From the NCBI RefSeq assembly GCF_022637395.1, contig NZ_CP093338.1, positions 558,001-622,000 on the forward strand: a DNA stretch of 64,000 bases, read 5' to 3'. The notes under the pieces were generated by a model. It did not search any database and was not told where the DNA came from. It saw only the letters and a program-made list of their open reading frames with translations. Position 1 is the stretch's first letter; each line of letters starts with the position of its first letter. Both the position numbers and the translations under genes were made by a program. Shown piece after piece: positions 1-64,000 of this stretch. This DNA comes from Shinella sp. H4-D48. Its GTDB lineage: Bacteria; Pseudomonadota; Alphaproteobacteria; Rhizobiales; Rhizobiaceae.

Positions 1-1
1 G

Positions 2-259
2 GGTGACGAGCCTAAGCGGTCGAAGTTCAAGCGCAACCCCATAGGGTTCTTCCATATCGACATCGCCGAGGTTCAGACCGCTTAAGGCAAACTATATTTG
101 TTCGCCAGTATCGACCGCACAAGCAAGTTCGCCGTGACCGAGTTCGTCGACAAGGCCGACAGGAAGAGCGCTTGGGAATTCCTTCAGCATATGCTCGAGG
201 CCGTGCCCTACCAGGTCCATACCATTCTCACCGATAACGGCCTCCAGTTCGCAGAGCAG
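2..259 (+). pseudogene. IS481-type transposase remnant (integrase core, 5' and 3' missing)
   Basis: The frame starting at base 2 reads as the rve/DDE integrase core of an IS481-family transposase: an FFHIDIAEV stretch, then LFASIDRTSKFA, then HTILTDNGLQF with the second catalytic Asp. An in-frame TAA at 83-85 breaks the frame just before the GKLYLF motif, and similarity stops after the Glu-Gln at 259, before the third catalytic acid. It is therefore a dead, truncated copy running off the left window edge. The last 45 or so bases closely match the start of a second remnant at about 41431, which holds the complementary C-terminal part. No inverted repeat is visible. Family assignment is by motif recognition. 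Confidence 0.75.
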
Positions 260-319
260 CCTCCCTCCAAGCGCAGATGTCCTCTCCGCTCCTCACCGTC
301 GTTGTGAGCGATACAGGTC

Positions 320-1033
320 TTACCTTGCCAACTTGGCGAACCCCTTGGCGAGAATGGGGCCGGTCGGACGTTGGATTGGCGAACCACCTTCATCTTCGAG
401 GGTTATCTCGTAGAGCTGTGCATCCTCGGGCGTGGGAAGTGACCACCCCTGCAACTTCGCCGAACGTGCCTGGTCAAGTACTCCGAGAGACATTGGCCCC
501 ATCTCCGCCGAAGGTAACGTCCAGACCTGCATTGTCTTATGGGCTGGCACAGCGAAATCTGTCAGTAGCCTGACATTCGCAGTGTCGTTTCCGTAATCCT
601 CCACCACCGCCTGCACCTCACCCGCCTCGTTCATGAGCACCGCTATAACGAGTGGGTCGAGCGACCGTGTCATGCTCCACGTCAGGCCAATAGCCAGAAC
701 GACCGAGGCAGCCATTGCCGAAATGGCGGCCGCTCGCCAGCCGGAACCCTGATTGTTATTGGCTGCGGAGACAGGATTAGCCGCAACTGGAAGCGAAGGC
801 TTCGGCCGGTCGGGCAGTCGAGAAGAAACGGCATCCCACAGGCTTGGCGATACATCCACTGGGGCGAGGCCCGTATCGAGCGGCAGGAATCGTTCGCGCG
901 CCTCATCAACGGCCCGCCTCAAAGCCACATTGCGCTCGATCTCCGCCTCGACATATGCCCGTTCGGCTTCTTCGAGCAAGCCGAGCACATATTCGTCAGC
1001 GACTGCGGGGATATCGTTGGGCTCCAATTTCAT
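320..1033 (-). CDS. RskA-type anti-sigma factor (pair 1)
   Basis: Predicted 237-residue membrane anti-sigma factor that would sequester the ECF sigma factor encoded just upstream. The N-terminal cytoplasmic part has the DEYVLGLL motif (about residues 13-20) found in ZAS-less RskA/anti-sigma-K N-domains. One transmembrane helix lies at about 101-119. The C-terminal periplasmic RskA domain contains MQVWTLP and a GPILAKG ending typical of the family. The ATG at 1033 was chosen over an upstream in-frame GTG (1042) because GGGAG lies 8 bases before it and it overlaps the sigma stop as ATGA, implying translational coupling. Family function (release of sigma by regulated proteolysis) is known for RskA; the signal sensed here is unknown. 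Confidence 0.85.
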   Translation of the reverse strand: MKLEPNDIPAVADEYVLGLLEEAERAYVEAEIERNVALRRAVDEARERFLPLDTGLAPVDVSPSLWDAVSSRLPDRPKPSLPVAANPVSAANNNQGSGWRAAAISAMAASVVLAIGLTWSMTRSLDPLVIAVLMNEAGEVQAVVEDYGNDTANVRLLTDFAVPAHKTMQVWTLPSAEMGPMSLGVLDQARSAKLQGWSLPTPEDAQLYEITLEDEGGSPIQRPTGPILAKGFAKLAR

Positions 1034-1590
1034 GCCATACACTCCCGCAGTGAGGAAAGGCCCCGCCTTATCCAGGACTTGGCGGTGCCGAGCGGCAGCC
1101 GCAGCCTTCCGGCAATCTCGCCATGGGTGTATCCCCCGACATAGGCCATCAGGATGCCGCGTCGGCGTATCTCTTCAAGCCCGTTGAGGCACTCGTGCAA
1201 ACGGCTGTTCCGGTCCAGCGTATGCCAAGCCGCCATGATCTCGTTCAGCTGATCGGAATCTTGCAACGCTTCCACCTGATCGTCGCCGACCAGGTCCTCG
1301 CGACGCCCGTCACGTAACAGATTGAGTGCGCGGTTTCGGACAATCGAATAAATCCAGCCCCGCGCCGAGCCGCGCCCCGGCGAATATTGATGCGAATGGG
1401 TCCAGATGCGGATAAAGCTTTCCTGCACGACTTCTTCCGCAAGCTCACGTCTTCGCAGTATCCGTTGTGCGACCGCCACCAGACGTCCGGCTTCCTGGTC
1501 GAATATCCGCTTCAGCCCGTCTCGGTCTCCGTTTGCACAATCGGCAAGCGCTGCTTCGAGGTCTGTCGACTGATCCGTCACCGAGGCCAA
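1030..1590 (-). CDS. ECF RNA polymerase sigma factor (pair 1)
   Basis: About 186 residues with the two ECF domains. Sigma-2 spans roughly residues 25-90, with VVQESFIRIW and GWIYSIVRNRALNLLR. Sigma-4 spans roughly 125-183 and ends in an HTH (YTHGEIAGRLRLPLGTAKSW). It is cotranscribed with the anti-sigma gene that overlaps its stop. The start is uncertain: the longest frame begins at a GTG at 1644, but a TTG at 1590 is preceded by AGGAG and gives the usual ECF N-terminus, so it was preferred. It is divergent from the DUF4394 gene, a plausible target. RskA-linked ECFs of the SigK type are the closest known arrangement. No confident cognate promoter could be read. Confidence 0.85.
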   Translation of the reverse strand: MASVTDQSTDLEAALADCANGDRDGLKRIFDQEAGRLVAVAQRILRRRELAEEVVQESFIRIWTHSHQYSPGRGSARGWIYSIVRNRALNLLRDGRREDLVGDDQVEALQDSDQLNEIMAAWHTLDRNSRLHECLNGLEEIRRRGILMAYVGGYTHGEIAGRLRLPLGTAKSWIRRGLSSLRECMA

Positions 1591-1853
1591 GCGCCTTCTC
1601 CTGATGTCTATCTTGGGCAGAGCGTTCGTCTCTGCTGTTGCCACGCCGGCATGTTCTCGTCCAGTCCAGACGCTCCGCCGGCGCGAAATTCACCTTATTG
1701 TGACAACACCTAAGATGGCGATCGGGATGCAGCATCGAAAATATTCTTCGTGGCTGCATCCGCAGGCGGTTTCTCATGTGTCTCCTGATGGAGAGCCTGC
1801 ACACGGCGTACGCCGCAAGCTCTCACCCACATGAAACGCAACTGGAGAACAAC

Positions 1854-2642
1854 ATGACCCTCGCTCGCACCGCTTTTGCCGCCTCGACTGTCCTGGTCGT
1901 ATCCATAACCGTCGCGCACGCCGCCCCGGTCCTCGGACTGACGGGAGAAAAGACATTGATCATGTTCGACACAGCGCAACCTGCTGTCACGAAGACAATG
2001 GAGGTCAACGGCGTCAACAAGCTCGTCGGCATCGATTTCCGCCCCGGCACAAAGACCGTAATTGGCGTGACACCGGAACATGCAATCGTATCCATCGATC
2101 TTGAGACCGGCGCGGCAACAGAAGTTGCAAAGATGGACAAGATGCTTCCCCTGACCGAAGCACCGGTGGTTGTTGATTTCAACCCCATGGCCGATCGTCT
2201 GCGCTTCATGACGGGCACCACAAATCACCGTGTTCATCCCGATACAGGCGCCGTAACCGTTGACGGTACGCTGGCTTTCGAAGACGGGGACATGCACAAG
2301 GGCGAAACCCCGAACATCGTCGCTGCCGCTTACACGAACTCCATTGGAAAGCCGGAGAAGACGGCGATGTACAATATCGACGCCACCATCGGCGCGCTTG
2401 TCCAGCAGACCAAGCCGAATGATGGCACCCTAAAAGCAATAGGAAAGCTCGACCTGAAAGAAAAGCCTGCGACCTACGCGTTCGATATCCAGGGTGAGGA
2501 AGGCGGAAAAAACACTGCCTACCTGGTAGCGAGCAAGATCCTCTATACCGTCGATCTGGAGACGGGTGCAGCAACTGAAGTCGGCGCTATCAATGGCCTC
2601 GATAACGAGGTACGCGACATCGCCGTTCTGCCTGCCATGTGA
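1854..2642 (+). CDS. DUF4394 secreted protein
   Basis: A 262-residue protein with a clear Sec signal peptide (cleavage near AHA-AP, about residues 20-24). It is followed by repeated propeller-like segments: LVGIDFRPGTK, IVSIDLETGAATEV and ILYTVDLETGAATEV recur at the two ends. Proteins of this kind carry DUF4394, a beta-propeller-like domain of unknown function. The longest frame starts at 1776, but the ATG at 1854 has GGAG 7-8 bases upstream and starts directly at the signal peptide. It sits between the two ECF/anti-sigma operons and converges with the fasciclin gene across a strong hairpin, so both may belong to the envelope regulon of these sigma factors (inference). Confidence 0.8.
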   Translation: MTLARTAFAASTVLVVSITVAHAAPVLGLTGEKTLIMFDTAQPAVTKTMEVNGVNKLVGIDFRPGTKTVIGVTPEHAIVSIDLETGAATEVAKMDKMLPLTEAPVVVDFNPMADRLRFMTGTTNHRVHPDTGAVTVDGTLAFEDGDMHKGETPNIVAAAYTNSIGKPEKTAMYNIDATIGALVQQTKPNDGTLKAIGKLDLKEKPATYAFDIQGEEGGKNTAYLVASKILYTVDLETGAATEVGAINGLDNEVRDIAVLPAM

Positions 2643-2699
2643 TCAATCGGTGCAGTGCCTCTTTTCAAGAGCCGCTTGGTTGAACCTTAGGAATGAATC

Positions 2700-2727
2700 G
2701 ATCGGCCGCCCATTGAGGCGGCCGATC
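2700..2727. terminator. Bidirectional hairpin terminator
   Basis: A perfect 11-bp inverted repeat (GATCGGCCGCC / GGCGGCCGATC) with a 6-base loop at 2711-2716, followed by TCATTTT on the plus strand. It lies between the convergent DUF4394 and fasciclin genes and can serve both. Confidence 0.8.
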
Positions 2728-2751
2728 TCATTTTACCCAAGAGTGAAGAGC

Positions 2752-3309
2752 CTACATCTTAGGAAGCAGAACCTTGTCGATCACGTGAATGACGCCGTTT
2801 GACTGCTTGACGTCAGCAATCGTGACATGGGCGACATTTCCATTTTCATCCGTCAGGGTTATTTTGCCCATGTCCTCCTTGGCCTTGAGAATGCAGCCGC
2901 CGACCGTTTTGACGTCGTGTGTGCCGTTGTCATCTTTGATCATCTTCTCGATGGTCGACGCCATCGCATCGGCAGCGACGACGTGGCAGGTAAGCACCTT
3001 CGTGAGTTTCTCCTTGTTCTCAGGCTTCAGCAGCGTATCGACAGTCCCCTTCGGCAAGGCTTCGAACGCCTCGTTGGTCGGTGCGAAGACGGTGAACGGG
3101 CCCTTGCCTTGAAGCGTTTCGACCAGGCCAGCGGCCTTGACGGCAGCGACAAGTGTCGTGTGGTCTTTCGAATTCATGGCATTCTCGACGATGTTCTTGT
3201 CTTCGAACATCGCGGCGCCGCCAACCTTCGGGTTCTTTGCGTACGCGCTGCCAGTTGCAATGACGAGAATGGTTACGCATGCAGCAAGACGAGTGACAAA
3301 CTTGGGCAT
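2752..3309 (-). CDS. Fasciclin (FAS1) domain secreted protein
   Basis: A 185-residue protein: signal peptide (about residues 1-25, ending near GSAYA) followed by a single FAS1 domain with both hallmark motifs, H1 as GPFTVFAPTNEAF and H2 as NGVIHVIDKVLLP. FAS1 proteins are adhesion-like envelope or extracellular proteins. The ATG at 3309 is chosen over the frame start at 3402 because AAAGGAG precedes it and it begins the signal peptide. Upstream on the minus strand, TGAAAC and CGTA about 17 bases apart resemble an ECF -35/-10 pair. In mycobacteria SigK/RskA controls FAS1 proteins (MPT70/83), so control by a neighbouring ECF pair is an attractive inference. Confidence 0.88.
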   Translation of the reverse strand: MPKFVTRLAACVTILVIATGSAYAKNPKVGGAAMFEDKNIVENAMNSKDHTTLVAAVKAAGLVETLQGKGPFTVFAPTNEAFEALPKGTVDTLLKPENKEKLTKVLTCHVVAADAMASTIEKMIKDDNGTHDVKTVGGCILKAKEDMGKITLTDENGNVAHVTIADVKQSNGVIHVIDKVLLPKM

Positions 3310-3517
3310 AATCTGCTCCTTTGTGCCGATGACCCAGACGCGGACCGCGTCTCCCAAGGTTCGGCTCCCGACTAAGGGACAGAACTGGTACGAGGCGGCC
3401 ACAACAGAAGTTTCAAGAAATCGGCACTGCGCGTCGAAAAGTCGTCACTGCTTTCGATGCATCGACAGTCCCGTCAAGACCAGAGGGTTCTGCACGACAA
3501 CCAGCAGCAAAGCGCGG

Positions 3518-4222
3518 TCAGAGGCTTCGAGCAGTCCCGCTAGCAACGATCGGACCCGTCGCACGACCCGTCGGTGATCCGCCAAATGGTTCCAGCGTGA
3601 CGGCAAGCGTTGCTCCCTCACCAATTCGGTCGCGAAGATCAGCTGGGATGACTAGATCGCCTCCAGTATCTGCAGGGAGTATCCCAAGCGACAGCGGATC
3701 TCCCTCGCCAGGCACGAGCCAGAGCTCCAAAGATTTTTCTTCACGCGGGCCGGCTGCAACGGGCATGATTCTCATCCGACCGCTCCCCGAATCATAGGTA
3801 GCCAGCATGTTCACGGCATTGGCCGGCGCCGATAGTTCAGCAACATATTCACGATCATGAACACGCAAAAAGGCACTTCCTGACGCATAGATCAATGCGC
3901 TTGCGGCTACAACTGATGTCCCAAATGACAACCAACGCCAGAAAGGCACCGAGTTCCAAAGACCAGTCCGGACTTTTGCGACTTGCTGCTCGCCGAAAAG
4001 TCGATCTTTAATTCGGCCGAGAACGGCGTCGCTCGGCGAGACCTCGTCATAGGCGTCATTGAATGTCGACAGGTCAATTTCCCAGTGCCGGACGAGCTCG
4101 GCGAACGAACGATCCTCCGCCATGCGACGTTCGAGGGCTCGCCGCGCGTCGAGCGAGAGGAGCCCAAGAACATATTCGCCCGCGAGAATATCGTCTTTGG
4201 GGGTGGTGGCATCTTGGCTCAT
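3518..4222 (-). CDS. RskA-type anti-sigma factor (pair 2)
   Basis: A 234-residue paralogue of the pair-1 anti-sigma factor. It has an N-terminal sigma-binding domain with GEYVLGLLS and an HWEIDLSTFND segment, one transmembrane helix (about residues 115-135, FWRWLSFGTSVVAASALIY) and a periplasmic RskA domain with SLELWLVPGEG and ending GPIVASG. The ATG at 4222 overlaps the upstream sigma stop as ATGA, and GGGAG lies upstream. The frame itself extends to a GTG at 4234. It probably holds the pair-2 ECF factor inactive at the inner membrane. Confidence 0.85.
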   Translation of the reverse strand: MSQDATTPKDDILAGEYVLGLLSLDARRALERRMAEDRSFAELVRHWEIDLSTFNDAYDEVSPSDAVLGRIKDRLFGEQQVAKVRTGLWNSVPFWRWLSFGTSVVAASALIYASGSAFLRVHDREYVAELSAPANAVNMLATYDSGSGRMRIMPVAAGPREEKSLELWLVPGEGDPLSLGILPADTGGDLVIPADLRDRIGEGATLAVTLEPFGGSPTGRATGPIVASGTARSL

Positions 4223-4761
4223 CGCTGCATGCACTCCCTAAGCTTCAAGAGGCTGCGGCGCAACCAAGTGCGCACCGTGTTCAAAGGCACCTTCATCTGC
4301 TCTGAGAGTTCAAGGTAGCTTAGCCCCTCAACATAGGCGCGGCGCACCGCACCAGCATGGATCGGATCGAGCTCGGCCATACACTTATCGATCCGGCGCC
4401 CCTCATCGTTAATGCCAGCCTGTGCTTCAGGACTGGGCATTGTCTCGTCCGCAAGGTCATAGGCGGCCTCGAGATCTTCTGAGACCGGTTTGCGGGCACG
4501 AATAAGGTCGATTGCGTGATTGCGAGCTATGGTGGCGAGCCACGCAGTGGGGTTGCTGGGGCCGGCCGCGAAGGTTTGCGCACGCTGCCAGATCTTGACG
4601 TAGACCTCCTGGACCGCGTCTTCAGCGTCGCCACGATTGTTCAGAATGCGCAGGCATATGCCCATCAACTTCGGGCTGGTTATTTTATAGAGCGAGAGGA
4701 ACGCCGCCCGATCGCCTATCGCGACACGATTGATCAGGCCTTCGATATCGTTGCTCTGCAT
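4219..4761 (-). CDS. ECF RNA polymerase sigma factor (pair 2)
   Basis: A 180-residue ECF sigma factor. Region 2 contains AEDAVQEVYVKIWQRA and AWLATIARNHAIDLIRA. Region 4 contains YVEGLSYLELSEQM and VPLNTVRTWLRRSLLKLR. The open frame continues upstream to 4896, but the extra 45 residues lack sigma similarity; the ATG at 4761 (MQSNDIEGL) gives the normal family length and has AGGA about 10 bases upstream. It forms a two-gene operon with the overlapping RskA gene and lies head-to-tail with the fasciclin gene. Confidence 0.85.
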   Translation of the reverse strand: MQSNDIEGLINRVAIGDRAAFLSLYKITSPKLMGICLRILNNRGDAEDAVQEVYVKIWQRAQTFAAGPSNPTAWLATIARNHAIDLIRARKPVSEDLEAAYDLADETMPSPEAQAGINDEGRRIDKCMAELDPIHAGAVRRAYVEGLSYLELSEQMKVPLNTVRTWLRRSLLKLRECMQR

Positions 4762-5501
4762 TGAGAATGATCCTGCCACCCGCTTCATATAGAGAGCGAT
4801 CCTCGCAGAAAACAAGCACAGCTTTGACACGAACAGCTGCACAAGGCTCGATTCCTTAAATATATGGGCCGCCGGATGACGATCTGCGTAGGACATGGTT
4901 GTTTATGCCACCAAGAGTTCGGAGAAAAATGAGCCAAACCGGATATTGTCTGCACTTTACATAATGAAACCGCGTCGGCGGAACAGCAGCCTCGAAACCG
5001 CTCCACCACAGATCGACTGGTTCTTCCTAGCCCAAAGCCCAGAAACTCCTTTCCCAAAAACTGCAATCTTCAACTGACGGTCGGCGCAGGCCGACAGATA
5101 AGATGTCATAAATTCCTCGCCGCTCACTCGATTGTTAGCAAAAGACCTACGTTTGGGATTACGGGAGGTGGCGCGCGTTAGTTTCAGCAAGACCGCGCAT
5201 GCTTCGATTTTTTAATGCGCGCTCGACCCGGATGAGGTTGGCCTTTTGCCGGACGGTTCGCCTCTGTCGCTGATCAAAAAGCCGCTCTGTGCGGTCTGGC
5301 GTTATCAACTCTCTCTCATTCGCGCATGCGGACCTTGCGATACATCACGGCGGGACGATTTCGCGGCATTTGGGAATGAAACAGACTTATGGAACGCACA
5401 CGCGAGCCACTTGGCAACTGTATCGTGCTTTTGACGAAGCCTGGTAATCGCCAGACGTCGTACGCCCTGCAAGCTCAACCACCAGCGGAGTTTCCGCAGA
5501 C
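4762..5501. other. 740-base intergenic region, no supported gene
   Basis: Only short, unrecognisable frames on both strands (60-77 codons) are present; none has a good ribosome site or recognisable motif. The left part should hold the promoter of the pair-2 ECF operon. The right end holds the leader of the GNAT gene, including a small perfect inverted repeat GCGGA-GTT-TCCGC at 5485-5497 that overlaps the GGAG ribosome site. No transposon or RNA signature was recognised. Confidence 0.5.
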
Positions 5502-6413
5502 ATGTTGCCTGTCATCGTTCCTGTCCAAGCCGACGCCATGGCGTCCGTTGCTCATCTGACCTTCCCAACGTTCGTCGGGGCATTCTCGAAAGAGGCTTGG
5601 GCAGACGCGCCAGCTGTCCCGCTTCGGGTTGTTGCCTATCGTAGGGGCACGCCGGTCGGCCTCGCATTGGCGCTCCACCGCAAGGACTATGGGCAGGGAG
5701 AATTGTTGTCGCTGGCGGTGGACAGGGCTTTTCGCAGACAGGGAATTGGAGTGGCGATCCTGCGAGAGGTCGAAGGTCATTTGCGCGCTGCTCATATCGC
5801 TCAGATTTCTGCTCGGTTTTCAGATCGCCTGCCTGAAAGCTCGGCATTCGGCGCCACGGTAGCCAGTGCGGGTTGGAACGGGCCCGTGCCAGAACGAATC
5901 CGTATTATGGGACGAGTGGGGAATACGCTCGAGGTTTTCCGCGACAGGGAAAAACTGCTTAAGCGCGCCTTGCGAGATGGGCTTATGCTCGTCCCGTGGC
6001 GTAACTTCCCCCACGACGCCAAGTCACATATTCTCCGGACAATTGCGGAAGGGCGTGCCCCTGGATGGAGCAGTGCGGGACTTTTCTCCGATAATTTCGA
6101 CCCAGATTTCTCAATGGTTCTCACCACAGGTGCCGATACGATCGTCGGTTGGGTTATCTGCCATTTCCATGCCGGCGTGCGACGATGGAGTTTTCCGGTG
6201 GGCTGGATCGCCAAGGAGTACCAGCGGCGGGGTTGGCTGCTCGTTGCCTATGCAGAGGGCGCGCGGCGCCTAGGCGAGCAGTTCGGTTCTGACTCAATCG
6301 CGGTTCTTGAAAGCACAATGGGGTTGCCAATGATGTGGCGCGTTCTCGAAGATCGGTTCGCCCCTTATGCGCAAGTGGCAGACCGTATCCTGAGCGTCGA
6401 CAAAAAGCTGTAA
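5502..6413 (+). CDS. GNAT-family acyltransferase, putative RiPP maturase 1
   Basis: A 303-residue protein with two GNAT-like halves. The first has the acyl-CoA-binding signature LLSLAVDRAFRRQGIGVAIL (motif A, RRQGIG) at about residues 68-90. The second begins around TIVGWVICHF and ends YAQVADRILSV. It is a distant paralogue of the GNAT gene at 8758-9723, which shares ELLSIAV..RRRGIA, VVGWV and AQVADR. Each of the two is followed directly by a precursor-peptide gene on the same strand. In selidamide RiPP clusters, GNAT maturases attach fatty acyl groups to Lys or Orn side chains of NHLP/Nif11-type precursors. That role is inferred here from context, and no acyl specificity can be read. A GGAG lies 11 bases before the ATG. 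Confidence 0.8.
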   Translation: MLPVIVPVQADAMASVAHLTFPTFVGAFSKEAWADAPAVPLRVVAYRRGTPVGLALALHRKDYGQGELLSLAVDRAFRRQGIGVAILREVEGHLRAAHIAQISARFSDRLPESSAFGATVASAGWNGPVPERIRIMGRVGNTLEVFRDREKLLKRALRDGLMLVPWRNFPHDAKSHILRTIAEGRAPGWSSAGLFSDNFDPDFSMVLTTGADTIVGWVICHFHAGVRRWSFPVGWIAKEYQRRGWLLVAYAEGARRLGEQFGSDSIAVLESTMGLPMMWRVLEDRFAPYAQVADRILSVDKKL

Positions 6414-6593
6414 ACGTACGAGTGGGACGAAACATCAACATCGCGGGACAGAATGGTATCGGCACCATCTGGCGCTAAGTCAATGTATTACATAACAATT
6501 CAGCAACCTCAGAAAAGCGGCCAATACGGGGCAAACGCTTTTCGTTCGAAAGGGGCCAAGTTACCAACGCCAGAACCGAAAGGACTATCGAAA

Positions 6594-6914
6594 TTGGCCA
6601 ATACGATGACGGCTATTCGCAACCACATCACGGCGCAGATAACTGAACGCGCAGTATCTGACACAGCGTTCCGCGCTCTCTTGAAATCCGATCCTCACGC
6701 AGCTCTGAGAGAGATGGTGGGCGCCGATCCTGTTCCTGGCTTCAAGATCAACGTGATCGAGGAACGGGCCGGTGAAATAAATATCGTCCTACCTGCAAAT
6801 ATCGAGAAGGACGAACTACCGGATGAGCTGCTCGATCTTGCTTCGGGAGGGATCGGATTTAGTGCATTCGTCCTGTATGGCCCCAACGACGCTCCGCCAA
6901 AACCGCGTCGTTAA
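6594..6914 (+). CDS. NHLP-leader (proteusin-type) RiPP precursor peptide
   Basis: A 106-residue precursor with a nitrile-hydratase alpha-like leader: HITAQITERAVSDTAFRALL, then KSDPHAALREMVG, then INVIEERAGEINIVLP, ending LLDLASGG (Gly-Gly at 85-86). The presumed core is the last 20 residues, IGFSAF... to PPKPRR, with one Lys, two Arg, three Pro and no Cys, Ser/Thr-poor. The frame is open to 6453, but family leaders start close to the HITAQITER segment. A TTG at 6594 has AAAGGA 9 bases upstream, better placed than for the ATG at 6606, so TTG is preferred. It lies 180 bases downstream of GNAT 1 and is probably cotranscribed with it. Cleavage after Gly-Gly by a C39 peptidase is expected from the family. 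Confidence 0.88.
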   Translation: MANTMTAIRNHITAQITERAVSDTAFRALLKSDPHAALREMVGADPVPGFKINVIEERAGEINIVLPANIEKDELPDELLDLASGGIGFSAFVLYGPNDAPPKPRR

Positions 6915-6924
6915 CGCCAACTGA

Positions 6925-6950
6925 GGCGGCCTGCATCAAGGCGGGCCGCC
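6925..6950. terminator. Hairpin between convergent RiPP genes
   Basis: Inverted repeat GGCGGCC / GGCCGCC with a 12-base loop between the convergent precursor and radical SAM genes. There is no strong T-run, so it is only a moderate terminator candidate. Confidence 0.45.
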
Positions 6951-6965
6951 GTGGATGTTAAACGG

Positions 6966-8486
6966 TCAGATTAAAGGCCTATCGCGCCGCCTCGTCGTTT
7001 CATCCCATATGCCCTCGCGCTCAAGCATGAACCGGGCTTGGCAGTAGTAAACAAAGATTGTTGTCAGAATACTCAGCAGATCTGGCCTGGCATGCGCTGC
7101 CTTGTCGAGCATGCGAATGAGCGCATATTCTGGCCTGCCACTTCGGGCCAGCCGACGCGCCAGCGCCGCGTTCATGCCTGAGAAGAATGGCATGCGCTCC
7201 TGCGGTCTATGCTCTCCACAAATGTCTACGAAAGCTGCGACACGCTCAGCAAACAGCTCGGCGGAAAAAACACGGTTCAGAAGCCAGATCATCCCGTTAC
7301 GCAGAGTCTCGTCGCTCATCAAAAGCGGGCGTATGTTCGTACCGACGACCGAGGCTGCAGATTGTCTGCCATCGATCAGCCGACCGGCGGCCGCCAGTCG
7401 GGCATGAAGTGGCGTGGCATCCGGCGCCACAAGCAAACCGGGACTGACAAGTGGCAGCGGCATGGCCTGAATGAAGGCGGCCTGTCGCTCGAAGATATCC
7501 GGGCCGTCTTGGTCGAAACCGACGACAATGCCGCCAAAGGCGAGGATCCCGTGCTCGGCGATGGTCCTGATACGGCCGATCATGTCCGCATTCAGGTTTT
7601 GCCGTTTACCCGCCAGGGAAAGGCTCTCCTCGTTCGGCGTCTCGATACCGATGAAGGTCATTGCGAAGCCGCTCTCGCGCAGGAGGTTGAGGATATCTGC
7701 ATCGCGCGCAATGTCGATCGAGACCTGGGTTGAAAAGGCCATGCGGTCGCCTGCGGGCCTATCGTTCCAGCACGCAAGCGCCTCCAAAAGCGATCGCGTG
7801 CGCCGGCGCATCACGGTGAGGTTGTCATCGGCGAAAAACACGGACCTGTAGCCATAGCCATGCAACAAATTAAGCTCTTCGATGACGCGCTCCGGCTCCT
7901 TCCAGCGCTGCTTGCGTCCCAGATACTGTATAACGTCGCAGAACTCGCATTCGAAGGGACAGCCGCGAGAAGTCTGAACCTGCGCCGTCATTGCGTGGCC
8001 GGGCGGATAGAGATCCCAGCGCGGCAGGGGGCCGGCCCCGATATCGGGTTTCGTTCCTCGATATTCAGGCTTGTAGCGACCGGAAGAAAGGTCGGCGAAG
8101 AGCTCTGCCGCTATCTCTTCTATCTCACCGATGACGAGGATATCCGCATAGGTCCGGACCTCTTCGGGTGAGAGCGAAGCATAGGAGCCGCCGATGATGA
8201 TCTTGCGGCCACGCCTTTGAAACTCGGTGGCAAGCTCACGGAGACGCTCTCGCTGGGTGATCTTGCCGGTCAGACCGATGAATTCGGCGGATGCATCGAA
8301 ATCGACAGGTTCAACACGTTCGTCACAGAGGCGGACGGCCCAGTCTGCCGGCGCAAAGGCGGCGACAGTGGGCATGGCAAGGTCAGCCATCCCCACTGCC
8401 CGTATGCCGGCCCACGCCTCAAGCACCTCAAGTCCAAAGTAGCCGGGAACGCTTTCGGCCGGGTTGATGAGATAGAGGCTAGGCAT
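6966..8486 (-). CDS. B12-binding domain radical SAM enzyme (DUF4070-like), putative RiPP-modifying
   Basis: A 506-residue protein. An N-terminal cobalamin-binding-like Rossmann domain (about 1-140, with IIIGGSYASLSPEEV and ADILVIGEIEE) precedes a radical SAM core with C176-x3-C180-x2-C183 in SRGCPFECEFC. The core continues with the FFADDNLTV motif and FIGIETPNEESL; the C-terminal part resembles DUF4070. Family members use SAM and, often, cobalamin for C-methylation or other radical reactions; the hopanoid methylase HpnR and the Poy C-methyltransferases are relatives at domain level. It is third in a minus-strand set GNAT 2 - Nif11 precursor - this gene, 12 bases after the precursor. Its substrate is likely one or both peptides (inference). 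Confidence 0.85.
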   Translation of the reverse strand: MPSLYLINPAESVPGYFGLEVLEAWAGIRAVGMADLAMPTVAAFAPADWAVRLCDERVEPVDFDASAEFIGLTGKITQRERLRELATEFQRRGRKIIIGGSYASLSPEEVRTYADILVIGEIEEIAAELFADLSSGRYKPEYRGTKPDIGAGPLPRWDLYPPGHAMTAQVQTSRGCPFECEFCDVIQYLGRKQRWKEPERVIEELNLLHGYGYRSVFFADDNLTVMRRRTRSLLEALACWNDRPAGDRMAFSTQVSIDIARDADILNLLRESGFAMTFIGIETPNEESLSLAGKRQNLNADMIGRIRTIAEHGILAFGGIVVGFDQDGPDIFERQAAFIQAMPLPLVSPGLLVAPDATPLHARLAAAGRLIDGRQSAASVVGTNIRPLLMSDETLRNGMIWLLNRVFSAELFAERVAAFVDICGEHRPQERMPFFSGMNAALARRLARSGRPEYALIRMLDKAAHARPDLLSILTTIFVYYCQARFMLEREGIWDETTRRRDRPLI

Positions 8487-8498
8487 CGGAAGCGCGTG

Positions 8499-8777
8499 TC
8501 AACTGAACCGCGCGCCTTTCACCGAATCCTTCATTCGCGGTGGTGATACGATCCCACCGGCGACCAGGTCGAGGTCCGCATCGGACAGCTCGCCGGACGA
8601 CGCCGTGTGTTGTGCAAGCGCGATTATCAATTCGTCTTCCGAGAAATCGAATCCTTCCCGCGCTGCGAGTTCCACAACAGCGGATGCCCCTTCTGCGAGC
8701 GCTGTGGCAGCCTCGCTTTCGAGGTTGGCGTCCGAACGGACCTTGTCGTAAAATTGTTCAAGCGCTGCAATGCTCAT
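8499..8777 (-). CDS. Nif11-type leader RiPP precursor peptide
   Basis: A 92-residue peptide with a Nif11-like leader: ALEQFYDKVRSDANLESEA, then AAREGFDFSEDELIIALAQ, then ELSDADLDLVAGG, with Gly-Gly at 74-75. The presumed core is 17 residues, IVSPPRMKDSVKGARFS, containing two Lys and two Arg and no Cys or Thr. The gene starts inside the end of GNAT 2 (20-base overlap) and has AGGAAAG upstream of its ATG. The close coupling with a GNAT and the radical SAM gene marks it as a maturation substrate. The core differs completely from the NHLP precursor at 6594, so the locus would make two products. Confidence 0.88.
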   Translation of the reverse strand: MSIAALEQFYDKVRSDANLESEAATALAEGASAVVELAAREGFDFSEDELIIALAQHTASSGELSDADLDLVAGGIVSPPRMKDSVKGARFS

Positions 8778-9723
8778 GGGTGCTTCCTTTCCTGTTGAAC
8801 GACGTGGAGGATGACTGGGCGGGCGCAGTCCGCACCGCCAGAATTGTTTCGACGCGGTCGGCGACCTGCGCGAAGCGCCGGCGCGTTAGAGCGACCATGC
8901 GCGGGCGGGTAGGATCCGTGTAGTATGTCGCCACGGAGTCGCGCCCCAACAGCATGGCCTGCCGCGTGTAGCAGTGGTGATAGGCCCCGATGGTTATACC
9001 GCTGTGCCAATAGACAGGGTCGAGAAAGGCCTCGTCATAGTGAATGGAACGCTCCGCCGGTTGGGATGCGACAACCCAACCCACGACTGTGCCCTCTCGG
9101 CGGATAAGTGTACTGAAGGCTGGCGCCATGCGGTCCGTCAGAGCGAGAGGGCCAAGCATTCCGTTAGCCTCCGGCCGCAAGAGACAGGTGGACACCGCAG
9201 TCCGGTCCGCATCAGACAAGTTCATCGTGGCGTAGTCGTAGAGGTGCGGCTGCGCGAGGCGGCCAGAGATGGCACGCCATGCGCCAACCGCCTCAGCCAT
9301 TGCCCCTGCCCGCCCCGTGACCAAGAGGCCGTCTTCCGCGGGTGCGCTCCAGCCGGCTCGCGCCGCGAGGGGCTCGAAGGCGGCGCGGCCGGCATTCGTT
9401 TCGCTGTAACGGGCGATCATGCTGAACGCGCCACGGCGGGCGGCTTCCTCGCTCCATGCCTGAACAAGCGCAAGGGCGATGCCGCGCCGACGCTCGGCCG
9501 GCGCAACAGCGATCGACAAAAGTTCCGCCTCTTGGGTGCCATTACAGATGCCGAGCGCAAGCCCGACCGGCCGGCCGCCGGCGATGGCGCCTACGGCGAT
9601 GACGGACGGCTCCAGCGAAATGAGCAGGCGATGGTAGCGGTTAAAGGTCAAGCCGGAGAACAGGCGTGCATCGCCGGTCAGCAGAACGGTGCGGCAGACA
9701 TGCATTCTCATGATCCCGCTCAT
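8758..9723 (-). CDS. GNAT-family acyltransferase, putative RiPP maturase 2
   Basis: A 321-residue protein (330 if the ATG at 9750 is used; 9723 has GGAG 8 bases upstream). Motif A of the GNAT fold is visible as ELLSIAVAPAERRRGIALAL; a second GNAT-like half contains TVVGWVVAS and ends RFAQVADRVETILAV. It overlaps the Nif11 precursor gene by 20 bases, as expected for a dedicated maturase. Its relation to GNAT 1 (shared motif order and C-terminal AQVADR) suggests an old duplication of a GNAT-precursor module whose precursors now have different leader types. Acyl donor and target residue are unknown; Lys side chains of the core are the best guess by analogy with selidamides. Confidence 0.8.
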   Translation of the reverse strand: MSGIMRMHVCRTVLLTGDARLFSGLTFNRYHRLLISLEPSVIAVGAIAGGRPVGLALGICNGTQEAELLSIAVAPAERRRGIALALVQAWSEEAARRGAFSMIARYSETNAGRAAFEPLAARAGWSAPAEDGLLVTGRAGAMAEAVGAWRAISGRLAQPHLYDYATMNLSDADRTAVSTCLLRPEANGMLGPLALTDRMAPAFSTLIRREGTVVGWVVASQPAERSIHYDEAFLDPVYWHSGITIGAYHHCYTRQAMLLGRDSVATYYTDPTRPRMVALTRRRFAQVADRVETILAVRTAPAQSSSTSFNRKGSTHEHCSA

Positions 9724-9914
9724 CCCTTCAGCTCCGCACAACTGCCACATGCAAGCCCTTTACGCTCCAGTTTCAATTCCAGCGCCCGATAGGCGATTGC
9801 CGCAATTGGCCTGAAGCGTGTTTGTCTTCAGTCTTTACCAAAAGAAAGGGAGAGGCTTGCGAATGGGACGATATGCTCGAAGATTGGGATGCAACATGAC
9901 CTGAAGCGTGTGGG

Positions 9915-10949
9915 CTACGCCGTGGCGCGCAACCTGTCGAGCCAGGCCTGCATCCAGTTGTCGTCGCCTGCGCCAATATCGCTCTTGAGACGGATGCCCG
10001 CCTCCGCATTGCGGATCGCCTCACTTGGCCGTAGGCCGAAGCGTTGATGGAAGGCACGGGAGAAAGCGTTCTCGCTGGCAAAACCTGTCGCATATGCAAG
10101 CTTGGCGACGGAGCCGCGCGATAAACCGACGGATGTGAGCTTGAGATAGGCGAGCTTCAGCCGGCGCTCGCGGATGTACTCGGCAATGCCGCCGATTGGC
10201 TCGAAGAGACGGTATAGCGCCGAGCGCGACAGGGCGAACTGGCGCATGAGCATATCAGCGGATAGCGCTGGATTGGTAACGTTGCGCTCGATAAAGATCT
10301 GGATCGTCTGAACGTTGATATCCATTAGCGTCGCACGCTCAGCCGCCACTGCGGCTGAAAATCCGCTGGACACGATGGCTGAAGCAACCTCTGCTGCCAG
10401 CTTACCATCGGGACCGGCGAGTTGCGGCGCCACCTTCGCCATCGTGCGCATATGCTCGCCGAGCAGCACGCCGAGGGTGGAGGAGCCATTGACGCGGGCG
10501 CCGTGCAGATCATCGATCACGCGAGGGGTCAGGCGGATCATCGAGCGTGGCAGAATGAGGCTTATAATATCCATATCCGTCGCTTGGCTTTTCATCGGAC
10601 GGCTGAGATCGAAGCAAACGATATCGCCCTTAACGCCAGTGGCCACCCCGCCATCCGCGTTGTAGGCACACTCTCCCTTCAAATACAGCTGGATAAGCAA
10701 ATGATCGACGCCCGTGGCGGCGACCCGTTCGCGCGAGCGCACAAAACCTTGGGCAGTCGCGGAGGACATGCCTATGAGAAAATGGCCGATATTGTAACTC
10801 GTCAGGTCAGCCCGGAAGCCTTCCAGGTTGCCTGTCGGCGGAACCGCATCAAACAGGCTCGCGACGCCTGTACGCCAGTACTCGTAATTCTCCTCACGGC
10901 TCAGCTGCGAGGACAGGATACGTTGATGTTCGATAGTCTCCGTGGTCAA
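9915..10949 (-). CDS. AraC-family transcriptional regulator
   Basis: A 344-residue regulator. The N-terminal AraC-binding-like (cupin-like) domain is followed by a C-terminal double HTH with SADMLMRQFALSRSALYRLF and SVAKLAYATGFASENAFSRAF (about residues 230-315), then GLRPSEAIR. It stands alone between the RiPP genes and the export operon on the same strand, so it may control either; direction of regulation is unknown. A 12-base direct repeat CCTGAAGCGTGT occurs at 9810-9821 and 9900-9911 just downstream of the gene, in the GNAT 2 upstream region, and might be a binding half-site pair (weak). Confidence 0.88.
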   Translation of the reverse strand: MTTETIEHQRILSSQLSREENYEYWRTGVASLFDAVPPTGNLEGFRADLTSYNIGHFLIGMSSATAQGFVRSRERVAATGVDHLLIQLYLKGECAYNADGGVATGVKGDIVCFDLSRPMKSQATDMDIISLILPRSMIRLTPRVIDDLHGARVNGSSTLGVLLGEHMRTMAKVAPQLAGPDGKLAAEVASAIVSSGFSAAVAAERATLMDINVQTIQIFIERNVTNPALSADMLMRQFALSRSALYRLFEPIGGIAEYIRERRLKLAYLKLTSVGLSRGSVAKLAYATGFASENAFSRAFHQRFGLRPSEAIRNAEAGIRLKSDIGAGDDNWMQAWLDRLRATA

Positions 10950-11052
10950 GCCGCGCCTCCCCGTTCAACGCGCCACCGATGTATACCCTGTCATGCTCAA
11001 TTTTTCGTATCTTGCAAGGGCAGGATTTCGCGGGAAAGCCGCTTTGCAAGCC

Positions 11053-11391
11053 TCACACAATTGCTGACACCACCAGCCACGCCCAGACGATCTTACAGGC
11101 GATGTGCAACGCCTGATCGGTGTGGATGGACGTAATGCCATGATTCTTCATGCTGTCGATGATGAAATGCATCATCATTTCAAGCAGGCCGATGAGAAGC
11201 GATCCGGTTGCAACTCCCGCCAGCCCGCCGTGGATGATCGCATGCGCACCGAGAAGGTGGTACCAAGGGACGCCGGAGGCCGGCGTGTTCCAGTTCTTGC
11301 CGCGCGCCATGAAGTCGTTCTGAAGCGGATAGTCTCCAAGAGCATGTCCAAAGATCAGAAGCGCGAGAAGTGTGGCGTAAGCCTCGATCAT
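11053..11391 (-). CDS. DUF3307 membrane protein
   Basis: A 112-residue protein with three or four hydrophobic helices. It carries the DUF3307 features of a short N-terminal helix with GHALGDYPLQNDFMA, then AHAIIHGG and HFIIDSMKNHG. The conserved His/Asp residues in helices look like a membrane metal site, but no function is established for the family. Its ATG overlaps the stop of the preceding cNMP-domain gene (ATGA), so it is the last gene of the long export operon. Confidence 0.8.
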   Translation of the reverse strand: MIEAYATLLALLIFGHALGDYPLQNDFMARGKNWNTPASGVPWYHLLGAHAIIHGGLAGVATGSLLIGLLEMMMHFIIDSMKNHGITSIHTDQALHIACKIVWAWLVVSAIV

Positions 11392-11933
11392 GCACCGCGC
11401 TCCGCCACGCCTGACAGCCGCGCCAAAAGATGCTCGAAGCGGGCGCCGGCAAGCGACAGCGTATCGAGAATGCCCTCGTCAAGTTCATCCTCCATCACAA
11501 CGCCGGCCGAAAGGCCCGTGCGCGCATTCATGCGTTGCGTTGTGTTGCGCAAACGATCTGCCAGGAAGATGGCGAGAGCCTTGTAGAAGCGCGCGCCAAA
11601 ACCTGGATTCTCGGTGAGTCGCACTTGGATGTCGCGCTTGTCGACGCCGAGGATGAGCGCGCCCGCCACCGCTTCAACCGTCGCAGAAGGCGGCGCGGAG
11701 TCGATCAGAGACATTTCTCCAACGACTTCGCCACGCCCCAGACGCGCCACCTCGCCAACACCGGAAACGCGAACGACGACCTCGCCCGCCAACACGAAGA
11801 ACAACTCGCTGACCGGGATCCCCTCACAGATGAGCACAGTATCCGGTTCCGGCTGGAAGCGGCGGCCCTTTCGCACCAGCCACTCGATGTCCTCGTCGTC
11901 TAGCTGGCCAAGAATGTAGAGTACCTTTCGCAT
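11388..11933 (-). CDS. Cyclic-nucleotide-binding-domain protein without DNA-binding domain
   Basis: A 181-residue protein. A CRP-type cNMP-binding fold spans about residues 1-115 (ELFFVLAGEVVVRV, then GEVVGEMSLIDSAPPSATVEA) with a helical tail and no HTH, so it is not a CRP-like regulator. In the phosphate-binding cassette the usual Pro-Arg-Ala/Thr-Ala is Pro-Pro-Ser-Ala: the ligand-phosphate Arg is missing, so ligand binding may be lost or altered. The start overlaps the stop of the second exporter gene (TGATG). The same operon encodes a class III cyclase, so a link to cyclic nucleotides is tempting but the Arg loss argues for caution. CNBD proteins do occur next to NHLM exporters. Confidence 0.82.
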   Translation of the reverse strand: MRKVLYILGQLDDEDIEWLVRKGRRFQPEPDTVLICEGIPVSELFFVLAGEVVVRVSGVGEVARLGRGEVVGEMSLIDSAPPSATVEAVAGALILGVDKRDIQVRLTENPGFGARFYKALAIFLADRLRNTTQRMNARTGLSAGVVMEDELDEGILDTLSLAGARFEHLLARLSGVAERGA

Positions 11934-14794
11934 CAGTTTTCCTTCTCAAGCAGCTGTCGGCAAGCAAGTGCATGGAATACCCCACGTGCCGCCATCAAGT
12001 CATCATAGGTACCGCTTTCCACCAGTCGCCCCTTGTCCATGACAAAGATGCGGTCGACATTCATGATGGTGCTGAGCCGGTGTGCAATGACAATTCGGGT
12101 TACTGAAAGCCGCGCCAATGTATCGGTCACGACGCGCTGGGTACGGTTGTCGAGCGCGCTCGTCGCCTCATCGAGCAACAGGATATTCGGTTCGCTGACC
12201 AGCGCGCGCGCCAGAAGGATTCGCTGGCGCTGGCCGCCCGAGAGGGCGTTACCGCCATCGTTGAGCACGGTGTGCATTCCCATGGGCATAGCCTCGATGT
12301 CGGCAGCGAGTGCCACGAGCCGCGCGGCTGCCCACGCTGCTTCCAGCCCGTGACCGGACGCGCCGGCGATATTGTGATAGACAGAGCCAGGGCTGATGCG
12401 TCCGTTTTGCAACACGACGCCGATCTCTGCCCGCAACGCCGCGGGGTCGAGCCGGTCAGCGGGTCTTCCGTCGAAGAAGACAGCCCCGTCCTCCGGCATG
12501 TCAAAGCCCAGCAGCAACCGCATGATGGTGGATTTACCGCTCCCGGATTCTCCGACGATGGCAACATATTCGCCCGGTCGGATGGTAAAATTCACGTCGC
12601 GCAACACGAGTGGCGCGCCCTTGTGGTAACGGAAGTGCACGCGACTGAAGGCGATCTCGCCGGAGAGCCGACCCGGCGCCTCCCGCAGGCTGGTGGCTTC
12701 GGGCTGCGCTTTGAGCAGCGGCACCGTGCGCGAAACCAAGGGGCCGATGGCAAGCAGTTCCGAAATTGCGGTTACCGCAGCCACGAAGGCACCTGAAGCC
12801 TGTCCGAATGCAGCAGCGAAGGCGACAAACATGCCGGCCGACAGCGTTCCTGCCCCATCCGGACCACCAGTCCCATCCACCAACGCCGCGATCGCAGCCT
12901 GCGCCGTCTCGTATCGGAAGACGAGCAACAGGCAACCGAACAGGAAAAGAAGCGACATGGGCGGGAGCACTGAAAGTGCGACAGTCTGCCAACCGCTGTA
13001 GAAGCGCGCCCGCTCGAAGGCGTGCCGCTCGGGCATCGACCGCCAAACCCATTCGGCGAAAGCGCGCATCTCCGCCGCCGCTGCCCGTAACTTTGGCAGG
13101 CCGACCAGAACCTGCAGAAGAAACCCCTCGATCTTACCGTTCAGGTGCGCGCGCTCCCGCTCGTAGCGCAACTGCCGACGAGAAATCCAGCCGCATACGA
13201 GCGCCATGACTGCGAAGGGCAAGAGCGCGAATAGCGCTAGGCGCCAGTTGATGAACAGCATTGTCAAAAGGCCAGTAATCGTACCCACGAAGCCAAAAAG
13301 GCCACTGAGAGTGGAGGCCGTGAGTATCTGCCGTACCTCCTGAAGCCCAAGAGCACGCTGACCGAGATCGCCCACTGAAAATCCTTGGAAGAACCGGACG
13401 GGAAGACGCAGGAGACGCAACATGATCGCCGCTTGCAACTTCGCATCCAGCGCCGCTTCCATGCGGGCTACACTCATGGAACGCGTCAATTCGAAAAGCG
13501 ACTGGCCAAGCGCGGCTGCGGTCAGCAACAACGCCACCTGCAGCAATCCCGCCCGATCGTTCATCGGTACGACGCTGTCAAAAAGGACCCCAGTGGCAAC
13601 CGGAACGGCGGCCATGGCTGCAGCCGCAAGCACCGCCGTCAGAGCGATCCGCCACATATCCCTGCCGAGCCCCCGCCCCGCAAAAGTTAGCAAATCGCTA
13701 ATACCGAGGCTGCGGTCCTCGAGCATCGGGTAAACCTGCAGAGCGCTGGCCTTAACTGTCATGGCGAACGCCGCGTCGACCTTGCGGTCGACCGACGTGC
13801 CGACAGCACGAAAACCACTGCCTCGCGTTGGCAGGAGCGCTAATGGGTCGCCGGCCACTGTCTGCGCCAGCATAGGAAGCCCGTCGCGCGTCCACCAGCC
13901 GTCGCCCAGCACAATGGGGCGGCCAGCAAGATTCAGTTCGGCGAGAATCGGTTCAAAGGCATTCAACTCCTTCGCTCGCCCGCGTCCAGCGTCCGGTATG
14001 CGTTCCAACTGCTCGCCGAAGGCCTCCATCACGTTTTCAACGGCAAAGAGCCACGGATTTTGTGAAGCTTGCCTGCCGCTGGCGCGCGCGTCTGCGAGTG
14101 CCTTCAATGCCTCCGAGAAACGCCGCACGGATACCTGGTCCCGGCCCTCCTGGCGATCTCCGGCCATCCGCCGCTCAGTTGCTAAAGCGTTTGTAGCCCA
14201 TATGATCACAGCATGCGCAAGCAGTTCGAGCCCTCTGGCAATATCCTGAGAACGCGGCTCGCGCACGGGGCGAAGCACAGTCGTCTCTGCCGCAACCACT
14301 GCGGATGGTGCAGCGAGTGGGAAACATGCACCCTGTGGAAGATGAAAACCGCCCCACGTCAGGCCATCTGTCTCGGCCACGACGTAAGAGACCTGCCCCG
14401 CCGCTGAAGAGCAGGTCTCACCCTCTGCAAGATGAAGGCTTTCACCTTCGATCATCCTGCCCGGCCACGACCGCGCGGGGGTGACAGCAGCACTCAAATT
14501 CCGGACCCAGTCACCGGCGTGCACACTCGCCTCATCGAAACCAAGGGAACGAAAACGCGAACCAAGTCCGCCCACGGCAACGAGCATTCCCGAAGCAACA
14601 GGTGGCGTGGAGACGATCACCACGCCCGCATCCAACCGAAATAGGTGACGGCGGGCCTCTCCTTGCCGGTCGACCACAAAGATATCGGCATAACCTTCGA
14701 CCAACTGATAGCCGGCAAATCCCGTATCCAATGCCAATGGGCGATTGCCGCCACCCTCTATCAGCACATCCCGGGCGAACGCCTGTGACATCAA
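11933..14794 (-). CDS. NHLM-type bacteriocin export ABC transporter, second subunit
   Basis: A 953-residue protein. A long N-terminal region without a C39 peptidase (about residues 1-370) is followed by a six-helix ABC membrane domain and a C-terminal ATPase with complete motifs: Walker A GESGSGKST, signature ALSGGQRQR, Walker B ILLLDEATSALD and the H-loop in VIAHRLS. This matches the ABC2 component of NHLM (NHLP leader microcin) export systems, normally partnered with a peptidase-containing ABC1. It overlaps the ABC1 gene as ATGA. The expected role is export of peptides with NHLP/Nif11 leaders after leader removal by ABC1. Confidence 0.9.
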   Translation of the reverse strand: MMSQAFARDVLIEGGGNRPLALDTGFAGYQLVEGYADIFVVDRQGEARRHLFRLDAGVVIVSTPPVASGMLVAVGGLGSRFRSLGFDEASVHAGDWVRNLSAAVTPARSWPGRMIEGESLHLAEGETCSSAAGQVSYVVAETDGLTWGGFHLPQGACFPLAAPSAVVAAETTVLRPVREPRSQDIARGLELLAHAVIIWATNALATERRMAGDRQEGRDQVSVRRFSEALKALADARASGRQASQNPWLFAVENVMEAFGEQLERIPDAGRGRAKELNAFEPILAELNLAGRPIVLGDGWWTRDGLPMLAQTVAGDPLALLPTRGSGFRAVGTSVDRKVDAAFAMTVKASALQVYPMLEDRSLGISDLLTFAGRGLGRDMWRIALTAVLAAAAMAAVPVATGVLFDSVVPMNDRAGLLQVALLLTAAALGQSLFELTRSMSVARMEAALDAKLQAAIMLRLLRLPVRFFQGFSVGDLGQRALGLQEVRQILTASTLSGLFGFVGTITGLLTMLFINWRLALFALLPFAVMALVCGWISRRQLRYERERAHLNGKIEGFLLQVLVGLPKLRAAAAEMRAFAEWVWRSMPERHAFERARFYSGWQTVALSVLPPMSLLFLFGCLLLVFRYETAQAAIAALVDGTGGPDGAGTLSAGMFVAFAAAFGQASGAFVAAVTAISELLAIGPLVSRTVPLLKAQPEATSLREAPGRLSGEIAFSRVHFRYHKGAPLVLRDVNFTIRPGEYVAIVGESGSGKSTIMRLLLGFDMPEDGAVFFDGRPADRLDPAALRAEIGVVLQNGRISPGSVYHNIAGASGHGLEAAWAAARLVALAADIEAMPMGMHTVLNDGGNALSGGQRQRILLARALVSEPNILLLDEATSALDNRTQRVVTDTLARLSVTRIVIAHRLSTIMNVDRIFVMDKGRLVESGTYDDLMAARGVFHALACRQLLEKEN

Positions 14795-16959
14795 ATGGTC
14801 CCCCGCACGAGGGCGGCATATTCGCCGTCAAGCGCCATCAGTGTGTCATGATCGCCGCGCTCGACGATGCGTCCCCGATCGAGCACGATAATCTCCTCAC
14901 AATCGCGGATGGTGCTCAGCCGGTGCGCGATAATCAGGCAACCGCAGCCCCGGCGGCGCAAGTTGTCATCGATCTGCTTTTCTGTGACGGGATCGAGCGC
15001 CGCGGTGGCCTCGTCGAGAACGATCAGTGAGGGGCTCGCAGCAAGCACGCGCGCCAGTTCAAGCCTCTGGCGCTGGCCGCCGGAGAAATTCAATCCCCCC
15101 TCGGCCACAGGTGCATCGAGCTGGCCGGTGCGCATGAGGACATCATCGAGTATGGCTGCGTCCGAAAGCGCTGCGACCAGAGCCGCCTCAGGAAGCGAGG
15201 CGTCCCAGAGTGTGAGATTGTCACGCACGGAGCCTTCGAAAAGGAAGATCTCCTGATCGACGTACCCGATGATACGGGACCGGGTCGCTTGAGTGAGCAT
15301 CCCCGCATCAACGCCGCCGATGCGGATTTGACCTGACCAGGGCGATTGAAGACCGGCGATCATGCGCCCGATAGTCGTCTTGCCGCTGCCGGAGCCGCCG
15401 ACGAGCGCGATACGCGCGCCGGGTTTCAGGGTCAACGAGAAATCTGCGATCAATGGAGGATCAAGCGGTGAATAACCGAAGCTAACGCGGTCAAGTTCGA
15501 TGCGGCTGGAGGCCGGTTCCGTGGCCGTATCACCGACGGCTACAGTCTGCGCGCGCGAGATATCGGCGATCTTCACCAGATCGGCACGAATCGTCTGGAT
15601 CTGGCCGGCAAGACCAATGAGGTCGAGTACGGGTGCGTTGAAGCTCTGAGCGAGCCCCTGAAAGGCGACAAGCGCGCCGATGGACAGATCACCCCGCATG
15701 ACGCTCACCGCGCCGACGACAAGAACGAGAACGGCCGTTAGCGACTGGATGGAAGCGGGAATGGCATTGACCAACGTCTGGGTAAGCGCCAAGTCAGCGC
15801 GCGTGCGCAAAACACCGCTGTGGTGCCCGGCCCACTGCAGGTAGGCATGTGCCTCCATGTTTGAGGCTTTAAGCGTCTCGATGGCGCGGATTGGGCCGAA
15901 CGTAGCGGCAAGAAGATTGCCAAGGCCGGAGGATAGCTTGAGGCTTTGCCTGCGTTGCACCTTTCCACCCTGATAAACGACGAGGACGTAGAGAAGTTGG
16001 GTCGCCAGGATAAAGACGGCCAGCAGCGGGCTGATCAGCCAAAGGACGACGGCGTAGGCGAGAAGGCTCGTCAGGTTGAACACCGTCGAGGCAAGCCGTC
16101 CGGACAGGAGGTCCGCAATGCGCTCGTTGGCATTGAGGCGACTGGCCATCTCGCCGGGGTGGCGTTGCGCGTAGAACTCTGCGGGCAGGCGCAACATATG
16201 CCAGAGCAGCTTGCTCGCCGGCACACTTACCTGCTTCAGTTCCAGTCGCCGGAGCCCTGCCTGTTGCAGCGCTGTCGCAAAGCCGCGCAAGACAAGTACG
16301 GCCAGCATCGCGACCGTGAAGGCCAGTAGCCAGTCGTGCTGTCGGTCGATGAGGATATTATCGATGAAGACACGTGTGAAGACCGGGACGGCGATGCCGG
16401 GGATCACCAGCGCCATCGATGTGAGGAGAACGAAGAAAACCCCCTTCCTGGAGCCCCTCAGGCGTTCCAGCATCATCGGCAGCGCGAGCGGCGGTGCGCC
16501 AGCGCTTTCGAACGTCTCAGCCGGCTCAAAGGCGAGGACAACCCCCGTGAAGGCCTCGGCGAGCTCACGAACTGTAATCGTACGGCGACCCGTGGCGGGG
16601 TCGTTGACGAAAACGCGATCGCCCCGAATGCCCTCGAGGACGATGAAATGGTTGAAGTTCCAGTGCAGGATCGCCGGCCATGGAATATCCCCAAGCCCAT
16701 CCGCTTCCTTGCGAAAACCCTTGGCGACAAGCCCGAAATGACGCGCAGCCTTGAGAAGATTGCTCGCCTTCGTCCCGTCGCGCGAGACGCCGCAGGCAAT
16801 ACGCATGTCCTCCAGCGTCACCCAGCGGCCGTAATGAGCAAGCACGATAGCAAGACTTGCCGCGCCGCATTCCACCGCTTCGATCTGCAGGATCTGCGGC
16901 GTCGCGCGCGGACGCTTGCGCCTGGACAGAACGCCATGGGAGCGAGCGAGGCCGCTCAT
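14791..16959 (-). CDS. NHLM-type export ABC transporter with C39 peptidase domain
   Basis: A 722-residue fusion. The N-terminal C39 double-glycine peptidase has the Q-x-E-AVECGAASLA motif with catalytic Cys31, His104 (NHFIVLEG) and Asp120 (FVNDPATG). It is followed by a six-helix membrane domain and an ATPase with GGSGSGKTT, FSGGQRQR and LIVLDEATAALD. It removes Gly-Gly leaders and exports the mature peptide, matching the ABC1 component of NHLM systems. The ATG overlaps the stop of the HlyD-like gene as ATGA. Likely substrates are the products of the precursor genes at 6594 and 8499. Confidence 0.92.
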   Translation of the reverse strand: MSGLARSHGVLSRRKRPRATPQILQIEAVECGAASLAIVLAHYGRWVTLEDMRIACGVSRDGTKASNLLKAARHFGLVAKGFRKEADGLGDIPWPAILHWNFNHFIVLEGIRGDRVFVNDPATGRRTITVRELAEAFTGVVLAFEPAETFESAGAPPLALPMMLERLRGSRKGVFFVLLTSMALVIPGIAVPVFTRVFIDNILIDRQHDWLLAFTVAMLAVLVLRGFATALQQAGLRRLELKQVSVPASKLLWHMLRLPAEFYAQRHPGEMASRLNANERIADLLSGRLASTVFNLTSLLAYAVVLWLISPLLAVFILATQLLYVLVVYQGGKVQRRQSLKLSSGLGNLLAATFGPIRAIETLKASNMEAHAYLQWAGHHSGVLRTRADLALTQTLVNAIPASIQSLTAVLVLVVGAVSVMRGDLSIGALVAFQGLAQSFNAPVLDLIGLAGQIQTIRADLVKIADISRAQTVAVGDTATEPASSRIELDRVSFGYSPLDPPLIADFSLTLKPGARIALVGGSGSGKTTIGRMIAGLQSPWSGQIRIGGVDAGMLTQATRSRIIGYVDQEIFLFEGSVRDNLTLWDASLPEAALVAALSDAAILDDVLMRTGQLDAPVAEGGLNFSGGQRQRLELARVLAASPSLIVLDEATAALDPVTEKQIDDNLRRRGCGCLIIAHRLSTIRDCEEIIVLDRGRIVERGDHDTLMALDGEYAALVRGTI

Positions 16960-18218
16960 GCGCCGAACGCCTTGTGCAAGAGCGGCAACAAGAAAGAGGC
17001 AGGCGTGCGTCTGTCGATGGTAATCCGTGCTTTCCCTGTTGTGCCTGCGCTTAGCGCAGCCGCCGCGCCGGTGCCGCCTGACCAGCGGTAACCGCTCACT
17101 GTCGCCGCGTCACGCTCGAGGTCCACGACCACCGAAAATGGGGCACCTTCCTTGGAGAAGCGTGCCACCAAAACGTCGTTCTGCAAGGTGGCCTGCATAC
17201 CTTCGCGTGTGGCCGGGAATTCGGAGACGGAAAGCACACGCCCGACCAGGGTTCCCCATTGTTCCTTCTCGAGGCCACCGAGTTCGACATTGACGAGCAT
17301 GCCCGCCGCGATACGCTTGCCCTCGGCCGGCGGCACATACAGAACGAACTGCAGGCTACCCTCGCCTGAGGCTATGCTGGCGATGCGCGAGCCGGCCGGC
17401 GCATAGGCCCCGAATGGCGCCTTCCATTCGACCAGCGTCCCATCAGCCGGACTTGTAACCTTGCCAAAGAGTGAAAGCTGTAGATCGAGCTGCTTGACCT
17501 CTGCTTCGGCCAGCAGCACCTTCTGGTTTTGCTCGAACAAGCGGCGCTGGTCTTCCGACTGAGCGGCAAACTCCTCGGCGGAGATCGCCAGAAGACCCGT
17601 GCGCGCCGTCGCGATGTCGAGTGTAGCGCTCGCGAACTGTTCACGAGTTTGCTGCACGGCAAGTGCTGTCATCGCCCCGCCAGCGGCCAGCTTTTCCTGG
17701 TTGCCGACCAGCTTTTCATAAGCCGCGCGACGCTGCTCGGCAGCGCGCATCTGCGCGTCCAGCGAAGCCTTGCGCGCCTCTGCATTCGCCTGCCTCGCCT
17801 CGGCCACAGCGGCCTGCTCGCGGCGCAATGCCTCGAGCGCACCATATGCCGCTTGCGCCTGGGTCCGAGCAATTTCCAGTCGCGCCGCCGCATCGGGCTG
17901 ATCAATCTTGGCGAGGACATCACCCTTGCGAACCTTCGTTCCAACGGGTGAGCCAGCCGAAGACAGCGTGCCCGATGCCATGGAAATGGCGTCCACCATC
18001 TGACCGCCGCCAGAAAACAGGATGCCCTGCCCTTCGATGCGTGTTGGAATGCGGGCCGTGAACGCCCAGATAATTGCTGTGGCGATGAGGATAAGGAGAC
18101 CAGCAAGCGCCGCCCAGTAACCGGAGCCTGTTATCACGATCGCCTCATCGAGCTGCTCGGGCGAGGACAGGCGGTCGAGCGCTTCCTTACGATAGAGGCT
18201 GGATTTCTTTTCGCTCAT
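16956..18218 (-). CDS. NHLM bacteriocin system HlyD-like adaptor protein
   Basis: A 420-residue periplasmic adaptor: short cytoplasmic N-terminus, one transmembrane helix (about residues 33-52), a lipoyl-like half (GTKVRKGDVLAKIDQPDA), a long alpha-helical hairpin (about 110-245, rich in Ala/Gln/Glu), and a second lipoyl half with SPADGTLVEWKAPFG, then a beta-barrel. It would join the inner-membrane ABC pair to the outer membrane. No TolC-like gene lies nearby. It overlaps ABC1 by 4 bases and follows the cyclase gene by 9 bases. Confidence 0.88.
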   Translation of the reverse strand: MSEKKSSLYRKEALDRLSSPEQLDEAIVITGSGYWAALAGLLILIATAIIWAFTARIPTRIEGQGILFSGGGQMVDAISMASGTLSSAGSPVGTKVRKGDVLAKIDQPDAAARLEIARTQAQAAYGALEALRREQAAVAEARQANAEARKASLDAQMRAAEQRRAAYEKLVGNQEKLAAGGAMTALAVQQTREQFASATLDIATARTGLLAISAEEFAAQSEDQRRLFEQNQKVLLAEAEVKQLDLQLSLFGKVTSPADGTLVEWKAPFGAYAPAGSRIASIASGEGSLQFVLYVPPAEGKRIAAGMLVNVELGGLEKEQWGTLVGRVLSVSEFPATREGMQATLQNDVLVARFSKEGAPFSVVVDLERDAATVSGYRWSGGTGAAAALSAGTTGKARITIDRRTPASFLLPLLHKAFGA

Positions 18219-18227
18219 CGCTCGTCC

Positions 18228-20432
18228 CTATTTCCCCTGCGCCACGAAGACGCCATCCCACCCGGCTTCCGGCGGATTGGCGGCCAACTCGGCGAGCCGC
18301 TCGGCGTACAGCGCATAAAGTCCTGAAAGTTCAGCAATTTCCATGGCACGGAGTGTTGCAAGGGCCTCGCCGGCGGCACGGAAATCCCCGGCGCGGTAGA
18401 GGTCGAGAAAGGCATCGTGCCGGCGCTTTACAGCGACGAAGTCCTCACTTTGGGCCATCACCTCATCCCCGAGGAGGGTATAGAGCCGCACGGGTGCGGC
18501 CCGTCCCTTCACCCGCACGAAATCAGCTTCGAGAAAGGCGAGGTCTGCCACCGCCTGCCGGGTAAATTCGCTGACCGCGATCGTCACGCCATAGAACTTG
18601 GTCAGGCTTTCGATCCGCGACGCCAGATTGACGCTGTCGCCAAGGGCTGAATAGCTAAAGCGATGGGCCGAGCCGAGATTGCCGACACAGGCTGCACCGC
18701 TGTTGAGACCGATACCAACACGGATCGGCACGCTGCGGGCCAGGTTCAGACGCTCTACGGCGCGTACCATGTCGAGTGCTGCTCGACATGCCTTGGATTC
18801 GTGATCAACGATGTCGAGCGGTGCATTCCAGAACGCCATGATTGCATCGCCGATATATTTGTCGATGGTCGCCTCATGGGTGAGCAGCACATCCGTAAGC
18901 GGGGTCAGCACATCGTTGATGAGACCAGTCAGCGCCTGCGGGTCCATGCCCTCTGAAAGGCTCGTGAAGCCTCGGATATCAGAGAAGAGTACGGTCAGTC
19001 GGCGCGTCTCGCCGCCGAGCTCAAGCGCCTCCGGCTCCTGCGCAAGCCGCTCTACCAAGGCGGGCGCGAGGTATCGGCCGAAGGCATTCTTGACGAACCG
19101 TTTCTCGCGATTTTCCAGCGCGAGCCTCAAAGGAGTCAGCGCGAGAAAGATGACCAGCATCGTCATAACGGTTCCGGTTGGATCGAGTAGAGTCCGCGCA
19201 CGAGCGAAAGAAAGCCACGATGCAGCGAAGCACAGGCTGACGAGGCCGGCAAACAGCAGCGCGCTCGTCTGCGCCGCGCAACGACTGGCGACCCAAACGA
19301 GCACGCCGCCCATAAGAAGCGTTGCGATCAGAATCGCGCCCGGTGCCCAGTCTGGCTCCTTTAGAAAGATGCCTGCGACGATCTGATCAACAATCTCCGC
19401 GTGAATGTTGACGCCCGGCATCGAGAGGGAGACGGGAGTTGCAACTATATCGCGCAGGCCGACCGCACTGGTTCCAATGAGAACGATGCGCCCCTCCAGC
19501 ATGGACAGATCTGAGTTGGCCTCCAGCAGGGTGGCGGCGCCGACAACCGGCATCCTGGCAAGCCCGGAAAAGTAGACGCGCATGCTGCCATCCGGCGCCG
19601 TTGGCACGGTGAGCTCGCCTACACGCATCGCGCTCATCCCAGGCGATCCGCCTCCTCCATCGCCGCTGGCATCATTGCTGCGAATCTGGAAGCCGGGCGC
19701 ACCGAGCGCCAGCCTCAGAGTCTCCATGGCGAGCGCGGGATAGAGCCGATCACCCGAAACGGCCGCAAGCGGCATCGTGCGAATAATGTGGTCGCGGCTG
19801 TTCTCAAATGAGAAGAAGCCCGCTCCCGGTGCGACCGCGTGCAGACCGTCGAGATTTCGCACCGCACCGCGAAAATGAGGCAAATACGTCCTGGGATCGT
19901 GGCCACCGTAAGCGAAACCGGCCTTGGCCTGCGGCGGGAGCTCTCCATTTTCGTTGGTGAGCGCAAGACCCACAGCAGCTGGCGCCCGGGAGAGAGATTC
20001 GGCGAGAGCCGCATCGCTGTCGAGAGATGCGGCATCCAATGGCAGATCAACGCGAGCCCCTCGTTTTCGCAAATTCTCCGCCGCCGCTTCCAGCGATAGG
20101 CGATCCGGCTCGGAGAACACGATATCGAAACCGATAGCGGCGACGCCCGCTGCCGTTAGACGATCCACCATGCGGGCAATGACGTCGCGCGACCACGGCC
20201 ACTGCCCGAGACTGGCAATGGAAGCCTCATCGATATCGACGACCGCCACGGGCGGTTGTTCCGTGTCCGGGCGCGGCTGGATGCGCTGGTAAGCATCGAA
20301 CAGTGAGTCTGAGACGATGTCCGTAGCAGCCGGAAAACTCCGCAATGTCGCAAGGCATAGCAACAGCGCGGCGCCCCCCACCGACGCCGTCACCAAGTGC
20401 GATTTTCGCCGCCCTGCCCGCACGCCACCCAT
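18228..20432 (-). CDS. CHASE2-domain adenylate/guanylate cyclase
   Basis: A 734-residue membrane cyclase. It has an N-terminal transmembrane helix, an extracytoplasmic CHASE2 sensor (about 35-330, with VAVVDIDEASIASLG and GQWPWSR), three more transmembrane helices (about 345-425), and a class III nucleotide cyclase domain (about 465-640) with metal-binding Asp residues in LFSDIRGFTSL and DKYIGDAIMAF. A short alpha-helical tail follows. It converts ATP (or GTP) to a cyclic nucleotide in response to an envelope signal. It sits between the FecR gene (5 bases) and the NHLM adaptor gene. Two cNMP-domain proteins are encoded nearby (11388 and 28368), possible receivers of its product. Confidence 0.92.
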   Translation of the reverse strand: MGGVRAGRRKSHLVTASVGGAALLLCLATLRSFPAATDIVSDSLFDAYQRIQPRPDTEQPPVAVVDIDEASIASLGQWPWSRDVIARMVDRLTAAGVAAIGFDIVFSEPDRLSLEAAAENLRKRGARVDLPLDAASLDSDAALAESLSRAPAAVGLALTNENGELPPQAKAGFAYGGHDPRTYLPHFRGAVRNLDGLHAVAPGAGFFSFENSRDHIIRTMPLAAVSGDRLYPALAMETLRLALGAPGFQIRSNDASGDGGGGSPGMSAMRVGELTVPTAPDGSMRVYFSGLARMPVVGAATLLEANSDLSMLEGRIVLIGTSAVGLRDIVATPVSLSMPGVNIHAEIVDQIVAGIFLKEPDWAPGAILIATLLMGGVLVWVASRCAAQTSALLFAGLVSLCFAASWLSFARARTLLDPTGTVMTMLVIFLALTPLRLALENREKRFVKNAFGRYLAPALVERLAQEPEALELGGETRRLTVLFSDIRGFTSLSEGMDPQALTGLINDVLTPLTDVLLTHEATIDKYIGDAIMAFWNAPLDIVDHESKACRAALDMVRAVERLNLARSVPIRVGIGLNSGAACVGNLGSAHRFSYSALGDSVNLASRIESLTKFYGVTIAVSEFTRQAVADLAFLEADFVRVKGRAAPVRLYTLLGDEVMAQSEDFVAVKRRHDAFLDLYRAGDFRAAGEALATLRAMEIAELSGLYALYAERLAELAANPPEAGWDGVFVAQGK

Positions 20433-20437
20433 TCCAG

Positions 20438-22987
20438 CTATCGGCTACCGGCAAAGACGCCGGACGCCGACCAACTCCCGTCCTGGGAAGAGAAGGAACC
20501 GAGAATGCCATTGGCCTTGTCGGCTCCGTCATTGGCGAAAGATCCGGCTATGCTCGTCGCACCGTTGGTTCCGGAGAATGTTGAACTGGGGAAAGTGACG
20601 TTTGTATTGAAGTTGCGTCCATCGAAATTGCCGATCGCAACCTGGCCTGTCCGCGCACCGAAATTCATGGTGGCATTCATCGTTCCCGTGGCAATATACT
20701 GGTTGCCATTGTTCAAAACGGTTCCAACCGCGTTTCCGGCATAGGTCGCCGTGCCGCTCATCGGCAATTCAGCCGGGCTCGTCAGGTCACCGATAACCCA
20801 GTTACCCATGTGGCCAACCCCGGGGCCTTCACCTCCGGCCGTGTTGCCCCACCAACCCCAGCTCAGAAACGAACAGGTGCATAGCTCCGCTGACGTTCCG
20901 CCGTTGAAAATCTTGACGGGCGCAACTTTCGAGTTGACGACGTAGGACCTGTTGTTGCTGCCCGACGACGCGAAGTTGTTGTCATCCAGATAGACCGCGC
21001 CGCCGTAGTCGTCCGTGAAGCCAATTTCCTGGTTCCCTGGCGCCGTGAATGCCGCATCAAAAGTCGCATTCGCCGCGTCGAATTCCATATGAACCGTTCC
21101 GGTTCGCGCCTCGAATCCAGTAAACATGTCCATGGCGATGGACGAATATCCGTTGCGCGTTTCACCGGCATAGTCTTGATGCAGGGTTGTATCAGTCGAG
21201 ACTAGATTTCCGACATGCCCGGTGGAAAATCTGACGTCTCCCACAGGGCCGCTGACCGGACGATCACGGAAGTAAGAATAGGAATCATCCGGGTCGTTAC
21301 TGAGAACTAGATAGTTGCCGCCTGATCCGAAAATCGAAGAGCCATCACTGGCGCCCGCGATGCTGACCACCTGTCCCCTGTGTCTCAGCATCCCATCTTC
21401 AGGGTTGAGCATGCTGCTTCCACCCCTGTCGCCTTCAAATCCATAGGAGGTGCCCTCCTGGAGCTTGACTGCACCGGTCATCACGCCCAGTCCGCTTTTC
21501 TGCGTCGGTCCGGTCCCGTCTATTACGATCCAGGCCTGCAGTCCTCGCGCCACTACATCGGGTTCGCTCCCCCCGGATGTGCCAGAAACCATAAAATCGC
21601 TAGAGGCAGCCTTCGAAAGGTCGACACCGGCAAAACCCGGCGCGTAGACGAAGGGAATGACCCCGCCGAGGCTCGTAGTGAGGGGGTTTGCTGCATCGGG
21701 GGTGAGCGAGTAGTGGCGGATTCCAGGCGTCGAAAACACGCCGGGCACATCTGCTGTGGGCTTTCCGGCAATGGCGTAGAGTGGATTGGTACCGTGCGTC
21801 AGCATATAGGCGCGGAAACCGTCAAGGCCGACATAGACATTGCCGGCATAGGTGGCGCCCCCATAGCTAACACCAGAGACGGCATGGGCAGTAAAGGCGC
21901 TGTCTGCGTGCACAGGCAATGTCAAGCCACTGCCCCCCTCCAGCTTAACGACGCCGCTCTTGTCATTCAACGTTCCGCGTCGATCGGTGCCCGGCGAACC
22001 GCCGATAATGCCGTTTCCGCCACCATCATCGTCATGGCGGGCCGTCAGAACACGCAGCGGAACCGACGTGCCGCCATTATCTGTTTCCCCATTGTCTGTT
22101 CCTCCCGGCTTCTCTGATATCTCCTGCTCGACGATCGCTGCCCTCGCTTCGCTTGCGGCCGTTTGCTGCGGCGTATCACCGGGGCGCGGTTCGGGAATGG
22201 GAATATTCGTTGGCAGGCGCGTGCTGGAATTGTGTTTGGCGAGGCCACTGCCTCGCACTGTGGTGTCCTGCGGTGAGCGCGCCGCACCGCCTTGCGTGCC
22301 GGGCCGCCCGGCGAGATGCGCCTGCATCGCGGCAAGGAACGAGGGCGGCGTTCGTGTCACCGTGCGCCTGTTGCCATCGATGATGATGGAGTAACCTGCC
22401 TGAAACAGTCTGTTCGACACGCCGTTTGTGGTAAGGACCACCTCATTGCCAAAGATCAGCGAGACATGTGGAGGATTGCTGCCCGAGGCGGTATTTCTGT
22501 CCTTGCGCGAGCGCACCTTGCCCAGCCGCTGACCGATCGCGCCGAGATCGATATCGACGACCGCGCCTCGAATGCCGGCAGTGCCAATCGGCGTCTTAAT
22601 CGTCGCGCCGCCGGCGGTCTTGGATGTACGTCCGCCAATAAATCGCATGAAACCCTTGGCAAGACTTGCCGAGACTTTGGCCGTTCCGGCAGCGGGGTCG
22701 TAGACAAAGCTGTCGATGGTCAGGGTCGAATTCGGTCCGACCGTGAATGCCGTGCCGTCGGCCAGGAGGATCTGGACCAGACCCGCATCGTCGGTGTCGA
22801 TGACTTGATTATGGACCACCTCATCACCGAGGATGATCGTTTTCGTACCCTTGCCCGGCGCGGTCTTCTTTGCATCCTGGTTGACAGCCGTGGTCACACC
22901 GACCCGCGCCTCGGCTGTGTAATCGAAACCGGTGAAGAGCAGTATCAGGGCAGTGGCCGCGATGAGCGCACTTCTTGAGCTTTCCAT
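20438..22987 (-). CDS. FecR-domain protein with TbpB-like C-terminal beta-barrel
   Basis: An 849-residue exported protein with a signal peptide (about 1-28, no lipobox Cys). It is followed by a FecR domain (about 45-165: ADGTAFTVGPNSTLTIDSF, GFMRFIGG, TPIGTAGIRGAVV), a Pro/Gly-rich linker, a long beta-rich central part, and a C-terminal barrel (about 735-849) with GTATYAGNAVG, FDGRNFNTNV and GSFANDGADKANGILGSF. The tail resembles the TbpB-type barrel recognised by Slam/type XI secretion proteins, and the gene just upstream encodes such a protein. I infer a surface-exposed or secreted FecR protein; FecR alone would point to a signal or structural role. The cyclase follows after 5 bases. Confidence 0.75.
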   Translation of the reverse strand: MESSRSALIAATALILLFTGFDYTAEARVGVTTAVNQDAKKTAPGKGTKTIILGDEVVHNQVIDTDDAGLVQILLADGTAFTVGPNSTLTIDSFVYDPAAGTAKVSASLAKGFMRFIGGRTSKTAGGATIKTPIGTAGIRGAVVDIDLGAIGQRLGKVRSRKDRNTASGSNPPHVSLIFGNEVVLTTNGVSNRLFQAGYSIIIDGNRRTVTRTPPSFLAAMQAHLAGRPGTQGGAARSPQDTTVRGSGLAKHNSSTRLPTNIPIPEPRPGDTPQQTAASEARAAIVEQEISEKPGGTDNGETDNGGTSVPLRVLTARHDDDGGGNGIIGGSPGTDRRGTLNDKSGVVKLEGGSGLTLPVHADSAFTAHAVSGVSYGGATYAGNVYVGLDGFRAYMLTHGTNPLYAIAGKPTADVPGVFSTPGIRHYSLTPDAANPLTTSLGGVIPFVYAPGFAGVDLSKAASSDFMVSGTSGGSEPDVVARGLQAWIVIDGTGPTQKSGLGVMTGAVKLQEGTSYGFEGDRGGSSMLNPEDGMLRHRGQVVSIAGASDGSSIFGSGGNYLVLSNDPDDSYSYFRDRPVSGPVGDVRFSTGHVGNLVSTDTTLHQDYAGETRNGYSSIAMDMFTGFEARTGTVHMEFDAANATFDAAFTAPGNQEIGFTDDYGGAVYLDDNNFASSGSNNRSYVVNSKVAPVKIFNGGTSAELCTCSFLSWGWWGNTAGGEGPGVGHMGNWVIGDLTSPAELPMSGTATYAGNAVGTVLNNGNQYIATGTMNATMNFGARTGQVAIGNFDGRNFNTNVTFPSSTFSGTNGATSIAGSFANDGADKANGILGSFSSQDGSWSASGVFAGSR

Positions 22988-22988
22988 G

Positions 22989-24398
22989 TCAGAACACCTT
23001 TCTAAGGCTTATGCCAAAGGTGGCATTGTCGAAGTCGCTCGTGTCGTAGCTCGACCACGATTTCTGGTAACCGGCCTGCAATTGAGCCGCCCAGTCAGAA
23101 GCGAGCGGGATGGTCTGTGTTACGCCTAACGTCCACTTCGTCGTCCGCTGCACAGCGGAACTGATCATCGGATCGGGCGCATCGTGATTGCGGCGGGAAA
23201 GCTGGCTGTTGACCGAAAGACTCCACGGCGCCACGAGCGCCTCGATCGGCGAATCATACTGGATTGTAAGGCCTGCAAGCACGCCGTATTGCCGATAGCT
23301 GTTTCTCTCGGTCTGCGCGTCGAAACGATCGACCATGGCAGCCGCGTCGAAGCTCAACCGCTCGGAGAGCCTCCATGAAGAGACGTACTGCCCCTGGAGC
23401 CGATCTCCGCTTTTCTCACTCATCCGGGCATATGCATCGGAATTGTAGAAGCGCTCGTGACGAAACTCCGCACGCACGCCGTGGAACCAATCCGTTGTCG
23501 GCCGTTGCCCCAGAAAGACACCCGCTCCGAGGCTGGATGTCAGCGGATCGCCAGCAAGGATGCCCCCTGCTGCAATTCCGTAAACGTCCAGGGTGGAGCC
23601 AGTGAGCCCAAAGCGGTTGAGGTCGAAGGACGGACCGGCCGCCAACTCGGCATATCCGAGGTTCAGCTCCTGATGATCCAGATATCCCTCGGCATAGCCG
23701 CGCAGGCTGACCTTGAACTCCACCCCCTGCGCCGGAAGGTCGAGCACGCCCAGCACGTCCGCCGAAAGGAACCCGTTTGCATCCCCGGACTTGCGCGCGT
23801 CTTCCGAAAGCACGAAATCCAGACCATTGAGGTTCACGATCGTTGACGACGGGCCGCTGTTGGCATTCGTTTGATAGCGCACGCCTATACCCAGAGAGCC
23901 GGAAAATGAAGAGGGATCGTTCCGACTTGCAATGGCCGCCTGATATTCCGACACCTTGCTGCGGACTTCCGGGGGAACATCGTCACCTGTCACCGCGGCA
24001 TCGAAGTAGGTGCCCGCCGTTCCATACGCGCCGAGGCGGAAATAGAGCACGCCGAGCTCCAATTGCAGCCGGGGCATGCCCGGCGCAAAAATCAGCATGC
24101 GTTCGAGTGTGGCGATCGCGCCTTCGAGATCGCCGACCTGCGAAGACAGCGCAGCATACTCGAAGGCAGCGTCCAGATTGCCAGGGTCGTGCAGCATCGC
24201 TTGAAAAAGTGCCTTGCGCCGCGTTTCGATACGCTCGACCTCGCCACCGGCCGCACGGGGCGGACGATTGAAATCACGCGGGGCTGCTTCGGTGGCTGAT
24301 GCGAGAATTGTAAGGGTGAAAAGCGCAAGGCCCAGCTTTCGCGCCATGGCAGCCGCGGGAACCGTCCGCAAACACGAGCGCTTTTTAACAATAGACAT
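22989..24398 (-). CDS. TPR plus DUF560 outer-membrane protein (Slam-like, type XI secretion)
   Basis: About 469 residues (frame open to 24434). A signal peptide near ALFTLTILASATEA precedes a TPR-like helical region (about 55-155 with AAFEYAALSSQVGDLEGAIA and LQLELGVLYFRLGAYGTA). The C-terminal outer-membrane barrel is built of alternating beta strands and ends in a hydrophobic strand with terminal Phe (FGISLRKVF). This TPR-barrel layout is that of DUF560/Slam proteins, which carry TbpB-barrel cargo across or onto the outer membrane. The next gene, 1 base downstream, encodes a protein with such a barrel, supporting a cargo-translocator pair. It is the first gene of the eight-gene export operon. 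Confidence 0.75.
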   Translation of the reverse strand: MSIVKKRSCLRTVPAAAMARKLGLALFTLTILASATEAAPRDFNRPPRAAGGEVERIETRRKALFQAMLHDPGNLDAAFEYAALSSQVGDLEGAIATLERMLIFAPGMPRLQLELGVLYFRLGAYGTAGTYFDAAVTGDDVPPEVRSKVSEYQAAIASRNDPSSFSGSLGIGVRYQTNANSGPSSTIVNLNGLDFVLSEDARKSGDANGFLSADVLGVLDLPAQGVEFKVSLRGYAEGYLDHQELNLGYAELAAGPSFDLNRFGLTGSTLDVYGIAAGGILAGDPLTSSLGAGVFLGQRPTTDWFHGVRAEFRHERFYNSDAYARMSEKSGDRLQGQYVSSWRLSERLSFDAAAMVDRFDAQTERNSYRQYGVLAGLTIQYDSPIEALVAPWSLSVNSQLSRRNHDAPDPMISSAVQRTTKWTLGVTQTIPLASDWAAQLQAGYQKSWSSYDTSDFDNATFGISLRKVF

Positions 24399-24590
24399 GC
24401 AGTGATCGAAGTCCCATCCCATCGTGGCGCTCAATTAACACGGGGAGCAAAGACGTGACGAGAAATCAATAGGTTATGATGGGTGCCAATCCGTCCCAAA
24501 CTAGTCGCTTTTTGTCCCAAGCCTCGTTTTCAGCCTCCAAGGCGCGTCTGCTTCCGCTATCGATCGCATGGCGGACGAGACGGTTTACGA
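24399..24590. promoter_or_regulatory. Divergent promoter region of the two export operons
   Basis: The 192 bases between the divergent Slam-like gene and the second C39-ABC gene must hold both promoters. The run TCAATTAACACGG near 24431 and the TTAACAATAGAC near 24386 are AT-rich, but no promoter could be assigned with confidence. Sharing this region suggests joint control of the NHLM operon and the asymmetric ABC operon. Confidence 0.4.
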
Positions 24591-26591
24591 ATGTGGGCAA
24601 TGGTTTTTTTAGCAAGAGTGGGCAGACTTGCGGTAACCGGTCGGAAACATCCGAAAACACCGGAAGTAAGGCAGGGCGAGCATGCCGAATGCGGTCTCGC
24701 GGCGCTTGCCATCATGCTCGGCCACCACGGTGTGCACATACCCCTGTCGCAACTGCGCCAACGAGCTGGATCCACTTTGTTCGGCTCCACCTTACGGCAG
24801 TTGCGTCACATAGCGGAAAGTTACGGCTTTAAGGCGAACGCGCATCGCATCGAGCCCTCCGGCATGGCCATGCTGGGTTTTCCGCTGATCGCGCATATGC
24901 GTTTCATCCACTTCGTAGTGGTCGAGAAAATAGGCCCGTCCGTCGTGCATTTAAATGACCCCGGCTGCGGCCCCGTCATTCTGGAGAGGGCGGAATTCGA
25001 CCGCGATTTCACCGGCATCACCCTATCGCTGACGCCAGTTACGGCATTGCCGCGCGGCACTGCCTTTTCATTTGTCCACGCCCTCCTGCATGCCTGGAAA
25101 GGAGAATGGGTGCGTCTCAGTTTTGCGGGCGCGGTCTCGATGATGGCGGGTAGTCTTGCGGCCGCGGGCATTTGGCGTTTGGTGGCGCACCCGACCGACG
25201 GCGTCGTGCTTCTGGCGACCTCCTTGTGTGCCGCAGGACTGGTGGTCCTCCTTGCGGAACATGCAAACAAGGGCACTCGCCGACGTTGGACCGGTTCGGT
25301 TTTTGAGGCGCTCGGTGGTGCTGACAACGAGCATTTCCTCTTCACCCGTCCAGAGCAGATGCTAGCGCGCTTCACAGCCCTTGACGATCTTCAGAATACG
25401 GCACTTGGTCGCGCCGTGCTCATCGCTCTCTTCCTGCTAGCCGCACTCGCCACCGGATGCGGGCTCGCACCTGAGCCCGTTTTGCCCATTGCCCTCCTCA
25501 GCGCGGTTCAGCTTGCCCTCATCGCCGGTGCCGTCACACGGCGCGGCGGGCATATCGCGCGGTACGGCGATGAATTGCCGCCGGCGCAGGGGATTGGAGC
25601 GGAATATCTCGCGGACGCCGACTGGTACAGGATCGGCACATCAGGCGACGGCCTTTTCTCGCATCTCGCGGGCATGCACGCGCGAACAAGCCGCGAATAT
25701 TTCCGCGCGGCAGGTGAGCAGCGCTTTCTTCATACGGCGCTCTTTGCCCTCGACATGGCGAAAATCGCTCTTCCTCTCCATACCTACGCCGGTGCCGACC
25801 TTCTTCTTGCTCTGTGCCTTGCCGCCGGTAGTGGCGTCCTGATCAGGTCCGTCGGAAGGTACCTGCGCAGTCGACTGCTGAAGGATGCGCTGCACAAGCT
25901 GGGCGATTTACCGACGCCTCTTGCAACACAGGAACCGCCGCGTATGGAGCCGTCTGCGGATGGGATCCTTCGCTTGGAGGGCGCAGGCTGGAGTGCAGAC
26001 GGCCGTCACAGCATCATCGGGGAGTTATGCTGTTCTCTATCACCCGGGCATATCCTGTTTGTTCACGGCCCGTCCGGCAGCGGCGCAACGACCTTTGCAA
26101 GGCTTACTTCCGGAATGCTGCGACCAACGATCGGGACAGTGCAGTTGGATGGCCGGCCACTCTACTCTCACCCGTCCGGAACGGCGATCCTCGTCGATCA
26201 CTCTGCCCCTATCGTTTCGGGCACATTACGAAACAATCTGAACCTTGGCGCGGAAGGAATCGGCGACGCTACGATGTGGAATGCACTCGGCTTGGTTGGC
26301 CTCGACGAGATCATGGCCAAGCGTGGTGGTCTTTCCTACGTCATCAAGCCGGAGCAACCGCGGCTCAGCGGCGGCCAGTTAAGGCGCATCGCGATTGCGC
26401 GTGCGCTCTGTCGAGCGCCGCGCCTGCTCGTGCTCGACGAAGCACTCGACAATGTTGAAACTTTGCTCGCGAGGGTGCTTCTCGCTCGTCTGCGAGCGAG
26501 CGGCCTATTGCTTGTTGTCACAACGAAGAACATCGCTCTTGTCGAAACCGGCGAAACAGTAGTGAACCTTGGGGCAGAACATGTGGCGTGA
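24591..26591 (+). CDS. C39-peptidase ABC transporter subunit with degenerate ATP site
   Basis: About 666 residues. The N-terminal C39 domain has Q-GEHAECGLAALAIM (catalytic Cys34), a His in RFIHFVVVEK and an Asp in HLNDPGCG, so peptidase activity looks intact. A reduced membrane domain follows, then an ATPase domain. There the Walker A Lys is replaced by Ala (GPSGSGATT), the Q-loop Gln is absent (VDHSAPIVSGT) and the H-loop His is absent (VVTTKNIA), while the signature LSGGQ and Walker B VLDEA are canonical. The downstream partner shows the opposite pattern, so together they would have a single working ATP site. A GTG at 24483 extends the frame; the ATG at 24591 fits the C39 boundary better. 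It overlaps the next gene by 11 bases. Confidence 0.82.
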   Translation: MWAMVFLARVGRLAVTGRKHPKTPEVRQGEHAECGLAALAIMLGHHGVHIPLSQLRQRAGSTLFGSTLRQLRHIAESYGFKANAHRIEPSGMAMLGFPLIAHMRFIHFVVVEKIGPSVVHLNDPGCGPVILERAEFDRDFTGITLSLTPVTALPRGTAFSFVHALLHAWKGEWVRLSFAGAVSMMAGSLAAAGIWRLVAHPTDGVVLLATSLCAAGLVVLLAEHANKGTRRRWTGSVFEALGGADNEHFLFTRPEQMLARFTALDDLQNTALGRAVLIALFLLAALATGCGLAPEPVLPIALLSAVQLALIAGAVTRRGGHIARYGDELPPAQGIGAEYLADADWYRIGTSGDGLFSHLAGMHARTSREYFRAAGEQRFLHTALFALDMAKIALPLHTYAGADLLLALCLAAGSGVLIRSVGRYLRSRLLKDALHKLGDLPTPLATQEPPRMEPSADGILRLEGAGWSADGRHSIIGELCCSLSPGHILFVHGPSGSGATTFARLTSGMLRPTIGTVQLDGRPLYSHPSGTAILVDHSAPIVSGTLRNNLNLGAEGIGDATMWNALGLVGLDEIMAKRGGLSYVIKPEQPRLSGGQLRRIAIARALCRAPRLLVLDEALDNVETLLARVLLARLRASGLLLVVTTKNIALVETGETVVNLGAEHVA

Positions 26592-28380
26592 AGCGGACCT
26601 GTTATTGCGCCGGGTTCGCTTCGCAGCAGGTCCGAAGCCGTGGGAGGACGCTGGCCCGCTGCTGCTTCGACACAAAGACGGTGCGGTACGTCTCGTACAC
26701 CGAGGCTTCGAGGCGTCGCCCGAAGACGGTTGGTGCTTTGAGATGCCCTATCCCATTGCCCCACCCCAGGGGCTGGCAGTACGTCGCTGGACGGCGCTAT
26801 GGCCGTTTTCACGCTCCCATGGCGCAACCTTGGTAGACATGGCGCTCGCCGGAGTACCTACCCTTGCTCTGCTTCTCCCCTTTCTGCTGTTCACAGCACC
26901 GAGCGCGTTAACGTGTGTCGGGCTCATTGTAAGCGCGACCTGCCTGTTTTCTGCATCTTGCGTCGCCCGTCAACGACTGGAGCGGGACGAGTCCATACGC
27001 GTCCATGCCCGCCTTTGGGATCGGATAATCAGGACACCCCTTCCCACCGCCGACGCAACGGACCTCGACGACAATGCGATGAGGCGGGCATTTCTGCTGG
27101 AGCGGGGTCTGGAGGGGGCGCTCACAATCGCTGCCGAACGCCGAAATTGCATCGCCTCCGCGGCTGTGATCACCACTGCCGCTGTTTTCCTCCCTGATCA
27201 CACGTTCCACCTGCTCCTCTTGACGCATATCCCCACCGCGCTCGGCATCGCCTTCCTAGTCGAAAGCGGCCGCCTCGCTCTTGGCCAGCGCGCCGCGGTT
27301 GCACGGCGCGACCTCTCAACCCTGGAAAGACGTCTCGCGCACGCCATGCCCATGCTGCGACAACACGGTGCGTCAAAACAAAAAATCAGGGAACTGGAGG
27401 CCGGGCATCTGGAGTTCGCCGCGAGTAAACATACAGAGCGCCTGGTTCAGTTAGCCGTCAACGCCATACCCATTCTGCTTGCAACCATTGGCCTCGTGAC
27501 GACGCTCTCCACACCTGCCGCCCTGACTGCTGGTATCTTCCCTGGCCTGCTTTTGCTCCTTCCGGCAATATGGTGTGCCGCCGATGGAGGCGTTCGCCTA
27601 GCGCGCCTTCGTGATGCTGGACGGCGCGTCGAGGCGCTCAAGCCGCTCGGACTTCACCAGTCTTCAAACGCGGCAGATCATTTTCCGCTTGACCAGATCG
27701 AAAGCGTCCAACTGAAGGCAGTCGGCTTTCGCTATGAACCAGACACACCCCCTATCCTTTCCGATTTCTCCATTAATGTATCCCGCGGGCAGATCATTGC
27801 GCTCACCGGCTCGTCTGGCAGCGGCAAGTCAACGCTGCTCAATATTTTGATGGGTCTGACCGCTCCGCAGGTGGGCACCATCATTGTCAATGGCATGCTG
27901 CGCGATTGGCACACGCTTTCCAATTATCGCGCCAGGATTGCGGGCATCCTACAGGACACACCGATCGGACTTTCGAGCATCCGCGCGTTTATTGGGCAAA
28001 ATGCGCTAATGGCACCCGAGGCGGTCATTCTCCAAGCAGCAGCCGATGCGGGACTCGCCAATGCTATCGCTGACTTTCCGATGGGGATGCAGTCACTCGT
28101 CGCCGAAGGCGGCTTTCCGCGGAGCCTCGGCCAACAACTTCTCATTGCCCGTGCGCTCGCACAACAGCCGGATCTTCTTTTTATCGACGAAACCTTCTCG
28201 ACCCTCGACCAAAACGTCGTCGAAACTGTCATTGCTGCCATTCGCAGACGCCGCATCGCACTCGTGTTCGTTACGCACCGATCTGACCTCGCTGTCCTGG
28301 CCGATCATTCGATATCTCTAGATCCACTTCCCGCTTCTTCCGCCCCCTCCAAGATCCAAAACGACGCATGCGCTTTATGA
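26581..28380 (+). CDS. ABC transporter subunit, catalytic partner with degenerate signature motif
   Basis: About 599 residues: a short N-terminal domain, a six-helix-type membrane domain (about 75-340, hydrophobic segments at LALLLPFLLF, GLIVSATCLF, PILLATIGLV, GLLLLLPAIW) and an ATPase. Walker A GSSGSGKST, the Q-loop ILQDTP, Walker B FIDETFSTLD and the H-loop VTHRSD are intact, but the signature LSGGQ is changed to RSLGQ. This complements the upstream subunit, which keeps LSGGQ and lost the other motifs. The start at 26581 (MWREADLLL) overlaps the upstream stop. Likely a heterodimeric exporter of a leader-cleaved peptide. Confidence 0.85.
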   Translation: MWREADLLLRRVRFAAGPKPWEDAGPLLLRHKDGAVRLVHRGFEASPEDGWCFEMPYPIAPPQGLAVRRWTALWPFSRSHGATLVDMALAGVPTLALLLPFLLFTAPSALTCVGLIVSATCLFSASCVARQRLERDESIRVHARLWDRIIRTPLPTADATDLDDNAMRRAFLLERGLEGALTIAAERRNCIASAAVITTAAVFLPDHTFHLLLLTHIPTALGIAFLVESGRLALGQRAAVARRDLSTLERRLAHAMPMLRQHGASKQKIRELEAGHLEFAASKHTERLVQLAVNAIPILLATIGLVTTLSTPAALTAGIFPGLLLLLPAIWCAADGGVRLARLRDAGRRVEALKPLGLHQSSNAADHFPLDQIESVQLKAVGFRYEPDTPPILSDFSINVSRGQIIALTGSSGSGKSTLLNILMGLTAPQVGTIIVNGMLRDWHTLSNYRARIAGILQDTPIGLSSIRAFIGQNALMAPEAVILQAAADAGLANAIADFPMGMQSLVAEGGFPRSLGQQLLIARALAQQPDLLFIDETFSTLDQNVVETVIAAIRRRRIALVFVTHRSDLAVLADHSISLDPLPASSAPSKIQNDACAL

Positions 28381-30548
28381 TCCACCCATCGCTCCGGGCC
28401 ACCATGTTCGGGCTGATTGCCGGGATTGATGGTCTCGGCACCAGCGTTGCCTTCGCGGCATTGATCTTCTCTGGGACGCTTGCGGAGGGGTTTGCTGCCG
28501 GGGTTAGCGTCATGCTGCTCAGTTCCGTGCTGCTCGGTGCTTATATCTCCCTCCGCAGCCGCTTTCCGACGAGCGTCGCCCAAGTTCAGGAAACGACCAT
28601 CGCCATCCTCGCTTCCGCCATCGTTGCTGCCACAGCCACGATGAGCACAGCGGACGGCGGGCAAAAGGTTGCGACGGCCTTCGCCATCCTTGCCACCAGC
28701 ACGTTTGCTACGGGTGCCTTTTTCTATTTTTCCGGTCGGTTTGGCTTGGGCGCGATGGTGAGGTTTCTTCCCTTTTCCGTCGTTGCGGGCTTCCTCGCTG
28801 GATCCGGCTGGCTCCTCATCGAGGGTGCGCTGATGATGGTCAGCCATACGGATGGGGCAATCGGAATGCTGCAGTCCCTTGGCCAGTTCTCCGTCCTGGC
28901 AATACTACTGCCGGCCCTGCTTTTCGCGCTTATACTAACGGCAGGCCTACGCCTGATGTCGAATCCGCTTGTCATGCCCGCCATCATGATAGCAGCAATT
29001 GCGCTCTTTCATCTCTCCCTGTGGGCGGCCGGTCTGCCAATAGAGGATGCGCGCGCAAGGGGATGGCTGCCGGAACTCTCAGGCGCTAGCGGTCTCCAAC
29101 TCCACTCGCCCCTGGCAATTCTCCGAGAGGCGGATTGGGGCGTGGTCCTCTCCGTACTTCCAATGCTGGTGTCGGTTCCCCTCATAGCCATGGCTGGCCT
29201 TCTGCTGAACACGAGCGGACTTGAGCTGGCGGCTGGAAAGGACATTGATGCCGACGCCGAACTGAAAACGACCGGCCAAGCGAACATCTTCGTGAGTCTC
29301 ATTGGCGGCGCCTCTGGATTCACCGGCATCGGCATGACGTTGCTCGCCCGCCGGCTCGGCGTCATCGGTCGAGCGGCCGGCCTTGCCAGTGCTGCCGCCA
29401 TGACGCTTGCTCTGCCTTTTGCAACGGAACTCGCGGGCGCTGTGCCTCTCTTCCTAGCCGCCGGCCTGATGATGATGCTGGGTGGCGAACTGCTATATGA
29501 CTGGGCCGTCGCGACGCGCAGGACCCTACCGCACCTCGAATGGGCAGCGGTTCTCACAATCGTTTTGACGATGATGGTTTTCGGCTTCATAACGGGTATC
29601 GCCATCGGCCTTGCCTTCTCCGTCATCACTTTCGTCTTCAATTACGCCCGCCTCCCTGCCATTCGGCTTGCGGCCAGTGGTCGCAACCGTCGCAGCAACA
29701 CGGACCGCTCCGCATCCGCTCTTCGTGTTCTCGAGGAGAAGGGCGAAACCATTCATATCCTCGAACTTCAGAACTATCTCTTTTTCGGAACGATGGAGCA
29801 GGTAGTCTCAGCAGTGCGACGTCGGCTTGCCGAAGATCATCCCCCGCAATTCCTGATACTCGATTTCCGCTACGTCAGCGGCGTCGACTCGGCCGCGATT
29901 ACCGGTCTTGCAAAAATCTTTAGAATGGCCACCGTTGAAAACGTTGCCATCACGCTCACGGCCCTTCCCGAAACAGTGGCGCGTTCGCTCGCTCATGCGA
30001 TGCAAGAGGCGCAAGACCACGGGACCGTCACTGTCGCAGCCGATCTGGACCATGCGCTGGAAGCCTGCGAAGAACGCCTCATCTTGGAAGATGACAACGC
30101 AAAGGAGCCTGAAGGAATTGCCGAGCAGCTCGTTCGTGCGCTTGGTCCGCATAGGCGCCTCGCTGATCTCATTGCCGTCATGGAGCGGACGCAGCACGCG
30201 CGTGGCGCTATCCTTATACATTCCGGTGAGGAGGCCGACGATATTTATATCGTCGCCAAGGGGTCGGTAAAGGTGCAGATGCAGCTTGCCAGCGGACGCA
30301 TGCTGCGCTTGCGAACAATGACAGCCGGCGCGGTACTCGGCGAAGTGGCATTCTATCTCCGCGGCCCCCGCACCGCGGATGTGGTTGTTGAGCAGGATGC
30401 CACCCTGTGCACGTTGACGCGCACGGTTCTGGAAGGACTTGAACGAAATGATCCGGAGCTTGCCGTCCTAGCCCATCGCCTATTCGCTCACGCCCTCGCC
30501 GAACGCGTAGCGATTGCAAATCGATTGGTCAGCCTGCTGAGCAATTAA
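28368..30548 (+). CDS. SulP-family transporter with STAS and cyclic-nucleotide-binding domains
   Basis: A 726-residue protein. The SulP/SLC26-like membrane domain (about 1-440, 10-12 helices, e.g. FLPFSVVAGFLAGSG) is followed by a STAS domain (about 460-560, FLILDFRYVSGVDSAAITGL) and a C-terminal cNMP-binding domain (about 600-720). The phosphate-binding cassette reads GEVAFYLRGPRTADVV with the ligand Arg present, unlike the CNBD protein at 11388. SulP proteins move anions such as sulfate, bicarbonate or dicarboxylates; the substrate is unknown here. The ATG overlaps the preceding ABC gene by 13 bases, so transport would be gated by the cyclic nucleotide made by the operon's cyclase (inference). 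Confidence 0.9.
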   Translation: MRFMIHPSLRATMFGLIAGIDGLGTSVAFAALIFSGTLAEGFAAGVSVMLLSSVLLGAYISLRSRFPTSVAQVQETTIAILASAIVAATATMSTADGGQKVATAFAILATSTFATGAFFYFSGRFGLGAMVRFLPFSVVAGFLAGSGWLLIEGALMMVSHTDGAIGMLQSLGQFSVLAILLPALLFALILTAGLRLMSNPLVMPAIMIAAIALFHLSLWAAGLPIEDARARGWLPELSGASGLQLHSPLAILREADWGVVLSVLPMLVSVPLIAMAGLLLNTSGLELAAGKDIDADAELKTTGQANIFVSLIGGASGFTGIGMTLLARRLGVIGRAAGLASAAAMTLALPFATELAGAVPLFLAAGLMMMLGGELLYDWAVATRRTLPHLEWAAVLTIVLTMMVFGFITGIAIGLAFSVITFVFNYARLPAIRLAASGRNRRSNTDRSASALRVLEEKGETIHILELQNYLFFGTMEQVVSAVRRRLAEDHPPQFLILDFRYVSGVDSAAITGLAKIFRMATVENVAITLTALPETVARSLAHAMQEAQDHGTVTVAADLDHALEACEERLILEDDNAKEPEGIAEQLVRALGPHRRLADLIAVMERTQHARGAILIHSGEEADDIYIVAKGSVKVQMQLASGRMLRLRTMTAGAVLGEVAFYLRGPRTADVVVEQDATLCTLTRTVLEGLERNDPELAVLAHRLFAHALAERVAIANRLVSLLSN

Positions 30549-30924
30549 ACGAGAAGTCGTGCAAGGCAGGTCAAAAAGCCCTCTGATAAAGTAGACGGAT
30601 TGTTTCCAACCTCCTCGAAAGGCCATCACACCCAATCGATGTAGGCTTGCGCGCTGCGTGCTAGGACAATACTCAAGCGGTGACGACGATGACGTACCAT
30701 CGCCATGGCGTGACGTGTGCCTTTGGATCCAACCTCTCGATCGTATCATTATGACGTCACGGGCCTCCAGACGACACATGCTATCACAGCTGCGATTACG
30801 TGATCGCAAACGTTATTCATGGGACGCTGCCCGCAGATTGGCAATTAACCGGGAACGGTAGCCCCAGGACCCATCGGTTTGAAGTGCTGGCTATGATTCA
30901 GGCTGCTGTGCAGGAGCATGTCTG
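30549..30924. other. Intergenic region, no supported gene
   Basis: Downstream of the SulP gene I see no credible coding frame. The segment next to the IS5 fragment may be degraded mobile-element or flank sequence. Confidence 0.45.
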
Positions 30925-31065
30925 ATGAGTCATTTGCTTTGGCTTACGGACGAGCAGATGGCCCGTCTCCAGCGCTATTTTTCCAAGAGCCATGGTCGCC
31001 AGCGCGTTGATGATCGGATGGAGACACATTGGTCAATATTCCAGACTCGACAGTTCAGAAATTAA
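30925..31065 (+). pseudogene. IS5-family transposase N-terminal fragment
   Basis: The 46-codon frame starts MSHLLWLTDEQMARLQRYF and continues FSKSHGRQRVDDR, the conserved N-terminus of IS5/IS1031-type transposases. Similarity ends at about base 31017, after which unrelated codons run to a TAA at 31063-31065. The catalytic DDE domain is absent, so it is a truncated remnant marking an old insertion between the SulP operon and the DoxX gene. Confidence 0.75.
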
Positions 31066-31105
31066 TTTCTATACCACGAAGTCTGAAAATTAGATTGAGG
31101 ACAAT

Positions 31106-31504
31106 ATGCCGGACGCGATCGCTCTCATTTTGGAAAACCCCCTGACACTCATCGTCGCGAGGGTTCTGCTGACACTGCTCTTTTGGATGGCTGGCCTGTT
31201 CGGCGTCTTCAACTTTCCTTTGGTGCTGCGAGAAATGGAAGAGGCTGGCCTGCGCTTTCCAAGGACATGTGCCGTGGCGATGATCATCTGCCAATTGGTC
31301 GGCTCGGCACTAATCATTACCAACGTCTATGGTCTCGGATGGCTGGGTGCCGGTGCCTTGGGCGTCTTCACGCTTCTCTCAGTTCCACTGGGGCACCCTT
31401 TCTGGAAATTTGAAGAGCCCAGAAAGACACATGAATTCCAGATTGCACTTGAACATGTGACAGTCGTTGGTGGATTGCTGATGGCGGCCATACTATCGTA
31501 CTGA
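31106..31504 (+). CDS. DoxX-like membrane protein
   Basis: A 132-residue protein with four hydrophobic helices (for example LTLLFWMAGLFGVFNF and ITNVYGLGWLGAGALGVF), the DoxX-family size and layout. Family members are small inner-membrane proteins linked to redox/stress functions; no specific role is evident. TGAGGA precedes the ATG. The TetR gene follows after 19 bases on the same strand, suggesting a two-gene operon under self-control. Confidence 0.78.
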   Translation: MPDAIALILENPLTLIVARVLLTLLFWMAGLFGVFNFPLVLREMEEAGLRFPRTCAVAMIICQLVGSALIITNVYGLGWLGAGALGVFTLLSVPLGHPFWKFEEPRKTHEFQIALEHVTVVGGLLMAAILSY

Positions 31505-31523
31505 CAGGACGAAGGCGTTTCTG

Positions 31524-32189
31524 ATGAAGCAACCCGAGGAAGGGCCAAAACGGTCAAGAGGTCGGCCAAAAGACCACGCCAAGATCACTGCATTGTTCGA
31601 CGCTGCGCGAGACTTGTTTTTGACGAGAGGCATCGACGTAACGCTTGAGGAAATAGCCCGCCACGCCAACGTCGCGAAAGCGACGATCTATTCCCGCGTT
31701 GCAAGCAAGGAAGAACTGATCGAAGCGGTCATACGCCGTGAATCCGATCTGACGATTACCGATGACGAGTTCCACGCATCCGAAAACCTGCCGATCAAAG
31801 AAGCTCTGGTGGCTTTTGGTGCGCGCTACCTGAAGTTTATCAACGGTCGAGAACTTCACGGGTGGGACAGGTTGATGGCATCCGCGTCGGCGGCGCATCC
31901 CGATCTTCCGCGTAAGTTTTTTGATGCTGGACCAGGTAGGGCTCAAAAGATGCTCGTCGAGATCATCGGCAACGCTTGTGCCAGGAGTGAGCTACCAGCT
32001 CTCGATTCCGGAGTGGCTGCTGATGATCTCACTGGTTTATGGCTCGGCTTCGTGAACCTGGAAATCAAGCTGGGCGCGCGCGAGCCCCTGACGGACGCTG
32101 AAATTAGCCAAAAGGTATCGAGGGGCGTGGACCTCTTTCTCAAAATCTACGGCACATCGGATACTGTCGTCAAACTCAGCCGCAGGTGA
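31524..32189 (+). CDS. TetR/AcrR-family transcriptional regulator
   Basis: A 221-residue regulator. The N-terminal TetR HTH is clear (ITALFDAARDLFLTRGID, VTLEEIARHANVAKATIYSR, KEELIEAVI; about residues 20-75), followed by an all-helical ligand-binding domain. GAAGG lies 8 bases before the ATG. It probably represses itself and the DoxX gene upstream. The N-terminal basic stretch (EEGPKRSRGRPK) is a common TetR feature. Confidence 0.88.
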   Translation: MKQPEEGPKRSRGRPKDHAKITALFDAARDLFLTRGIDVTLEEIARHANVAKATIYSRVASKEELIEAVIRRESDLTITDDEFHASENLPIKEALVAFGARYLKFINGRELHGWDRLMASASAAHPDLPRKFFDAGPGRAQKMLVEIIGNACARSELPALDSGVAADDLTGLWLGFVNLEIKLGAREPLTDAEISQKVSRGVDLFLKIYGTSDTVVKLSRR

Positions 32190-32219
32190 TCATCGCCGTG
32201 CTTGACCGGTCGGATCCTC

Positions 32220-33119
32220 TCACCTTTCAAGCGATGTCAAAACGTCTTCTCGAAAGAGATCCGCAGCCGGGTTTGCCGAGTGACCACCGCTGTGTTTGGC
32301 CCAGAACATGCCGAGTTCCCACATCGGAAATTCGTCATCTTCACGGTCAATATCCAAGGTGAGGATAGTCCGACCCTGGATCATTGCTTCGGGTATCATC
32401 GCCAAACCGAAGCCTCGCTCAACGAACTCGAGAAGCAGTCCAAGCTCGTCGACCTCGAACGAAGTCGTCCGATTAACACCATTCGACCGAAACACCTGGT
32501 CAACGAGTTTTCTGAGATCCCACCTCATTGAGACATCAACGAAAGGTTCTTCACCTAGCGCCTCGAATGGAACACGAATCCTCTTCGACAGCGAATGCCC
32601 CTTGCCGCAGGCGACAACCAATCTTGAAGAAAATATCGACGCTACCTCAAGCCCTATGCGGTTCATTCCGTACAAGGGCATGAAAGCGACGTCGACAGAC
32701 CCACGACGCAGCTCTGTATTCAGGTCTCCTGGCCTTGTTTCGCGGACGCTGATTTCGACGTTTGGATGGTCGTCTTTGAAAGACTGAAGCATTTGGGGGA
32801 TGTCGAGAAATGGAGCAAGGCTCTGGACGATAGAAACGACGAGCCTTCCCGAAGAGCCTGCCTTTACCGCTCCTATCGATTTCTGCGCAGCCGTCAGTGC
32901 AGCCAGAACCCGTCGTGCTTCCGGAAGGAATATCTGGCCGGCAGGGCTCAGTTCGACCCGTCGTGTTGTGCGGATGAAGAGTGATGTGCCTATCTCGTCT
33001 TCCAACCCTTTGATAGCCGCTGAAAGCCCGGATTGAACGATGTGGCAACGCTCTGCGGCTTTGGAAAAATGCTGCTCTTCTGCCGCCGCGACAAACATTT
33101 CGATCTGTCTGATTTCCAT
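32220..33119 (-). CDS. LysR-family transcriptional regulator
   Basis: A 299-residue LTTR. N-terminal winged HTH (residues 1-60: EIRQIEMFVAAAEEQHFSKA, RCHIVQSGLSAAIKGLEDEI, LFIRTTRRVELSPAG), followed by a substrate-binding domain with the usual alpha/beta folds. It is divergent from the CynX-type MFS gene, which is its most likely target. The start codon lies inside an imperfect inverted repeat ATCGG-ACT-CCGAT that may be an autoregulatory site. Confidence 0.9.
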   Translation of the reverse strand: MEIRQIEMFVAAAEEQHFSKAAERCHIVQSGLSAAIKGLEDEIGTSLFIRTTRRVELSPAGQIFLPEARRVLAALTAAQKSIGAVKAGSSGRLVVSIVQSLAPFLDIPQMLQSFKDDHPNVEISVRETRPGDLNTELRRGSVDVAFMPLYGMNRIGLEVASIFSSRLVVACGKGHSLSKRIRVPFEALGEEPFVDVSMRWDLRKLVDQVFRSNGVNRTTSFEVDELGLLLEFVERGFGLAMIPEAMIQGRTILTLDIDREDDEFPMWELGMFWAKHSGGHSANPAADLFREDVLTSLER

Positions 33120-33164
33120 ATCGGACTCCGATTAATCTCCAAACAGGATAATTGATATCCGATA
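33119..33164. promoter_or_regulatory. Candidate LysR operator repeats in the divergent region
   Basis: TATCGGA at 33119-33125 and TCCGATA within TATCCGATA at 33156-33164 are reverse complements; ATCGG/CCGAT at 33120-33132 is a second inverted pair. They lie between the LysR gene and the MFS gene, as LTTR sites usually do. Predicted from symmetry only. Confidence 0.35.
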
Positions 33165-33226
33165 AATTCGTTTGAGCGAAATGTCACGTCGAGGCATGGG
33201 GTTTGCTGACCAAAAAGGAGCGCTGC

Positions 33227-34486
33227 ATGTCCACATCTGAAAACACTCTTGAACAACGGCCGCCATCTGACGAGGCGACAATGTTGCTTGAACCGTCCAA
33301 CACCCGAAATGCTGTTCTCAGTATCCTGCTGGTCGTATTTATTTCGATGAACCTGCGGCCCTTGCTGACCAGTGTTGCGCCCGTCCTTCAGGACATCCAG
33401 CGCGACCTGTCGATATCAAATTTTTGGATAAGCATTCTCATGACCGTTCCCGTGATTTGCCTCGGTATCTTCGGTCCCTTTGCGTCTGTTCTTTCCCGCA
33501 GACTTGGATTGGAAGGCGTCATCGTGGCTGCACTCGCTTTTGCATTTATGGGAGCCACACTCCGCTCGTTTGGCATTGTCCCATTGTATCTCGGAACGGT
33601 TATGATTGGCGCAAGCATGTCCCTCCTGGGCATTCTTACGCCTGTGTTGATCAAACGCGACTTTCCACAAAAAGTTGGGCCCATGATGGGCCTGTTCGCC
33701 ATGATTTTAGGTTTCGGCGCTGCGGTCTCCACGGCTTCAGCGGTACCAATCAAGGAAGCATTCGGTGGGAGTTGGCGAATTGGGCTGTCCGTGTGGATAA
33801 TGCCCGTCGTCGTAGCGGCTGTGATCGCGATTGCTATGTTGCGCTCCGGGATCAATCACGGGCGAACGCATGCGGCGAAGAAATACACGATCATGCATGA
33901 CCCCATTTCCTGGCAACTCACCGCGTTCTTTGCGCTGATCGCGTCATCGGCATATGCGGCCATCAGTTGGGGGCCTTCAATGCTCGCTGCACGGGGTCTC
34001 GATGCCCAAACATGCGGTTTTATCATGTCCGTGTTTTTTCTGGCGCAGATGCCAAGCGGCCTTATTGTGCCGATGATTGCCGGGAAAATGCGCGATCAGC
34101 GCTTGATAACGAGTGCAATGGTGATCCTAGCGTCACTTGGCATGATCGCGTTCCTGTTTGCGCCGACGTGGTCGCTCCTGGGTGTGGCTGTAATCGTTGG
34201 GATAGGCCAAGGGGGCGGGTTTGCTGTTGCTTTGACACTCATTGTGCTGCGTTCAGCAGACCAGCAAGTCGCAGCCAAATTATCCAGCGTCGTGCAAAGT
34301 ATTGGGTATGTGGTCGGCGGTCTTGTCGGTCCGTTTGCGGTCGGACTTCTTCACGATTTCTCGGGCAACTGGTCGGTGGTTGCGATCTTCTATACGGTTG
34401 TCGGCGTGCTTTCGCTTGCCTTTGGGTATGGCGCCAGCCGGAACCACAAGGTGCAGAAGCGCTGCAAAGCCGACATCCACTTATAA
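33227..34486 (+). CDS. CynX/NimT-family MFS transporter
   Basis: A 419-residue transporter with 12 hydrophobic helices. The MNLRPLLTSVAPVLQDI segment in helix 1 and the GPFASVLSRRLG loop are typical of the CynX/NimT (cyanate/2-nitroimidazole) MFS branch; the actual substrate is unknown. The ATG at 33227 was chosen over one at 33203 because AAGGAG lies 7 bases upstream. Divergent from the LysR gene, probably its regulator. Confidence 0.87.
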   Translation: MSTSENTLEQRPPSDEATMLLEPSNTRNAVLSILLVVFISMNLRPLLTSVAPVLQDIQRDLSISNFWISILMTVPVICLGIFGPFASVLSRRLGLEGVIVAALAFAFMGATLRSFGIVPLYLGTVMIGASMSLLGILTPVLIKRDFPQKVGPMMGLFAMILGFGAAVSTASAVPIKEAFGGSWRIGLSVWIMPVVVAAVIAIAMLRSGINHGRTHAAKKYTIMHDPISWQLTAFFALIASSAYAAISWGPSMLAARGLDAQTCGFIMSVFFLAQMPSGLIVPMIAGKMRDQRLITSAMVILASLGMIAFLFAPTWSLLGVAVIVGIGQGGGFAVALTLIVLRSADQQVAAKLSSVVQSIGYVVGGLVGPFAVGLLHDFSGNWSVVAIFYTVVGVLSLAFGYGASRNHKVQKRCKADIHL

Positions 34487-34684
34487 GAAGAGGGACCGAA
34501 ACAGCCCGGCCAAGTCCAACGCCAGCGATATGCACGGTCTAAGTTGGTGAACGACAGCTTCCGGAATACTAAAACAGACTGAATGAATGAAATGACGCCG
34601 CAAAAACGGTCACAGCGAGTGGACTACATCTGGTTGATCGGATGCCCGGCCAATAGGTTGGCCTGATATCAAGAAGACAATCAT

Positions 34685-34698
34685 CCAAAACGTTTTGG
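34685..34698. promoter_or_regulatory. LacI-type operator 1
   Basis: Perfect 14-base palindrome CCAAAACGTTTTGG with the central CG typical of LacI/GalR operators. It lies 53 bases before the LacI-family start codon. Confidence 0.82.
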
Positions 34699-34707
34699 CA
34701 TTGACTC

Positions 34708-34721
34708 CCAAAACGTTTTGG
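34708..34721. promoter_or_regulatory. LacI-type operator 2
   Basis: Second identical CCAAAACGTTTTGG palindrome, centre 23 bases from the first. The spacing (about two helical turns) supports cooperative binding and autoregulation of the LacI gene and perhaps the downstream importer. Confidence 0.82.
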
Positions 34722-34750
34722 ATAATTTTAACTCCATCTCGGGAGGAGAC

Positions 34751-35761
34751 ATGGCCAATTTGAAGCAGCTTGCCCAGTCGTTGGGACTATCTATCACAAC
34801 TGTCTCGCGCGCGCTGGACGGCTATGCCGACGTCTCCGCTGCGACCCGTGAACGGGTACAGCAGGCAGCAGATAAAGCGGGATATCGTCCTAATGCATCG
34901 GCGCGCCGACTTCGAAAACAGCGCGCCGAACTGGTGGCAGTGACGCTGCCGAGCGAACCTGGGCATATCGGTCCTGCCCATTTTCTAGAAATGTTGTCCG
35001 GCTGCGCCGAACATCTCGCTGTCGCTGGTCTGAACCTGGTAATCGCTCCGGTTCCAAGCGGCGAAAGTGAGCTCGATATGTGTCGTCGCTTCGTTGACGG
35101 GCAGCGGGTGGATGCCATGCTGCTGGTACGCACCAAACGCCGAGACGAACGCGTCGAATTCCTGCAGTCGCGCGGCATACCCTTCGTCACCAACGGCCGT
35201 ACCGAATCGGCCGTCCAGCATCCGTTCATCGATGGCGATGGCTTTTCCGGCTTCCACCGCGCGACTTTGCGCTTTCATGACGCCGGCCATCGGCATATCG
35301 GCCATATTGCCGGGCCTCAGGACTATTTCTTTGCACATGAGCGCAAGAATGGATGGGAAGCGGCGATGCGTGAGCGTGGTCTACCGTCGGATCTTTGCGT
35401 CGAGCAGGCCCCAACCGAGCAAGGCGGCTATATGGCCGCCCTCGCACTGTTGGAACGGATCGATCGGCCGACGGCGCTGGTTTGTGCCACCGACGAAATG
35501 GCGATAGGTGCGATGCGGGCGCTGCGTGAGGTCGAAGGCGGCGAAGCGATCAGTCTGGTCGGTCATGACGACCTGCCGATCGGCGCCTATACCAGCCCGG
35601 CGCTCTCGACCATGCGCATGACCGGCGGGAACCTAGGTCGAAGCTTCGCTTCATTGTTGCTGCGCACTATCGCAGGCGAACCCGCAGAAGCCCTGCAGCA
35701 ATTGCATGCGATTGAATTCGTTGACCGAGACAGCCATCGACTGCCGTCGATTGCGGCCTGA
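34751..35761 (+). CDS. LacI-family transcriptional regulator
   Basis: A 336-residue regulator. LacI HTH at residues 1-25 (ANLKQLAQSLGLSITTVSRAL), hinge with GYRPNASARRLRKQR, and a periplasmic-binding-like effector domain. The ATG at 34751 is preceded by GGGAGGAGA; the frame opens at 34718. Two operator palindromes sit just upstream. It is directly followed by a sugar ABC importer, so it likely represses that operon in the absence of the imported sugar or its derivative. Confidence 0.92.
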   Translation: MANLKQLAQSLGLSITTVSRALDGYADVSAATRERVQQAADKAGYRPNASARRLRKQRAELVAVTLPSEPGHIGPAHFLEMLSGCAEHLAVAGLNLVIAPVPSGESELDMCRRFVDGQRVDAMLLVRTKRRDERVEFLQSRGIPFVTNGRTESAVQHPFIDGDGFSGFHRATLRFHDAGHRHIGHIAGPQDYFFAHERKNGWEAAMRERGLPSDLCVEQAPTEQGGYMAALALLERIDRPTALVCATDEMAIGAMRALREVEGGEAISLVGHDDLPIGAYTSPALSTMRMTGGNLGRSFASLLLRTIAGEPAEALQQLHAIEFVDRDSHRLPSIAA

Positions 35762-35802
35762 AGGTTCACAAAATTGATTACAACAACACCCGGAGGAAAA
35801 CA

Positions 35803-37080
35803 ATGAAACGCCTATTGCCTTTAGCCATTCTAACATCCTGCGCCATCGGCTTTGCCGGCCAGGCGCAATCCCAGACTGTCTTCCTGTCCACTCAGCTTCG
35901 CCCGATCGAGGAGGCAACGGCAGTGCGCGAGGAACTGTTGAGCGGTCTTGACAAACCGGTGGAATACGTAGTCGAGGAGCCGCCGCAGTTTGCCGTGCGC
36001 ATGGAAGCCGAGCGCCAGGCTGGCAAGCACACGATCAGCCTTGTTGGTGCACTTCACGGCGAACTATCACCGCTCGCCGACAGGCAGATGCTTGAGCCTC
36101 TCGATGATCTTGCAAACAAGCTGGCCAGTGCCGGCATGCCGCAGTCGCTGATTGATCTCGGCAAGTTGGGCAAGGCCGAACAGCAATATATCCCTTGGAT
36201 GCAAGCAACTTACGTGATGGCAGCCAGCAAGGATGCATTGCAATACCTCCCCGAAGGCGCCGACATCAACAAGCTCACCTACGACCAGTTTATCGAGTGG
36301 GGCAAAAAGATGAAGGACGAAACCGGAGCGCCGCAGATCGGTTTCCCGGCCGGACCGAAGGGTTTGATGCCTCGCTACTTCCAGGGCTATTTCTATCCGT
36401 CCTTCACCGGAGGCGTGGTGCGAACCTTCCAGAATGCCGATGCAGTCGCCGGTTGGGAAAAGCTCAGGGAATTGTGGAGTGTCGTCAGCCCTAACTCGAC
36501 GAATTACGATTTCATGCAGGAGCCGCTCGCGTCCGGTGAAGTAATGGTCGTCTGGGATCACGTCGCTCGCCTGAAGAACGCCATTTCCGGCTCTCCGGAC
36601 AACTACGTCGTCTTCCCCGCGCCCGCAGGTCCGAAGGGACGGGGTTACATGCCGGTCATTGCTGGTCTCGCCATCCCCAAGGGCTCCCCGGACAAAGACA
36701 GTGCCACAGCAATCATCGAGCATCTTGCCACCCAGGAGGTCCAACTGCAGACGGCGTCGCTGGTTGGATTCTTCCCGACGTTGAACGTGAAGCTGCCGGA
36801 AGACCTCGATCCAGGGGTGGCACTTCTCGCAGGTGCCGTTACCGCCACCCAGAGCGCACCTGATGCGGTCATTTCGCTCCTGCCGGTTGGCCTTGGCGAC
36901 AAAGGGGGTGAGTTCAACAAGATATATATGGACGCCTTCCAACGGATCATCCTGCAGGACGAACCGATCGCCGACGTGCTGAAACTGCAGGGTGAGGCCC
37001 TTAACAAGCTGATGGCCGATACCAAGGCACCTTGTTGGGCCCCTGACGCTAAAAGCGATGGCGCCTGCCCGGTGGAGTAA
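35803..37080 (+). CDS. Sugar ABC transporter substrate-binding protein (family 1)
   Basis: A 425-residue periplasmic protein with a Sec signal (residues 1-22, ending AQS-QT), no lipobox. The fold-1 binding-protein layout has RFEMQA-like sugar-site features such as YIPWMQATYVMAASKDALQYLP, typical of carbohydrate-uptake (CUT1) binding proteins. GGAGG precedes the ATG. First gene of a binding protein - two permeases - ATPase - glycoside hydrolase operon behind LacI. A ten-bp hairpin after the stop can stabilise the abundant 5' mRNA. Confidence 0.9.
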   Translation: MKRLLPLAILTSCAIGFAGQAQSQTVFLSTQLRPIEEATAVREELLSGLDKPVEYVVEEPPQFAVRMEAERQAGKHTISLVGALHGELSPLADRQMLEPLDDLANKLASAGMPQSLIDLGKLGKAEQQYIPWMQATYVMAASKDALQYLPEGADINKLTYDQFIEWGKKMKDETGAPQIGFPAGPKGLMPRYFQGYFYPSFTGGVVRTFQNADAVAGWEKLRELWSVVSPNSTNYDFMQEPLASGEVMVVWDHVARLKNAISGSPDNYVVFPAPAGPKGRGYMPVIAGLAIPKGSPDKDSATAIIEHLATQEVQLQTASLVGFFPTLNVKLPEDLDPGVALLAGAVTATQSAPDAVISLLPVGLGDKGGEFNKIYMDAFQRIILQDEPIADVLKLQGEALNKLMADTKAPCWAPDAKSDGACPVE

Positions 37081-37131
37081 GGTTCCCGGGCTTGCTCGAG
37101 CTTCGGCCGACGTGATCGTAGGCTGCCAATC

Positions 37132-37159
37132 CCTCTCTCCCGGCTTTTGGGGAGAGAGG
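37132..37159 (+). other. mRNA stabiliser-type hairpin after the binding-protein gene
   Basis: Perfect inverted repeat CCTCTCTCCC / GGGAGAGAGG with an 8-base loop between the binding-protein and permease genes. No T-run follows, so it is more likely an RNA-protecting or partial-terminator element that raises binding-protein expression over the permeases. Confidence 0.6.
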
Positions 37160-37291
37160 CTGTCCTCTATCGCAGCGTTGAGCAGGTGGGTGTACCATCC
37201 GTCCTCCTCCCGCTGACGAAGAAACATTCGGCAGGCGGATAAAAGGCGGCAGCCCCCGCCAAAGACATTTCAACGAAACAAGGGGTGCCCC

Positions 37292-38143
37292 ATGACCCAA
37301 TCCAGACCCTGGATTCCCTACGCGTTAATACTTCCTTCCGTTGTCTTTCTAGGCCTGCTCTTCATCGTGCCGCTGCTGCAGACGTTGTGGCTGGCCGTAT
37401 CTGATAACGGCATGCCATCGCTCGCCAACATGACGACGATGGTGAGTGACCTCAATTTTGGCCGTTCCGTCTTCAACACGTTCCTGCTGACACTCGCCGT
37501 CGTCCCCATCCAGATCGTCATGGCGCTGACCATGGGTTCAATGGTCGCCAAGATGAACGGCGGCCGCGAGACAATCCTATGGATATGGACCATCCCCCTC
37601 GGTATTTCCGATTTGGCCGCCGGCATGGTCTGGCTGTCGATTCTGCAGAATACCGGCTATCTCAACACCATCCTCTACAGCATGGGAGTGATCGAACGAC
37701 AGACCGCCTGGCTCACCTATCAGACGCCGGTAGCGCTATTTGTCGGCATCGCTATTGCCGAAATCTGGCGCGGCACCGCGATCGTAATGATCATCATCGT
37801 TGCCGGCCTCAACCAGGTGCCGAAGGAGTTCAAAGAAGCGGCCGAAATCTTCGGTGCGAGCCCTTGGACCCGGTTCACACGCATCACCCTGCCGTTGATC
37901 CGCCCTGCCCTCCAATCAGCTCTGATCCTGCGCACGGTTCTGGCGTTTGAAGTCTTCGCGGTGGTCTACGCGCTCGGCGGGCGCAATTTTCCAGTCCTCG
38001 TCGGCGAGGCCTATAATTGGCAGAACCAGAACCAGAATTATGGCGTGGCTGCCGCCTATGCGGTTCTGATCATGGTCATCTCGCTTGCCGCCACTCTCGT
38101 CTATCTGAAAGTCGTCAAGGTCGATCCGGAGCGTCTGCCATGA
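37292..38143 (+). CDS. Sugar ABC transporter permease 1
   Basis: A 283-residue inner-membrane permease with six helices. The EAA motif EFKEAAEIFGASPWTRFTRI (about residues 182-201) contacts the ATPase. AAGGGG precedes the ATG, and the stop overlaps the next permease start (ATGA). Part of the CUT1-type importer. Confidence 0.9.
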   Translation: MTQSRPWIPYALILPSVVFLGLLFIVPLLQTLWLAVSDNGMPSLANMTTMVSDLNFGRSVFNTFLLTLAVVPIQIVMALTMGSMVAKMNGGRETILWIWTIPLGISDLAAGMVWLSILQNTGYLNTILYSMGVIERQTAWLTYQTPVALFVGIAIAEIWRGTAIVMIIIVAGLNQVPKEFKEAAEIFGASPWTRFTRITLPLIRPALQSALILRTVLAFEVFAVVYALGGRNFPVLVGEAYNWQNQNQNYGVAAAYAVLIMVISLAATLVYLKVVKVDPERLP

Positions 38144-38970
38144 ATACAGTAAATCATACGAGCTTCGGTTCGGCACGTCGCCTTTTATTCTGGAGCGGCA
38201 TCGTCGCACTGTGTGCCTGGGTCCTGGTACCAATCTATCTGGTGGCGCTTGGCGCACTGGGCGGTCGCACGGGCGCATATCAATGGCCAAAGACCTTTCT
38301 GCCTACCAATATATCACTGCAGCCTTTCATTCTGTTCCTAAAAACCGAAGGCGTTTTCCAATCGTTCCTCAATTCGCTCGGTGCGGCTGGCATCACGGTG
38401 GCGTTGTCGATTGCGCTCGGTGCACCGGCGGGTTATGCGCTGGCACGCTATAGTTTCAACGGGAAGGACAGCTACCGGCTTCTGGTGCTTCTAACCCGCG
38501 CCTTCCCGCTCGCCATCCTCGCCCTGCCGTTGACGGTTTCCTTTATCCGGCTTGGCCTTTACGACACAGTCCTCGGGGTTGGTCTCATCCACACTGTGCT
38601 CGCGCTTCCCTTTGCCGCACTGGTGACGCAAGGAATTTTTCTCGGTGTCCCGCGAGAGCTGGAGGAGGCGGCATGGGTGTTCGGGTGCACGCGTATTCAG
38701 GCGTTTTTCAAGGTGGTGGCGCCACTCGCCCTGCCGGGCCTTGTAGCAACAGCGGTGTTCGCCTTCGTTATTTCATGGAATGAGGTGTTTGCAGCATCGG
38801 TCCTTACCGTGCGCAACCGTACATTGACGGCCTATCTGCTCACCGTTCTGTCGGAAAGCCCGATGCACTACCGCTTCGCCGGTGGCCTCATACTCATCCT
38901 TCCCTCGGTTATCTTCATCTTCGCAGTCAGGCGCTACCTGTTTGCGATCTGGGGCGTCTCTTCAAAGTAA
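38140..38970 (+). CDS. Sugar ABC transporter permease 2
   Basis: A 276-residue permease with six helices and the EAA loop ELEEAAWVFGCTRIQAFFKV. The ATG at 38140 overlaps the previous stop. The earlier in-frame start at 38017 would lie inside permease 1 and adds non-homologous residues, so it was rejected. Heterodimer partner of permease 1. Confidence 0.9.
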   Translation: MNTVNHTSFGSARRLLFWSGIVALCAWVLVPIYLVALGALGGRTGAYQWPKTFLPTNISLQPFILFLKTEGVFQSFLNSLGAAGITVALSIALGAPAGYALARYSFNGKDSYRLLVLLTRAFPLAILALPLTVSFIRLGLYDTVLGVGLIHTVLALPFAALVTQGIFLGVPRELEEAAWVFGCTRIQAFFKVVAPLALPGLVATAVFAFVISWNEVFAASVLTVRNRTLTAYLLTVLSESPMHYRFAGGLILILPSVIFIFAVRRYLFAIWGVSSK

Positions 38971-38981
38971 CGGGTACACTT

Positions 38982-40034
38982 ATGGCCAACATTGTCGTCG
39001 ACAACATCAAGAAGAGTTTTGGTTCGTTCCAGGCGCTCAGAGGCGTCTCACTGAAGATCAATCACGGCGAGTTCGTCTCGCTGCTCGGCCCGTCGGGATG
39101 CGGAAAGACCACGCTTTTGCGCATCATCGCCGGCCTTGAAACCTCGAACTCCGGCGATATTTTTATCGGCGGGAAATCCGTCATCGGCCAGCTGCCAAAA
39201 GATCGCGGGCTCGCCATGGTCTTCCAGAACTACGCCGTTTTCCCTCATATGACTGTCTACGAAAACGTTGCATTCGGCCTCAGAATGCAGAAGGCGGACG
39301 ACGCCCGCGTCAAAAAACAAGTCGAAAAAGCCGCTGGTCTTCTGCACATAGAACCCTACCTCGACCGCTATCCCAACAAGCTGTCCGGCGGTCAGCGACA
39401 GCGTGTTGCCGTTGCCCGCGCCCTGGCTGTCGAGCCGGGTGTGCTGTTGATGGACGAGCCGCTTTCGAACCTCGATGCGCTGCTGCGGCTTGAAATGCGC
39501 ACGGAGCTTAAAACCGTACTTCAGGAAGCCGGCACCACCACCATTTACGTCACCCACGACCAGACAGAAGCAATGGGCCTGTCGGATCGTATCGCCGTCG
39601 TGCATGACGGTCGTATCGAACAGGTCGGAACACCAGTCGAGGTCTATAATCACCCCGCCACCCGTTTCGTCGGCGGTTTCATCGGCAATCCGCCAATGAA
39701 TTTCATTACCATGCCAGTCAGCGGTGGCCATGTCGCTATTGGCTCTGAGCGTTTCGCCGTCCCGGCAGCTGGCGGCGAGATCGTGCTCGGCCTGCGCGGC
39801 GAAACCGTCGAACGGGCGCCCATTGGACAGGGACTGGACATGCAGGTCCGCGTTGCTGAGCCGATGGGATCCCACCTGCTCCTCACCGGCAGCATTCTTG
39901 GCCAGCCGGCCCGCGTAATTCTGCCCGCCACCGAAACAGTGAAGAACGGCGAGATAGTAGGGCTTACGCTCGACCCAAAGCGCCTGACATGGCTGTCATC
40001 TGAAAACGGCGTGTCCTATCCGGCTGCTGCTTAA
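38982..40034 (+). CDS. Sugar ABC transporter ATP-binding protein
   Basis: A 350-residue CUT1-type ATPase. Walker A GPSGCGKTT (about residues 37-45), signature LSGGQRQR, Walker B VLLMDEPLSNLD and the H-loop VTHDQTEAM are all intact. The C-terminal TOBE region (about 240-350) is present. It is 11 bases after permease 2. Confidence 0.92.
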   Translation: MANIVVDNIKKSFGSFQALRGVSLKINHGEFVSLLGPSGCGKTTLLRIIAGLETSNSGDIFIGGKSVIGQLPKDRGLAMVFQNYAVFPHMTVYENVAFGLRMQKADDARVKKQVEKAAGLLHIEPYLDRYPNKLSGGQRQRVAVARALAVEPGVLLMDEPLSNLDALLRLEMRTELKTVLQEAGTTTIYVTHDQTEAMGLSDRIAVVHDGRIEQVGTPVEVYNHPATRFVGGFIGNPPMNFITMPVSGGHVAIGSERFAVPAAGGEIVLGLRGETVERAPIGQGLDMQVRVAEPMGSHLLLTGSILGQPARVILPATETVKNGEIVGLTLDPKRLTWLSSENGVSYPAAA

Positions 40035-40052
40035 AAGTTCTGGAGTACAAAT

Positions 40053-41330
40053 ATGACCAAGCATATCGACGAGGCCTACCGTATCCTCGCGGCCAATGAT
40101 CGTGGCGGATACACTGTACCGACTGACCGGCTTTATCCCTTCCAGTGGAACTGGGATTCCGCCTTCGTCGCTATGGGTTTTGCAACTTATGACATCAGCC
40201 GCGCCTACCGCGAACTGGAACGGCTGATCGAAGGCCAGTGGGCCACTGGAATGATCCCTCATATCGTCTTCCACCAGCCGAGCGATACCTATTTCCCTGG
40301 CCCTGATGTCTGGCGCACCAACCACTCGATCCCGACCTCCGGCATCACCCAGCCACCTGTCTTCGGCATTGCGCTGCGCGTCGTGCATGAGGCAGCTCTC
40401 AAAGCCGGAACGGACAATGCGGCGGCCCGTACGCTCGCTCTCTTCCATGCCGGCTTGAGATGGCACCGCTGGTGGTATACCGCACGTGACCCGGACGGCA
40501 CCGGTCTCGTTGCCCTTCTACACCCATGGGAAAGCGGCAGTGACAATTCTCCGGCATGGGACACTGCTCTGGCCCGCGTGCCGACGACAACAGATACGGC
40601 CGTGGTGCGCAAGGACACCGGCCATGTTGATGCCGCCATGCGCCCGCGCGACGAGGATTATCGTCGTTTCATCCATCTGGTCGATACCTACGCCGCCTGT
40701 GGTTGGGATCCGGTCAGGCAATGGGAAAAGACCCCGTTCAAGATTGCCGAGGTTCAAACGACCGGTATCCTTCTCAAGGCCGGCGAGGATCTAGAATACA
40801 TTGCAAAATCGCTTGGCCTCACGGCCGAAGCGGAAGAACTGTCGCGTTACAACGACCTGACCCGCGGGGCGCTTCTTGCCCAGTGGCGCCCTGCCCTTTC
40901 GCGTTTCGTTTCGCGCGACCTTGTTTCTGGCGAAGACATCGATGCGCCTACCCAGGCCGGCTTCATCCCGCTTCTCGCTCTGGATCTCGACGGGGACTTG
41001 GCCAACGCCGCGGTGGCTGAGATGAAGCTCTGGTCCCGCGATATGAGGGTCGCCTTCCCAACCACAAAACCCTTCAGCGAAAGCTGGGAGCCAAAACGGT
41101 ACTGGCGCGGCCCCGCTTGGGCAATCATCAACTGGCTTCTGATCGACGGTCTCAACCGCAACAACCAGCCGGATATGGCAGAGGCACTACGCGTTTCGAC
41201 GATCAATGCGATAGAAGCCGAGGGCTTTGCCGAATATTTCGACCCCACCACCGGCGACGGCTGCGGCGGCCTCGGCTTTTCCTGGACGGCGGCAGCCTAT
41301 CTGAACCTCTTACAAACTGGCCAAGCTTAG
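40053..41330 (+). CDS. MGH1-type glycoside hydrolase (glucosyl/mannosylglycerate hydrolase-like)
   Basis: A 425-residue (alpha/alpha)6 enzyme resembling GH63-clan MGH1-type hydrolases. Visible motifs are YPFQWNWDSAFVAMGF near the N-terminus, ESGSDNSPAWD (candidate catalytic Asp) and FAEYFDPTTGDGCGGLGFSW (candidate catalytic Glu). It has no signal peptide, so it acts in the cytoplasm on a sugar brought in by the upstream importer. Relatives hydrolyse glucosylglycerate and mannosylglycerate, compatible solutes; other alpha-glycosides are possible. It is the last gene of the LacI-controlled operon. Confidence 0.8.
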   Translation: MTKHIDEAYRILAANDRGGYTVPTDRLYPFQWNWDSAFVAMGFATYDISRAYRELERLIEGQWATGMIPHIVFHQPSDTYFPGPDVWRTNHSIPTSGITQPPVFGIALRVVHEAALKAGTDNAAARTLALFHAGLRWHRWWYTARDPDGTGLVALLHPWESGSDNSPAWDTALARVPTTTDTAVVRKDTGHVDAAMRPRDEDYRRFIHLVDTYAACGWDPVRQWEKTPFKIAEVQTTGILLKAGEDLEYIAKSLGLTAEAEELSRYNDLTRGALLAQWRPALSRFVSRDLVSGEDIDAPTQAGFIPLLALDLDGDLANAAVAEMKLWSRDMRVAFPTTKPFSESWEPKRYWRGPAWAIINWLLIDGLNRNNQPDMAEALRVSTINAIEAEGFAEYFDPTTGDGCGGLGFSWTAAAYLNLLQTGQA

Positions 41331-41430
41331 GGTCGCCTGTTTTTTGCAAGGGAACATTCGTGGAATAGGATGACGATATCGTCAGGTGTGTGCTGAGACA
41401 GGTGTTTTCAACTGCAAACGAAAGCGTGCC

Positions 41431-41821
41431 TCCCGTCCATACTATTCTCACCGATAACGGCATCCAGTTCACAGAGCAGCTTCGGAACCGGAATACCATC
41501 TATTCCGGGCCGATGCGCTTCGACATGATCTGCTGGGCCAGCGGGATCAAGCACAGGCTGACCAAACCCAACCATCCATGGACCAATGGCCAGATCGAAC
41601 GGATGAACCGCACGATCAAGAAGGCCACCGTCAAGCGCTTCCATTACGACAGCCACGAGCAGCTGCGAACACCCTTCGCAGACCTGATGGCGGCCTACAA
41701 CTTCGCACGAAGGCTCAAGATCCTCGGCGGTCTCACGCCATATGAACACATCTGCAAGGCCTGGACCTCAGAGCAAAATCGCCGCAGAGTGAGACAGTCC
41801 CATTATTCCGCACTGGAATGA
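41431..41821 (+). pseudogene. IS481-type transposase C-terminal remnant
   Basis: The frame carries HTILTDNGIQF (second catalytic Asp), then HPWTNGQIERMNRTIKKAT (third catalytic Glu) and ends in a helical tail. The N-terminal HTH and first catalytic Asp are missing, and upstream codons from the ATG at 41390 are not homologous. Its first 45 or so bases match the end of the remnant at 2-259, which holds the complementary half. The stop lies 2 bases from the stop of the convergent UxaA-type gene, so the IS right end is lost. Confidence 0.8.
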
Positions 41822-41823
41822 AG

Positions 41824-43380
41824 TTATGTGACAGCGCCAATCTGCCAGGGCACAAATTCATTATCGCCGTAGTTGTAGTCCTCGCTCAGCGTGTGTTCCC
41901 CGGAAGCGACAGCGATGATGCGTTCGAAAATCCGCTCGCCGGCATCCTGGATACTGTCCGTACCGTCGATGATGCCGCCGCAATTGATATCCATGTCCTC
42001 GCTCATGCGGTGATACATTTCGCTATTGGTCGCGACTTTGATGCAGGGAGCCGGTTTGAATCCCGATACGGATCCCCGGCCGGTCGTAAAAACGATGAGA
42101 TTGCAGCCGCCGGCAACCTGTCCGGTTACAGCCACGGGATCGTAGCCGGGCGTGTCCATGAAGACGAAGCCCGGTACGGTGATCAGTTCGCCATACTCGT
42201 AGACTTCCTGCAACGGCATGGAGCCGCCCTTGGCGACTGCACCAAGCGATTTTTCCAGAATGGTCGTCAGCCCGCCTTCCTTGTTTCCGTGGGAAGGGTT
42301 GTTATTGAGCTCCGCGCCGTTCTTTTCCGTATAGTTTCGCCACCAATCGATACGCGTCATCAGTTTTTCAGCGACATCCGGGGTCGCAGCGCGGCGGGTA
42401 AGGAGATGCTCCGCGCCATAAATTTCAGGGGTTTCGCTGAGCACGGCCGTTCCTCCGTTCTTCACGAGGAGGTCCGCTGCATATCCCAGAGCGGGGTTGG
42501 CGGTGATCCCGGAATAGCCATCGGATCCGCCGCATTGGAGGGCGAGCTTTAGTCCCGAAAGAGGGACTGAGGTGCGCTCGATATCGTTTATGTCAGGTGC
42601 CATTTCATCGATGATGCGGATGGCCTCCTCGATAGTCTTGCGCGTTCCGCCCATTTGCTGGATCGTCATGGTGCGCAGCCGGGTTCCCTCGTCCAGCTCG
42701 AAAGCCTCGACCAGATGACCGATCTGGTTCGTCTCACATCCCAGCCCGATGATCAGGATCGCACCGAAGTTGGGATTACGCGCATAGCCGTTCATGACGC
42801 GGCGCAGATAAACGAAACCTTCTGTATCCATGGGAATGGCGCAGCCCGTTCCATGGGTCAGCGCTACGACACCGTCGATATTCGGATAACCGCCAAAACC
42901 CTTTGTTTTGTAGTGCTCCGCGATAGCCCTGGCGACCGTGGCCGAACAGTTTACCGAAGTGATGATGCCGATGTAATTGCGCGTACCGACGAGACCGTTG
43001 GGCCTGACATAGCCGCGGAACGTGCGTCGCTCTTCGGAAGGCAGAAGTGGGGTCGGGCCGCCGTCCCTGGCAAACTCGTGCGAAACGTGGCTCTCCAGCA
43101 TGGCTAGGTTCTTGAGATGAACGTGTTCGCCCGCCCGGATGTCGGTTTTGGCCGTGCCGATGACCTGACCGTATTTCAGCACCGGTTGGCCATTGGGAAT
43201 TTCCCGTACGGCGATTTTGTGTCCGCTTGGGATGGCATCCAGCGTCGTCAGACCCGCCAGCGTCTCTCCAGCCTCGATCGGCCTGGTCGCGACGATCACA
43301 TTGTCGGCTTCGTTGAGACGGATGATCGACAGGCCTGAATTGTGATCACGCCCAAATTCCGATTTGGTTGTTACAGCCAT
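41824..43380 (-). CDS. UxaA/GarD-family sugar-acid dehydratase
   Basis: A 518-residue protein. An N-terminal SAF-like domain (about 25-95) and a C-terminal UxaA/altronate-galactarate dehydratase domain (NGLVGTRNYIGIITSVNCSATVA, HGTGCAIPMDTEG, GLGCETNQI) are fused, the GarD-like length. The family removes water from aldonic/aldaric acids such as altronate or galactarate; the exact substrate is not readable. GGAG precedes the ATG. It is followed downstream by the IS481 remnant and belongs to the catabolic operon. Confidence 0.87.
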   Translation of the reverse strand: MAVTTKSEFGRDHNSGLSIIRLNEADNVIVATRPIEAGETLAGLTTLDAIPSGHKIAVREIPNGQPVLKYGQVIGTAKTDIRAGEHVHLKNLAMLESHVSHEFARDGGPTPLLPSEERRTFRGYVRPNGLVGTRNYIGIITSVNCSATVARAIAEHYKTKGFGGYPNIDGVVALTHGTGCAIPMDTEGFVYLRRVMNGYARNPNFGAILIIGLGCETNQIGHLVEAFELDEGTRLRTMTIQQMGGTRKTIEEAIRIIDEMAPDINDIERTSVPLSGLKLALQCGGSDGYSGITANPALGYAADLLVKNGGTAVLSETPEIYGAEHLLTRRAATPDVAEKLMTRIDWWRNYTEKNGAELNNNPSHGNKEGGLTTILEKSLGAVAKGGSMPLQEVYEYGELITVPGFVFMDTPGYDPVAVTGQVAGGCNLIVFTTGRGSVSGFKPAPCIKVATNSEMYHRMSEDMDINCGGIIDGTDSIQDAGERIFERIIAVASGEHTLSEDYNYGDNEFVPWQIGAVT

Positions 43381-43483
43381 TTGTATCTCCAGAGAGGGCA
43401 GGTGTCGGCATCAGCCTGTGGCGGTGTCGGCATTCGTGGCCCTAGTGAGGGATCAGGCCGCGTCGTATTGGATAAGAAGACGC

Positions 43484-44317
43484 TCACAACCCCATGAAAT
43501 CGGCCATGAGTTGAAGCTGGCAATTCAACATATGCTTTCCGAAATGGATGGTGCAGCCTGCGTTTCGCGCGGTTTTCAGGAGCGGCGTCACCTCGGGTTC
43601 CATAATCACCTCCGCCACCGTCATGCTGGATGTCAGTGTCCGCACATCCAAAGGAAGGGGGTCGCCGGATTTCATGCCGAGCGTGGTTCCGTTGATCACA
43701 ATATCGTGGCCGGAAGCGTCGGGGGTTCCCAGCGCGACCTCGACATCAGGATAAATGGACAAAAGCCTCTCACGCAGGTCGACGATCTTATCGGTGCTGC
43801 GGTTCGACAGCGTGATACGCGACGCCCTCGCTTCCGCCATGGCAAAGGCAACGGCGCTTGCAGCACCACCCGCGCCGACAAGGTAGACCGACTTGCCCTC
43901 GATATTCGTTCCCTGGCTGCGAAGCCCTTCAACGAAACCGACCCCGTCGAGCTGACCGCCGACAAGTTGTCCGTCCGCTTCGCGGCGCAGGATATTGACG
44001 GCGCCCACGGCCCGTGCGTGGGGCGTCAACTCGTCGCAAAGCGCGAGGATAGCCTGCTTGTGGGGCACCGTAACGATCGCCCCATCAAAGCTGCGCAATT
44101 TCCGCAGTGACCGAACAAGTTCCGGCAGGTCGTCAGGGGTGACGTTCATGGGAACCATGACCGCATCCTTGCGGCGCTCCCGCGCGATCCGGTTGATGCC
44201 GGGCGGTGCTTTGACGTGCTCGATCGGGTGAGCCAGAATGCCCAGAACGCGCGTCCTCCCAGTTATTTCACTCGCATCCGCCGCATCAAGCGACACAGCA
44301 GCGACATTCGTTGACAT
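43484..44317 (-). CDS. AroE-like (shikimate dehydrogenase family) protein with altered substrate site
   Basis: A 277-residue protein. NADP-binding Rossmann motif VGAGGAASA and the catalytic Lys in VTVPHKQAI are present. The shikimate-site pair of Ser (S14 and S16 in E. coli AroE, motif HSKSP) is replaced by Val and Ala here (HVKAP), so the enzyme probably does not bind shikimate carboxylate in the usual way. Together with the operon context, it may act on a different hydroxy or oxo acid. GAAAGG precedes the ATG; the gene is 11 bases downstream of the DapA-like gene. Confidence 0.85.
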   Translation of the reverse strand: MSTNVAAVSLDAADASEITGRTRVLGILAHPIEHVKAPPGINRIARERRKDAVMVPMNVTPDDLPELVRSLRKLRSFDGAIVTVPHKQAILALCDELTPHARAVGAVNILRREADGQLVGGQLDGVGFVEGLRSQGTNIEGKSVYLVGAGGAASAVAFAMAEARASRITLSNRSTDKIVDLRERLLSIYPDVEVALGTPDASGHDIVINGTTLGMKSGDPLPLDVRTLTSSMTVAEVIMEPEVTPLLKTARNAGCTIHFGKHMLNCQLQLMADFMGL

Positions 44318-44328
44318 ATCGATACCTT

Positions 44329-45255
44329 TCAGCGGCCCCAGCGCAACGCGACGGGATTGACGGCACGCGCCAGCTCGAGAAGACCCTCACGGCTCGCCGG
44401 ATGCAGCGGCTCCAGAGGATGACGAACATGATCCGAAGCGATCACGCCACCCTCCATCATCACGGCTTTCGCCGCACGCAGGCCACACTGCCTGTTCTCG
44501 TAATTGATCAGGGGCAATATCTTCTCATAGCCGGCCATTGCCGCATCCCGATCGCCTTTCGCATGGCTTTCGATGATCGGCTTTATCAGGTCCGGAATCA
44601 TCGCACTCGCCATGACGCCGGTTGCCCCGGCATCGAGGTCAGCCAGCAGGGTGATGGCTTCCTCACCATCGAAAGGCCCCTCGATCGCATCGCCACCGAC
44701 TTCGATGAGCTTGCGCAGCTTGGCGGCCGTGCCGGGAACCTCGATCTTGAAGTATCGCACAAGCGGATGCGCGCGGGCGATGCGGACCAGCAGATCGATC
44801 GAAAGATGAACCCCGCTCAACGGAGCGTCCTGGATCATGACGGGAATTCCGGCCGCGTCTGCGACACGAATAAAATGTTCGTAAATGGCGGTTTCATCTA
44901 CCTTGATGACGCCCGCGCCGTGATAGGGCGGCATCATCATCAGAAGTTTCGCCCCATGGCTGGAAGCATGGGCCGCCCGCTCTGCGGCGATGCGCGTGCT
45001 GAAATGACTGCAGGTCACCATGACGGGAACCCTGTCGCCGACATGCTCCAGACACACTTCCGTCAGTTGCCTGCGCTCATCGTCGGAAAGTAGGAACTGT
45101 TCAGAATAATTTGCCAGGATGCATATTCCGTCGACGCCCTGATCGATCATGCAATCCAGGACGCGCCGCTGGCTATCCAGATCGATATCCCCATTGGCAT
45201 GGAAAGGCGTCGGCGCGACGGGAAACAAGCCTGAATAGGGCTGAACAGTTGTCAT
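44329..45255 (-). CDS. DapA-like (dihydrodipicolinate synthase family) aldolase/dehydratase
   Basis: A 308-residue TIM-barrel enzyme with the Schiff-base Lys in RYFKIEVPG. The DapA Thr-Thr-Gly motif is replaced (LANYSEQ) and the catalytic Tyr position reads IQDAP instead of YNVP, so it is not a true DapA. Such members act on 2-keto-3-deoxy sugar acids as dehydratases or aldolases (known of the family). GGGAG lies 7 bases before the ATG. It fits a sugar-acid pathway with the UxaA-type gene. Confidence 0.85.
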   Translation of the reverse strand: MTTVQPYSGLFPVAPTPFHANGDIDLDSQRRVLDCMIDQGVDGICILANYSEQFLLSDDERRQLTEVCLEHVGDRVPVMVTCSHFSTRIAAERAAHASSHGAKLLMMMPPYHGAGVIKVDETAIYEHFIRVADAAGIPVMIQDAPLSGVHLSIDLLVRIARAHPLVRYFKIEVPGTAAKLRKLIEVGGDAIEGPFDGEEAITLLADLDAGATGVMASAMIPDLIKPIIESHAKGDRDAAMAGYEKILPLINYENRQCGLRAAKAVMMEGGVIASDHVRHPLEPLHPASREGLLELARAVNPVALRWGR

Positions 45256-45489
45256 AAGAATACTCCCGGTCTTGAGACGGGCGGAACCTACCCAGGTCTC
45301 GGTTCAGATGGCCCCACCGGTTCGGCGAGCCGAGTTTCGACCGATCCGCACACAGAGTTTCCAAAAGGAAATAGAACGGTTCGAGATAGATATCGTGGCA
45401 AGGTACCGCCACATGCTTGACGGCACAGGCGGACTCTTCGCCGGAACGCATGTTCCGGCGCTCAAAGCCAGCCAGTTTCGCTGGGTTTC

Positions 45490-46281
45490 CTAGCCGATCA
45501 AACCGATCGCACGCCCCATGCCGCCGGTGGCGCCCTTGAACTTGTGGGGAAGGAAAATGAACACGGCACCGCGGGTCGGCAGCTTGCCAAGATTCGTCAG
45601 ATTTTCCGTTGCGTACATGCCACGTCCAAGCGCGGCCCAATGCGGCGTGTTGTCGTCCTGCATCGCGCCAATGCCGCGCCCGTCGACGCCGATATGGCGA
45701 ACGCCGCGATCAAAGAGAAACTCAATTGCTTCGGCCGAGGGCGCCGGATGGGAACGGTCATACTCGAAGCCTTCCGGCAGCGGCTTGTAGTATTTGTCGG
45801 ACCAGTCGGCGCGGAAAAGGACGATCTCGCCGGGCTGGAAACCACCGTTCCGCTCTTCCCATTCCTCGAGAAATTCACGGGAGATCCAAGGGCTCTCCGC
45901 CAGATGCGTATGGGTGCCCTTGGGCGCGGCCTCAACCAATGAGCGGACATCGACGACGACGGCGGGACCGATGAGCTGCTTAAGGTCGAGTTGCTCAATC
46001 GTAACCGTGCCGAATTCGGTTGCGTGTGGCAGGCCGCTCTCAAGGGACGGCGTAAAATGCGAGGGGGCGTCGATATGCGTGCCCGTATGGTCGTCATGAA
46101 TCTGGACATATTCCAGAAAGACACCGCGCGGATCGGTGTAGGTGTTAAAAAGATATTGATTCATCCGCTGCCCTTCGGGCGGGGAGCAGGGCATGTCCGG
46201 ACCCGTCGTAACCGACAGATCGACGATGGTGGCGTCCCGGAGAAGTTGCCACAGCTGGTTTGTCGAGTTCGTGCTCATCAT
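45490..46281 (-). CDS. Cyclase-family metal-dependent hydrolase (KynB-like)
   Basis: A 263-residue cyclase-family protein with the metal motif HTGTHIDAPSHF (about residues 63-74) and a second conserved segment HIGVDGRGIG. Family members hydrolyse N-formylkynurenine or open/close lactones and amides; the role here is not known. First gene of the minus-strand catabolic operon, behind an XRE operator site. Confidence 0.85.
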   Translation of the reverse strand: MMSTNSTNQLWQLLRDATIVDLSVTTGPDMPCSPPEGQRMNQYLFNTYTDPRGVFLEYVQIHDDHTGTHIDAPSHFTPSLESGLPHATEFGTVTIEQLDLKQLIGPAVVVDVRSLVEAAPKGTHTHLAESPWISREFLEEWEERNGGFQPGEIVLFRADWSDKYYKPLPEGFEYDRSHPAPSAEAIEFLFDRGVRHIGVDGRGIGAMQDDNTPHWAALGRGMYATENLTNLGKLPTRGAVFIFLPHKFKGATGGMGRAIGLIG

Positions 46282-46347
46282 TGTTTCCTAGATCGCCCGT
46301 TGCGGAGATGAGGAAACAATGCGGCCGAAGAAAAAAGTTGTCAACGG

Positions 46348-46361
46348 TTTCACAAAAGAAA
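46348..46361. promoter_or_regulatory. XRE-cupin operator candidate, site 1
   Basis: TTTCACAAAAGAAA, an inverted repeat TTTC-N6-GAAA, in the promoter of the catabolic operon. It matches the consensus TTTCAYAARRGAAA shared with sites at 47130 and 47356. Confidence 0.6.
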
Positions 46362-46390
46362 ATCTAAAAAACTTTCTGCCGTGAAACAAA

Positions 46391-47050
46391 TCACGTGGAT
46401 TTCGCCGTCAACCTCTGCTTCAGCAACTCGCGAAGGGTCTGCGCAAGGTTTGGCGTGGCACTCGAGCACATCACCAGCAACTGCGCGGGCTTCCCCTTGG
46501 CGGCGATATAAGCATGCCCCATGGTGCTATCGAAATAGACGCTGTCGCCGGCATCCAGCGATATTTCTTCGTAAAGCGACGTGTAGAGCGTGATGGTCCC
46601 GTCGAGAACATAGAGAAACTCTTCCCCAACATGGGTCCAGAGTCCGTCGACGCGCTGGAGGGAATCGGCCTTCACGTCGATTACCATCGGCACAATGCGC
46701 TTGTGCGCTATATCCGTGCAAAGATAGACATATTTGTAATTGTCGTCCTCCATAACCACGCCGTCGTGCTGGCGGCTAACGCTGCGGCGCCCCATCAGCT
46801 GCCGTGGCTCCTCGCCGGAAGAACCCGGCGCGAGAAGGTCGCCGATCTCGATGTCCAGGCCGTTACAGAGTTGTATAATCGTCTGATAAGACGGAGAGAT
46901 AAGGTCGTTTTCGATTTTCGAAAGCGTGGACTTGGATAGTCCCGTTTTGTCTGCAACATCCGCAAGCGTCCAGCCGTGATGACCTCTCCTCTCGCGGAGA
47001 ACCTGCCCGATCATCGCAGGCGGCTTGCGGGTGCTGTTCATTTCCATCAT
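46391..47050 (-). CDS. XRE-family regulator with C-terminal cupin domain
   Basis: About 219 residues. HTH_3 domain (about 12-66: HHGWTLADVADKTGLSKSTL, SKIENDLISPSYQTIIQLC) and a C-terminal cupin (about 125-200: GEEFLYVLDGTITLY, LDAGDSVYFDSTMGHAY). The ATG at 47050 was chosen because the longer frame has no supported ribosome site. It lies between the catabolic operon and the ABC operon and shares inverted-repeat operator candidates with both, so it probably controls the two with a small-molecule effector in the cupin. Confidence 0.88.
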   Translation of the reverse strand: MMEMNSTRKPPAMIGQVLRERRGHHGWTLADVADKTGLSKSTLSKIENDLISPSYQTIIQLCNGLDIEIGDLLAPGSSGEEPRQLMGRRSVSRQHDGVVMEDDNYKYVYLCTDIAHKRIVPMVIDVKADSLQRVDGLWTHVGEEFLYVLDGTITLYTSLYEEISLDAGDSVYFDSTMGHAYIAAKGKPAQLLVMCSSATPNLAQTLRELLKQRLTAKST

Positions 47051-47129
47051 CGATCGTCCATGTCCGGTTGCTTGCCCTGCGCTGAGGCGCGTCAATCTGC
47101 AATTGCGATCCGTTACCATGACTCAAATA

Positions 47130-47143
47130 TTTCATAAAGGAAA
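47130..47143. promoter_or_regulatory. XRE-cupin operator candidate, site 2
   Basis: TTTCATAAAGGAAA, upstream of the XRE gene, consistent with autoregulation. It is the most symmetrical of the three sites (ATTTC...GAAAT). Confidence 0.6.
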
Positions 47144-47355
47144 TTGGAAAAACCGTACGGACGCGCAATGCCCCGCGCGTGGAGACATAAAACACTATGC
47201 GCAGACCTTGATCGCTCGCATCGAATGTTTGACTCACCAATCACTGCGGAAAGTTTCAGTACCATAAGCAACTGCGATAATTCAGCTTTTCAGATAAAGC
47301 ACTTCAAAAGACCAAGTTCCGGCAGTTTGCGCGATTTTCTCGCCTTGACTAAATG

Positions 47356-47369
47356 TTTCCCTTATGAAA
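47356..47369. promoter_or_regulatory. XRE-cupin operator candidate, site 3
   Basis: TTTCCCTTATGAAA; read on the minus strand it is TTTCATAAGGGAAA, matching site 2 closely. It overlaps the candidate promoter (TTGACT just upstream) of the ABC operon. A degenerate extra half-site with GAAACTTTATGAAA lies at 47366-47379. Confidence 0.6.
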
Positions 47370-47576
47370 CTTTATGAAAAAATGAAGGCCGTAAGGCAAG
47401 GGTGAACACAGCTAGCGACGCTTGCGCGGAAACGCGGGAAGCGGACGAAAGCCAAAGACAGCGCTGGGAGATTTCCGAAAGGAAACCTGTACGACGACGA
47501 TCCTCTTGAGAAAGGGGAGCGCCGCGCGGTCGTGCTCGCCTTCAGAAGGACGATCCGGATACAAGGGACTATACGG

Positions 47577-49154
47577 ATGCCGCAAGAATTGGAAAAGCCG
47601 TTACGGACGAAAGCGATCCCGCTACTTCGGATGCGCGGTATCAAGAAGCAGTTCGGGCCGGCCTTCGCCTTGAACGGGGTCGATCTCGATATTTATCCGG
47701 GCGAGGTTCACGCACTCATGGGCGAGAACGGTGCCGGCAAATCAACCTTGATGAAAATTCTTTCCGGCGCGCATTCCTGCACGGCGGGGACAATCGAGGT
47801 TAATGGCAGACCTGTCCTAATTTCCGGCCCCACCGACGCCAAGACGCTCGGCATATCCATCATCTATCAGGAACTGGCGCTCGCACCCAATCTGACGGTC
47901 GCGCAGAACATGGTGCTCGGGCAGGAAAAAGCCCGGTTCGGATTTGTCGATCGCAATGCAACGACAACCGCCTGCCGGAAGGCTCTGGACGAGCTGGACG
48001 TAGACTTTTCACCAACCGACAAGGTCGCCTCCCTGTCGCTAGCCCAGCGTCAGCAGGTCGAAATCGCACGCGCGCTTCTGTCCGACTGTCGCATCCTTGT
48101 CATGGATGAGCCGACGACGTCCCTTTCCTCCCGAGAATGCGAGCGTCTGTTTGCCATCGTGCGGAAGCTGCGCGCACAGGGTCTGGCGATCATTTACATC
48201 AGCCATCGAATGGATGAGGTCTACGACCTCGCCGACCGCGTGACGGTTTTGCGCGACGGACGTTACGTCGGCTCCGTCACGCGGGCGGACCTGTCAGAAG
48301 AACGACTGGTCCAGATGATGGTCGGCCGGGACCTTTCAAGTTTCTATCAGAAGGACAGGAATACCGGCTATGCGCCCGGCGCCACGCTTCTGTCTGTGCG
48401 CAACCTGCGGGACGGCGCGAAGGTCAAGGACGTCAGCTTCGATCTGAGGCGCGGGGAGGTTCTCGGTCTCGCCGGCATTGTCGGTGCGGGAAGAACGGAG
48501 TTCGCCCGCCTTGTCTACGGTGCATCACGTGTGACCGGTGGAACGATGTCGCTCGATGGAGAGTCAATCGAGATTCGAAGCCCGCTCGACGCGCTCCAGG
48601 CGGGCATCGCCTATCTCACGGAAGACAGAAAGCATGACGGCCTGTTTCTCGACATGAGCGTCTCCGCGAATGTCAATATCGCGGCCATTGGAGACGACAG
48701 CAAAGCCTTCGGATTTCTGGACAGCGCCAAGGAGAAAAGCCGCACAGCAGGCGCCGTAAGAGAAATGAAGATCGCCCTGTCCGGGCCCCAGATCAATGTC
48801 GGCGCGCTGTCGGGGGGCAACCAGCAGAAGGTGCTTTTGGCGCGACTGCTGCAAACCCGGCCGAAACTGATCATTCTCGACGAGCCGACGCGAGGCGTCG
48901 ATATCGGTGCCAAGTCGGAAATCTACCGGATCATCGAGACACTCGCCCACAACGGAACCGGTGTGTTGGTCATTTCGAGCGACCTGCCGGAACTCGTCGG
49001 CATCACCGATCGCGTCGTCGTCATGCGTGACGGTCGCATCGAAGGCGAAGTCGGAGGCTCGACCGGAACGCCCATCACCTCGGAAAAAATCATCGCCATC
49101 GCAACCGGCACCGCGGGACGCGACGGCCATCCCCTTCGGGAGGCAAGACCATGA
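47577..49154 (+). CDS. Ribose-type sugar ABC transporter ATP-binding protein 1
   Basis: A 525-residue protein with two tandem ATPase domains. Domain 1 has Walker [25 protein letters not shown] and VMDEPTTSLS; domain 2 has the family-typical altered Walker A GIVGAGRTE and the signature [21 protein letters not shown] lies 8 bases before the ATG at 47577. The next gene (permease) starts inside its last codons. A CUT2-type importer behind the XRE operator. Confidence 0.9.
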   Translation: MPQELEKPLRTKAIPLLRMRGIKKQFGPAFALNGVDLDIYPGEVHALMGENGAGKSTLMKILSGAHSCTAGTIEVNGRPVLISGPTDAKTLGISIIYQELALAPNLTVAQNMVLGQEKARFGFVDRNATTTACRKALDELDVDFSPTDKVASLSLAQRQQVEIARALLSDCRILVMDEPTTSLSSRECERLFAIVRKLRAQGLAIIYISHRMDEVYDLADRVTVLRDGRYVGSVTRADLSEERLVQMMVGRDLSSFYQKDRNTGYAPGATLLSVRNLRDGAKVKDVSFDLRRGEVLGLAGIVGAGRTEFARLVYGASRVTGGTMSLDGESIEIRSPLDALQAGIAYLTEDRKHDGLFLDMSVSANVNIAAIGDDSKAFGFLDSAKEKSRTAGAVREMKIALSGPQINVGALSGGNQQKVLLARLLQTRPKLIILDEPTRGVDIGAKSEIYRIIETLAHNGTGVLVISSDLPELVGITDRVVVMRDGRIEGEVGGSTGTPITSEKIIAIATGTAGRDGHPLREARP

Positions 49155-50182
49155 CCACCACACTTTCCACGGAGCAACCGCTGATCCGGCGCAGGCGTGC
49201 AATTCGCACGTCCTTCCATGCGCTTGGCATGTTCCCGATCCTCGTCCTGATCAGCCTGGCTTTCCAGTTCATGAGCGGTTACACCGAAACCGGAAGCCTG
49301 CTCGATGCCTGGACATCGGGGCGCTTTCTCACGATGCAGAACCTCTCCATCGTGATGCAGCAGGCCTCCATCAACACCGTCCTGGCAGCCGGCATGACAT
49401 TCGTCATCCTGACCGGCGGCATCGATTTGTCGGTGGGTTCGATCCTTGCGGCGTCCGCCATGGTTGCCGTCATGGTTTCGCTGGTGCCGGGATGGGGGAT
49501 GTTCGGCATAGCCGCCGGCATTTTGCTCGGCCTGTTTCTGGGAGCCGTAAACGGCGGGCTGGTCGCTTTCGGAAAGCTGCCGCCATTCATCGTGACGCTC
49601 GGCTCGCTGACAGCCGTACGCGGCCTTGCGCGCGTGCTCGGTGACGACAAGACGGTCTTCAATGCCGATCTTCCGTTCGCCGCCATAAGCGGCAACGCCT
49701 TCCTGGGCATTTCGTGGCTAACGGTGATGGCGTTCGCCGTGATCGTGATCTCCTGGATCATCCTGCGTTTCACCACGCTCGGCGTGCGGATCTATGCGGT
49801 GGGTGGCAACGAGGCCGCGGCGAAACTCGCGGGAATCAAGGTCTGGCAAATCCTGATGTTCGTCTACTGCGCTTCCGGCCTTCTGGCGGGTCTGGGCGGG
49901 GTCATGTCGTCCACGCGCCTTCTCGCTGCAAATGGCCTTCAGCTCGGACAATCCTATGAATTGGACGCGATTGCGGCCGTCATCCTCGGTGGAACCAGCT
50001 TCGTGGGCGGCGTCGGAACGATCTGGGGCACGCTGATCGGCGCGCTGATTATTGCCGTCCTTTCCAACGGGCTCATCCTGACCGGCGTCTCGGACGTCTG
50101 GCAATTCATCATCAAAGGGCTCGTCATCATCTGCGCAGTTGCGCTCGACCGTTATCGCCTGATGGGTTCGGGAAGAACCTGA
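49151..50182 (+). CDS. Ribose-type sugar ABC transporter permease
   Basis: A 343-residue permease of the RbsC/branched-type (BPD_transp_2) fold with about ten helices. The conserved motifs ILTGGIDLSVGSI and AAAKLAGIKVWQI/AVILGGTSFVGGVGTI are present. It overlaps the ATPase gene stop by 4 bases (ATGA), so coupled translation is likely. Confidence 0.9.
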   Translation: MTTTLSTEQPLIRRRRAIRTSFHALGMFPILVLISLAFQFMSGYTETGSLLDAWTSGRFLTMQNLSIVMQQASINTVLAAGMTFVILTGGIDLSVGSILAASAMVAVMVSLVPGWGMFGIAAGILLGLFLGAVNGGLVAFGKLPPFIVTLGSLTAVRGLARVLGDDKTVFNADLPFAAISGNAFLGISWLTVMAFAVIVISWIILRFTTLGVRIYAVGGNEAAAKLAGIKVWQILMFVYCASGLLAGLGGVMSSTRLLAANGLQLGQSYELDAIAAVILGGTSFVGGVGTIWGTLIGALIIAVLSNGLILTGVSDVWQFIIKGLVIICAVALDRYRLMGSGRT

Positions 50183-50250
50183 CAGACGGAGGAAGCTTCC
50201 GGCTGGGGCTTACCAACAATCAATCCAGTCGTAAAAACAGGAGACTAACG

Positions 50251-51189
50251 ATGAAAAGTGCATGGTTTGCTGCTCTATCGATGCTCGCAGTCACGGCTTC
50301 CACGGCCTCCGCCAAGGACCTGAATGCTATTGGCATCTCGCTTGCTTCCCTCGGAAATCCCTTCTTCGTGGCCCTGGCAAAGGGTGCGGAAAGCGAAGCC
50401 AAGAAGATCAACCCCAATGTCAAAGTCACGACCCTTGGCTTTGAACAGGATCTCAACAAGCAGATCGACCAGATCGACAATTTCATTGCCTCCGGCGTCG
50501 ACATGATCCTTCTCAATCCGGGCGACCCAAAGGCTCTCGCTCCTGCCATCAAGAAGGCTCGTGACGCCGGCATCATCGTCGTCGCCGTCGATACCGCGGC
50601 TGACGGCGCCGATCTGACTGTGACGACGAACAATGTGCAGGCCGGCGAAATCGCCTGCCAGTTCATCGTCGACAAGCTTAGCGGCAAGGGCGACGTCATC
50701 ATCCAGAACGGCCCGCAGAACTCGGCCATCATGGACCGTGTCGTTGGCTGCAAGAAGGTGTTCGCGGCCAACCCCGATATCAAAATCCTCTCCGATGACC
50801 AGAACGGCAAGAGCTCCCGTGATGGTGGGCTGGAAGTCATGCAGTCGCAACTGACGCGTTTTCCCAAGATCGATGCTGTCTTTGCCGTGGCGGATCCCCA
50901 GGCTATCGGCAGCAACCTCGCCATGAAACAGCTCAACCGATCCGGCATCATCATCACGTCCGTGGACGGCGCGCCGGATCTTGAAGCCGAACTCAAGAAC
51001 GAGGCAAGCCAGGCCATCCAGGCCACGTCCGCTCAGGACCCCTACAAGATGGCCGCTACCGCCGTCGAACTTGGAAACAAGGTGCTCAATGGCGAAACGC
51101 CAGAGAACCCGGTCGTCCTTCTCGATGCGGAACTTGTCACCCGCGACAATGTGGCCGAACACAAGGGCTGGGAAGCAGCGCGCGATTAG
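50251..51189 (+). CDS. Ribose-type ABC transporter substrate-binding protein 1
   Basis: A 312-residue periplasmic protein: signal peptide (residues 1-22, ending ASA-KD) and a Peripla_BP_4 fold with IGISLASLGNPFFVALAKG, ASGVDMILLNPGDPKALAPA and GIIVVAVDTAADGAD. AGGAGA precedes the ATG. The ligand is a sugar or polyol not identifiable from sequence. Last gene of the first importer. Confidence 0.9.
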   Translation: MKSAWFAALSMLAVTASTASAKDLNAIGISLASLGNPFFVALAKGAESEAKKINPNVKVTTLGFEQDLNKQIDQIDNFIASGVDMILLNPGDPKALAPAIKKARDAGIIVVAVDTAADGADLTVTTNNVQAGEIACQFIVDKLSGKGDVIIQNGPQNSAIMDRVVGCKKVFAANPDIKILSDDQNGKSSRDGGLEVMQSQLTRFPKIDAVFAVADPQAIGSNLAMKQLNRSGIIITSVDGAPDLEAELKNEASQAIQATSAQDPYKMAATAVELGNKVLNGETPENPVVLLDAELVTRDNVAEHKGWEAARD

Positions 51190-51429
51190 TCGCCCCATAC
51201 CCTGACCGGGCGTCATGACGGCGCCCGGCCGTATCTGCTCAGTCAGAATCTGGAGACGCGCATTGAGGGCTTGCCCTTGCACGAGAGACGCGCAGACAAG
51301 CACGAATTCTCCGAGCAGGGCCGCCCTTTTCATACCAGACCGCATTCAATGCGGCTGGTGGATGGATCGGTTCCGAGCCGGACGTCAAATCTGAACGCCG
51401 TCAACTTTAACATCAAGGGGAATGAGACT

Positions 51430-52452
51430 ATGTCCAAGTACTACGCGGCATTGTTTGCCATGACGGTATCTGTGTTGGCGCTAAGCCCAGCGCATGCCGA
51501 TACGTCATCCAAGAAAATCGCATTCTCGAACAATTACGCCGGAAACACATGGCGTCAGGCCATGCTGGCCAGCTGGAACGACGTCACGCCCAAGGCTGTC
51601 GCCGACGGTATCGTTGCGGCCGCTGACGTCTTCACAACGGCTGAAAACCAGGCAACCGAACAAGCGGCACAGATCCAGAACCTCGTCTTGCAGGGATATG
51701 ACGCCATCGTCGTCAATGCGGCCTCCCCGACAGCTCTTAACGGAGCGATCAAGGAAGCCTGCGACGCAGGCGTCGTCGTCGTGACATTCGATGGTATTGC
51801 CACTGAACCCTGCGCATGGCGTGTCACTGTCGATTTCAAGGAGATCGGCTACCGCCAGGTTAAGTTCCTGAACGACCTCCACCCGGAGGGCGGAAACCTG
51901 CTCGAAGTCCGCGGCCTTCCCGGTACCTCGATCGACAGCCAGTACCATGATGGCATTCTTGCCGGCGTCAAGGATTTCCCCAAGTTCAAGGTGGTCAGCG
52001 AAGTCCAGGGCGATTGGTCTCCAACTGTCGCCCAGAAGGCAGTGGCCAGCGTGCTGCCGAGCCTGCCCGACATTGTAGGCGTCGTGACACAGGGAGAGGT
52101 CGGCTTCGGCACAGCGGAAGCCTTCAAGGCGGCAGGCCGGCCAATTCCGACCGTATTCTTCGGCAACAGCCAGGCGGAACTGGCCTGGTGGAAGGAAAAT
52201 ATCGACAAGAACGGTTACAAGTCCCTGTCGGGCTCCATTCCGCCGGGCATGAGCAGCATGGCTTTCTGGGTAGCCCAACAGATTCTTGACGGCAAGAAGG
52301 ACATTCCGAAGGACCTCACCGTTCCGTTCCTTGCGATTGACGCTGCTGGACTGGACGCCGCCCTGGCATCCACGCCGGAAGGCGGCGTGGCGAACATCAA
52401 CTACACGCAGGATATTGCGATCGAGGCAATCGCTGCAGCATCCAAGCAGTAA
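51430..52452 (+). CDS. Ribose-type ABC transporter substrate-binding protein 2
   Basis: A 340-residue protein with signal peptide (1-24, ending AHA-DT) and a Peripla_BP_4 fold. AAGGGGAA lies 7 bases before the ATG at 51430, which begins the signal peptide; the frame is open to 51271. It differs strongly from protein 1, so it binds another ligand. A strong terminator follows, and then the ATPase of the second importer. Confidence 0.9.
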   Translation: MSKYYAALFAMTVSVLALSPAHADTSSKKIAFSNNYAGNTWRQAMLASWNDVTPKAVADGIVAAADVFTTAENQATEQAAQIQNLVLQGYDAIVVNAASPTALNGAIKEACDAGVVVVTFDGIATEPCAWRVTVDFKEIGYRQVKFLNDLHPEGGNLLEVRGLPGTSIDSQYHDGILAGVKDFPKFKVVSEVQGDWSPTVAQKAVASVLPSLPDIVGVVTQGEVGFGTAEAFKAAGRPIPTVFFGNSQAELAWWKENIDKNGYKSLSGSIPPGMSSMAFWVAQQILDGKKDIPKDLTVPFLAIDAAGLDAALASTPEGGVANINYTQDIAIEAIAAASKQ

Positions 52453-52458
52453 TGACAG

Positions 52459-52492
52459 AAGGCCGGCCCCTTAAATGGGCCGGCCTTTTTTA
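52459..52492 (+). terminator. Rho-independent terminator
   Basis: Perfect 11-bp stem AAGGCCGGCCC / GGGCCGGCCTT with a 7-base loop followed by a run of T. It separates binding protein 2 from its ATPase 17 bases before the next start and would limit read-through, keeping the transporter below the binding protein. Confidence 0.88.
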
Positions 52493-52508
52493 AGCGGAGG
52501 ATTCCAAA

Positions 52509-53984
52509 TTGACCGTAACGGCAGAAGCGCCCTTCGTTCGACTCGAAAACATCATCAAGAACTACGGAGCGGTCCGCGCCCTTGGCGGCGTCGAACTGAC
52601 CTTCAATTCAGGTGAATGCGTCGGCCTGGTGGGCCATAACGGGGCCGGAAAATCGACACTCATGCAGGTCCTTGCCGGGAATGTTCAGCCCGATGGCGGA
52701 GAGCTTTCGGTTCTGGGCCAGAATGAGAGCATGTCCTACGGGGTCCAGCGTGCGCTTGAGCTTGGCGTCCGATGCGTTTTTCAGGAACTATCGCTCTGCC
52801 CGAACCTGACGGTGGTGGAAAACACCCGTATACGACATCCTTCTATCACCGGTTTCGGATGGCGCAAACGTGCGTCACTTCTGATCAGAAGCTTTCTGGA
52901 TGACATCTTTCCAGGCAACAGCATAGCCGTGGATGATCTTGTGGCCGATCTTACGCTGGGGCAGCGTCAGATGGTCGAAATCGCAACGGTCTTTGCGAAA
53001 ACCACGTCTTCTCTTCGCCTCGTCATTCTGGACGAGCCGACCTCTTCGCTCGACCACGCCATCGCGGGCCAGCTCCTCGCTTATGTACGCCGTTTTGTCA
53101 CCGAGGGCGGGTGCGTCATTCTCATCTCGCACATTCTTGGAGAGATTCTCTCGACCTGCGACCGGATCGTGGTCATGGGCGATGGGCGCGTCGTGGAGGA
53201 GCGCCCGGCCGCCCGATTCACCAAGCATTCACTGGTCGAGGCTATGGGGCATGTGAACCATGCACCACAGGCCCACCAACCCGAAACCGTTGTTAAAGCA
53301 AGGACGGCTCCGGTGGTCGCCGAGATACAGCCTCCCAGACGCGGCAGCATGACGCTTACGGCGCGCAAGGGCGAAATCATCGGGCTCGGCGGCCTCGCCG
53401 GTCAAGGTCAGACGACATTGCTCGTTCTGCTGCAAAGATCTGCCGGAAGACACATCTCTTTTGCCCGGTGCAGCGGACCGGTTGCCTTTGTGGCCGGCGA
53501 TCGACAGACGGACGGCGTTTTTCCCCTTTGGTCCATCGGCCAGAATATCACGATCCGCTCGCTCGGCACGATGCGACGCTTCGGCCTGATAGATCCGAAG
53601 AAGGAGCGGGAGATGGAGCGGCGCTGGAAGGAAAGGATGGCGATCAGGACGCCGGACATGGCCAACAACATCTATACGCTTTCCGGTGGCAACCAGCAGA
53701 AGGCACTTTTTGCACGTGCACTCGCATCCGATGCCGAAATCATCCTGATGGACGACCCTATGCGGGGCGTCGATATCGGCACCAAACAGGAGGTGTACCA
53801 CATCATCCGCAGCGAGGCGGCGAAGGGGCGCACCTTCATCTGGTACACGACGGAGTTCGAGGAACTGACCAGCTGTGACTATGTCTATGTTCTGCGTGAC
53901 GGCGCGATCGTCTCTGAAATGCCTCGCTCGGAGATAACTGAGGCAAAAGTGCTTCAATCATCCTTCGAGGAGGTGGCGCAATGA
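52509..53984 (+). CDS. Ribose-type ABC transporter ATP-binding protein 2
   Basis: A 491-residue tandem ATPase. Domain 1 has Walker [10 protein letters not shown], a signature [13 protein letters not shown] and [11 protein letters not shown]; domain 2 carries GLAGQGQTT and the signature [15 protein letters not shown]. The start is a TTG with GGAGG 8 bases upstream. The N-terminal Walker A is normal, and domain 2 lacking Lys is normal for this family. It overlaps the permease gene downstream. Confidence 0.88.
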
Positions 53985-54922
53985 TGCCGAATCTTATGAC
54001 ACCCCGTGCTCTGCGTTCGCTTCTGCCGGCGATATCCTTCACCGTTCTTCTCATCGGAATCTTTTACGTTCAGCCGCGGGCAATGAGCTTCATGGGCCTG
54101 AACCTGATGCTCAATCTCGCTCTTCCCATCGCATTGGCGACCATCGCGCAGATGTTCATCATCACCATGAACGACATCGATCTGTCACTTGGCGGGTTCG
54201 TTTCCTTCACGGCCTGTATCGGGGCAACCCTACTCGGTGAAAGTCCGGTTCTGGGTGTTCTCGCCCTGCTGGCTTGCATCGGCGTGTACGCCCTGCTGGG
54301 CGCGCTCATTCACGTCCGAAATCTGCCTTCGATCGTTGTGACGCTGGGAATGAGCTTCGTGTGGCTGGGCGCGGCCATTCTCGTGCTGCCGACTCCGGGC
54401 GGCCAGGCACCGGACTGGCTGCGTGCGATCGTCTCCGTCAAAACGCCCTTCGTCCCCTTCGTGATCGTCGCAAGCGCCATCATTGCCGTGGGCGTCCATC
54501 TCTTCCTTATGCGCTCATCAACCGGCGTGATCCTGCGCGGCGCCGGGGGAAATCCGCAGGCCGTGGCACGCGCCGGCTGGTCGCTTTTTCGCGCCAAAGT
54601 TACCCTTTACGCCCTGGCTGGCTTCTTCGGCGTCCTTTCCGGCCTCACGCTCGTCGGACTGACAACATCGGCGGACGCGAATATCGCACTGCGCTACACG
54701 CTTCTGTCCATTGCAGGCGTGATCCTTGGCGGTGGCGAATTCGTCGGCGGTCGTGTGTCCCCCATCGGCGCTGTGTTAGGCGCCCTGACGCTGACGCTCG
54801 CCAGCTCGCTCCTTTCGTTCCTCAGGATTTCCGGGGACTGGCAGATCGGGGCGCAGGGCGCGATCCTCATTCTCGTCCTTGCGCTACGCACCCTTGTCAA
54901 CCGAATGGAGAGACGCAAATGA
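53981..54922 (+). CDS. Ribose-type ABC transporter permease 2a
   Basis: A 313-residue permease of the RbsC fold with motifs [15 protein letters not shown] and [20 protein letters not shown]. It overlaps the ATPase stop and the next permease start, giving a translationally coupled pair with permease 2b. Confidence 0.9.
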
Positions 54923-55884
54923 TCTCGACCGTCTCAAAACTCAGAACCTTCGCTGGGAAGGCACCATGGGGATTCTCCTTTTTTGGGGCTGCGGCAATCT
55001 TCCTGGCAACGATCGTTTTCACCGACGGCGTCGGCGCCGGGCAGATCATTACAACCGCCCTCACCTTCGGCACCATGTACGTCATCGTGGCCTTGGGGCA
55101 GATGTACGTCATCACCGCTGGACCTGGTAACGTGGATCTGTCGATACCATCGACCATCGCCTTGGCCGGAGCGGTTTCCATGAAGATCATGGACGGAAAC
55201 GACGCTCTTATTCTTTGGGGCCTGCTGGCCGCTATCGGGGTCGGCATTGCGGTGGGATGTTTCAATTTCGCCCTGATAAGGCTGTTGTCGATCCCGCCCA
55301 TCATCGCAACGTTGTCCGCGAGCTTTCTCGTGCAATCCGCTTCGATTGCCTATGGGCGCGGTCTTCGTATCCGCCCCCCTGAGGCATTCGCCGAATTCGC
55401 CACAGGACGAATCTGGGGCCTCCCGACGCTGGCGATCTTTGCGCTTCTTTTGACAGTCATTGGCAGCGTCGTCCTCCACAGAACGGTTTACGGCCGTTCG
55501 GTCACCGCCATCGGCCAGAACCAGAGGGCTGCAGGGTTGGCCGGCGTCAAGGTGGACCGTGTCCGGTGGACGACCTATGTCATCTGCGCGTCGCTCGCTG
55601 CGCTGTGCGGCGCTGTTCTTGCCGGTTTCTCCGGCGGCAGTTCGCTGAACATGGGCGAGGAATACCTTCTCGCATCCATCGCAGTCGTCGTTATTGGCGG
55701 GTCGTCCGTTGCCGGCGGGCAGTCGAATGTCGCGGGATTGTGGGGCGCGTCCCTCTTCATGTATCTGCTGGTGACCATGCTCAACACTTTCGGCGTCGGA
55801 GCGGGGATCCGAATGATCATGACCGGACTCATGATCGTCGCCATAATCACCATTGCGGGAGGCCCCAAACCTTCCCGAACCTGA
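54919..55884 (+). CDS. Ribose-type ABC transporter permease 2b
   Basis: A 321-residue permease of the same fold, with VITAGPGNVDLSIPST and SIAVVVIGGSSVAGGQSNVAGL. It overlaps permease 2a as ATGA. The two likely form a heterodimer served by ATPase 2 and binding protein 2. Confidence 0.9.
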   Translation: MISTVSKLRTFAGKAPWGFSFFGAAAIFLATIVFTDGVGAGQIITTALTFGTMYVIVALGQMYVITAGPGNVDLSIPSTIALAGAVSMKIMDGNDALILWGLLAAIGVGIAVGCFNFALIRLLSIPPIIATLSASFLVQSASIAYGRGLRIRPPEAFAEFATGRIWGLPTLAIFALLLTVIGSVVLHRTVYGRSVTAIGQNQRAAGLAGVKVDRVRWTTYVICASLAALCGAVLAGFSGGSSLNMGEEYLLASIAVVVIGGSSVAGGQSNVAGLWGASLFMYLLVTMLNTFGVGAGIRMIMTGLMIVAIITIAGGPKPSRT

Positions 55885-56021
55885 ACATTGATCGATGAGC
55901 GGGCTCCGAAGGAAAAACCGGTGACCCGCGCCTGAGATATTCTGCGAACATAAACATATGGCGAGTTCAAGGACGGAGAAACGGCTGCCGAATAGTTCGC
56001 ACGATCTCGTAGGTTTTCAAA

Positions 56022-56132
56022 GTGGCAACAACTGTATGGGTTAAGAGGCAGGACTTCGGTAACGAGTCCGCCCCGCTCAAGCAAAAAGTGAAGGCCGCAG
56101 ATGCGGCAAAGGCAGCGACGGCTCCAGCGTGA
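56022..56132 (+). CDS. Possible 36-residue small protein
   Basis: A GTG-started frame (AGG 8 bases upstream) encoding VATTVWVKRQDFGNESAPLK, then a Lys/Ala-rich helical tail (KVKAADAAKAATAPA). A terminator-like hairpin follows the stop. No family is recognised and it could be chance; the pattern of a short gene with a terminator is suggestive only. Confidence 0.3.
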   Translation: MATTVWVKRQDFGNESAPLKQKVKAADAAKAATAPA

Positions 56133-56146
56133 TCATGCCTTGGACA

Positions 56147-56169
56147 CTTCGGTCGTGACCGAAGCTTTT
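56147..56169 (+). terminator. Hairpin terminator
   Basis: Inverted repeat CTTCGGT / ACCGAAG with a 4-base loop followed by CTTTT, between the importer operon and the MFS gene. It would end the small ORF and read-through transcripts. Confidence 0.6.
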
Positions 56170-56216
56170 GCATGCGTGAGGCTGCGATAAGGGCCAATAA
56201 CCATTGGAACCCTGTC

Positions 56217-57440
56217 ATGACATCCAGAACCTCATCATTTTTCGGCTGGCATGTGGTCGCCGCAACTTTCCTCCTCGCCATGTTTGGCTGGGGTGTCGGG
56301 TTTTATGGACCGCCGATCTATCTGCAGATGGTGGTTCAGCGAACGGGATGGCCGGTCGCGCTCGTATCTGCCGCTGTCACGCTGCATTTTCTCATCGGAG
56401 CGGTTGTCGTTGCAAACCTGCCCCGGCTTTATCGGCATTGGGGCGTTCCGGTGACAACGCTCGCCGGAGCGGTTGTTCTTGCCATCGGGGTCGGCGGTTG
56501 GTCGCTGGCCAGCCAGCCGTGGCACCTGTTTGCGGCCGCTTTCTTGAGTGGAACTGGTTGGGTTGCCATGGGGGCTGCGGCGGTGAATGCAATTGTCGCT
56601 CCATGGTTTGTCCGCAGACGACCTGCGGCCCTGTCGATGGCCTACAATGGAGCGAGCGTGGGTGGCGTAGTTTTTTCGCCCCTGTGGGTTGTTCTCATCG
56701 CTTGGAGTGGATTTTCACAGGCTGCAATCATTGTCGGCATTTCCATGATCGCCACAGTCGCCGCCCTGTCTGTTCTGGTGTTTTCCAAGTCGCCTGAGGC
56801 CCTGGGGCAGTCTCCGGATGGAGCACGCTCGAACCATGTGGAAACGGTGGCAGCGTCGTCCCCGGCTCCATCTCTGCCACGCAGTTTGCTGTGGCGCGAC
56901 CGGCGATTCATAACCCTCTCAGCGGGCATGGCCGCCGGATTGTTTGCGCAGATAGGACTGCTGGCGCATCTGTTTTCGATCGTGGTTCCGATCTTTGGCG
57001 CGGAGGGCGCGGGCGTGCTGATGGGGGGTGCAACCGTTGCTGCAATTACCGGGCGCACGGGCATGGGATGGTTTATGCCGGCTTCCGCGGACCGCCGTCT
57101 TATCGCTTCCGCAAGCTACGGCGTCCAGATCATCGGCTCCCTGACGCTTCTTGCGACGGGTGGAGAACACGCTGCCGCGATAATTGCCGGTGTCCTGCTT
57201 TTCGGCCTGGGTATTGGCAACGCCACGTCGCTCCCGCCTCTCATCGCGCAGGTGGAATTCGACAAGGCCGATGTCTCGCGCGTCGTGCCGCTGATCGTGG
57301 CGCTGAGCCAGGCGACGTATGCCCTTGCACCCGCGCTGTTCGGCATCGTCAGAACGCTCTCCGAACCTGCCGTTTTTATAGTGGCAGCGGCAATCCAGGT
57401 CTTCGCAGTGGCGGCCTTCCTGTACGGACGCAATAAATGA
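56217..57440 (+). CDS. MFS transporter
   Basis: A 407-residue protein with 12 hydrophobic helices and MFS features such as FFGWHVVAATFLLAMFGWG and the loop WFVRRRPAALSMAYNG. GGAA lies 7 bases before the ATG at 56217; the frame opens at 56172. A monocarboxylate/oxalate-type branch is likely but the substrate is unknown. It may be an extra transporter for the nearby catabolic operon. Confidence 0.8.
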   Translation: MTSRTSSFFGWHVVAATFLLAMFGWGVGFYGPPIYLQMVVQRTGWPVALVSAAVTLHFLIGAVVVANLPRLYRHWGVPVTTLAGAVVLAIGVGGWSLASQPWHLFAAAFLSGTGWVAMGAAAVNAIVAPWFVRRRPAALSMAYNGASVGGVVFSPLWVVLIAWSGFSQAAIIVGISMIATVAALSVLVFSKSPEALGQSPDGARSNHVETVAASSPAPSLPRSLLWRDRRFITLSAGMAAGLFAQIGLLAHLFSIVVPIFGAEGAGVLMGGATVAAITGRTGMGWFMPASADRRLIASASYGVQIIGSLTLLATGGEHAAAIIAGVLLFGLGIGNATSLPPLIAQVEFDKADVSRVVPLIVALSQATYALAPALFGIVRTLSEPAVFIVAAAIQVFAVAAFLYGRNK

Positions 57441-57657
57441 TTGTTTCGGGCAGCCGAGGCAACTGGCGGGGTCGGCTTGCGCCAACAGCTGCCATGACGA
57501 CCGCCCGCCCGGATACCGACCAGTCGTTATCCGGGTGACGTCACCGAACCGGGAAAGCTCCATCGACGGCCGGCATAAAGGGTGAATATGCGCGTGAAAC
57601 GAAAGCCAATCACATCATTAATGCACTTGAGCAAAGTGACATGCTGGGTGGACAACG

Positions 57658-58497
57658 TCAAAGGGGATAGGCGATCGGGTGTGATGCGTTCGAGGCAGCG
57701 ATGACATTCATCTCGATCCCATAAATGGCATGCAGGGTATCCGGGACGAGAATGTCATGCGGCAGCCCAGTGGCGACAACGCGTCCGCGTTTCAATGCGT
57801 GAATTCGATCACAGAAGCGCGCAGCCATGTTGATGTCGTGTAGAACGATGACCACACTCTTTCCGCTGTCGTGAGCCAGCTGGCGTATGAGTGACAGCAC
57901 ATCCATCTGATGTGCGATATCCAGCGCCGCCGTCGGCTCGTCGAGGAGCAGGCAGCTTGCGTCCTGGGCAACGAGCATTGCGATCCAGGCCCGCTGCCGT
58001 TCGCCTCCCGAGAGCGTTCCCACCAGACGATCAGCGTAGGCTTCGATACCGGTTGCGCGAATTGCGGCATCCACCCTCTCGCGATCTGCAGCGGAAAAGC
58101 GGCCAAGAGCGCCATGCCAAGGATAACGCCCGCAAGCAACGAGTTCGCGCACCGTCATATCCGAGCCCGTTCCCAGGTCCTGGGGAAGATAGGCCACTGA
58201 CCGCGCAAACGACCTGTCATGATAGGTCGCGAGATGGTGCCCGGCATAGGTAGATATTCCCGCCGTCGGCACAAGCTGCCGAGCAAGTATTTTCAGGAGA
58301 CTGGATTTTCCCGACCCGTTATGGCCTACGAGCGCGACGACTTCACCCGATGGAAAGTCGAGCGTAACATCAGATAGAATGTCCCTCCCATCGATCGTCA
58401 AGCCGATGTTGTTCATTGCGAAGGCGATGCCCGCGTCGCTCTCACTCAGGTTACCGATCGATTTCTTGATCTGATTTCGCAGGTCCAACACAGACAT
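57658..58497 (-). CDS. Iron-siderophore ABC transporter ATP-binding protein (FecE/FhuC-like)
   Basis: A 279-residue ATPase. Walker A GHNGSGKSS, signature LSGGERQRAWIAMLVAQ, Walker B LLLDEPTAALD and the H-loop LHDINMAARFC are present. The ATG at 58497 has GAGGAA 9 bases upstream; a GTG at 58518 extends it. It is divergent from the FecI gene, so the cluster is split into two transcripts around 58.5 kb. Confidence 0.9.
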   Translation of the reverse strand: MSVLDLRNQIKKSIGNLSESDAGIAFAMNNIGLTIDGRDILSDVTLDFPSGEVVALVGHNGSGKSSLLKILARQLVPTAGISTYAGHHLATYHDRSFARSVAYLPQDLGTGSDMTVRELVACGRYPWHGALGRFSAADRERVDAAIRATGIEAYADRLVGTLSGGERQRAWIAMLVAQDASCLLLDEPTAALDIAHQMDVLSLIRQLAHDSGKSVVIVLHDINMAARFCDRIHALKRGRVVATGLPHDILVPDTLHAIYGIEMNVIAASNASHPIAYPL

Positions 58498-58602
58498 CTC
58501 CCCGACGTTCCTCGACACCGTTTACCGTTGGTAATCCTGCGAGATCAAGTCTGGAGCTCTGACCGCGCAGCATGATAAATCGGCGTAGACAACCACATTA
58601 GA

Positions 58603-59157
58603 TTGCTAAAGCGCGGCCAAGTCTATAAGCGGAGTGGCGTAGTCCAGTTATATCAACGATGGCCGACCGTGACGACCAAGCAATCCGAATTTGAGGCTCT
58701 TTACGCATCGGAACGCTTCCGGCTCGAGAAGCTGGCCAGGCGCCGGATCGGCCGCTCGAATGCAGCCGATGTCGTACAGGACGTTTTTACCATCCTTTGG
58801 GCTCGCGCCAAGGAGCATGCCTCGCTTACGCCGGCATATCTCTCGCGCGCCACACAGTTTACGGCGATTAGCCATTTTCGGGCTGAGCAAAGGCGCCAAA
58901 AGCTCGCTCACGGCGTGACCGAAGAGCAATATGTCCAGGCCGTGATCCCGCCAGACCAGATCGTTGGCGCGCGCCAGGAACTCCGCCACCTTCAGGCTGC
59001 CATTTCCAACCTGCCGGAACGCACGCGGCAGGTTTTTATGCTGAACCGCTTTCACGCCTGCACCTATGACGAGATCGCGGTTGCGCTGGGTATCTCCTAT
59101 AGCACCGTCGAGCGCGAGATCGCCAAAGCCCTTCTTGCCTGCCGGCAGTTGCGATAA
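58603..59157 (+). CDS. FecI-type ECF sigma factor
   Basis: About 184 residues with sigma-2 (DVVQDVFTILWARAK, LSRATQFTAISHFR) and sigma-4 (FHACTYDEIAVALGISYSTV). The frame opens at a TTG (58603); a GTG at 58669 is an alternative start. Followed by FecR and a TonB receptor with an STN domain, the classical iron-starvation surface-signalling order. Confidence 0.87.
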   Translation: MLKRGQVYKRSGVVQLYQRWPTVTTKQSEFEALYASERFRLEKLARRRIGRSNAADVVQDVFTILWARAKEHASLTPAYLSRATQFTAISHFRAEQRRQKLAHGVTEEQYVQAVIPPDQIVGARQELRHLQAAISNLPERTRQVFMLNRFHACTYDEIAVALGISYSTVEREIAKALLACRQLR

Positions 59158-59257
59158 TCAGACGTGCGCCGTGAGGGCAATCGCTCCTGGCGCACGATAT
59201 GTTTAGAGGAAGGCCCGTTCATGCGGGTCGCATTGCGAGCCGAGGCAATTTCATTCG

Positions 59258-60247
59258 ATGGACGACAGACAGATCTCTCCGGATGAGGCACGGATCGAGC
59301 GAGAGGCAATTGCTTGGTTTACCCGCATGAACGGCAAACCTTCCCATCAGGACAATCTCGACTTTCACGACTGGATCGCCGCCTCCTCACTGCACAAGCA
59401 GGCCTTCGAGGATGTTGGCGGCCTTTGGTCTGAACTCGGCGCCTCCGGTCCGGAAAGAGGCACTTCGGACGGCGATCTTGCTCTTCCGCTGGAAAAAATC
59501 CGGCAACTGCGTGAGAAACGGGCCAGAGGCAGGGCCGGCGCTTTCGTCACCGGCTGTCTCGTGCTCCTGCTGGCCGGATCGTGGGCCTGGCTGGAGCATC
59601 CTCATCTCTTGCAGGACATGCAGGCCGACTTCGTCTCGCCGCGCGGCGACCGTCGCAAATTTGCGCTCAGCGATGGATCGCATGTGCTGCTCGATGCCGA
59701 TAGCGCGCTCGACGTGGCAATTTCTGCCAGTGAGAGACGTGTGAAGCTGCTGCGAGGGAACGCCTTCTTCCGGATTTCTCATACCGGCGCGCCCTTCATT
59801 GTCGAAGCTGCGGGCGGGGAAGCGAAGGTTCTAGGAACCGAATTCGATGTCTCGCTGAAGGAGGATCGGCAGGTGACGGTGACCCTTGCCGAGGGCAGTT
59901 TGCAGGTCGGCATGATCGGGGCCGGACAGGATGTCATCCTCAAGCCGGGAGAAAGCGTCGATTACGGATCTGCGGGCCTGAGCCCCATCAAACAGGCTAT
60001 TACCGAAGACGAGATGGCTTGGCATGATGGGCGCTACATTTTCACCAATGCCCGGCTCGCGGACGTGCTTGCCCAAGTTGAACGTTATCGGACCGGACGC
60101 ATAGTGCTTCTGGGTTCGAGCATCGCCGAATTCAGGGTGAGCGGCAATATCGCGCTCCACGATACCGACAAGGCGCTTGCTGCCCTGCAGTCGTCGGTCG
60201 GTTTCCGCCTGAACAGTTTTGGTCGTGTGACCGTGGTCAGCCCCTGA
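59258..60247 (+). CDS. FecR-family sigma regulator
   Basis: A 329-residue inner-membrane regulator. An N-terminal cytoplasmic part has WFTRMNGKPS and FHDWIAASSLHKQAF, then a transmembrane helix (about 94-110, FVTGCLVLLLAGSWAWL) and a periplasmic FecR domain (about 125-225, PRGDRRKFALSDGSHVLLD, RGNAFFRIS). It carries the signal from the receptor to FecI. Confidence 0.9.
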   Translation: MDDRQISPDEARIEREAIAWFTRMNGKPSHQDNLDFHDWIAASSLHKQAFEDVGGLWSELGASGPERGTSDGDLALPLEKIRQLREKRARGRAGAFVTGCLVLLLAGSWAWLEHPHLLQDMQADFVSPRGDRRKFALSDGSHVLLDADSALDVAISASERRVKLLRGNAFFRISHTGAPFIVEAAGGEAKVLGTEFDVSLKEDRQVTVTLAEGSLQVGMIGAGQDVILKPGESVDYGSAGLSPIKQAITEDEMAWHDGRYIFTNARLADVLAQVERYRTGRIVLLGSSIAEFRVSGNIALHDTDKALAALQSSVGFRLNSFGRVTVVSP

Positions 60248-60383
60248 CATCTGCCATAGAGCCACCCAAGAATTTTTTTGAGAGAATGTGAGGGTGGTAC
60301 GTCTGCTCGGACGACACCCCTTATGAGAGGCCAATGCCGAACACCGGCAGGCTACGCTCGTTTATTTGGCATGAGGGCGACTT

Positions 60384-62846
60384 ATGAGGGGCAACGCATT
60401 GAAAAACAGGACCATGGTCCTGCTGGCTGCAACGATGATGGCAGGGTTTGCCGTTGGCGGCATCGGTGTCACACCAGCAGCGGCACAGGCGCTCGCGGGT
60501 CGACAGCACAGTTTCGACATTCCCGCCAAGCCTATCCGCCAGGCGATGAACGATATCGTTCGCGCCACCGGCATCAATGTCGTCTTCCCCGAAACGCCGG
60601 CCGCCTCGGCATCCGGCCGCAGTGTACGCGGCACGATGAGCACGTCGCAGGCGATCTCCACCCTGCTCTCCGGTTCTGGGCTTGAATTCAGCTTCACCAA
60701 CGCCAACACTGTTACCATCATCAGCGCCGTGCAGGCAGGCAGTGCCGATGTAACGGGCGACGCAACCGCGCTGGCACCGATCATCCTGGCGGGTGAGGCG
60801 GGAGGCGTTGATGGCTATGTTGCAGGAACCAGCACGGCCGGCACCAAAACGGACACACCGATCCTTGAAGTGCCCCAGACGATCAACGTCGTGACACGCA
60901 AGGAAATGGACGATCGCGGCGTTACCGATTTCAATTCCGCCGTAGCTTATACACCCGGCGTGCGTATGATCGATTATCCTGGCGGCCAAGGAATGCCGGA
61001 CATCTATTTGCGTGGCTTCAGGGCTATCGGCCAGTTTGCCAACTATCGCGATGGGCTGCGCAATGGCTTCAACAGCTATGACAGCGATATCGAGATGTAT
61101 GCTTTCGACCGCCTCGACGTGTTGAAGGGCCCCTCCTCTGTCCTGTACGGCCAGGCAACACCAGGCGGCCTCGTCAATGCGACGACCAAGCGCCCGACCG
61201 AGACGCCCTTGCGGGAAGTTGAGGTCCAGTATGGCAGTTTCAACAGAAAGCAAACAGCGCTCGATTTCAGCGGGCCCGGGAACGAAGACGGCACCTTCCT
61301 TTATCGACTGACAGGTCTTTACCGCGATAGCGGAACGCAAATTGACCACTCCCCCGACGACAGCCTCTACGTCGCGCCGGCATTCACCTGGAAGCCGGAC
61401 GATGCAACGAGCTTCACCCTGCTCACCAATTACCAGAAGACGTCGAAGGGTGGCGGCGAGCAGAGCCTGCCGATGGACAACACGATCTTCGACAATGGCG
61501 TGCGGATCCCATCCAGCACTTATCTCGGCGTACCTGGACTCACCGAATGGAAGGTCGAAAGCGCGTCGGTCGGCAACGAGTTCAAGCACGAATTCGATAA
61601 TGGCTGGACTTATCGCCAGAATGCCCGCTACAGCCATTCCAAGGTGGATTATACCGCCGGGTTCATCTGGGATTGGCCGACAGCACTGGTCAATGGCCAT
61701 TTCGCCAATATCGGCACCCAGAAGCGCCCCAAGACCACCAACAGCTTCCTCTTCGACAACAATGTCAGCGGCGAAGTCGATACCGGTCCCGTAACCCACA
61801 CGATTACGCTCGGCGCCGATTACGGTTATTATTCCGGCAAGGAAAGCCGCGCCAACTCGTCCAATTTCATCACGATCGATGTTCTTGATCCGGTCTATAG
61901 CGGCCCTGCCTTGACCTATGATCCGATGTGGGCCGATGAAAAGGTCGTCACGTCGCAGTTCGGCATCTATGCTCAGGATCAGCTGAAGTTCGACAACTGG
62001 ATCCTGTCTCTCGGCGGGCGTTACGACTGGGTGAACGGTAAGCTCTACGACAATCTCTCCAACAGCGTGACGAAAACAGACGATGCCGCCTTCAGCGGCC
62101 GGATCGGCCTTGGATACGTGTTCGACAACGGCGTCGTACCCTATGTCAGTTACGCGACCTCCTTCCAGCCGGACTCATCAATCGATTTCTCGGGCAACCC
62201 CTTCAAGCCGACAACGGGCCAACAGTACGAAGCAGGCGTGAAATACCAACCACTTGAGTGGAACGCGTTGTTCACCGCCTCGGTCTTCCAGATCACCCAG
62301 CAGAACGTCTCGACGGCAGACCCGCTGCATGTCGGTTATGCCGTGCAGCAAGGCGAGGTACGCTCGCGAGGCTTCGAACTCGAAGCCAAGGCAAGCCTGA
62401 CCAACGCGCTCAGTCTGACGGCCGGCTATTCCTACACGGATGCGCGTGTCACTGAAGACAACCCGAACATGAGCGGCGTCAGTGCAATCGGGTCCCGCTC
62501 AGCGTCTGTGCCCTATCATACTGCATCGTTCTGGCTTGATTATGCTATTCAGGACGACACGTTCGACGGCCTGAGACTTGGCGCGGGTGCGCGCTACGTC
62601 GGCAGCTCGATGGCCGTGATGGACACGACAACAGGATCGCAGATCAAAGTTCCCGGCCATACCCTTCTCGACGCTTCGATCTCCTATGATTTTGGCGCGA
62701 AAAATCCCGACTTGAATGGCCTGACCCTTGCGATCAGCGGCACCAACCTTACAGACGAGAAGTATTTCACGCCCAGCTTCTACTCCAATACTGTTGTTTA
62801 CGGCAACCGGCGCGCCGTCAACGCCACCCTCGCCTACAAATGGTAG
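60384..62846 (+). CDS. TonB-dependent siderophore receptor with STN domain
   Basis: An 820-residue outer-membrane receptor: signal peptide (about 1-35), STN domain (about 46-115, FDIPAKPIRQAMNDIVRATG), plug (about 145-260, PQTINVVTRKEMDDRG, FDRLDVLKGPSSVLYG, TPGGLVNATTKRP) and a 22-strand barrel ending in ATLAYKW. The STN domain would contact FecR for signalling. GAGGG precedes the ATG. The siderophore is unknown; hydroxamate is plausible given the FhuD-like neighbour. Confidence 0.93.
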   Translation: MRGNALKNRTMVLLAATMMAGFAVGGIGVTPAAAQALAGRQHSFDIPAKPIRQAMNDIVRATGINVVFPETPAASASGRSVRGTMSTSQAISTLLSGSGLEFSFTNANTVTIISAVQAGSADVTGDATALAPIILAGEAGGVDGYVAGTSTAGTKTDTPILEVPQTINVVTRKEMDDRGVTDFNSAVAYTPGVRMIDYPGGQGMPDIYLRGFRAIGQFANYRDGLRNGFNSYDSDIEMYAFDRLDVLKGPSSVLYGQATPGGLVNATTKRPTETPLREVEVQYGSFNRKQTALDFSGPGNEDGTFLYRLTGLYRDSGTQIDHSPDDSLYVAPAFTWKPDDATSFTLLTNYQKTSKGGGEQSLPMDNTIFDNGVRIPSSTYLGVPGLTEWKVESASVGNEFKHEFDNGWTYRQNARYSHSKVDYTAGFIWDWPTALVNGHFANIGTQKRPKTTNSFLFDNNVSGEVDTGPVTHTITLGADYGYYSGKESRANSSNFITIDVLDPVYSGPALTYDPMWADEKVVTSQFGIYAQDQLKFDNWILSLGGRYDWVNGKLYDNLSNSVTKTDDAAFSGRIGLGYVFDNGVVPYVSYATSFQPDSSIDFSGNPFKPTTGQQYEAGVKYQPLEWNALFTASVFQITQQNVSTADPLHVGYAVQQGEVRSRGFELEAKASLTNALSLTAGYSYTDARVTEDNPNMSGVSAIGSRSASVPYHTASFWLDYAIQDDTFDGLRLGAGARYVGSSMAVMDTTTGSQIKVPGHTLLDASISYDFGAKNPDLNGLTLAISGTNLTDEKYFTPSFYSNTVVYGNRRAVNATLAYKW

Positions 62847-62850
62847 GCGC

Positions 62851-63765
62851 TTGATCCAACGACGGACATCCCGCCACCTCATCCCCCGCCGGGCTTTTCT
62901 CGGCGGGCTGATGTCTTTTGCATTCCCATCGACATCGGGTGCCCGTAAGCCTCCGCCGTATCGAATTGCCGCCTTGGACTGGACCAGTGCACAAAACCTG
63001 CTGGCGCTCGGCGCAAACGTCATCACGCTGCCCGAGCGCACGCGTTACGGCGAGCGCGTGGTGGAGCCGGCAGCGCCGCCGGGCACCTACGATCTCGGTC
63101 TTCGTTCGGAGCCAAATCTTGAGCTGCTGAACAGCCTGGCGCCGGATCTGATCGTCATGCATCCGGAGCTCGACATGCTGCGACCGGTATTGGATATGAT
63201 CGCCCCTTCCATTCTCTTCGATCCTGATGCCAATGACGATCCCCAAAACGCCAACAAACTTGCGAGTGCCCGCGTAAAGCTCGAAAGACTCGCCGACGAG
63301 ATCGGAAAACTTGACGCATTTTCCTCCTACATGAATGTCTACGACGCGGGGCTATCCGAGGCCGCAGCGAGATTGCGGAGTTATGACGGGAGGGCGGTGT
63401 ATATCGTGACGCTTCTCGACACCCGCCGCGCCTTGGTCTTTGGGAGGAACAGCTTGTTTCAAAGTCTGTTCAGCCAGTTTTCCATTGAGAACGCATGGGA
63501 TGGCCCAACCTCTACCTATGGTCATGCCACCGTCACGATCGATGCCCTTGCCCGACGGCCCGATGCAAGGTTGTTGTCAGTCGGACGCGAAAGCAGATTG
63601 CTTTTGCAGGCGGCACTGCGATCGCCTGTCATCGCCAGCCTTCCCTTTGTCCGGGAAGAGCGAGCCGTCGCGATAGACGACGTGCTATTTTACGGCGGCC
63701 TTCCTTCGGCAGAGCGTTTTGCGCGAATGGCATCCTTCGGTTTGACGGGCACCGCTGCCCCATGA
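62851..63765 (+). CDS. FhuD-like iron-siderophore binding protein (Tat-type signal)
   Basis: About 304 residues. The TTG at 62851 begins with a twin-Arg signal (RRAFLGG near residue 17), as in FhuD. The periplasmic siderophore-binding fold has RIAALDWTSAQNLLALG near the N-terminus and LAPDLIVMHPELDM. The frame opens at 62728 inside the receptor; a start after the receptor stop is more likely. Its stop overlaps the permease start (ATGA). Confidence 0.85.
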   Translation: MIQRRTSRHLIPRRAFLGGLMSFAFPSTSGARKPPPYRIAALDWTSAQNLLALGANVITLPERTRYGERVVEPAAPPGTYDLGLRSEPNLELLNSLAPDLIVMHPELDMLRPVLDMIAPSILFDPDANDDPQNANKLASARVKLERLADEIGKLDAFSSYMNVYDAGLSEAAARLRSYDGRAVYIVTLLDTRRALVFGRNSLFQSLFSQFSIENAWDGPTSTYGHATVTIDALARRPDARLLSVGRESRLLLQAALRSPVIASLPFVREERAVAIDDVLFYGGLPSAERFARMASFGLTGTAAP

Positions 63766-64000
63766 GGCCGGGCGATGTGCTCCGCCATCCGGCGGCCGTT
63801 CTGGGCATAATGGCGATATCCGCCGCAGCCGTCTGCCTGCAAAACATCCGTGCCATCCTACCTCCTGGGGCAGGCTTGAGCACGATCTTGTTTCCCAACC
63901 CATCCAGCACGGCGGAACTGATGCTTCACTACACGGTTCTGCCGCGCATCGTGATGGCCCTTATGGCTGGCGGAGCCCTCGGCCTCTCCGGCGCACTTCT
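63762..64000 (+). CDS. FecCD/FhuB-type iron-siderophore permease, partial
   Basis: The first 79 codons of a permease, cut by the window edge. It starts MRPGDVLRHPAAVLGIM, and carries YTVLPRIVMALMAGGALGLSG, the FecCD family motif region. It overlaps the binding-protein stop as ATGA. Confidence 0.85.
   Translation, partial: MRPGDVLRHPAAVLGIMAISAAAVCLQNIRAILPPGAGLSTILFPNPSSTAELMLHYTVLPRIVMALMAGGALGLSGAL

Follow-up and report, generated by a model that had tools for sequence, protein, structure and literature searches.

The window analysed here, a 64,000-nucleotide stretch of the genome of the soil bacterium Shinella sp. H4-D48, holds a cluster from which two small peptides appear to be produced and exported. 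All five genes named in a first-pass annotation are present at approximately the coordinates given there, and its central observation, two RiPP precursors with different leader classes, each with its own tandem GNAT, is upheld. On the plus strand, GNAT1 (5502..6413, 303 aa) precedes its presumed partner, an NHLP-type precursor (6594..6914). The minus strand carries GNAT2 (8758..~9717, 319 aa from an inferred start), the Nif11 precursor presumed to be its partner (8499..8777, 92 aa) and a B12-binding radical SAM protein (6966..8486, 506 aa). GNAT2 overlaps the Nif11 precursor gene by 20 nt, and since the radical SAM gene has the same orientation and begins 12 nt past the Nif11 stop codon, the three genes look like a single operon. 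The two modules had been described as converging on the radical SAM gene; the gene is indeed there, but as a close neighbour of Nif11 rather than a neutral meeting point. Promoter-like sites between 4900 and 11400 number 3 (2.4 expected) and terminator-like sites 1 (6.2 expected), no convincing flanking repeats of the kind left by transposition surround GNAT1–NHLP within positions 1-11500, and plasmid records hold no near-identical DNA to positions 5400-10000.

A complete NHLM peptide-export cassette adjoins these genes on the minus strand, with all three of its models above cut-off: a permease/ATPase subunit of the ABC transporter (11933..14794; TIGR03797, 736.6 bits, cut-off 709.4), an ABC transporter with a C39 (double-glycine) peptidase (14791..16959; Peptidase_C39 and TIGR03796, 906.4 bits, cut-off 853.3) and an HlyD-type secretion protein (16956..18218; TIGR03794, 260.2 bits, cut-off 156.2). 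Between it and GNAT2, also on the minus strand, lie an AraC-type regulator recognized by Pfam (9915..10949), conserved in the locus with 78-81% identity in Pleomorphomonas and Mesorhizobium soli, a likewise conserved DUF3307 protein (11053..11391; PF11750) and a cyclic-nucleotide-binding, bacteriocin-transport-associated protein (11388..11933; PF00027, and TIGR03896 at 134.3 bits, below the cut-off of 161.05). Beyond it, still on the minus strand, follow a CHASE2 protein with an adenylate/guanylate cyclase domain (18228..20432; Pfam), kept in M. soli and Pleomorphomonas, a FecR-domain protein (20438..22987; PF04773) whose C-terminus resembles Slam lipoproteins (NF041636, E = 1.2e-8, 35.3 bits, below the cut-off of 80) and a TPR protein (22989..24434; TPR above cut-off) with a weak, below-cut-off match to an outer-membrane beta-barrel model (OMP_b-brl_3, 0.0059). 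The plus strand then carries a second ABC transporter with a C39 peptidase, a divergent relative of NHLM ABC1 (24483..26591; PF03412, and TIGR03796 at 204 bits, below cut-off), a similarly divergent relative of NHLM ABC2 (26569..28380; TIGR03797, 155 bits, below cut-off) and, as the last shared gene of the locus, a SulP-type transporter with STAS and cNMP-binding domains (28368..30548; Pfam).

Both precursors end their leaders in a Gly-Gly site, ...LDLASGG before the core IGFSAFVLYGPNDAPPKPRR in the NHLP type and ...LDLVAGG before IVSPPRMKDSVKGARFS in the Nif11 type, and both cores contain Lys. The Nif11 precursor exceeds the cut-offs of PF07862 and TIGR03798 (44.9 bits, cut-off 32.3), while the NHLP precursor falls below that of TIGR03793 (46.6 and 47.7 bits in two runs, cut-off 50.9), as does its homologue in Pleomorphomonas KF1 (50.0 bits). 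The NHLP reading frame is open from an ATG at 6453; we place the start at TTG 6594, which aligns with the Pleomorphomonas precursors, has AAAGGA upstream and gives 106 aa, the length of both Pleomorphomonas NHLP precursors from the corresponding start. In a wider set of 42 precursors, which form 17 strain or locus groups, several of them closely related, and for which the coordinates and part of the cores were assigned manually, Lys occurs in 39 cores, where leader composition would predict 22.0 +/- 3.1. The other three cores all belong to one genome (G439), have neither Lys nor Gly-Gly at the expected cut, and come from a locus with the same GNAT family.

The nearest full counterparts of the locus are in Pleomorphomonas NRK KF1 and JP5, which belong to another bacterial family and share both GNAT–precursor modules and the whole export and regulatory cassette. 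There the same locus, of ~25 kb, has one module at either end; GNAT1–NHLP comes after the SulP-type transporter gene, at the end opposite to its position in the window. Identities to the window run in step (GNAT1 54-56%, GNAT2 49-50%, NHLP precursor 62-68%, Nif11 precursor 59%). In the M. soli locus we found the Nif11 module only, with GNAT2 63% and the precursor 67% identical to those of the window. We propose that a single conserved ~25 kb locus has long contained both modules. The mixture of leader classes, which had been annotated as unusual, has precedent: NHLP and Nif11 precursors may cluster together according to the parts of Haft et al. 2010 (PMC2887384) on which we draw, and both leaders occur in the locus of both Pleomorphomonas strains and, more weakly, in Ensifer.

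Both GNATs match Acetyltransf_1 (42.5 bits for GNAT1, cut-off 20.7; 43.7 bits for GNAT2) and are homologues that align with each other along most of their length (28% identity across 252 aligned columns, E = 5e-18), with the P-loop pattern, RRQGIG in GNAT1, present in the N-terminal half of each and absent from the C-terminal half of each. That homology and the common motif order might suggest that one module was recently duplicated in tandem in this genome, and the pair had been annotated as one duplicated module. The GNAT tree rules this out for all practical purposes, because the two proteins fall in separate supported clades, each with Pleomorphomonas members, and both modules exist in that other family as well. 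GNAT2, the one modelled with AlphaFold2, adopts a tandem GNAT fold in the best of five models (mean pLDDT 76.9), although the five disagree (58.0 to 76.9). Foldseek searches of the PDB with this model return 2wpx/2wpw, a histidine acetyltransferase and VipF at the top, the best being tandem GNATs, and a histidine acetyltransferase with N-myristoyl histidine at rank 11. Acetylation is one possible GNAT reaction, acyl length not being readable from sequence. The GNATs might instead serve self-resistance or acetylate N-termini, leaving the products plain exported peptides: such roles are discussed in the parts of PMC13060382 and PMC12636437 that we drew on, the latter holding that some RiPP GNATs are thought to target the N-terminus, and the three Lys-free cores would fit. 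We consider this improbable, given the enrichment of Lys in the cores, the overlap of GNAT2 with its precursor gene and the presence, in the window as in both Pleomorphomonas strains, of one GNAT beside each type of precursor. Lys acylation of the cores is the reading we carry forward.

What the radical SAM protein would act on is a further choice. Matches to PF04055 (58.2 bits, cut-off 29.5), PF02310 (33.5 bits, cut-off 32.1) and DUF4070 (above cut-off), with the CxxxCxxC motif CPFECEFC, place it in the B12-binding radical SAM superfamily. Its place just downstream of the co-oriented Nif11 precursor gene argues for direct C-methylation or cross-linking of the Nif11-derived peptide, and two other loci point the same way while showing that the coupling of GNAT loci to radical SAM enzymes is less unusual than had been annotated. 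In genome G940 (locus L069), a GNAT, three Nif11-like precursors followed by a radical SAM gene with a B12-binding domain (45.7 bits, cut-off 32.1), and NHLM exporters occur together, although this distant relative is only 27% identical to the window protein, the GNAT lies outside both window clades and no NHLP precursor was seen in the stretch. Mesorhizobium plasmids pair a GNAT with another radical SAM methyltransferase; on that of Mesorhizobium sp. L-2-11, a gene annotated as a RiPP C-methyltransferase radical SAM (B12-binding match 18.3 bits, below cut-off) adjoins a GNAT and a Nif11 precursor, together with an epimerase gene and NHLM export. This locus differs from the window in another GNAT clade, other radical SAM families, and a Lys-initial core in the one precursor seen. 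The radical SAM proteins of both loci belong to subfamilies other than that of the window, whose own match to the RiPP C-methyltransferase model TIGR03975 (23.8 bits) is far below the cut-off of 281.85, and the Nif11 module stands without a relative of the window gene in the fetched locus stretches of M. soli and the two Pleomorphomonas strains. Modification of the peptide is a serious possibility, somewhat short of an even chance. The enzyme may instead act on an acyl chain, because its two closest relatives (SC52 and G455), which form one clade with it (support 97/97), precede FAAL, P450, ACP and carbamoyltransferase genes; an Acaryochloris relative also has an FAAL adjacent, in divergent orientation. 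Methylation or other tailoring of the fatty acyl chain used by GNAT2, whether free, CoA- or peptide-bound, would follow, but at 41-45% identity there is room for an altered substrate, no FAAL was found in the Shinella genome by a search that had no positive control, and none lies near four of the seven relatives inspected (Skermanella, Methylocystis and Bradyrhizobium by annotation, G820 in a tblastn search using the SC52 FAAL), a count to which other plasmid matches do not contribute. We regard it as unlikely, though credible; if true, fatty-acid tailoring and ribosomal peptides would be connected.

In Ensifer the NHLP core (IGFSAFVLYG...) reappears, there carried by an unrelated leader of Nif11-like type: none of 100,000 shuffles is equally similar, while the leaders of the two precursors are no more similar than shuffled sequence. 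This recurrence of a core on another leader is new. A second core type, in an Azospirillum NHLP, an M. soli Nif11 and a short Ensifer precursor, is only suggestive of such sharing because its scores, reached by 178 to 857 of 100,000 shuffles, are not significant after 419 cross-leader pairs; nor, once corrected, is the similarity of IKTRPASSG (Pleomorphomonas Nif11) to IVKIRPASSN (G1236 NHLP; 0.001-0.0015 per pair). As a long shot, we suggest that these GNATs read the core and not the leader, that acylated cores are exchanged among unrelated leaders (of NHLP, Nif11-like and perhaps short type), so that leader class would be a replaceable export handle, and that a radical SAM enzyme of a fatty-acyl-cluster lineage, recruited to the Nif11 operon, rebuilds the attached acyl chain. 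Such rebuilding would be a new route to diversify ribosomal lipopeptides. Since one core occurs with unrelated leaders, a GNAT maturase's need for its leader is directly testable.

Taken together, we favour a locus for ribosomal lipopeptides that yields two acylated products, with Gly-Gly cleavage, NHLM/C39 export and an additional radical SAM step (probability about 0.6). GNAT1 would transfer an acyl group onto Lys of the NHLP-derived core and GNAT2 onto Lys of the Nif11-derived core, a C39 peptidase would then cut the leaders at the Gly-Gly site, and the products would leave through the NHLM transporter, the second C39 ABC pair or both. Within the GNAT2 operon, the radical SAM gene was probably acquired as an extra tailoring step. 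The genes, the exporter, the Gly-Gly sites, the Lys-bearing cores, the kept pairing and the reuse of a core are seen in the sequence, and the tandem fold in a model; acyl transfer with its site and chain length, the specificity of each GNAT for its precursor and the radical SAM substrate are deduced. Of the annotated prediction of two acylated peptides, one or both also radical-modified, Lys-acylated, selidamide-like products remain the best reading, with a radical SAM gene placed in one operon. Few RiPPs are acylated by GNATs, and the examples in the literature sections we used are lanthipeptides; the present locus family suggests a two-peptide GNAT RiPP type in alphaproteobacteria. No LanM lanthionine synthetase was found in the Shinella genome, with a search whose control matched, below cut-off, in one of 14 genomes, and on this basis a class II lanthipeptide was ruled out. 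The short Lys-bearing cores should express easily.

The NHLP/Nif11 (N11P) systems of Haft et al. 2010, as far as the parts of PMC2887384 drawn on describe them, share with the window the leader types, the TIGR03794/03796/03797 export cassette, mixed clusters and the idea of mix-and-match, but the window has GNATs in place of TOMM or lanthionine machinery, and the recurrence of a core across leader families, seen here for the NHLP core, does not occur in those parts. The selidamides, namely phaeornamide (PhaA NHLP precursor with PhaN GNAT), nostolysamide (NpuA Nif11 precursor with NpuN GNAT) and kamptornamide, combine, in the passages of PMC9505594 and PMC13060382 on which we rely, a GNAT adjoining an NHLP or Nif11 precursor with a Gly-Gly site and ABC export, and their acceptor is a core Lys or Arg-derived ornithine; the window cores offer Lys. 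The likeness is one of gene content, with the window GNATs set beside NpuN by its description. NpuN is presented in PMC13060382 as a predicted tandem GNAT with a P-loop confined to its N-terminal domain, which the window GNATs match, and NpuN-related GNATs as adjoining NHLP or Nif11 precursors with a lanthionine synthetase not always present. Cyanobacterial plasmid matches considered as NpuN or PhaN proved to be TIGR03032–GNAT fusions or an unannotated Microcoleus plasmid with ORFs read by eye; a further plasmid search returned Nostoc and Microcoleus records again. In contrast to the selidamides, the window unites two GNAT–precursor pairs in one locus, an FSAF-type core and an added B12 radical SAM enzyme.

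The gene set claimed in the first-pass annotation, two GNAT–precursor pairs of different leader class together with a B12-type radical SAM gene, is present as observed. GNAT1 (5502..6413) and then the NHLP-type precursor (6594..6914) are read on the plus strand, while GNAT2 (8758..9717), the Nif11 precursor (8499..8777) and the B12-binding radical SAM gene (6966..8486) look like one operon on the minus strand, GNAT2 and the precursor overlapping by 20 nt and the radical SAM gene following after a gap of 12 nt. Past GNAT2, still on the minus strand, lie genes for an AraC regulator, a DUF3307 protein, a cyclic-nucleotide protein and the NHLM exporter (TIGR03797, TIGR03796, TIGR03794), and after the exporter genes for a CHASE2 cyclase, a FecR-domain protein and a TPR protein; the plus strand then carries, divergently, a second C39/ABC pair followed by a SulP-cNMP transporter. 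The NHLP precursor frame is open from ATG 6453, and we infer a start at TTG 6594, nine nucleotides after AAAGGA: read from there, the peptide begins MANTMTAIRN..., aligns with MSDTMTAVRN... of Pleomorphomonas, and is 106 aa long, as in both Pleomorphomonas strains (3/3).

Several neighbours deserve mention in their own right. Just upstream of GNAT1, at 320-1644 and 3518-4896, lie two genes for ECF-type sigma factors, each paired with an RskA_C anti-sigma-type gene. The CHASE2 cyclase (18228-20432), the cyclic-nucleotide-binding protein (11388-11933) and the SulP/STAS-fused cyclic-nucleotide-binding protein (28368-30548) all belong to the conserved locus and suggest that export or regulation there may be under cyclic-nucleotide control. 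At 20438-24434, the FecR-domain protein has a C-terminus like that of Slam-dependent surface lipoproteins (NF041636 at 1.2e-8, below cut-off; 2.3e-7 for the homologue in Mesorhizobium soli), and the adjoining TPR protein has a weak beta-barrel match, with homologues in M. soli and Pleomorphomonas, suggesting a possible Slam-like (type XI) secretion pair within the RiPP locus. The contig carrying the window measures 892,686 bases in a 4.77-Mb genome of three contigs; 112 plasmid records, mostly from Rhizobium, match 33000-57500, none covering more than 80% of the stretch and the best reaching 26% coverage at 77% identity.

Both modules occur in one stretch in Pleomorphomonas sp. NRK KF1 (24.4 kb) and JP5 (24.9 kb), read as two pieces per strain that lie about 2 kb apart. 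The order there is Nif11 precursors, GNAT2, AraC, DUF3307, cNMP, ABC2, ABC1 and HlyD, followed by cyclase, FecR, TPR, C39b, ABC3, SulP, GNAT1 and NHLP precursor, so the window, with GNAT1–NHLP beside the Nif11 operon, places this pair at the opposite end of the locus. M. soli NHI-8 keeps the same order as far as SulP; GNAT1 and an NHLP precursor were not found in the 7.9 kb past it, and its genome holds at least one GNAT among the best candidates of the profile search. Identities to Pleomorphomonas are alike for the two modules (GNAT1 54-56%, GNAT2 49-50%, NHLP 62-68%, Nif11 59% for one precursor per strain; main exporter 60-77%), which fits their joint descent, although they may instead have been acquired in parallel. 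A 3.8-kb contig labelled Propionivibrio (L075) also carries Pleomorphomonas-like locus genes, possibly through a binning error.

The first pass was wrong to read the locus as one duplicated module. In a tree of 28 GNATs (support as value pairs), window GNAT1 joins the Pleomorphomonas GNAT1s (100/99) and then the NHLP-associated GNATs of genomes G641 and G1236 (100/99), and window GNAT2 joins M. soli (100/99) and then the Nif11-associated GNATs of Pleomorphomonas (96/93). On this tree the two modules are old paralogues, because their GNATs split into separate clades that each contain Pleomorphomonas members. The GNAT of G506, in whose fetched sequence no precursor was found, stands next to the GNAT2 group (99/97), and the GNATs of Azospirillum and G1236 (G1236_3) are sister to both (99/98). 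Since these last are associated with NHLP-type precursors (TIGR03793 26.5 bits, under cut-off, for Azospirillum; similarity to that precursor for G1236) and join Nif11-associated GNATs, leader class seems to have switched within the GNAT2 clade. The family itself is rare and patchy. With a 6-row profile (E <= 1e-12) it was found in 4/385 class-level and 7/394 family-level genomes, and with a 15-row profile (E <= 1e-15) in 3/398 phylum-level and 5/297 order-level genomes, the own genome being counted each time, some genomes drawn repeatedly and the best few candidates per genome scored. A single-query search with GNAT1 matched 2/61 genomes, its own and G023 (a 66-residue partial match), and none of 20 from the same genus.

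One core appears to sit on unrelated leaders. The window NHLP core IGFSAFVLYGPNDAPPKPRR aligns with the core LGFSAFLFYNDRDRPSTPACKK of Ensifer PDNC004 at a score of 52, which 0/100,000 shuffles reach (maximum 43), and the match holds against 419 cross-leader pairs; with the last 13 residues removed, the two leaders reach 25, where shuffles average 24.5 and 1280/3000 are as high. The Ensifer leaders are Nif11-like, though weakly so: NCBI names one of three precursors so, with PF07862 one leader gives no match and the other two score 18.5 and 13.0 bits, TIGR03798 gives 13.5-15.8 bits, all under cut-off, and the matching leader scores 38 against the window Nif11 leader, reached by 43/3000 shuffles. 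An NHLP core of G641, VGFSSFLPP..., matches the Ensifer core too (0/100,000 shuffles), and likeness of a second core type across leaders is only suggestive.

Selidamides, as published, are RiPPs in which a GNAT attaches a fatty acyl chain to Lys or to (hydroxy)ornithine (PMC9505594; PMC13060382). Among 42 precursors from GNAT loci, picked by Gly-Gly motif and position and partly by eye, all cores are distinct, with 17 strain or locus groups represented; 39/42 contain Lys, where draws from the leader Lys frequency (3.6%) give 22.0 +/- 3.1 and a maximum of 34 in 20,000, a count that overstates independence since several precursor groups are closely related. The three cores without Lys all come from G439, whose leaders end in Ala-Ala, not Gly-Gly. 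Nif11 precursors with Lys-first, His- or Val-rich cores were also seen in GNAT loci at L029 12047-12397, L030 5729-6130 and L081 9949-10338, the last two stretches also encoding a PoyD-type epimerase.

Besides a CPFECEFC motif, the radical SAM protein has the domain of that name and a B12-binding one that only just passes its cut-off; it falls outside the RiPP C-methyltransferase family, scoring 23.8 bits where 281.85 is required. A search of 101 genomes (E <= 1e-40) matched seven, its own included, and none of 20 from the same genus, and the stretches retrieved from M. soli and from Pleomorphomonas NRK KF1 and JP5 yielded no relative. The nearest relatives, in G455 (45% identity in the genome search, 42% over 497 columns in a later comparison) and SC52 (41.5%), unite with it at 97/97, and downstream of each come genes for fatty acyl-AMP ligase (FAAL), P450, acyl carrier protein and carbamoyltransferase; a relative in Acaryochloris is flanked by a divergent FAAL homologue. 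Action on an acyl chain, not on the peptide, is thus a serious alternative. No FAAL is annotated beside the Skermanella, Methylocystis and Bradyrhizobium relatives, and around that of G820 none turned up by tblastn with the SC52 FAAL as query; of the 37 plasmid records matched by the radical SAM protein, five were inspected. Among 21 GNAT-survey stretches (11 + 10, some of which belong to a single locus and one of which, L032, shows no GNAT), the only other relative, in G940 (phmmer 4e-47, 27% identity), has a B12-binding domain and lies directly 3' of three Nif11-like precursors. The order radical SAM–FAAL–P450–acyl carrier protein–carbamoyltransferase, found at L033 7860-15254 (a Rhodobacteraceae plasmid) and L046 7904-15439 (a genome from the family to which the window belongs), is a putative small-molecule pathway.

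Coupling to a B12-type radical SAM enzyme had been called unusual, which the loci examined do not support. A Mesorhizobium L-2-11 plasmid combines Nif11, epimerase, GNAT, an annotated RiPP radical SAM C-methyltransferase and NHLM export, and in G414 a PoyD-type epimerase is encoded close to the GNAT, so such pairing is not specific to the window, as G940 also attests; the enzyme subfamily is unique to the window among the loci examined. The L-2-11 protein is a radical SAM member in which C-x7-C-x2-C replaces CxxxCxxC, with a B12-binding match of 18.3 bits against a cut-off of 32.1.

Nor are mixed leader classes unusual. Haft et al. 2010 described NHLP and Nif11 precursors as able to share a cluster and put forward a mix-and-match evolution involving the export system (PMC2887384), and in the selidamide accounts phaeornamide derives from an NHLP and nostolysamide from a Nif11 precursor (PMC9505594; PMC13060382), NpuN-related GNATs accompanying either class, in some cases with no lanthionine synthetase (PMC13060382). 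Because of these reports, mixed leaders and GNAT–precursor pairs are of a known kind. Titles and abstract openings in our literature search gave neither a two-module GNAT locus nor a core common to NHLP and Nif11 leaders. Two features stand out: one core occurs behind leaders that are unrelated to each other, and the Nif11 operon holds a radical SAM enzyme whose lineage appears to be that of lipid clusters.

The predicted production of two acylated peptides is plausible. GNAT1 and GNAT2 (28% identity over 252 columns) carry the P-loop pattern in the N-terminal half and lack it in the C-terminal half; a few of the 28 tree rows lack it at the expected place (G1236_1 has none) and a few match it again further along the protein. 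An AlphaFold2 model of GNAT2 from nine sequences, the best of five (mean pLDDT 76.9, pTM 0.68; the others 58.0-75.8), has two GNAT-like halves, and its top Foldseek matches are the tandem GNATs 2wpx and 2wpw, a histidine acetyltransferase, with N-myristoyl histidine in one structure, and VipF (first 20 rows: TM-score by query 0.46-0.61, rmsd 5.2-7.8, identity 10-15%). An Ensifer GNAT (L007 14158-14985) has an extra 276-residue N-terminal region with no Pfam match at 0.01, and cyanobacterial plasmids encode TIGR03032–GNAT fusions (L009 8822-10816; L078 6696-8807; L079 6696-8807) whose GNAT part is related to the tandem GNATs. By its published description, the selidamide enzyme NpuN is likewise a tandem GNAT whose P-loop lies in the N-terminal domain (PMC13060382), in agreement with the GNAT2 model and with the P-loop pattern of both window GNATs.
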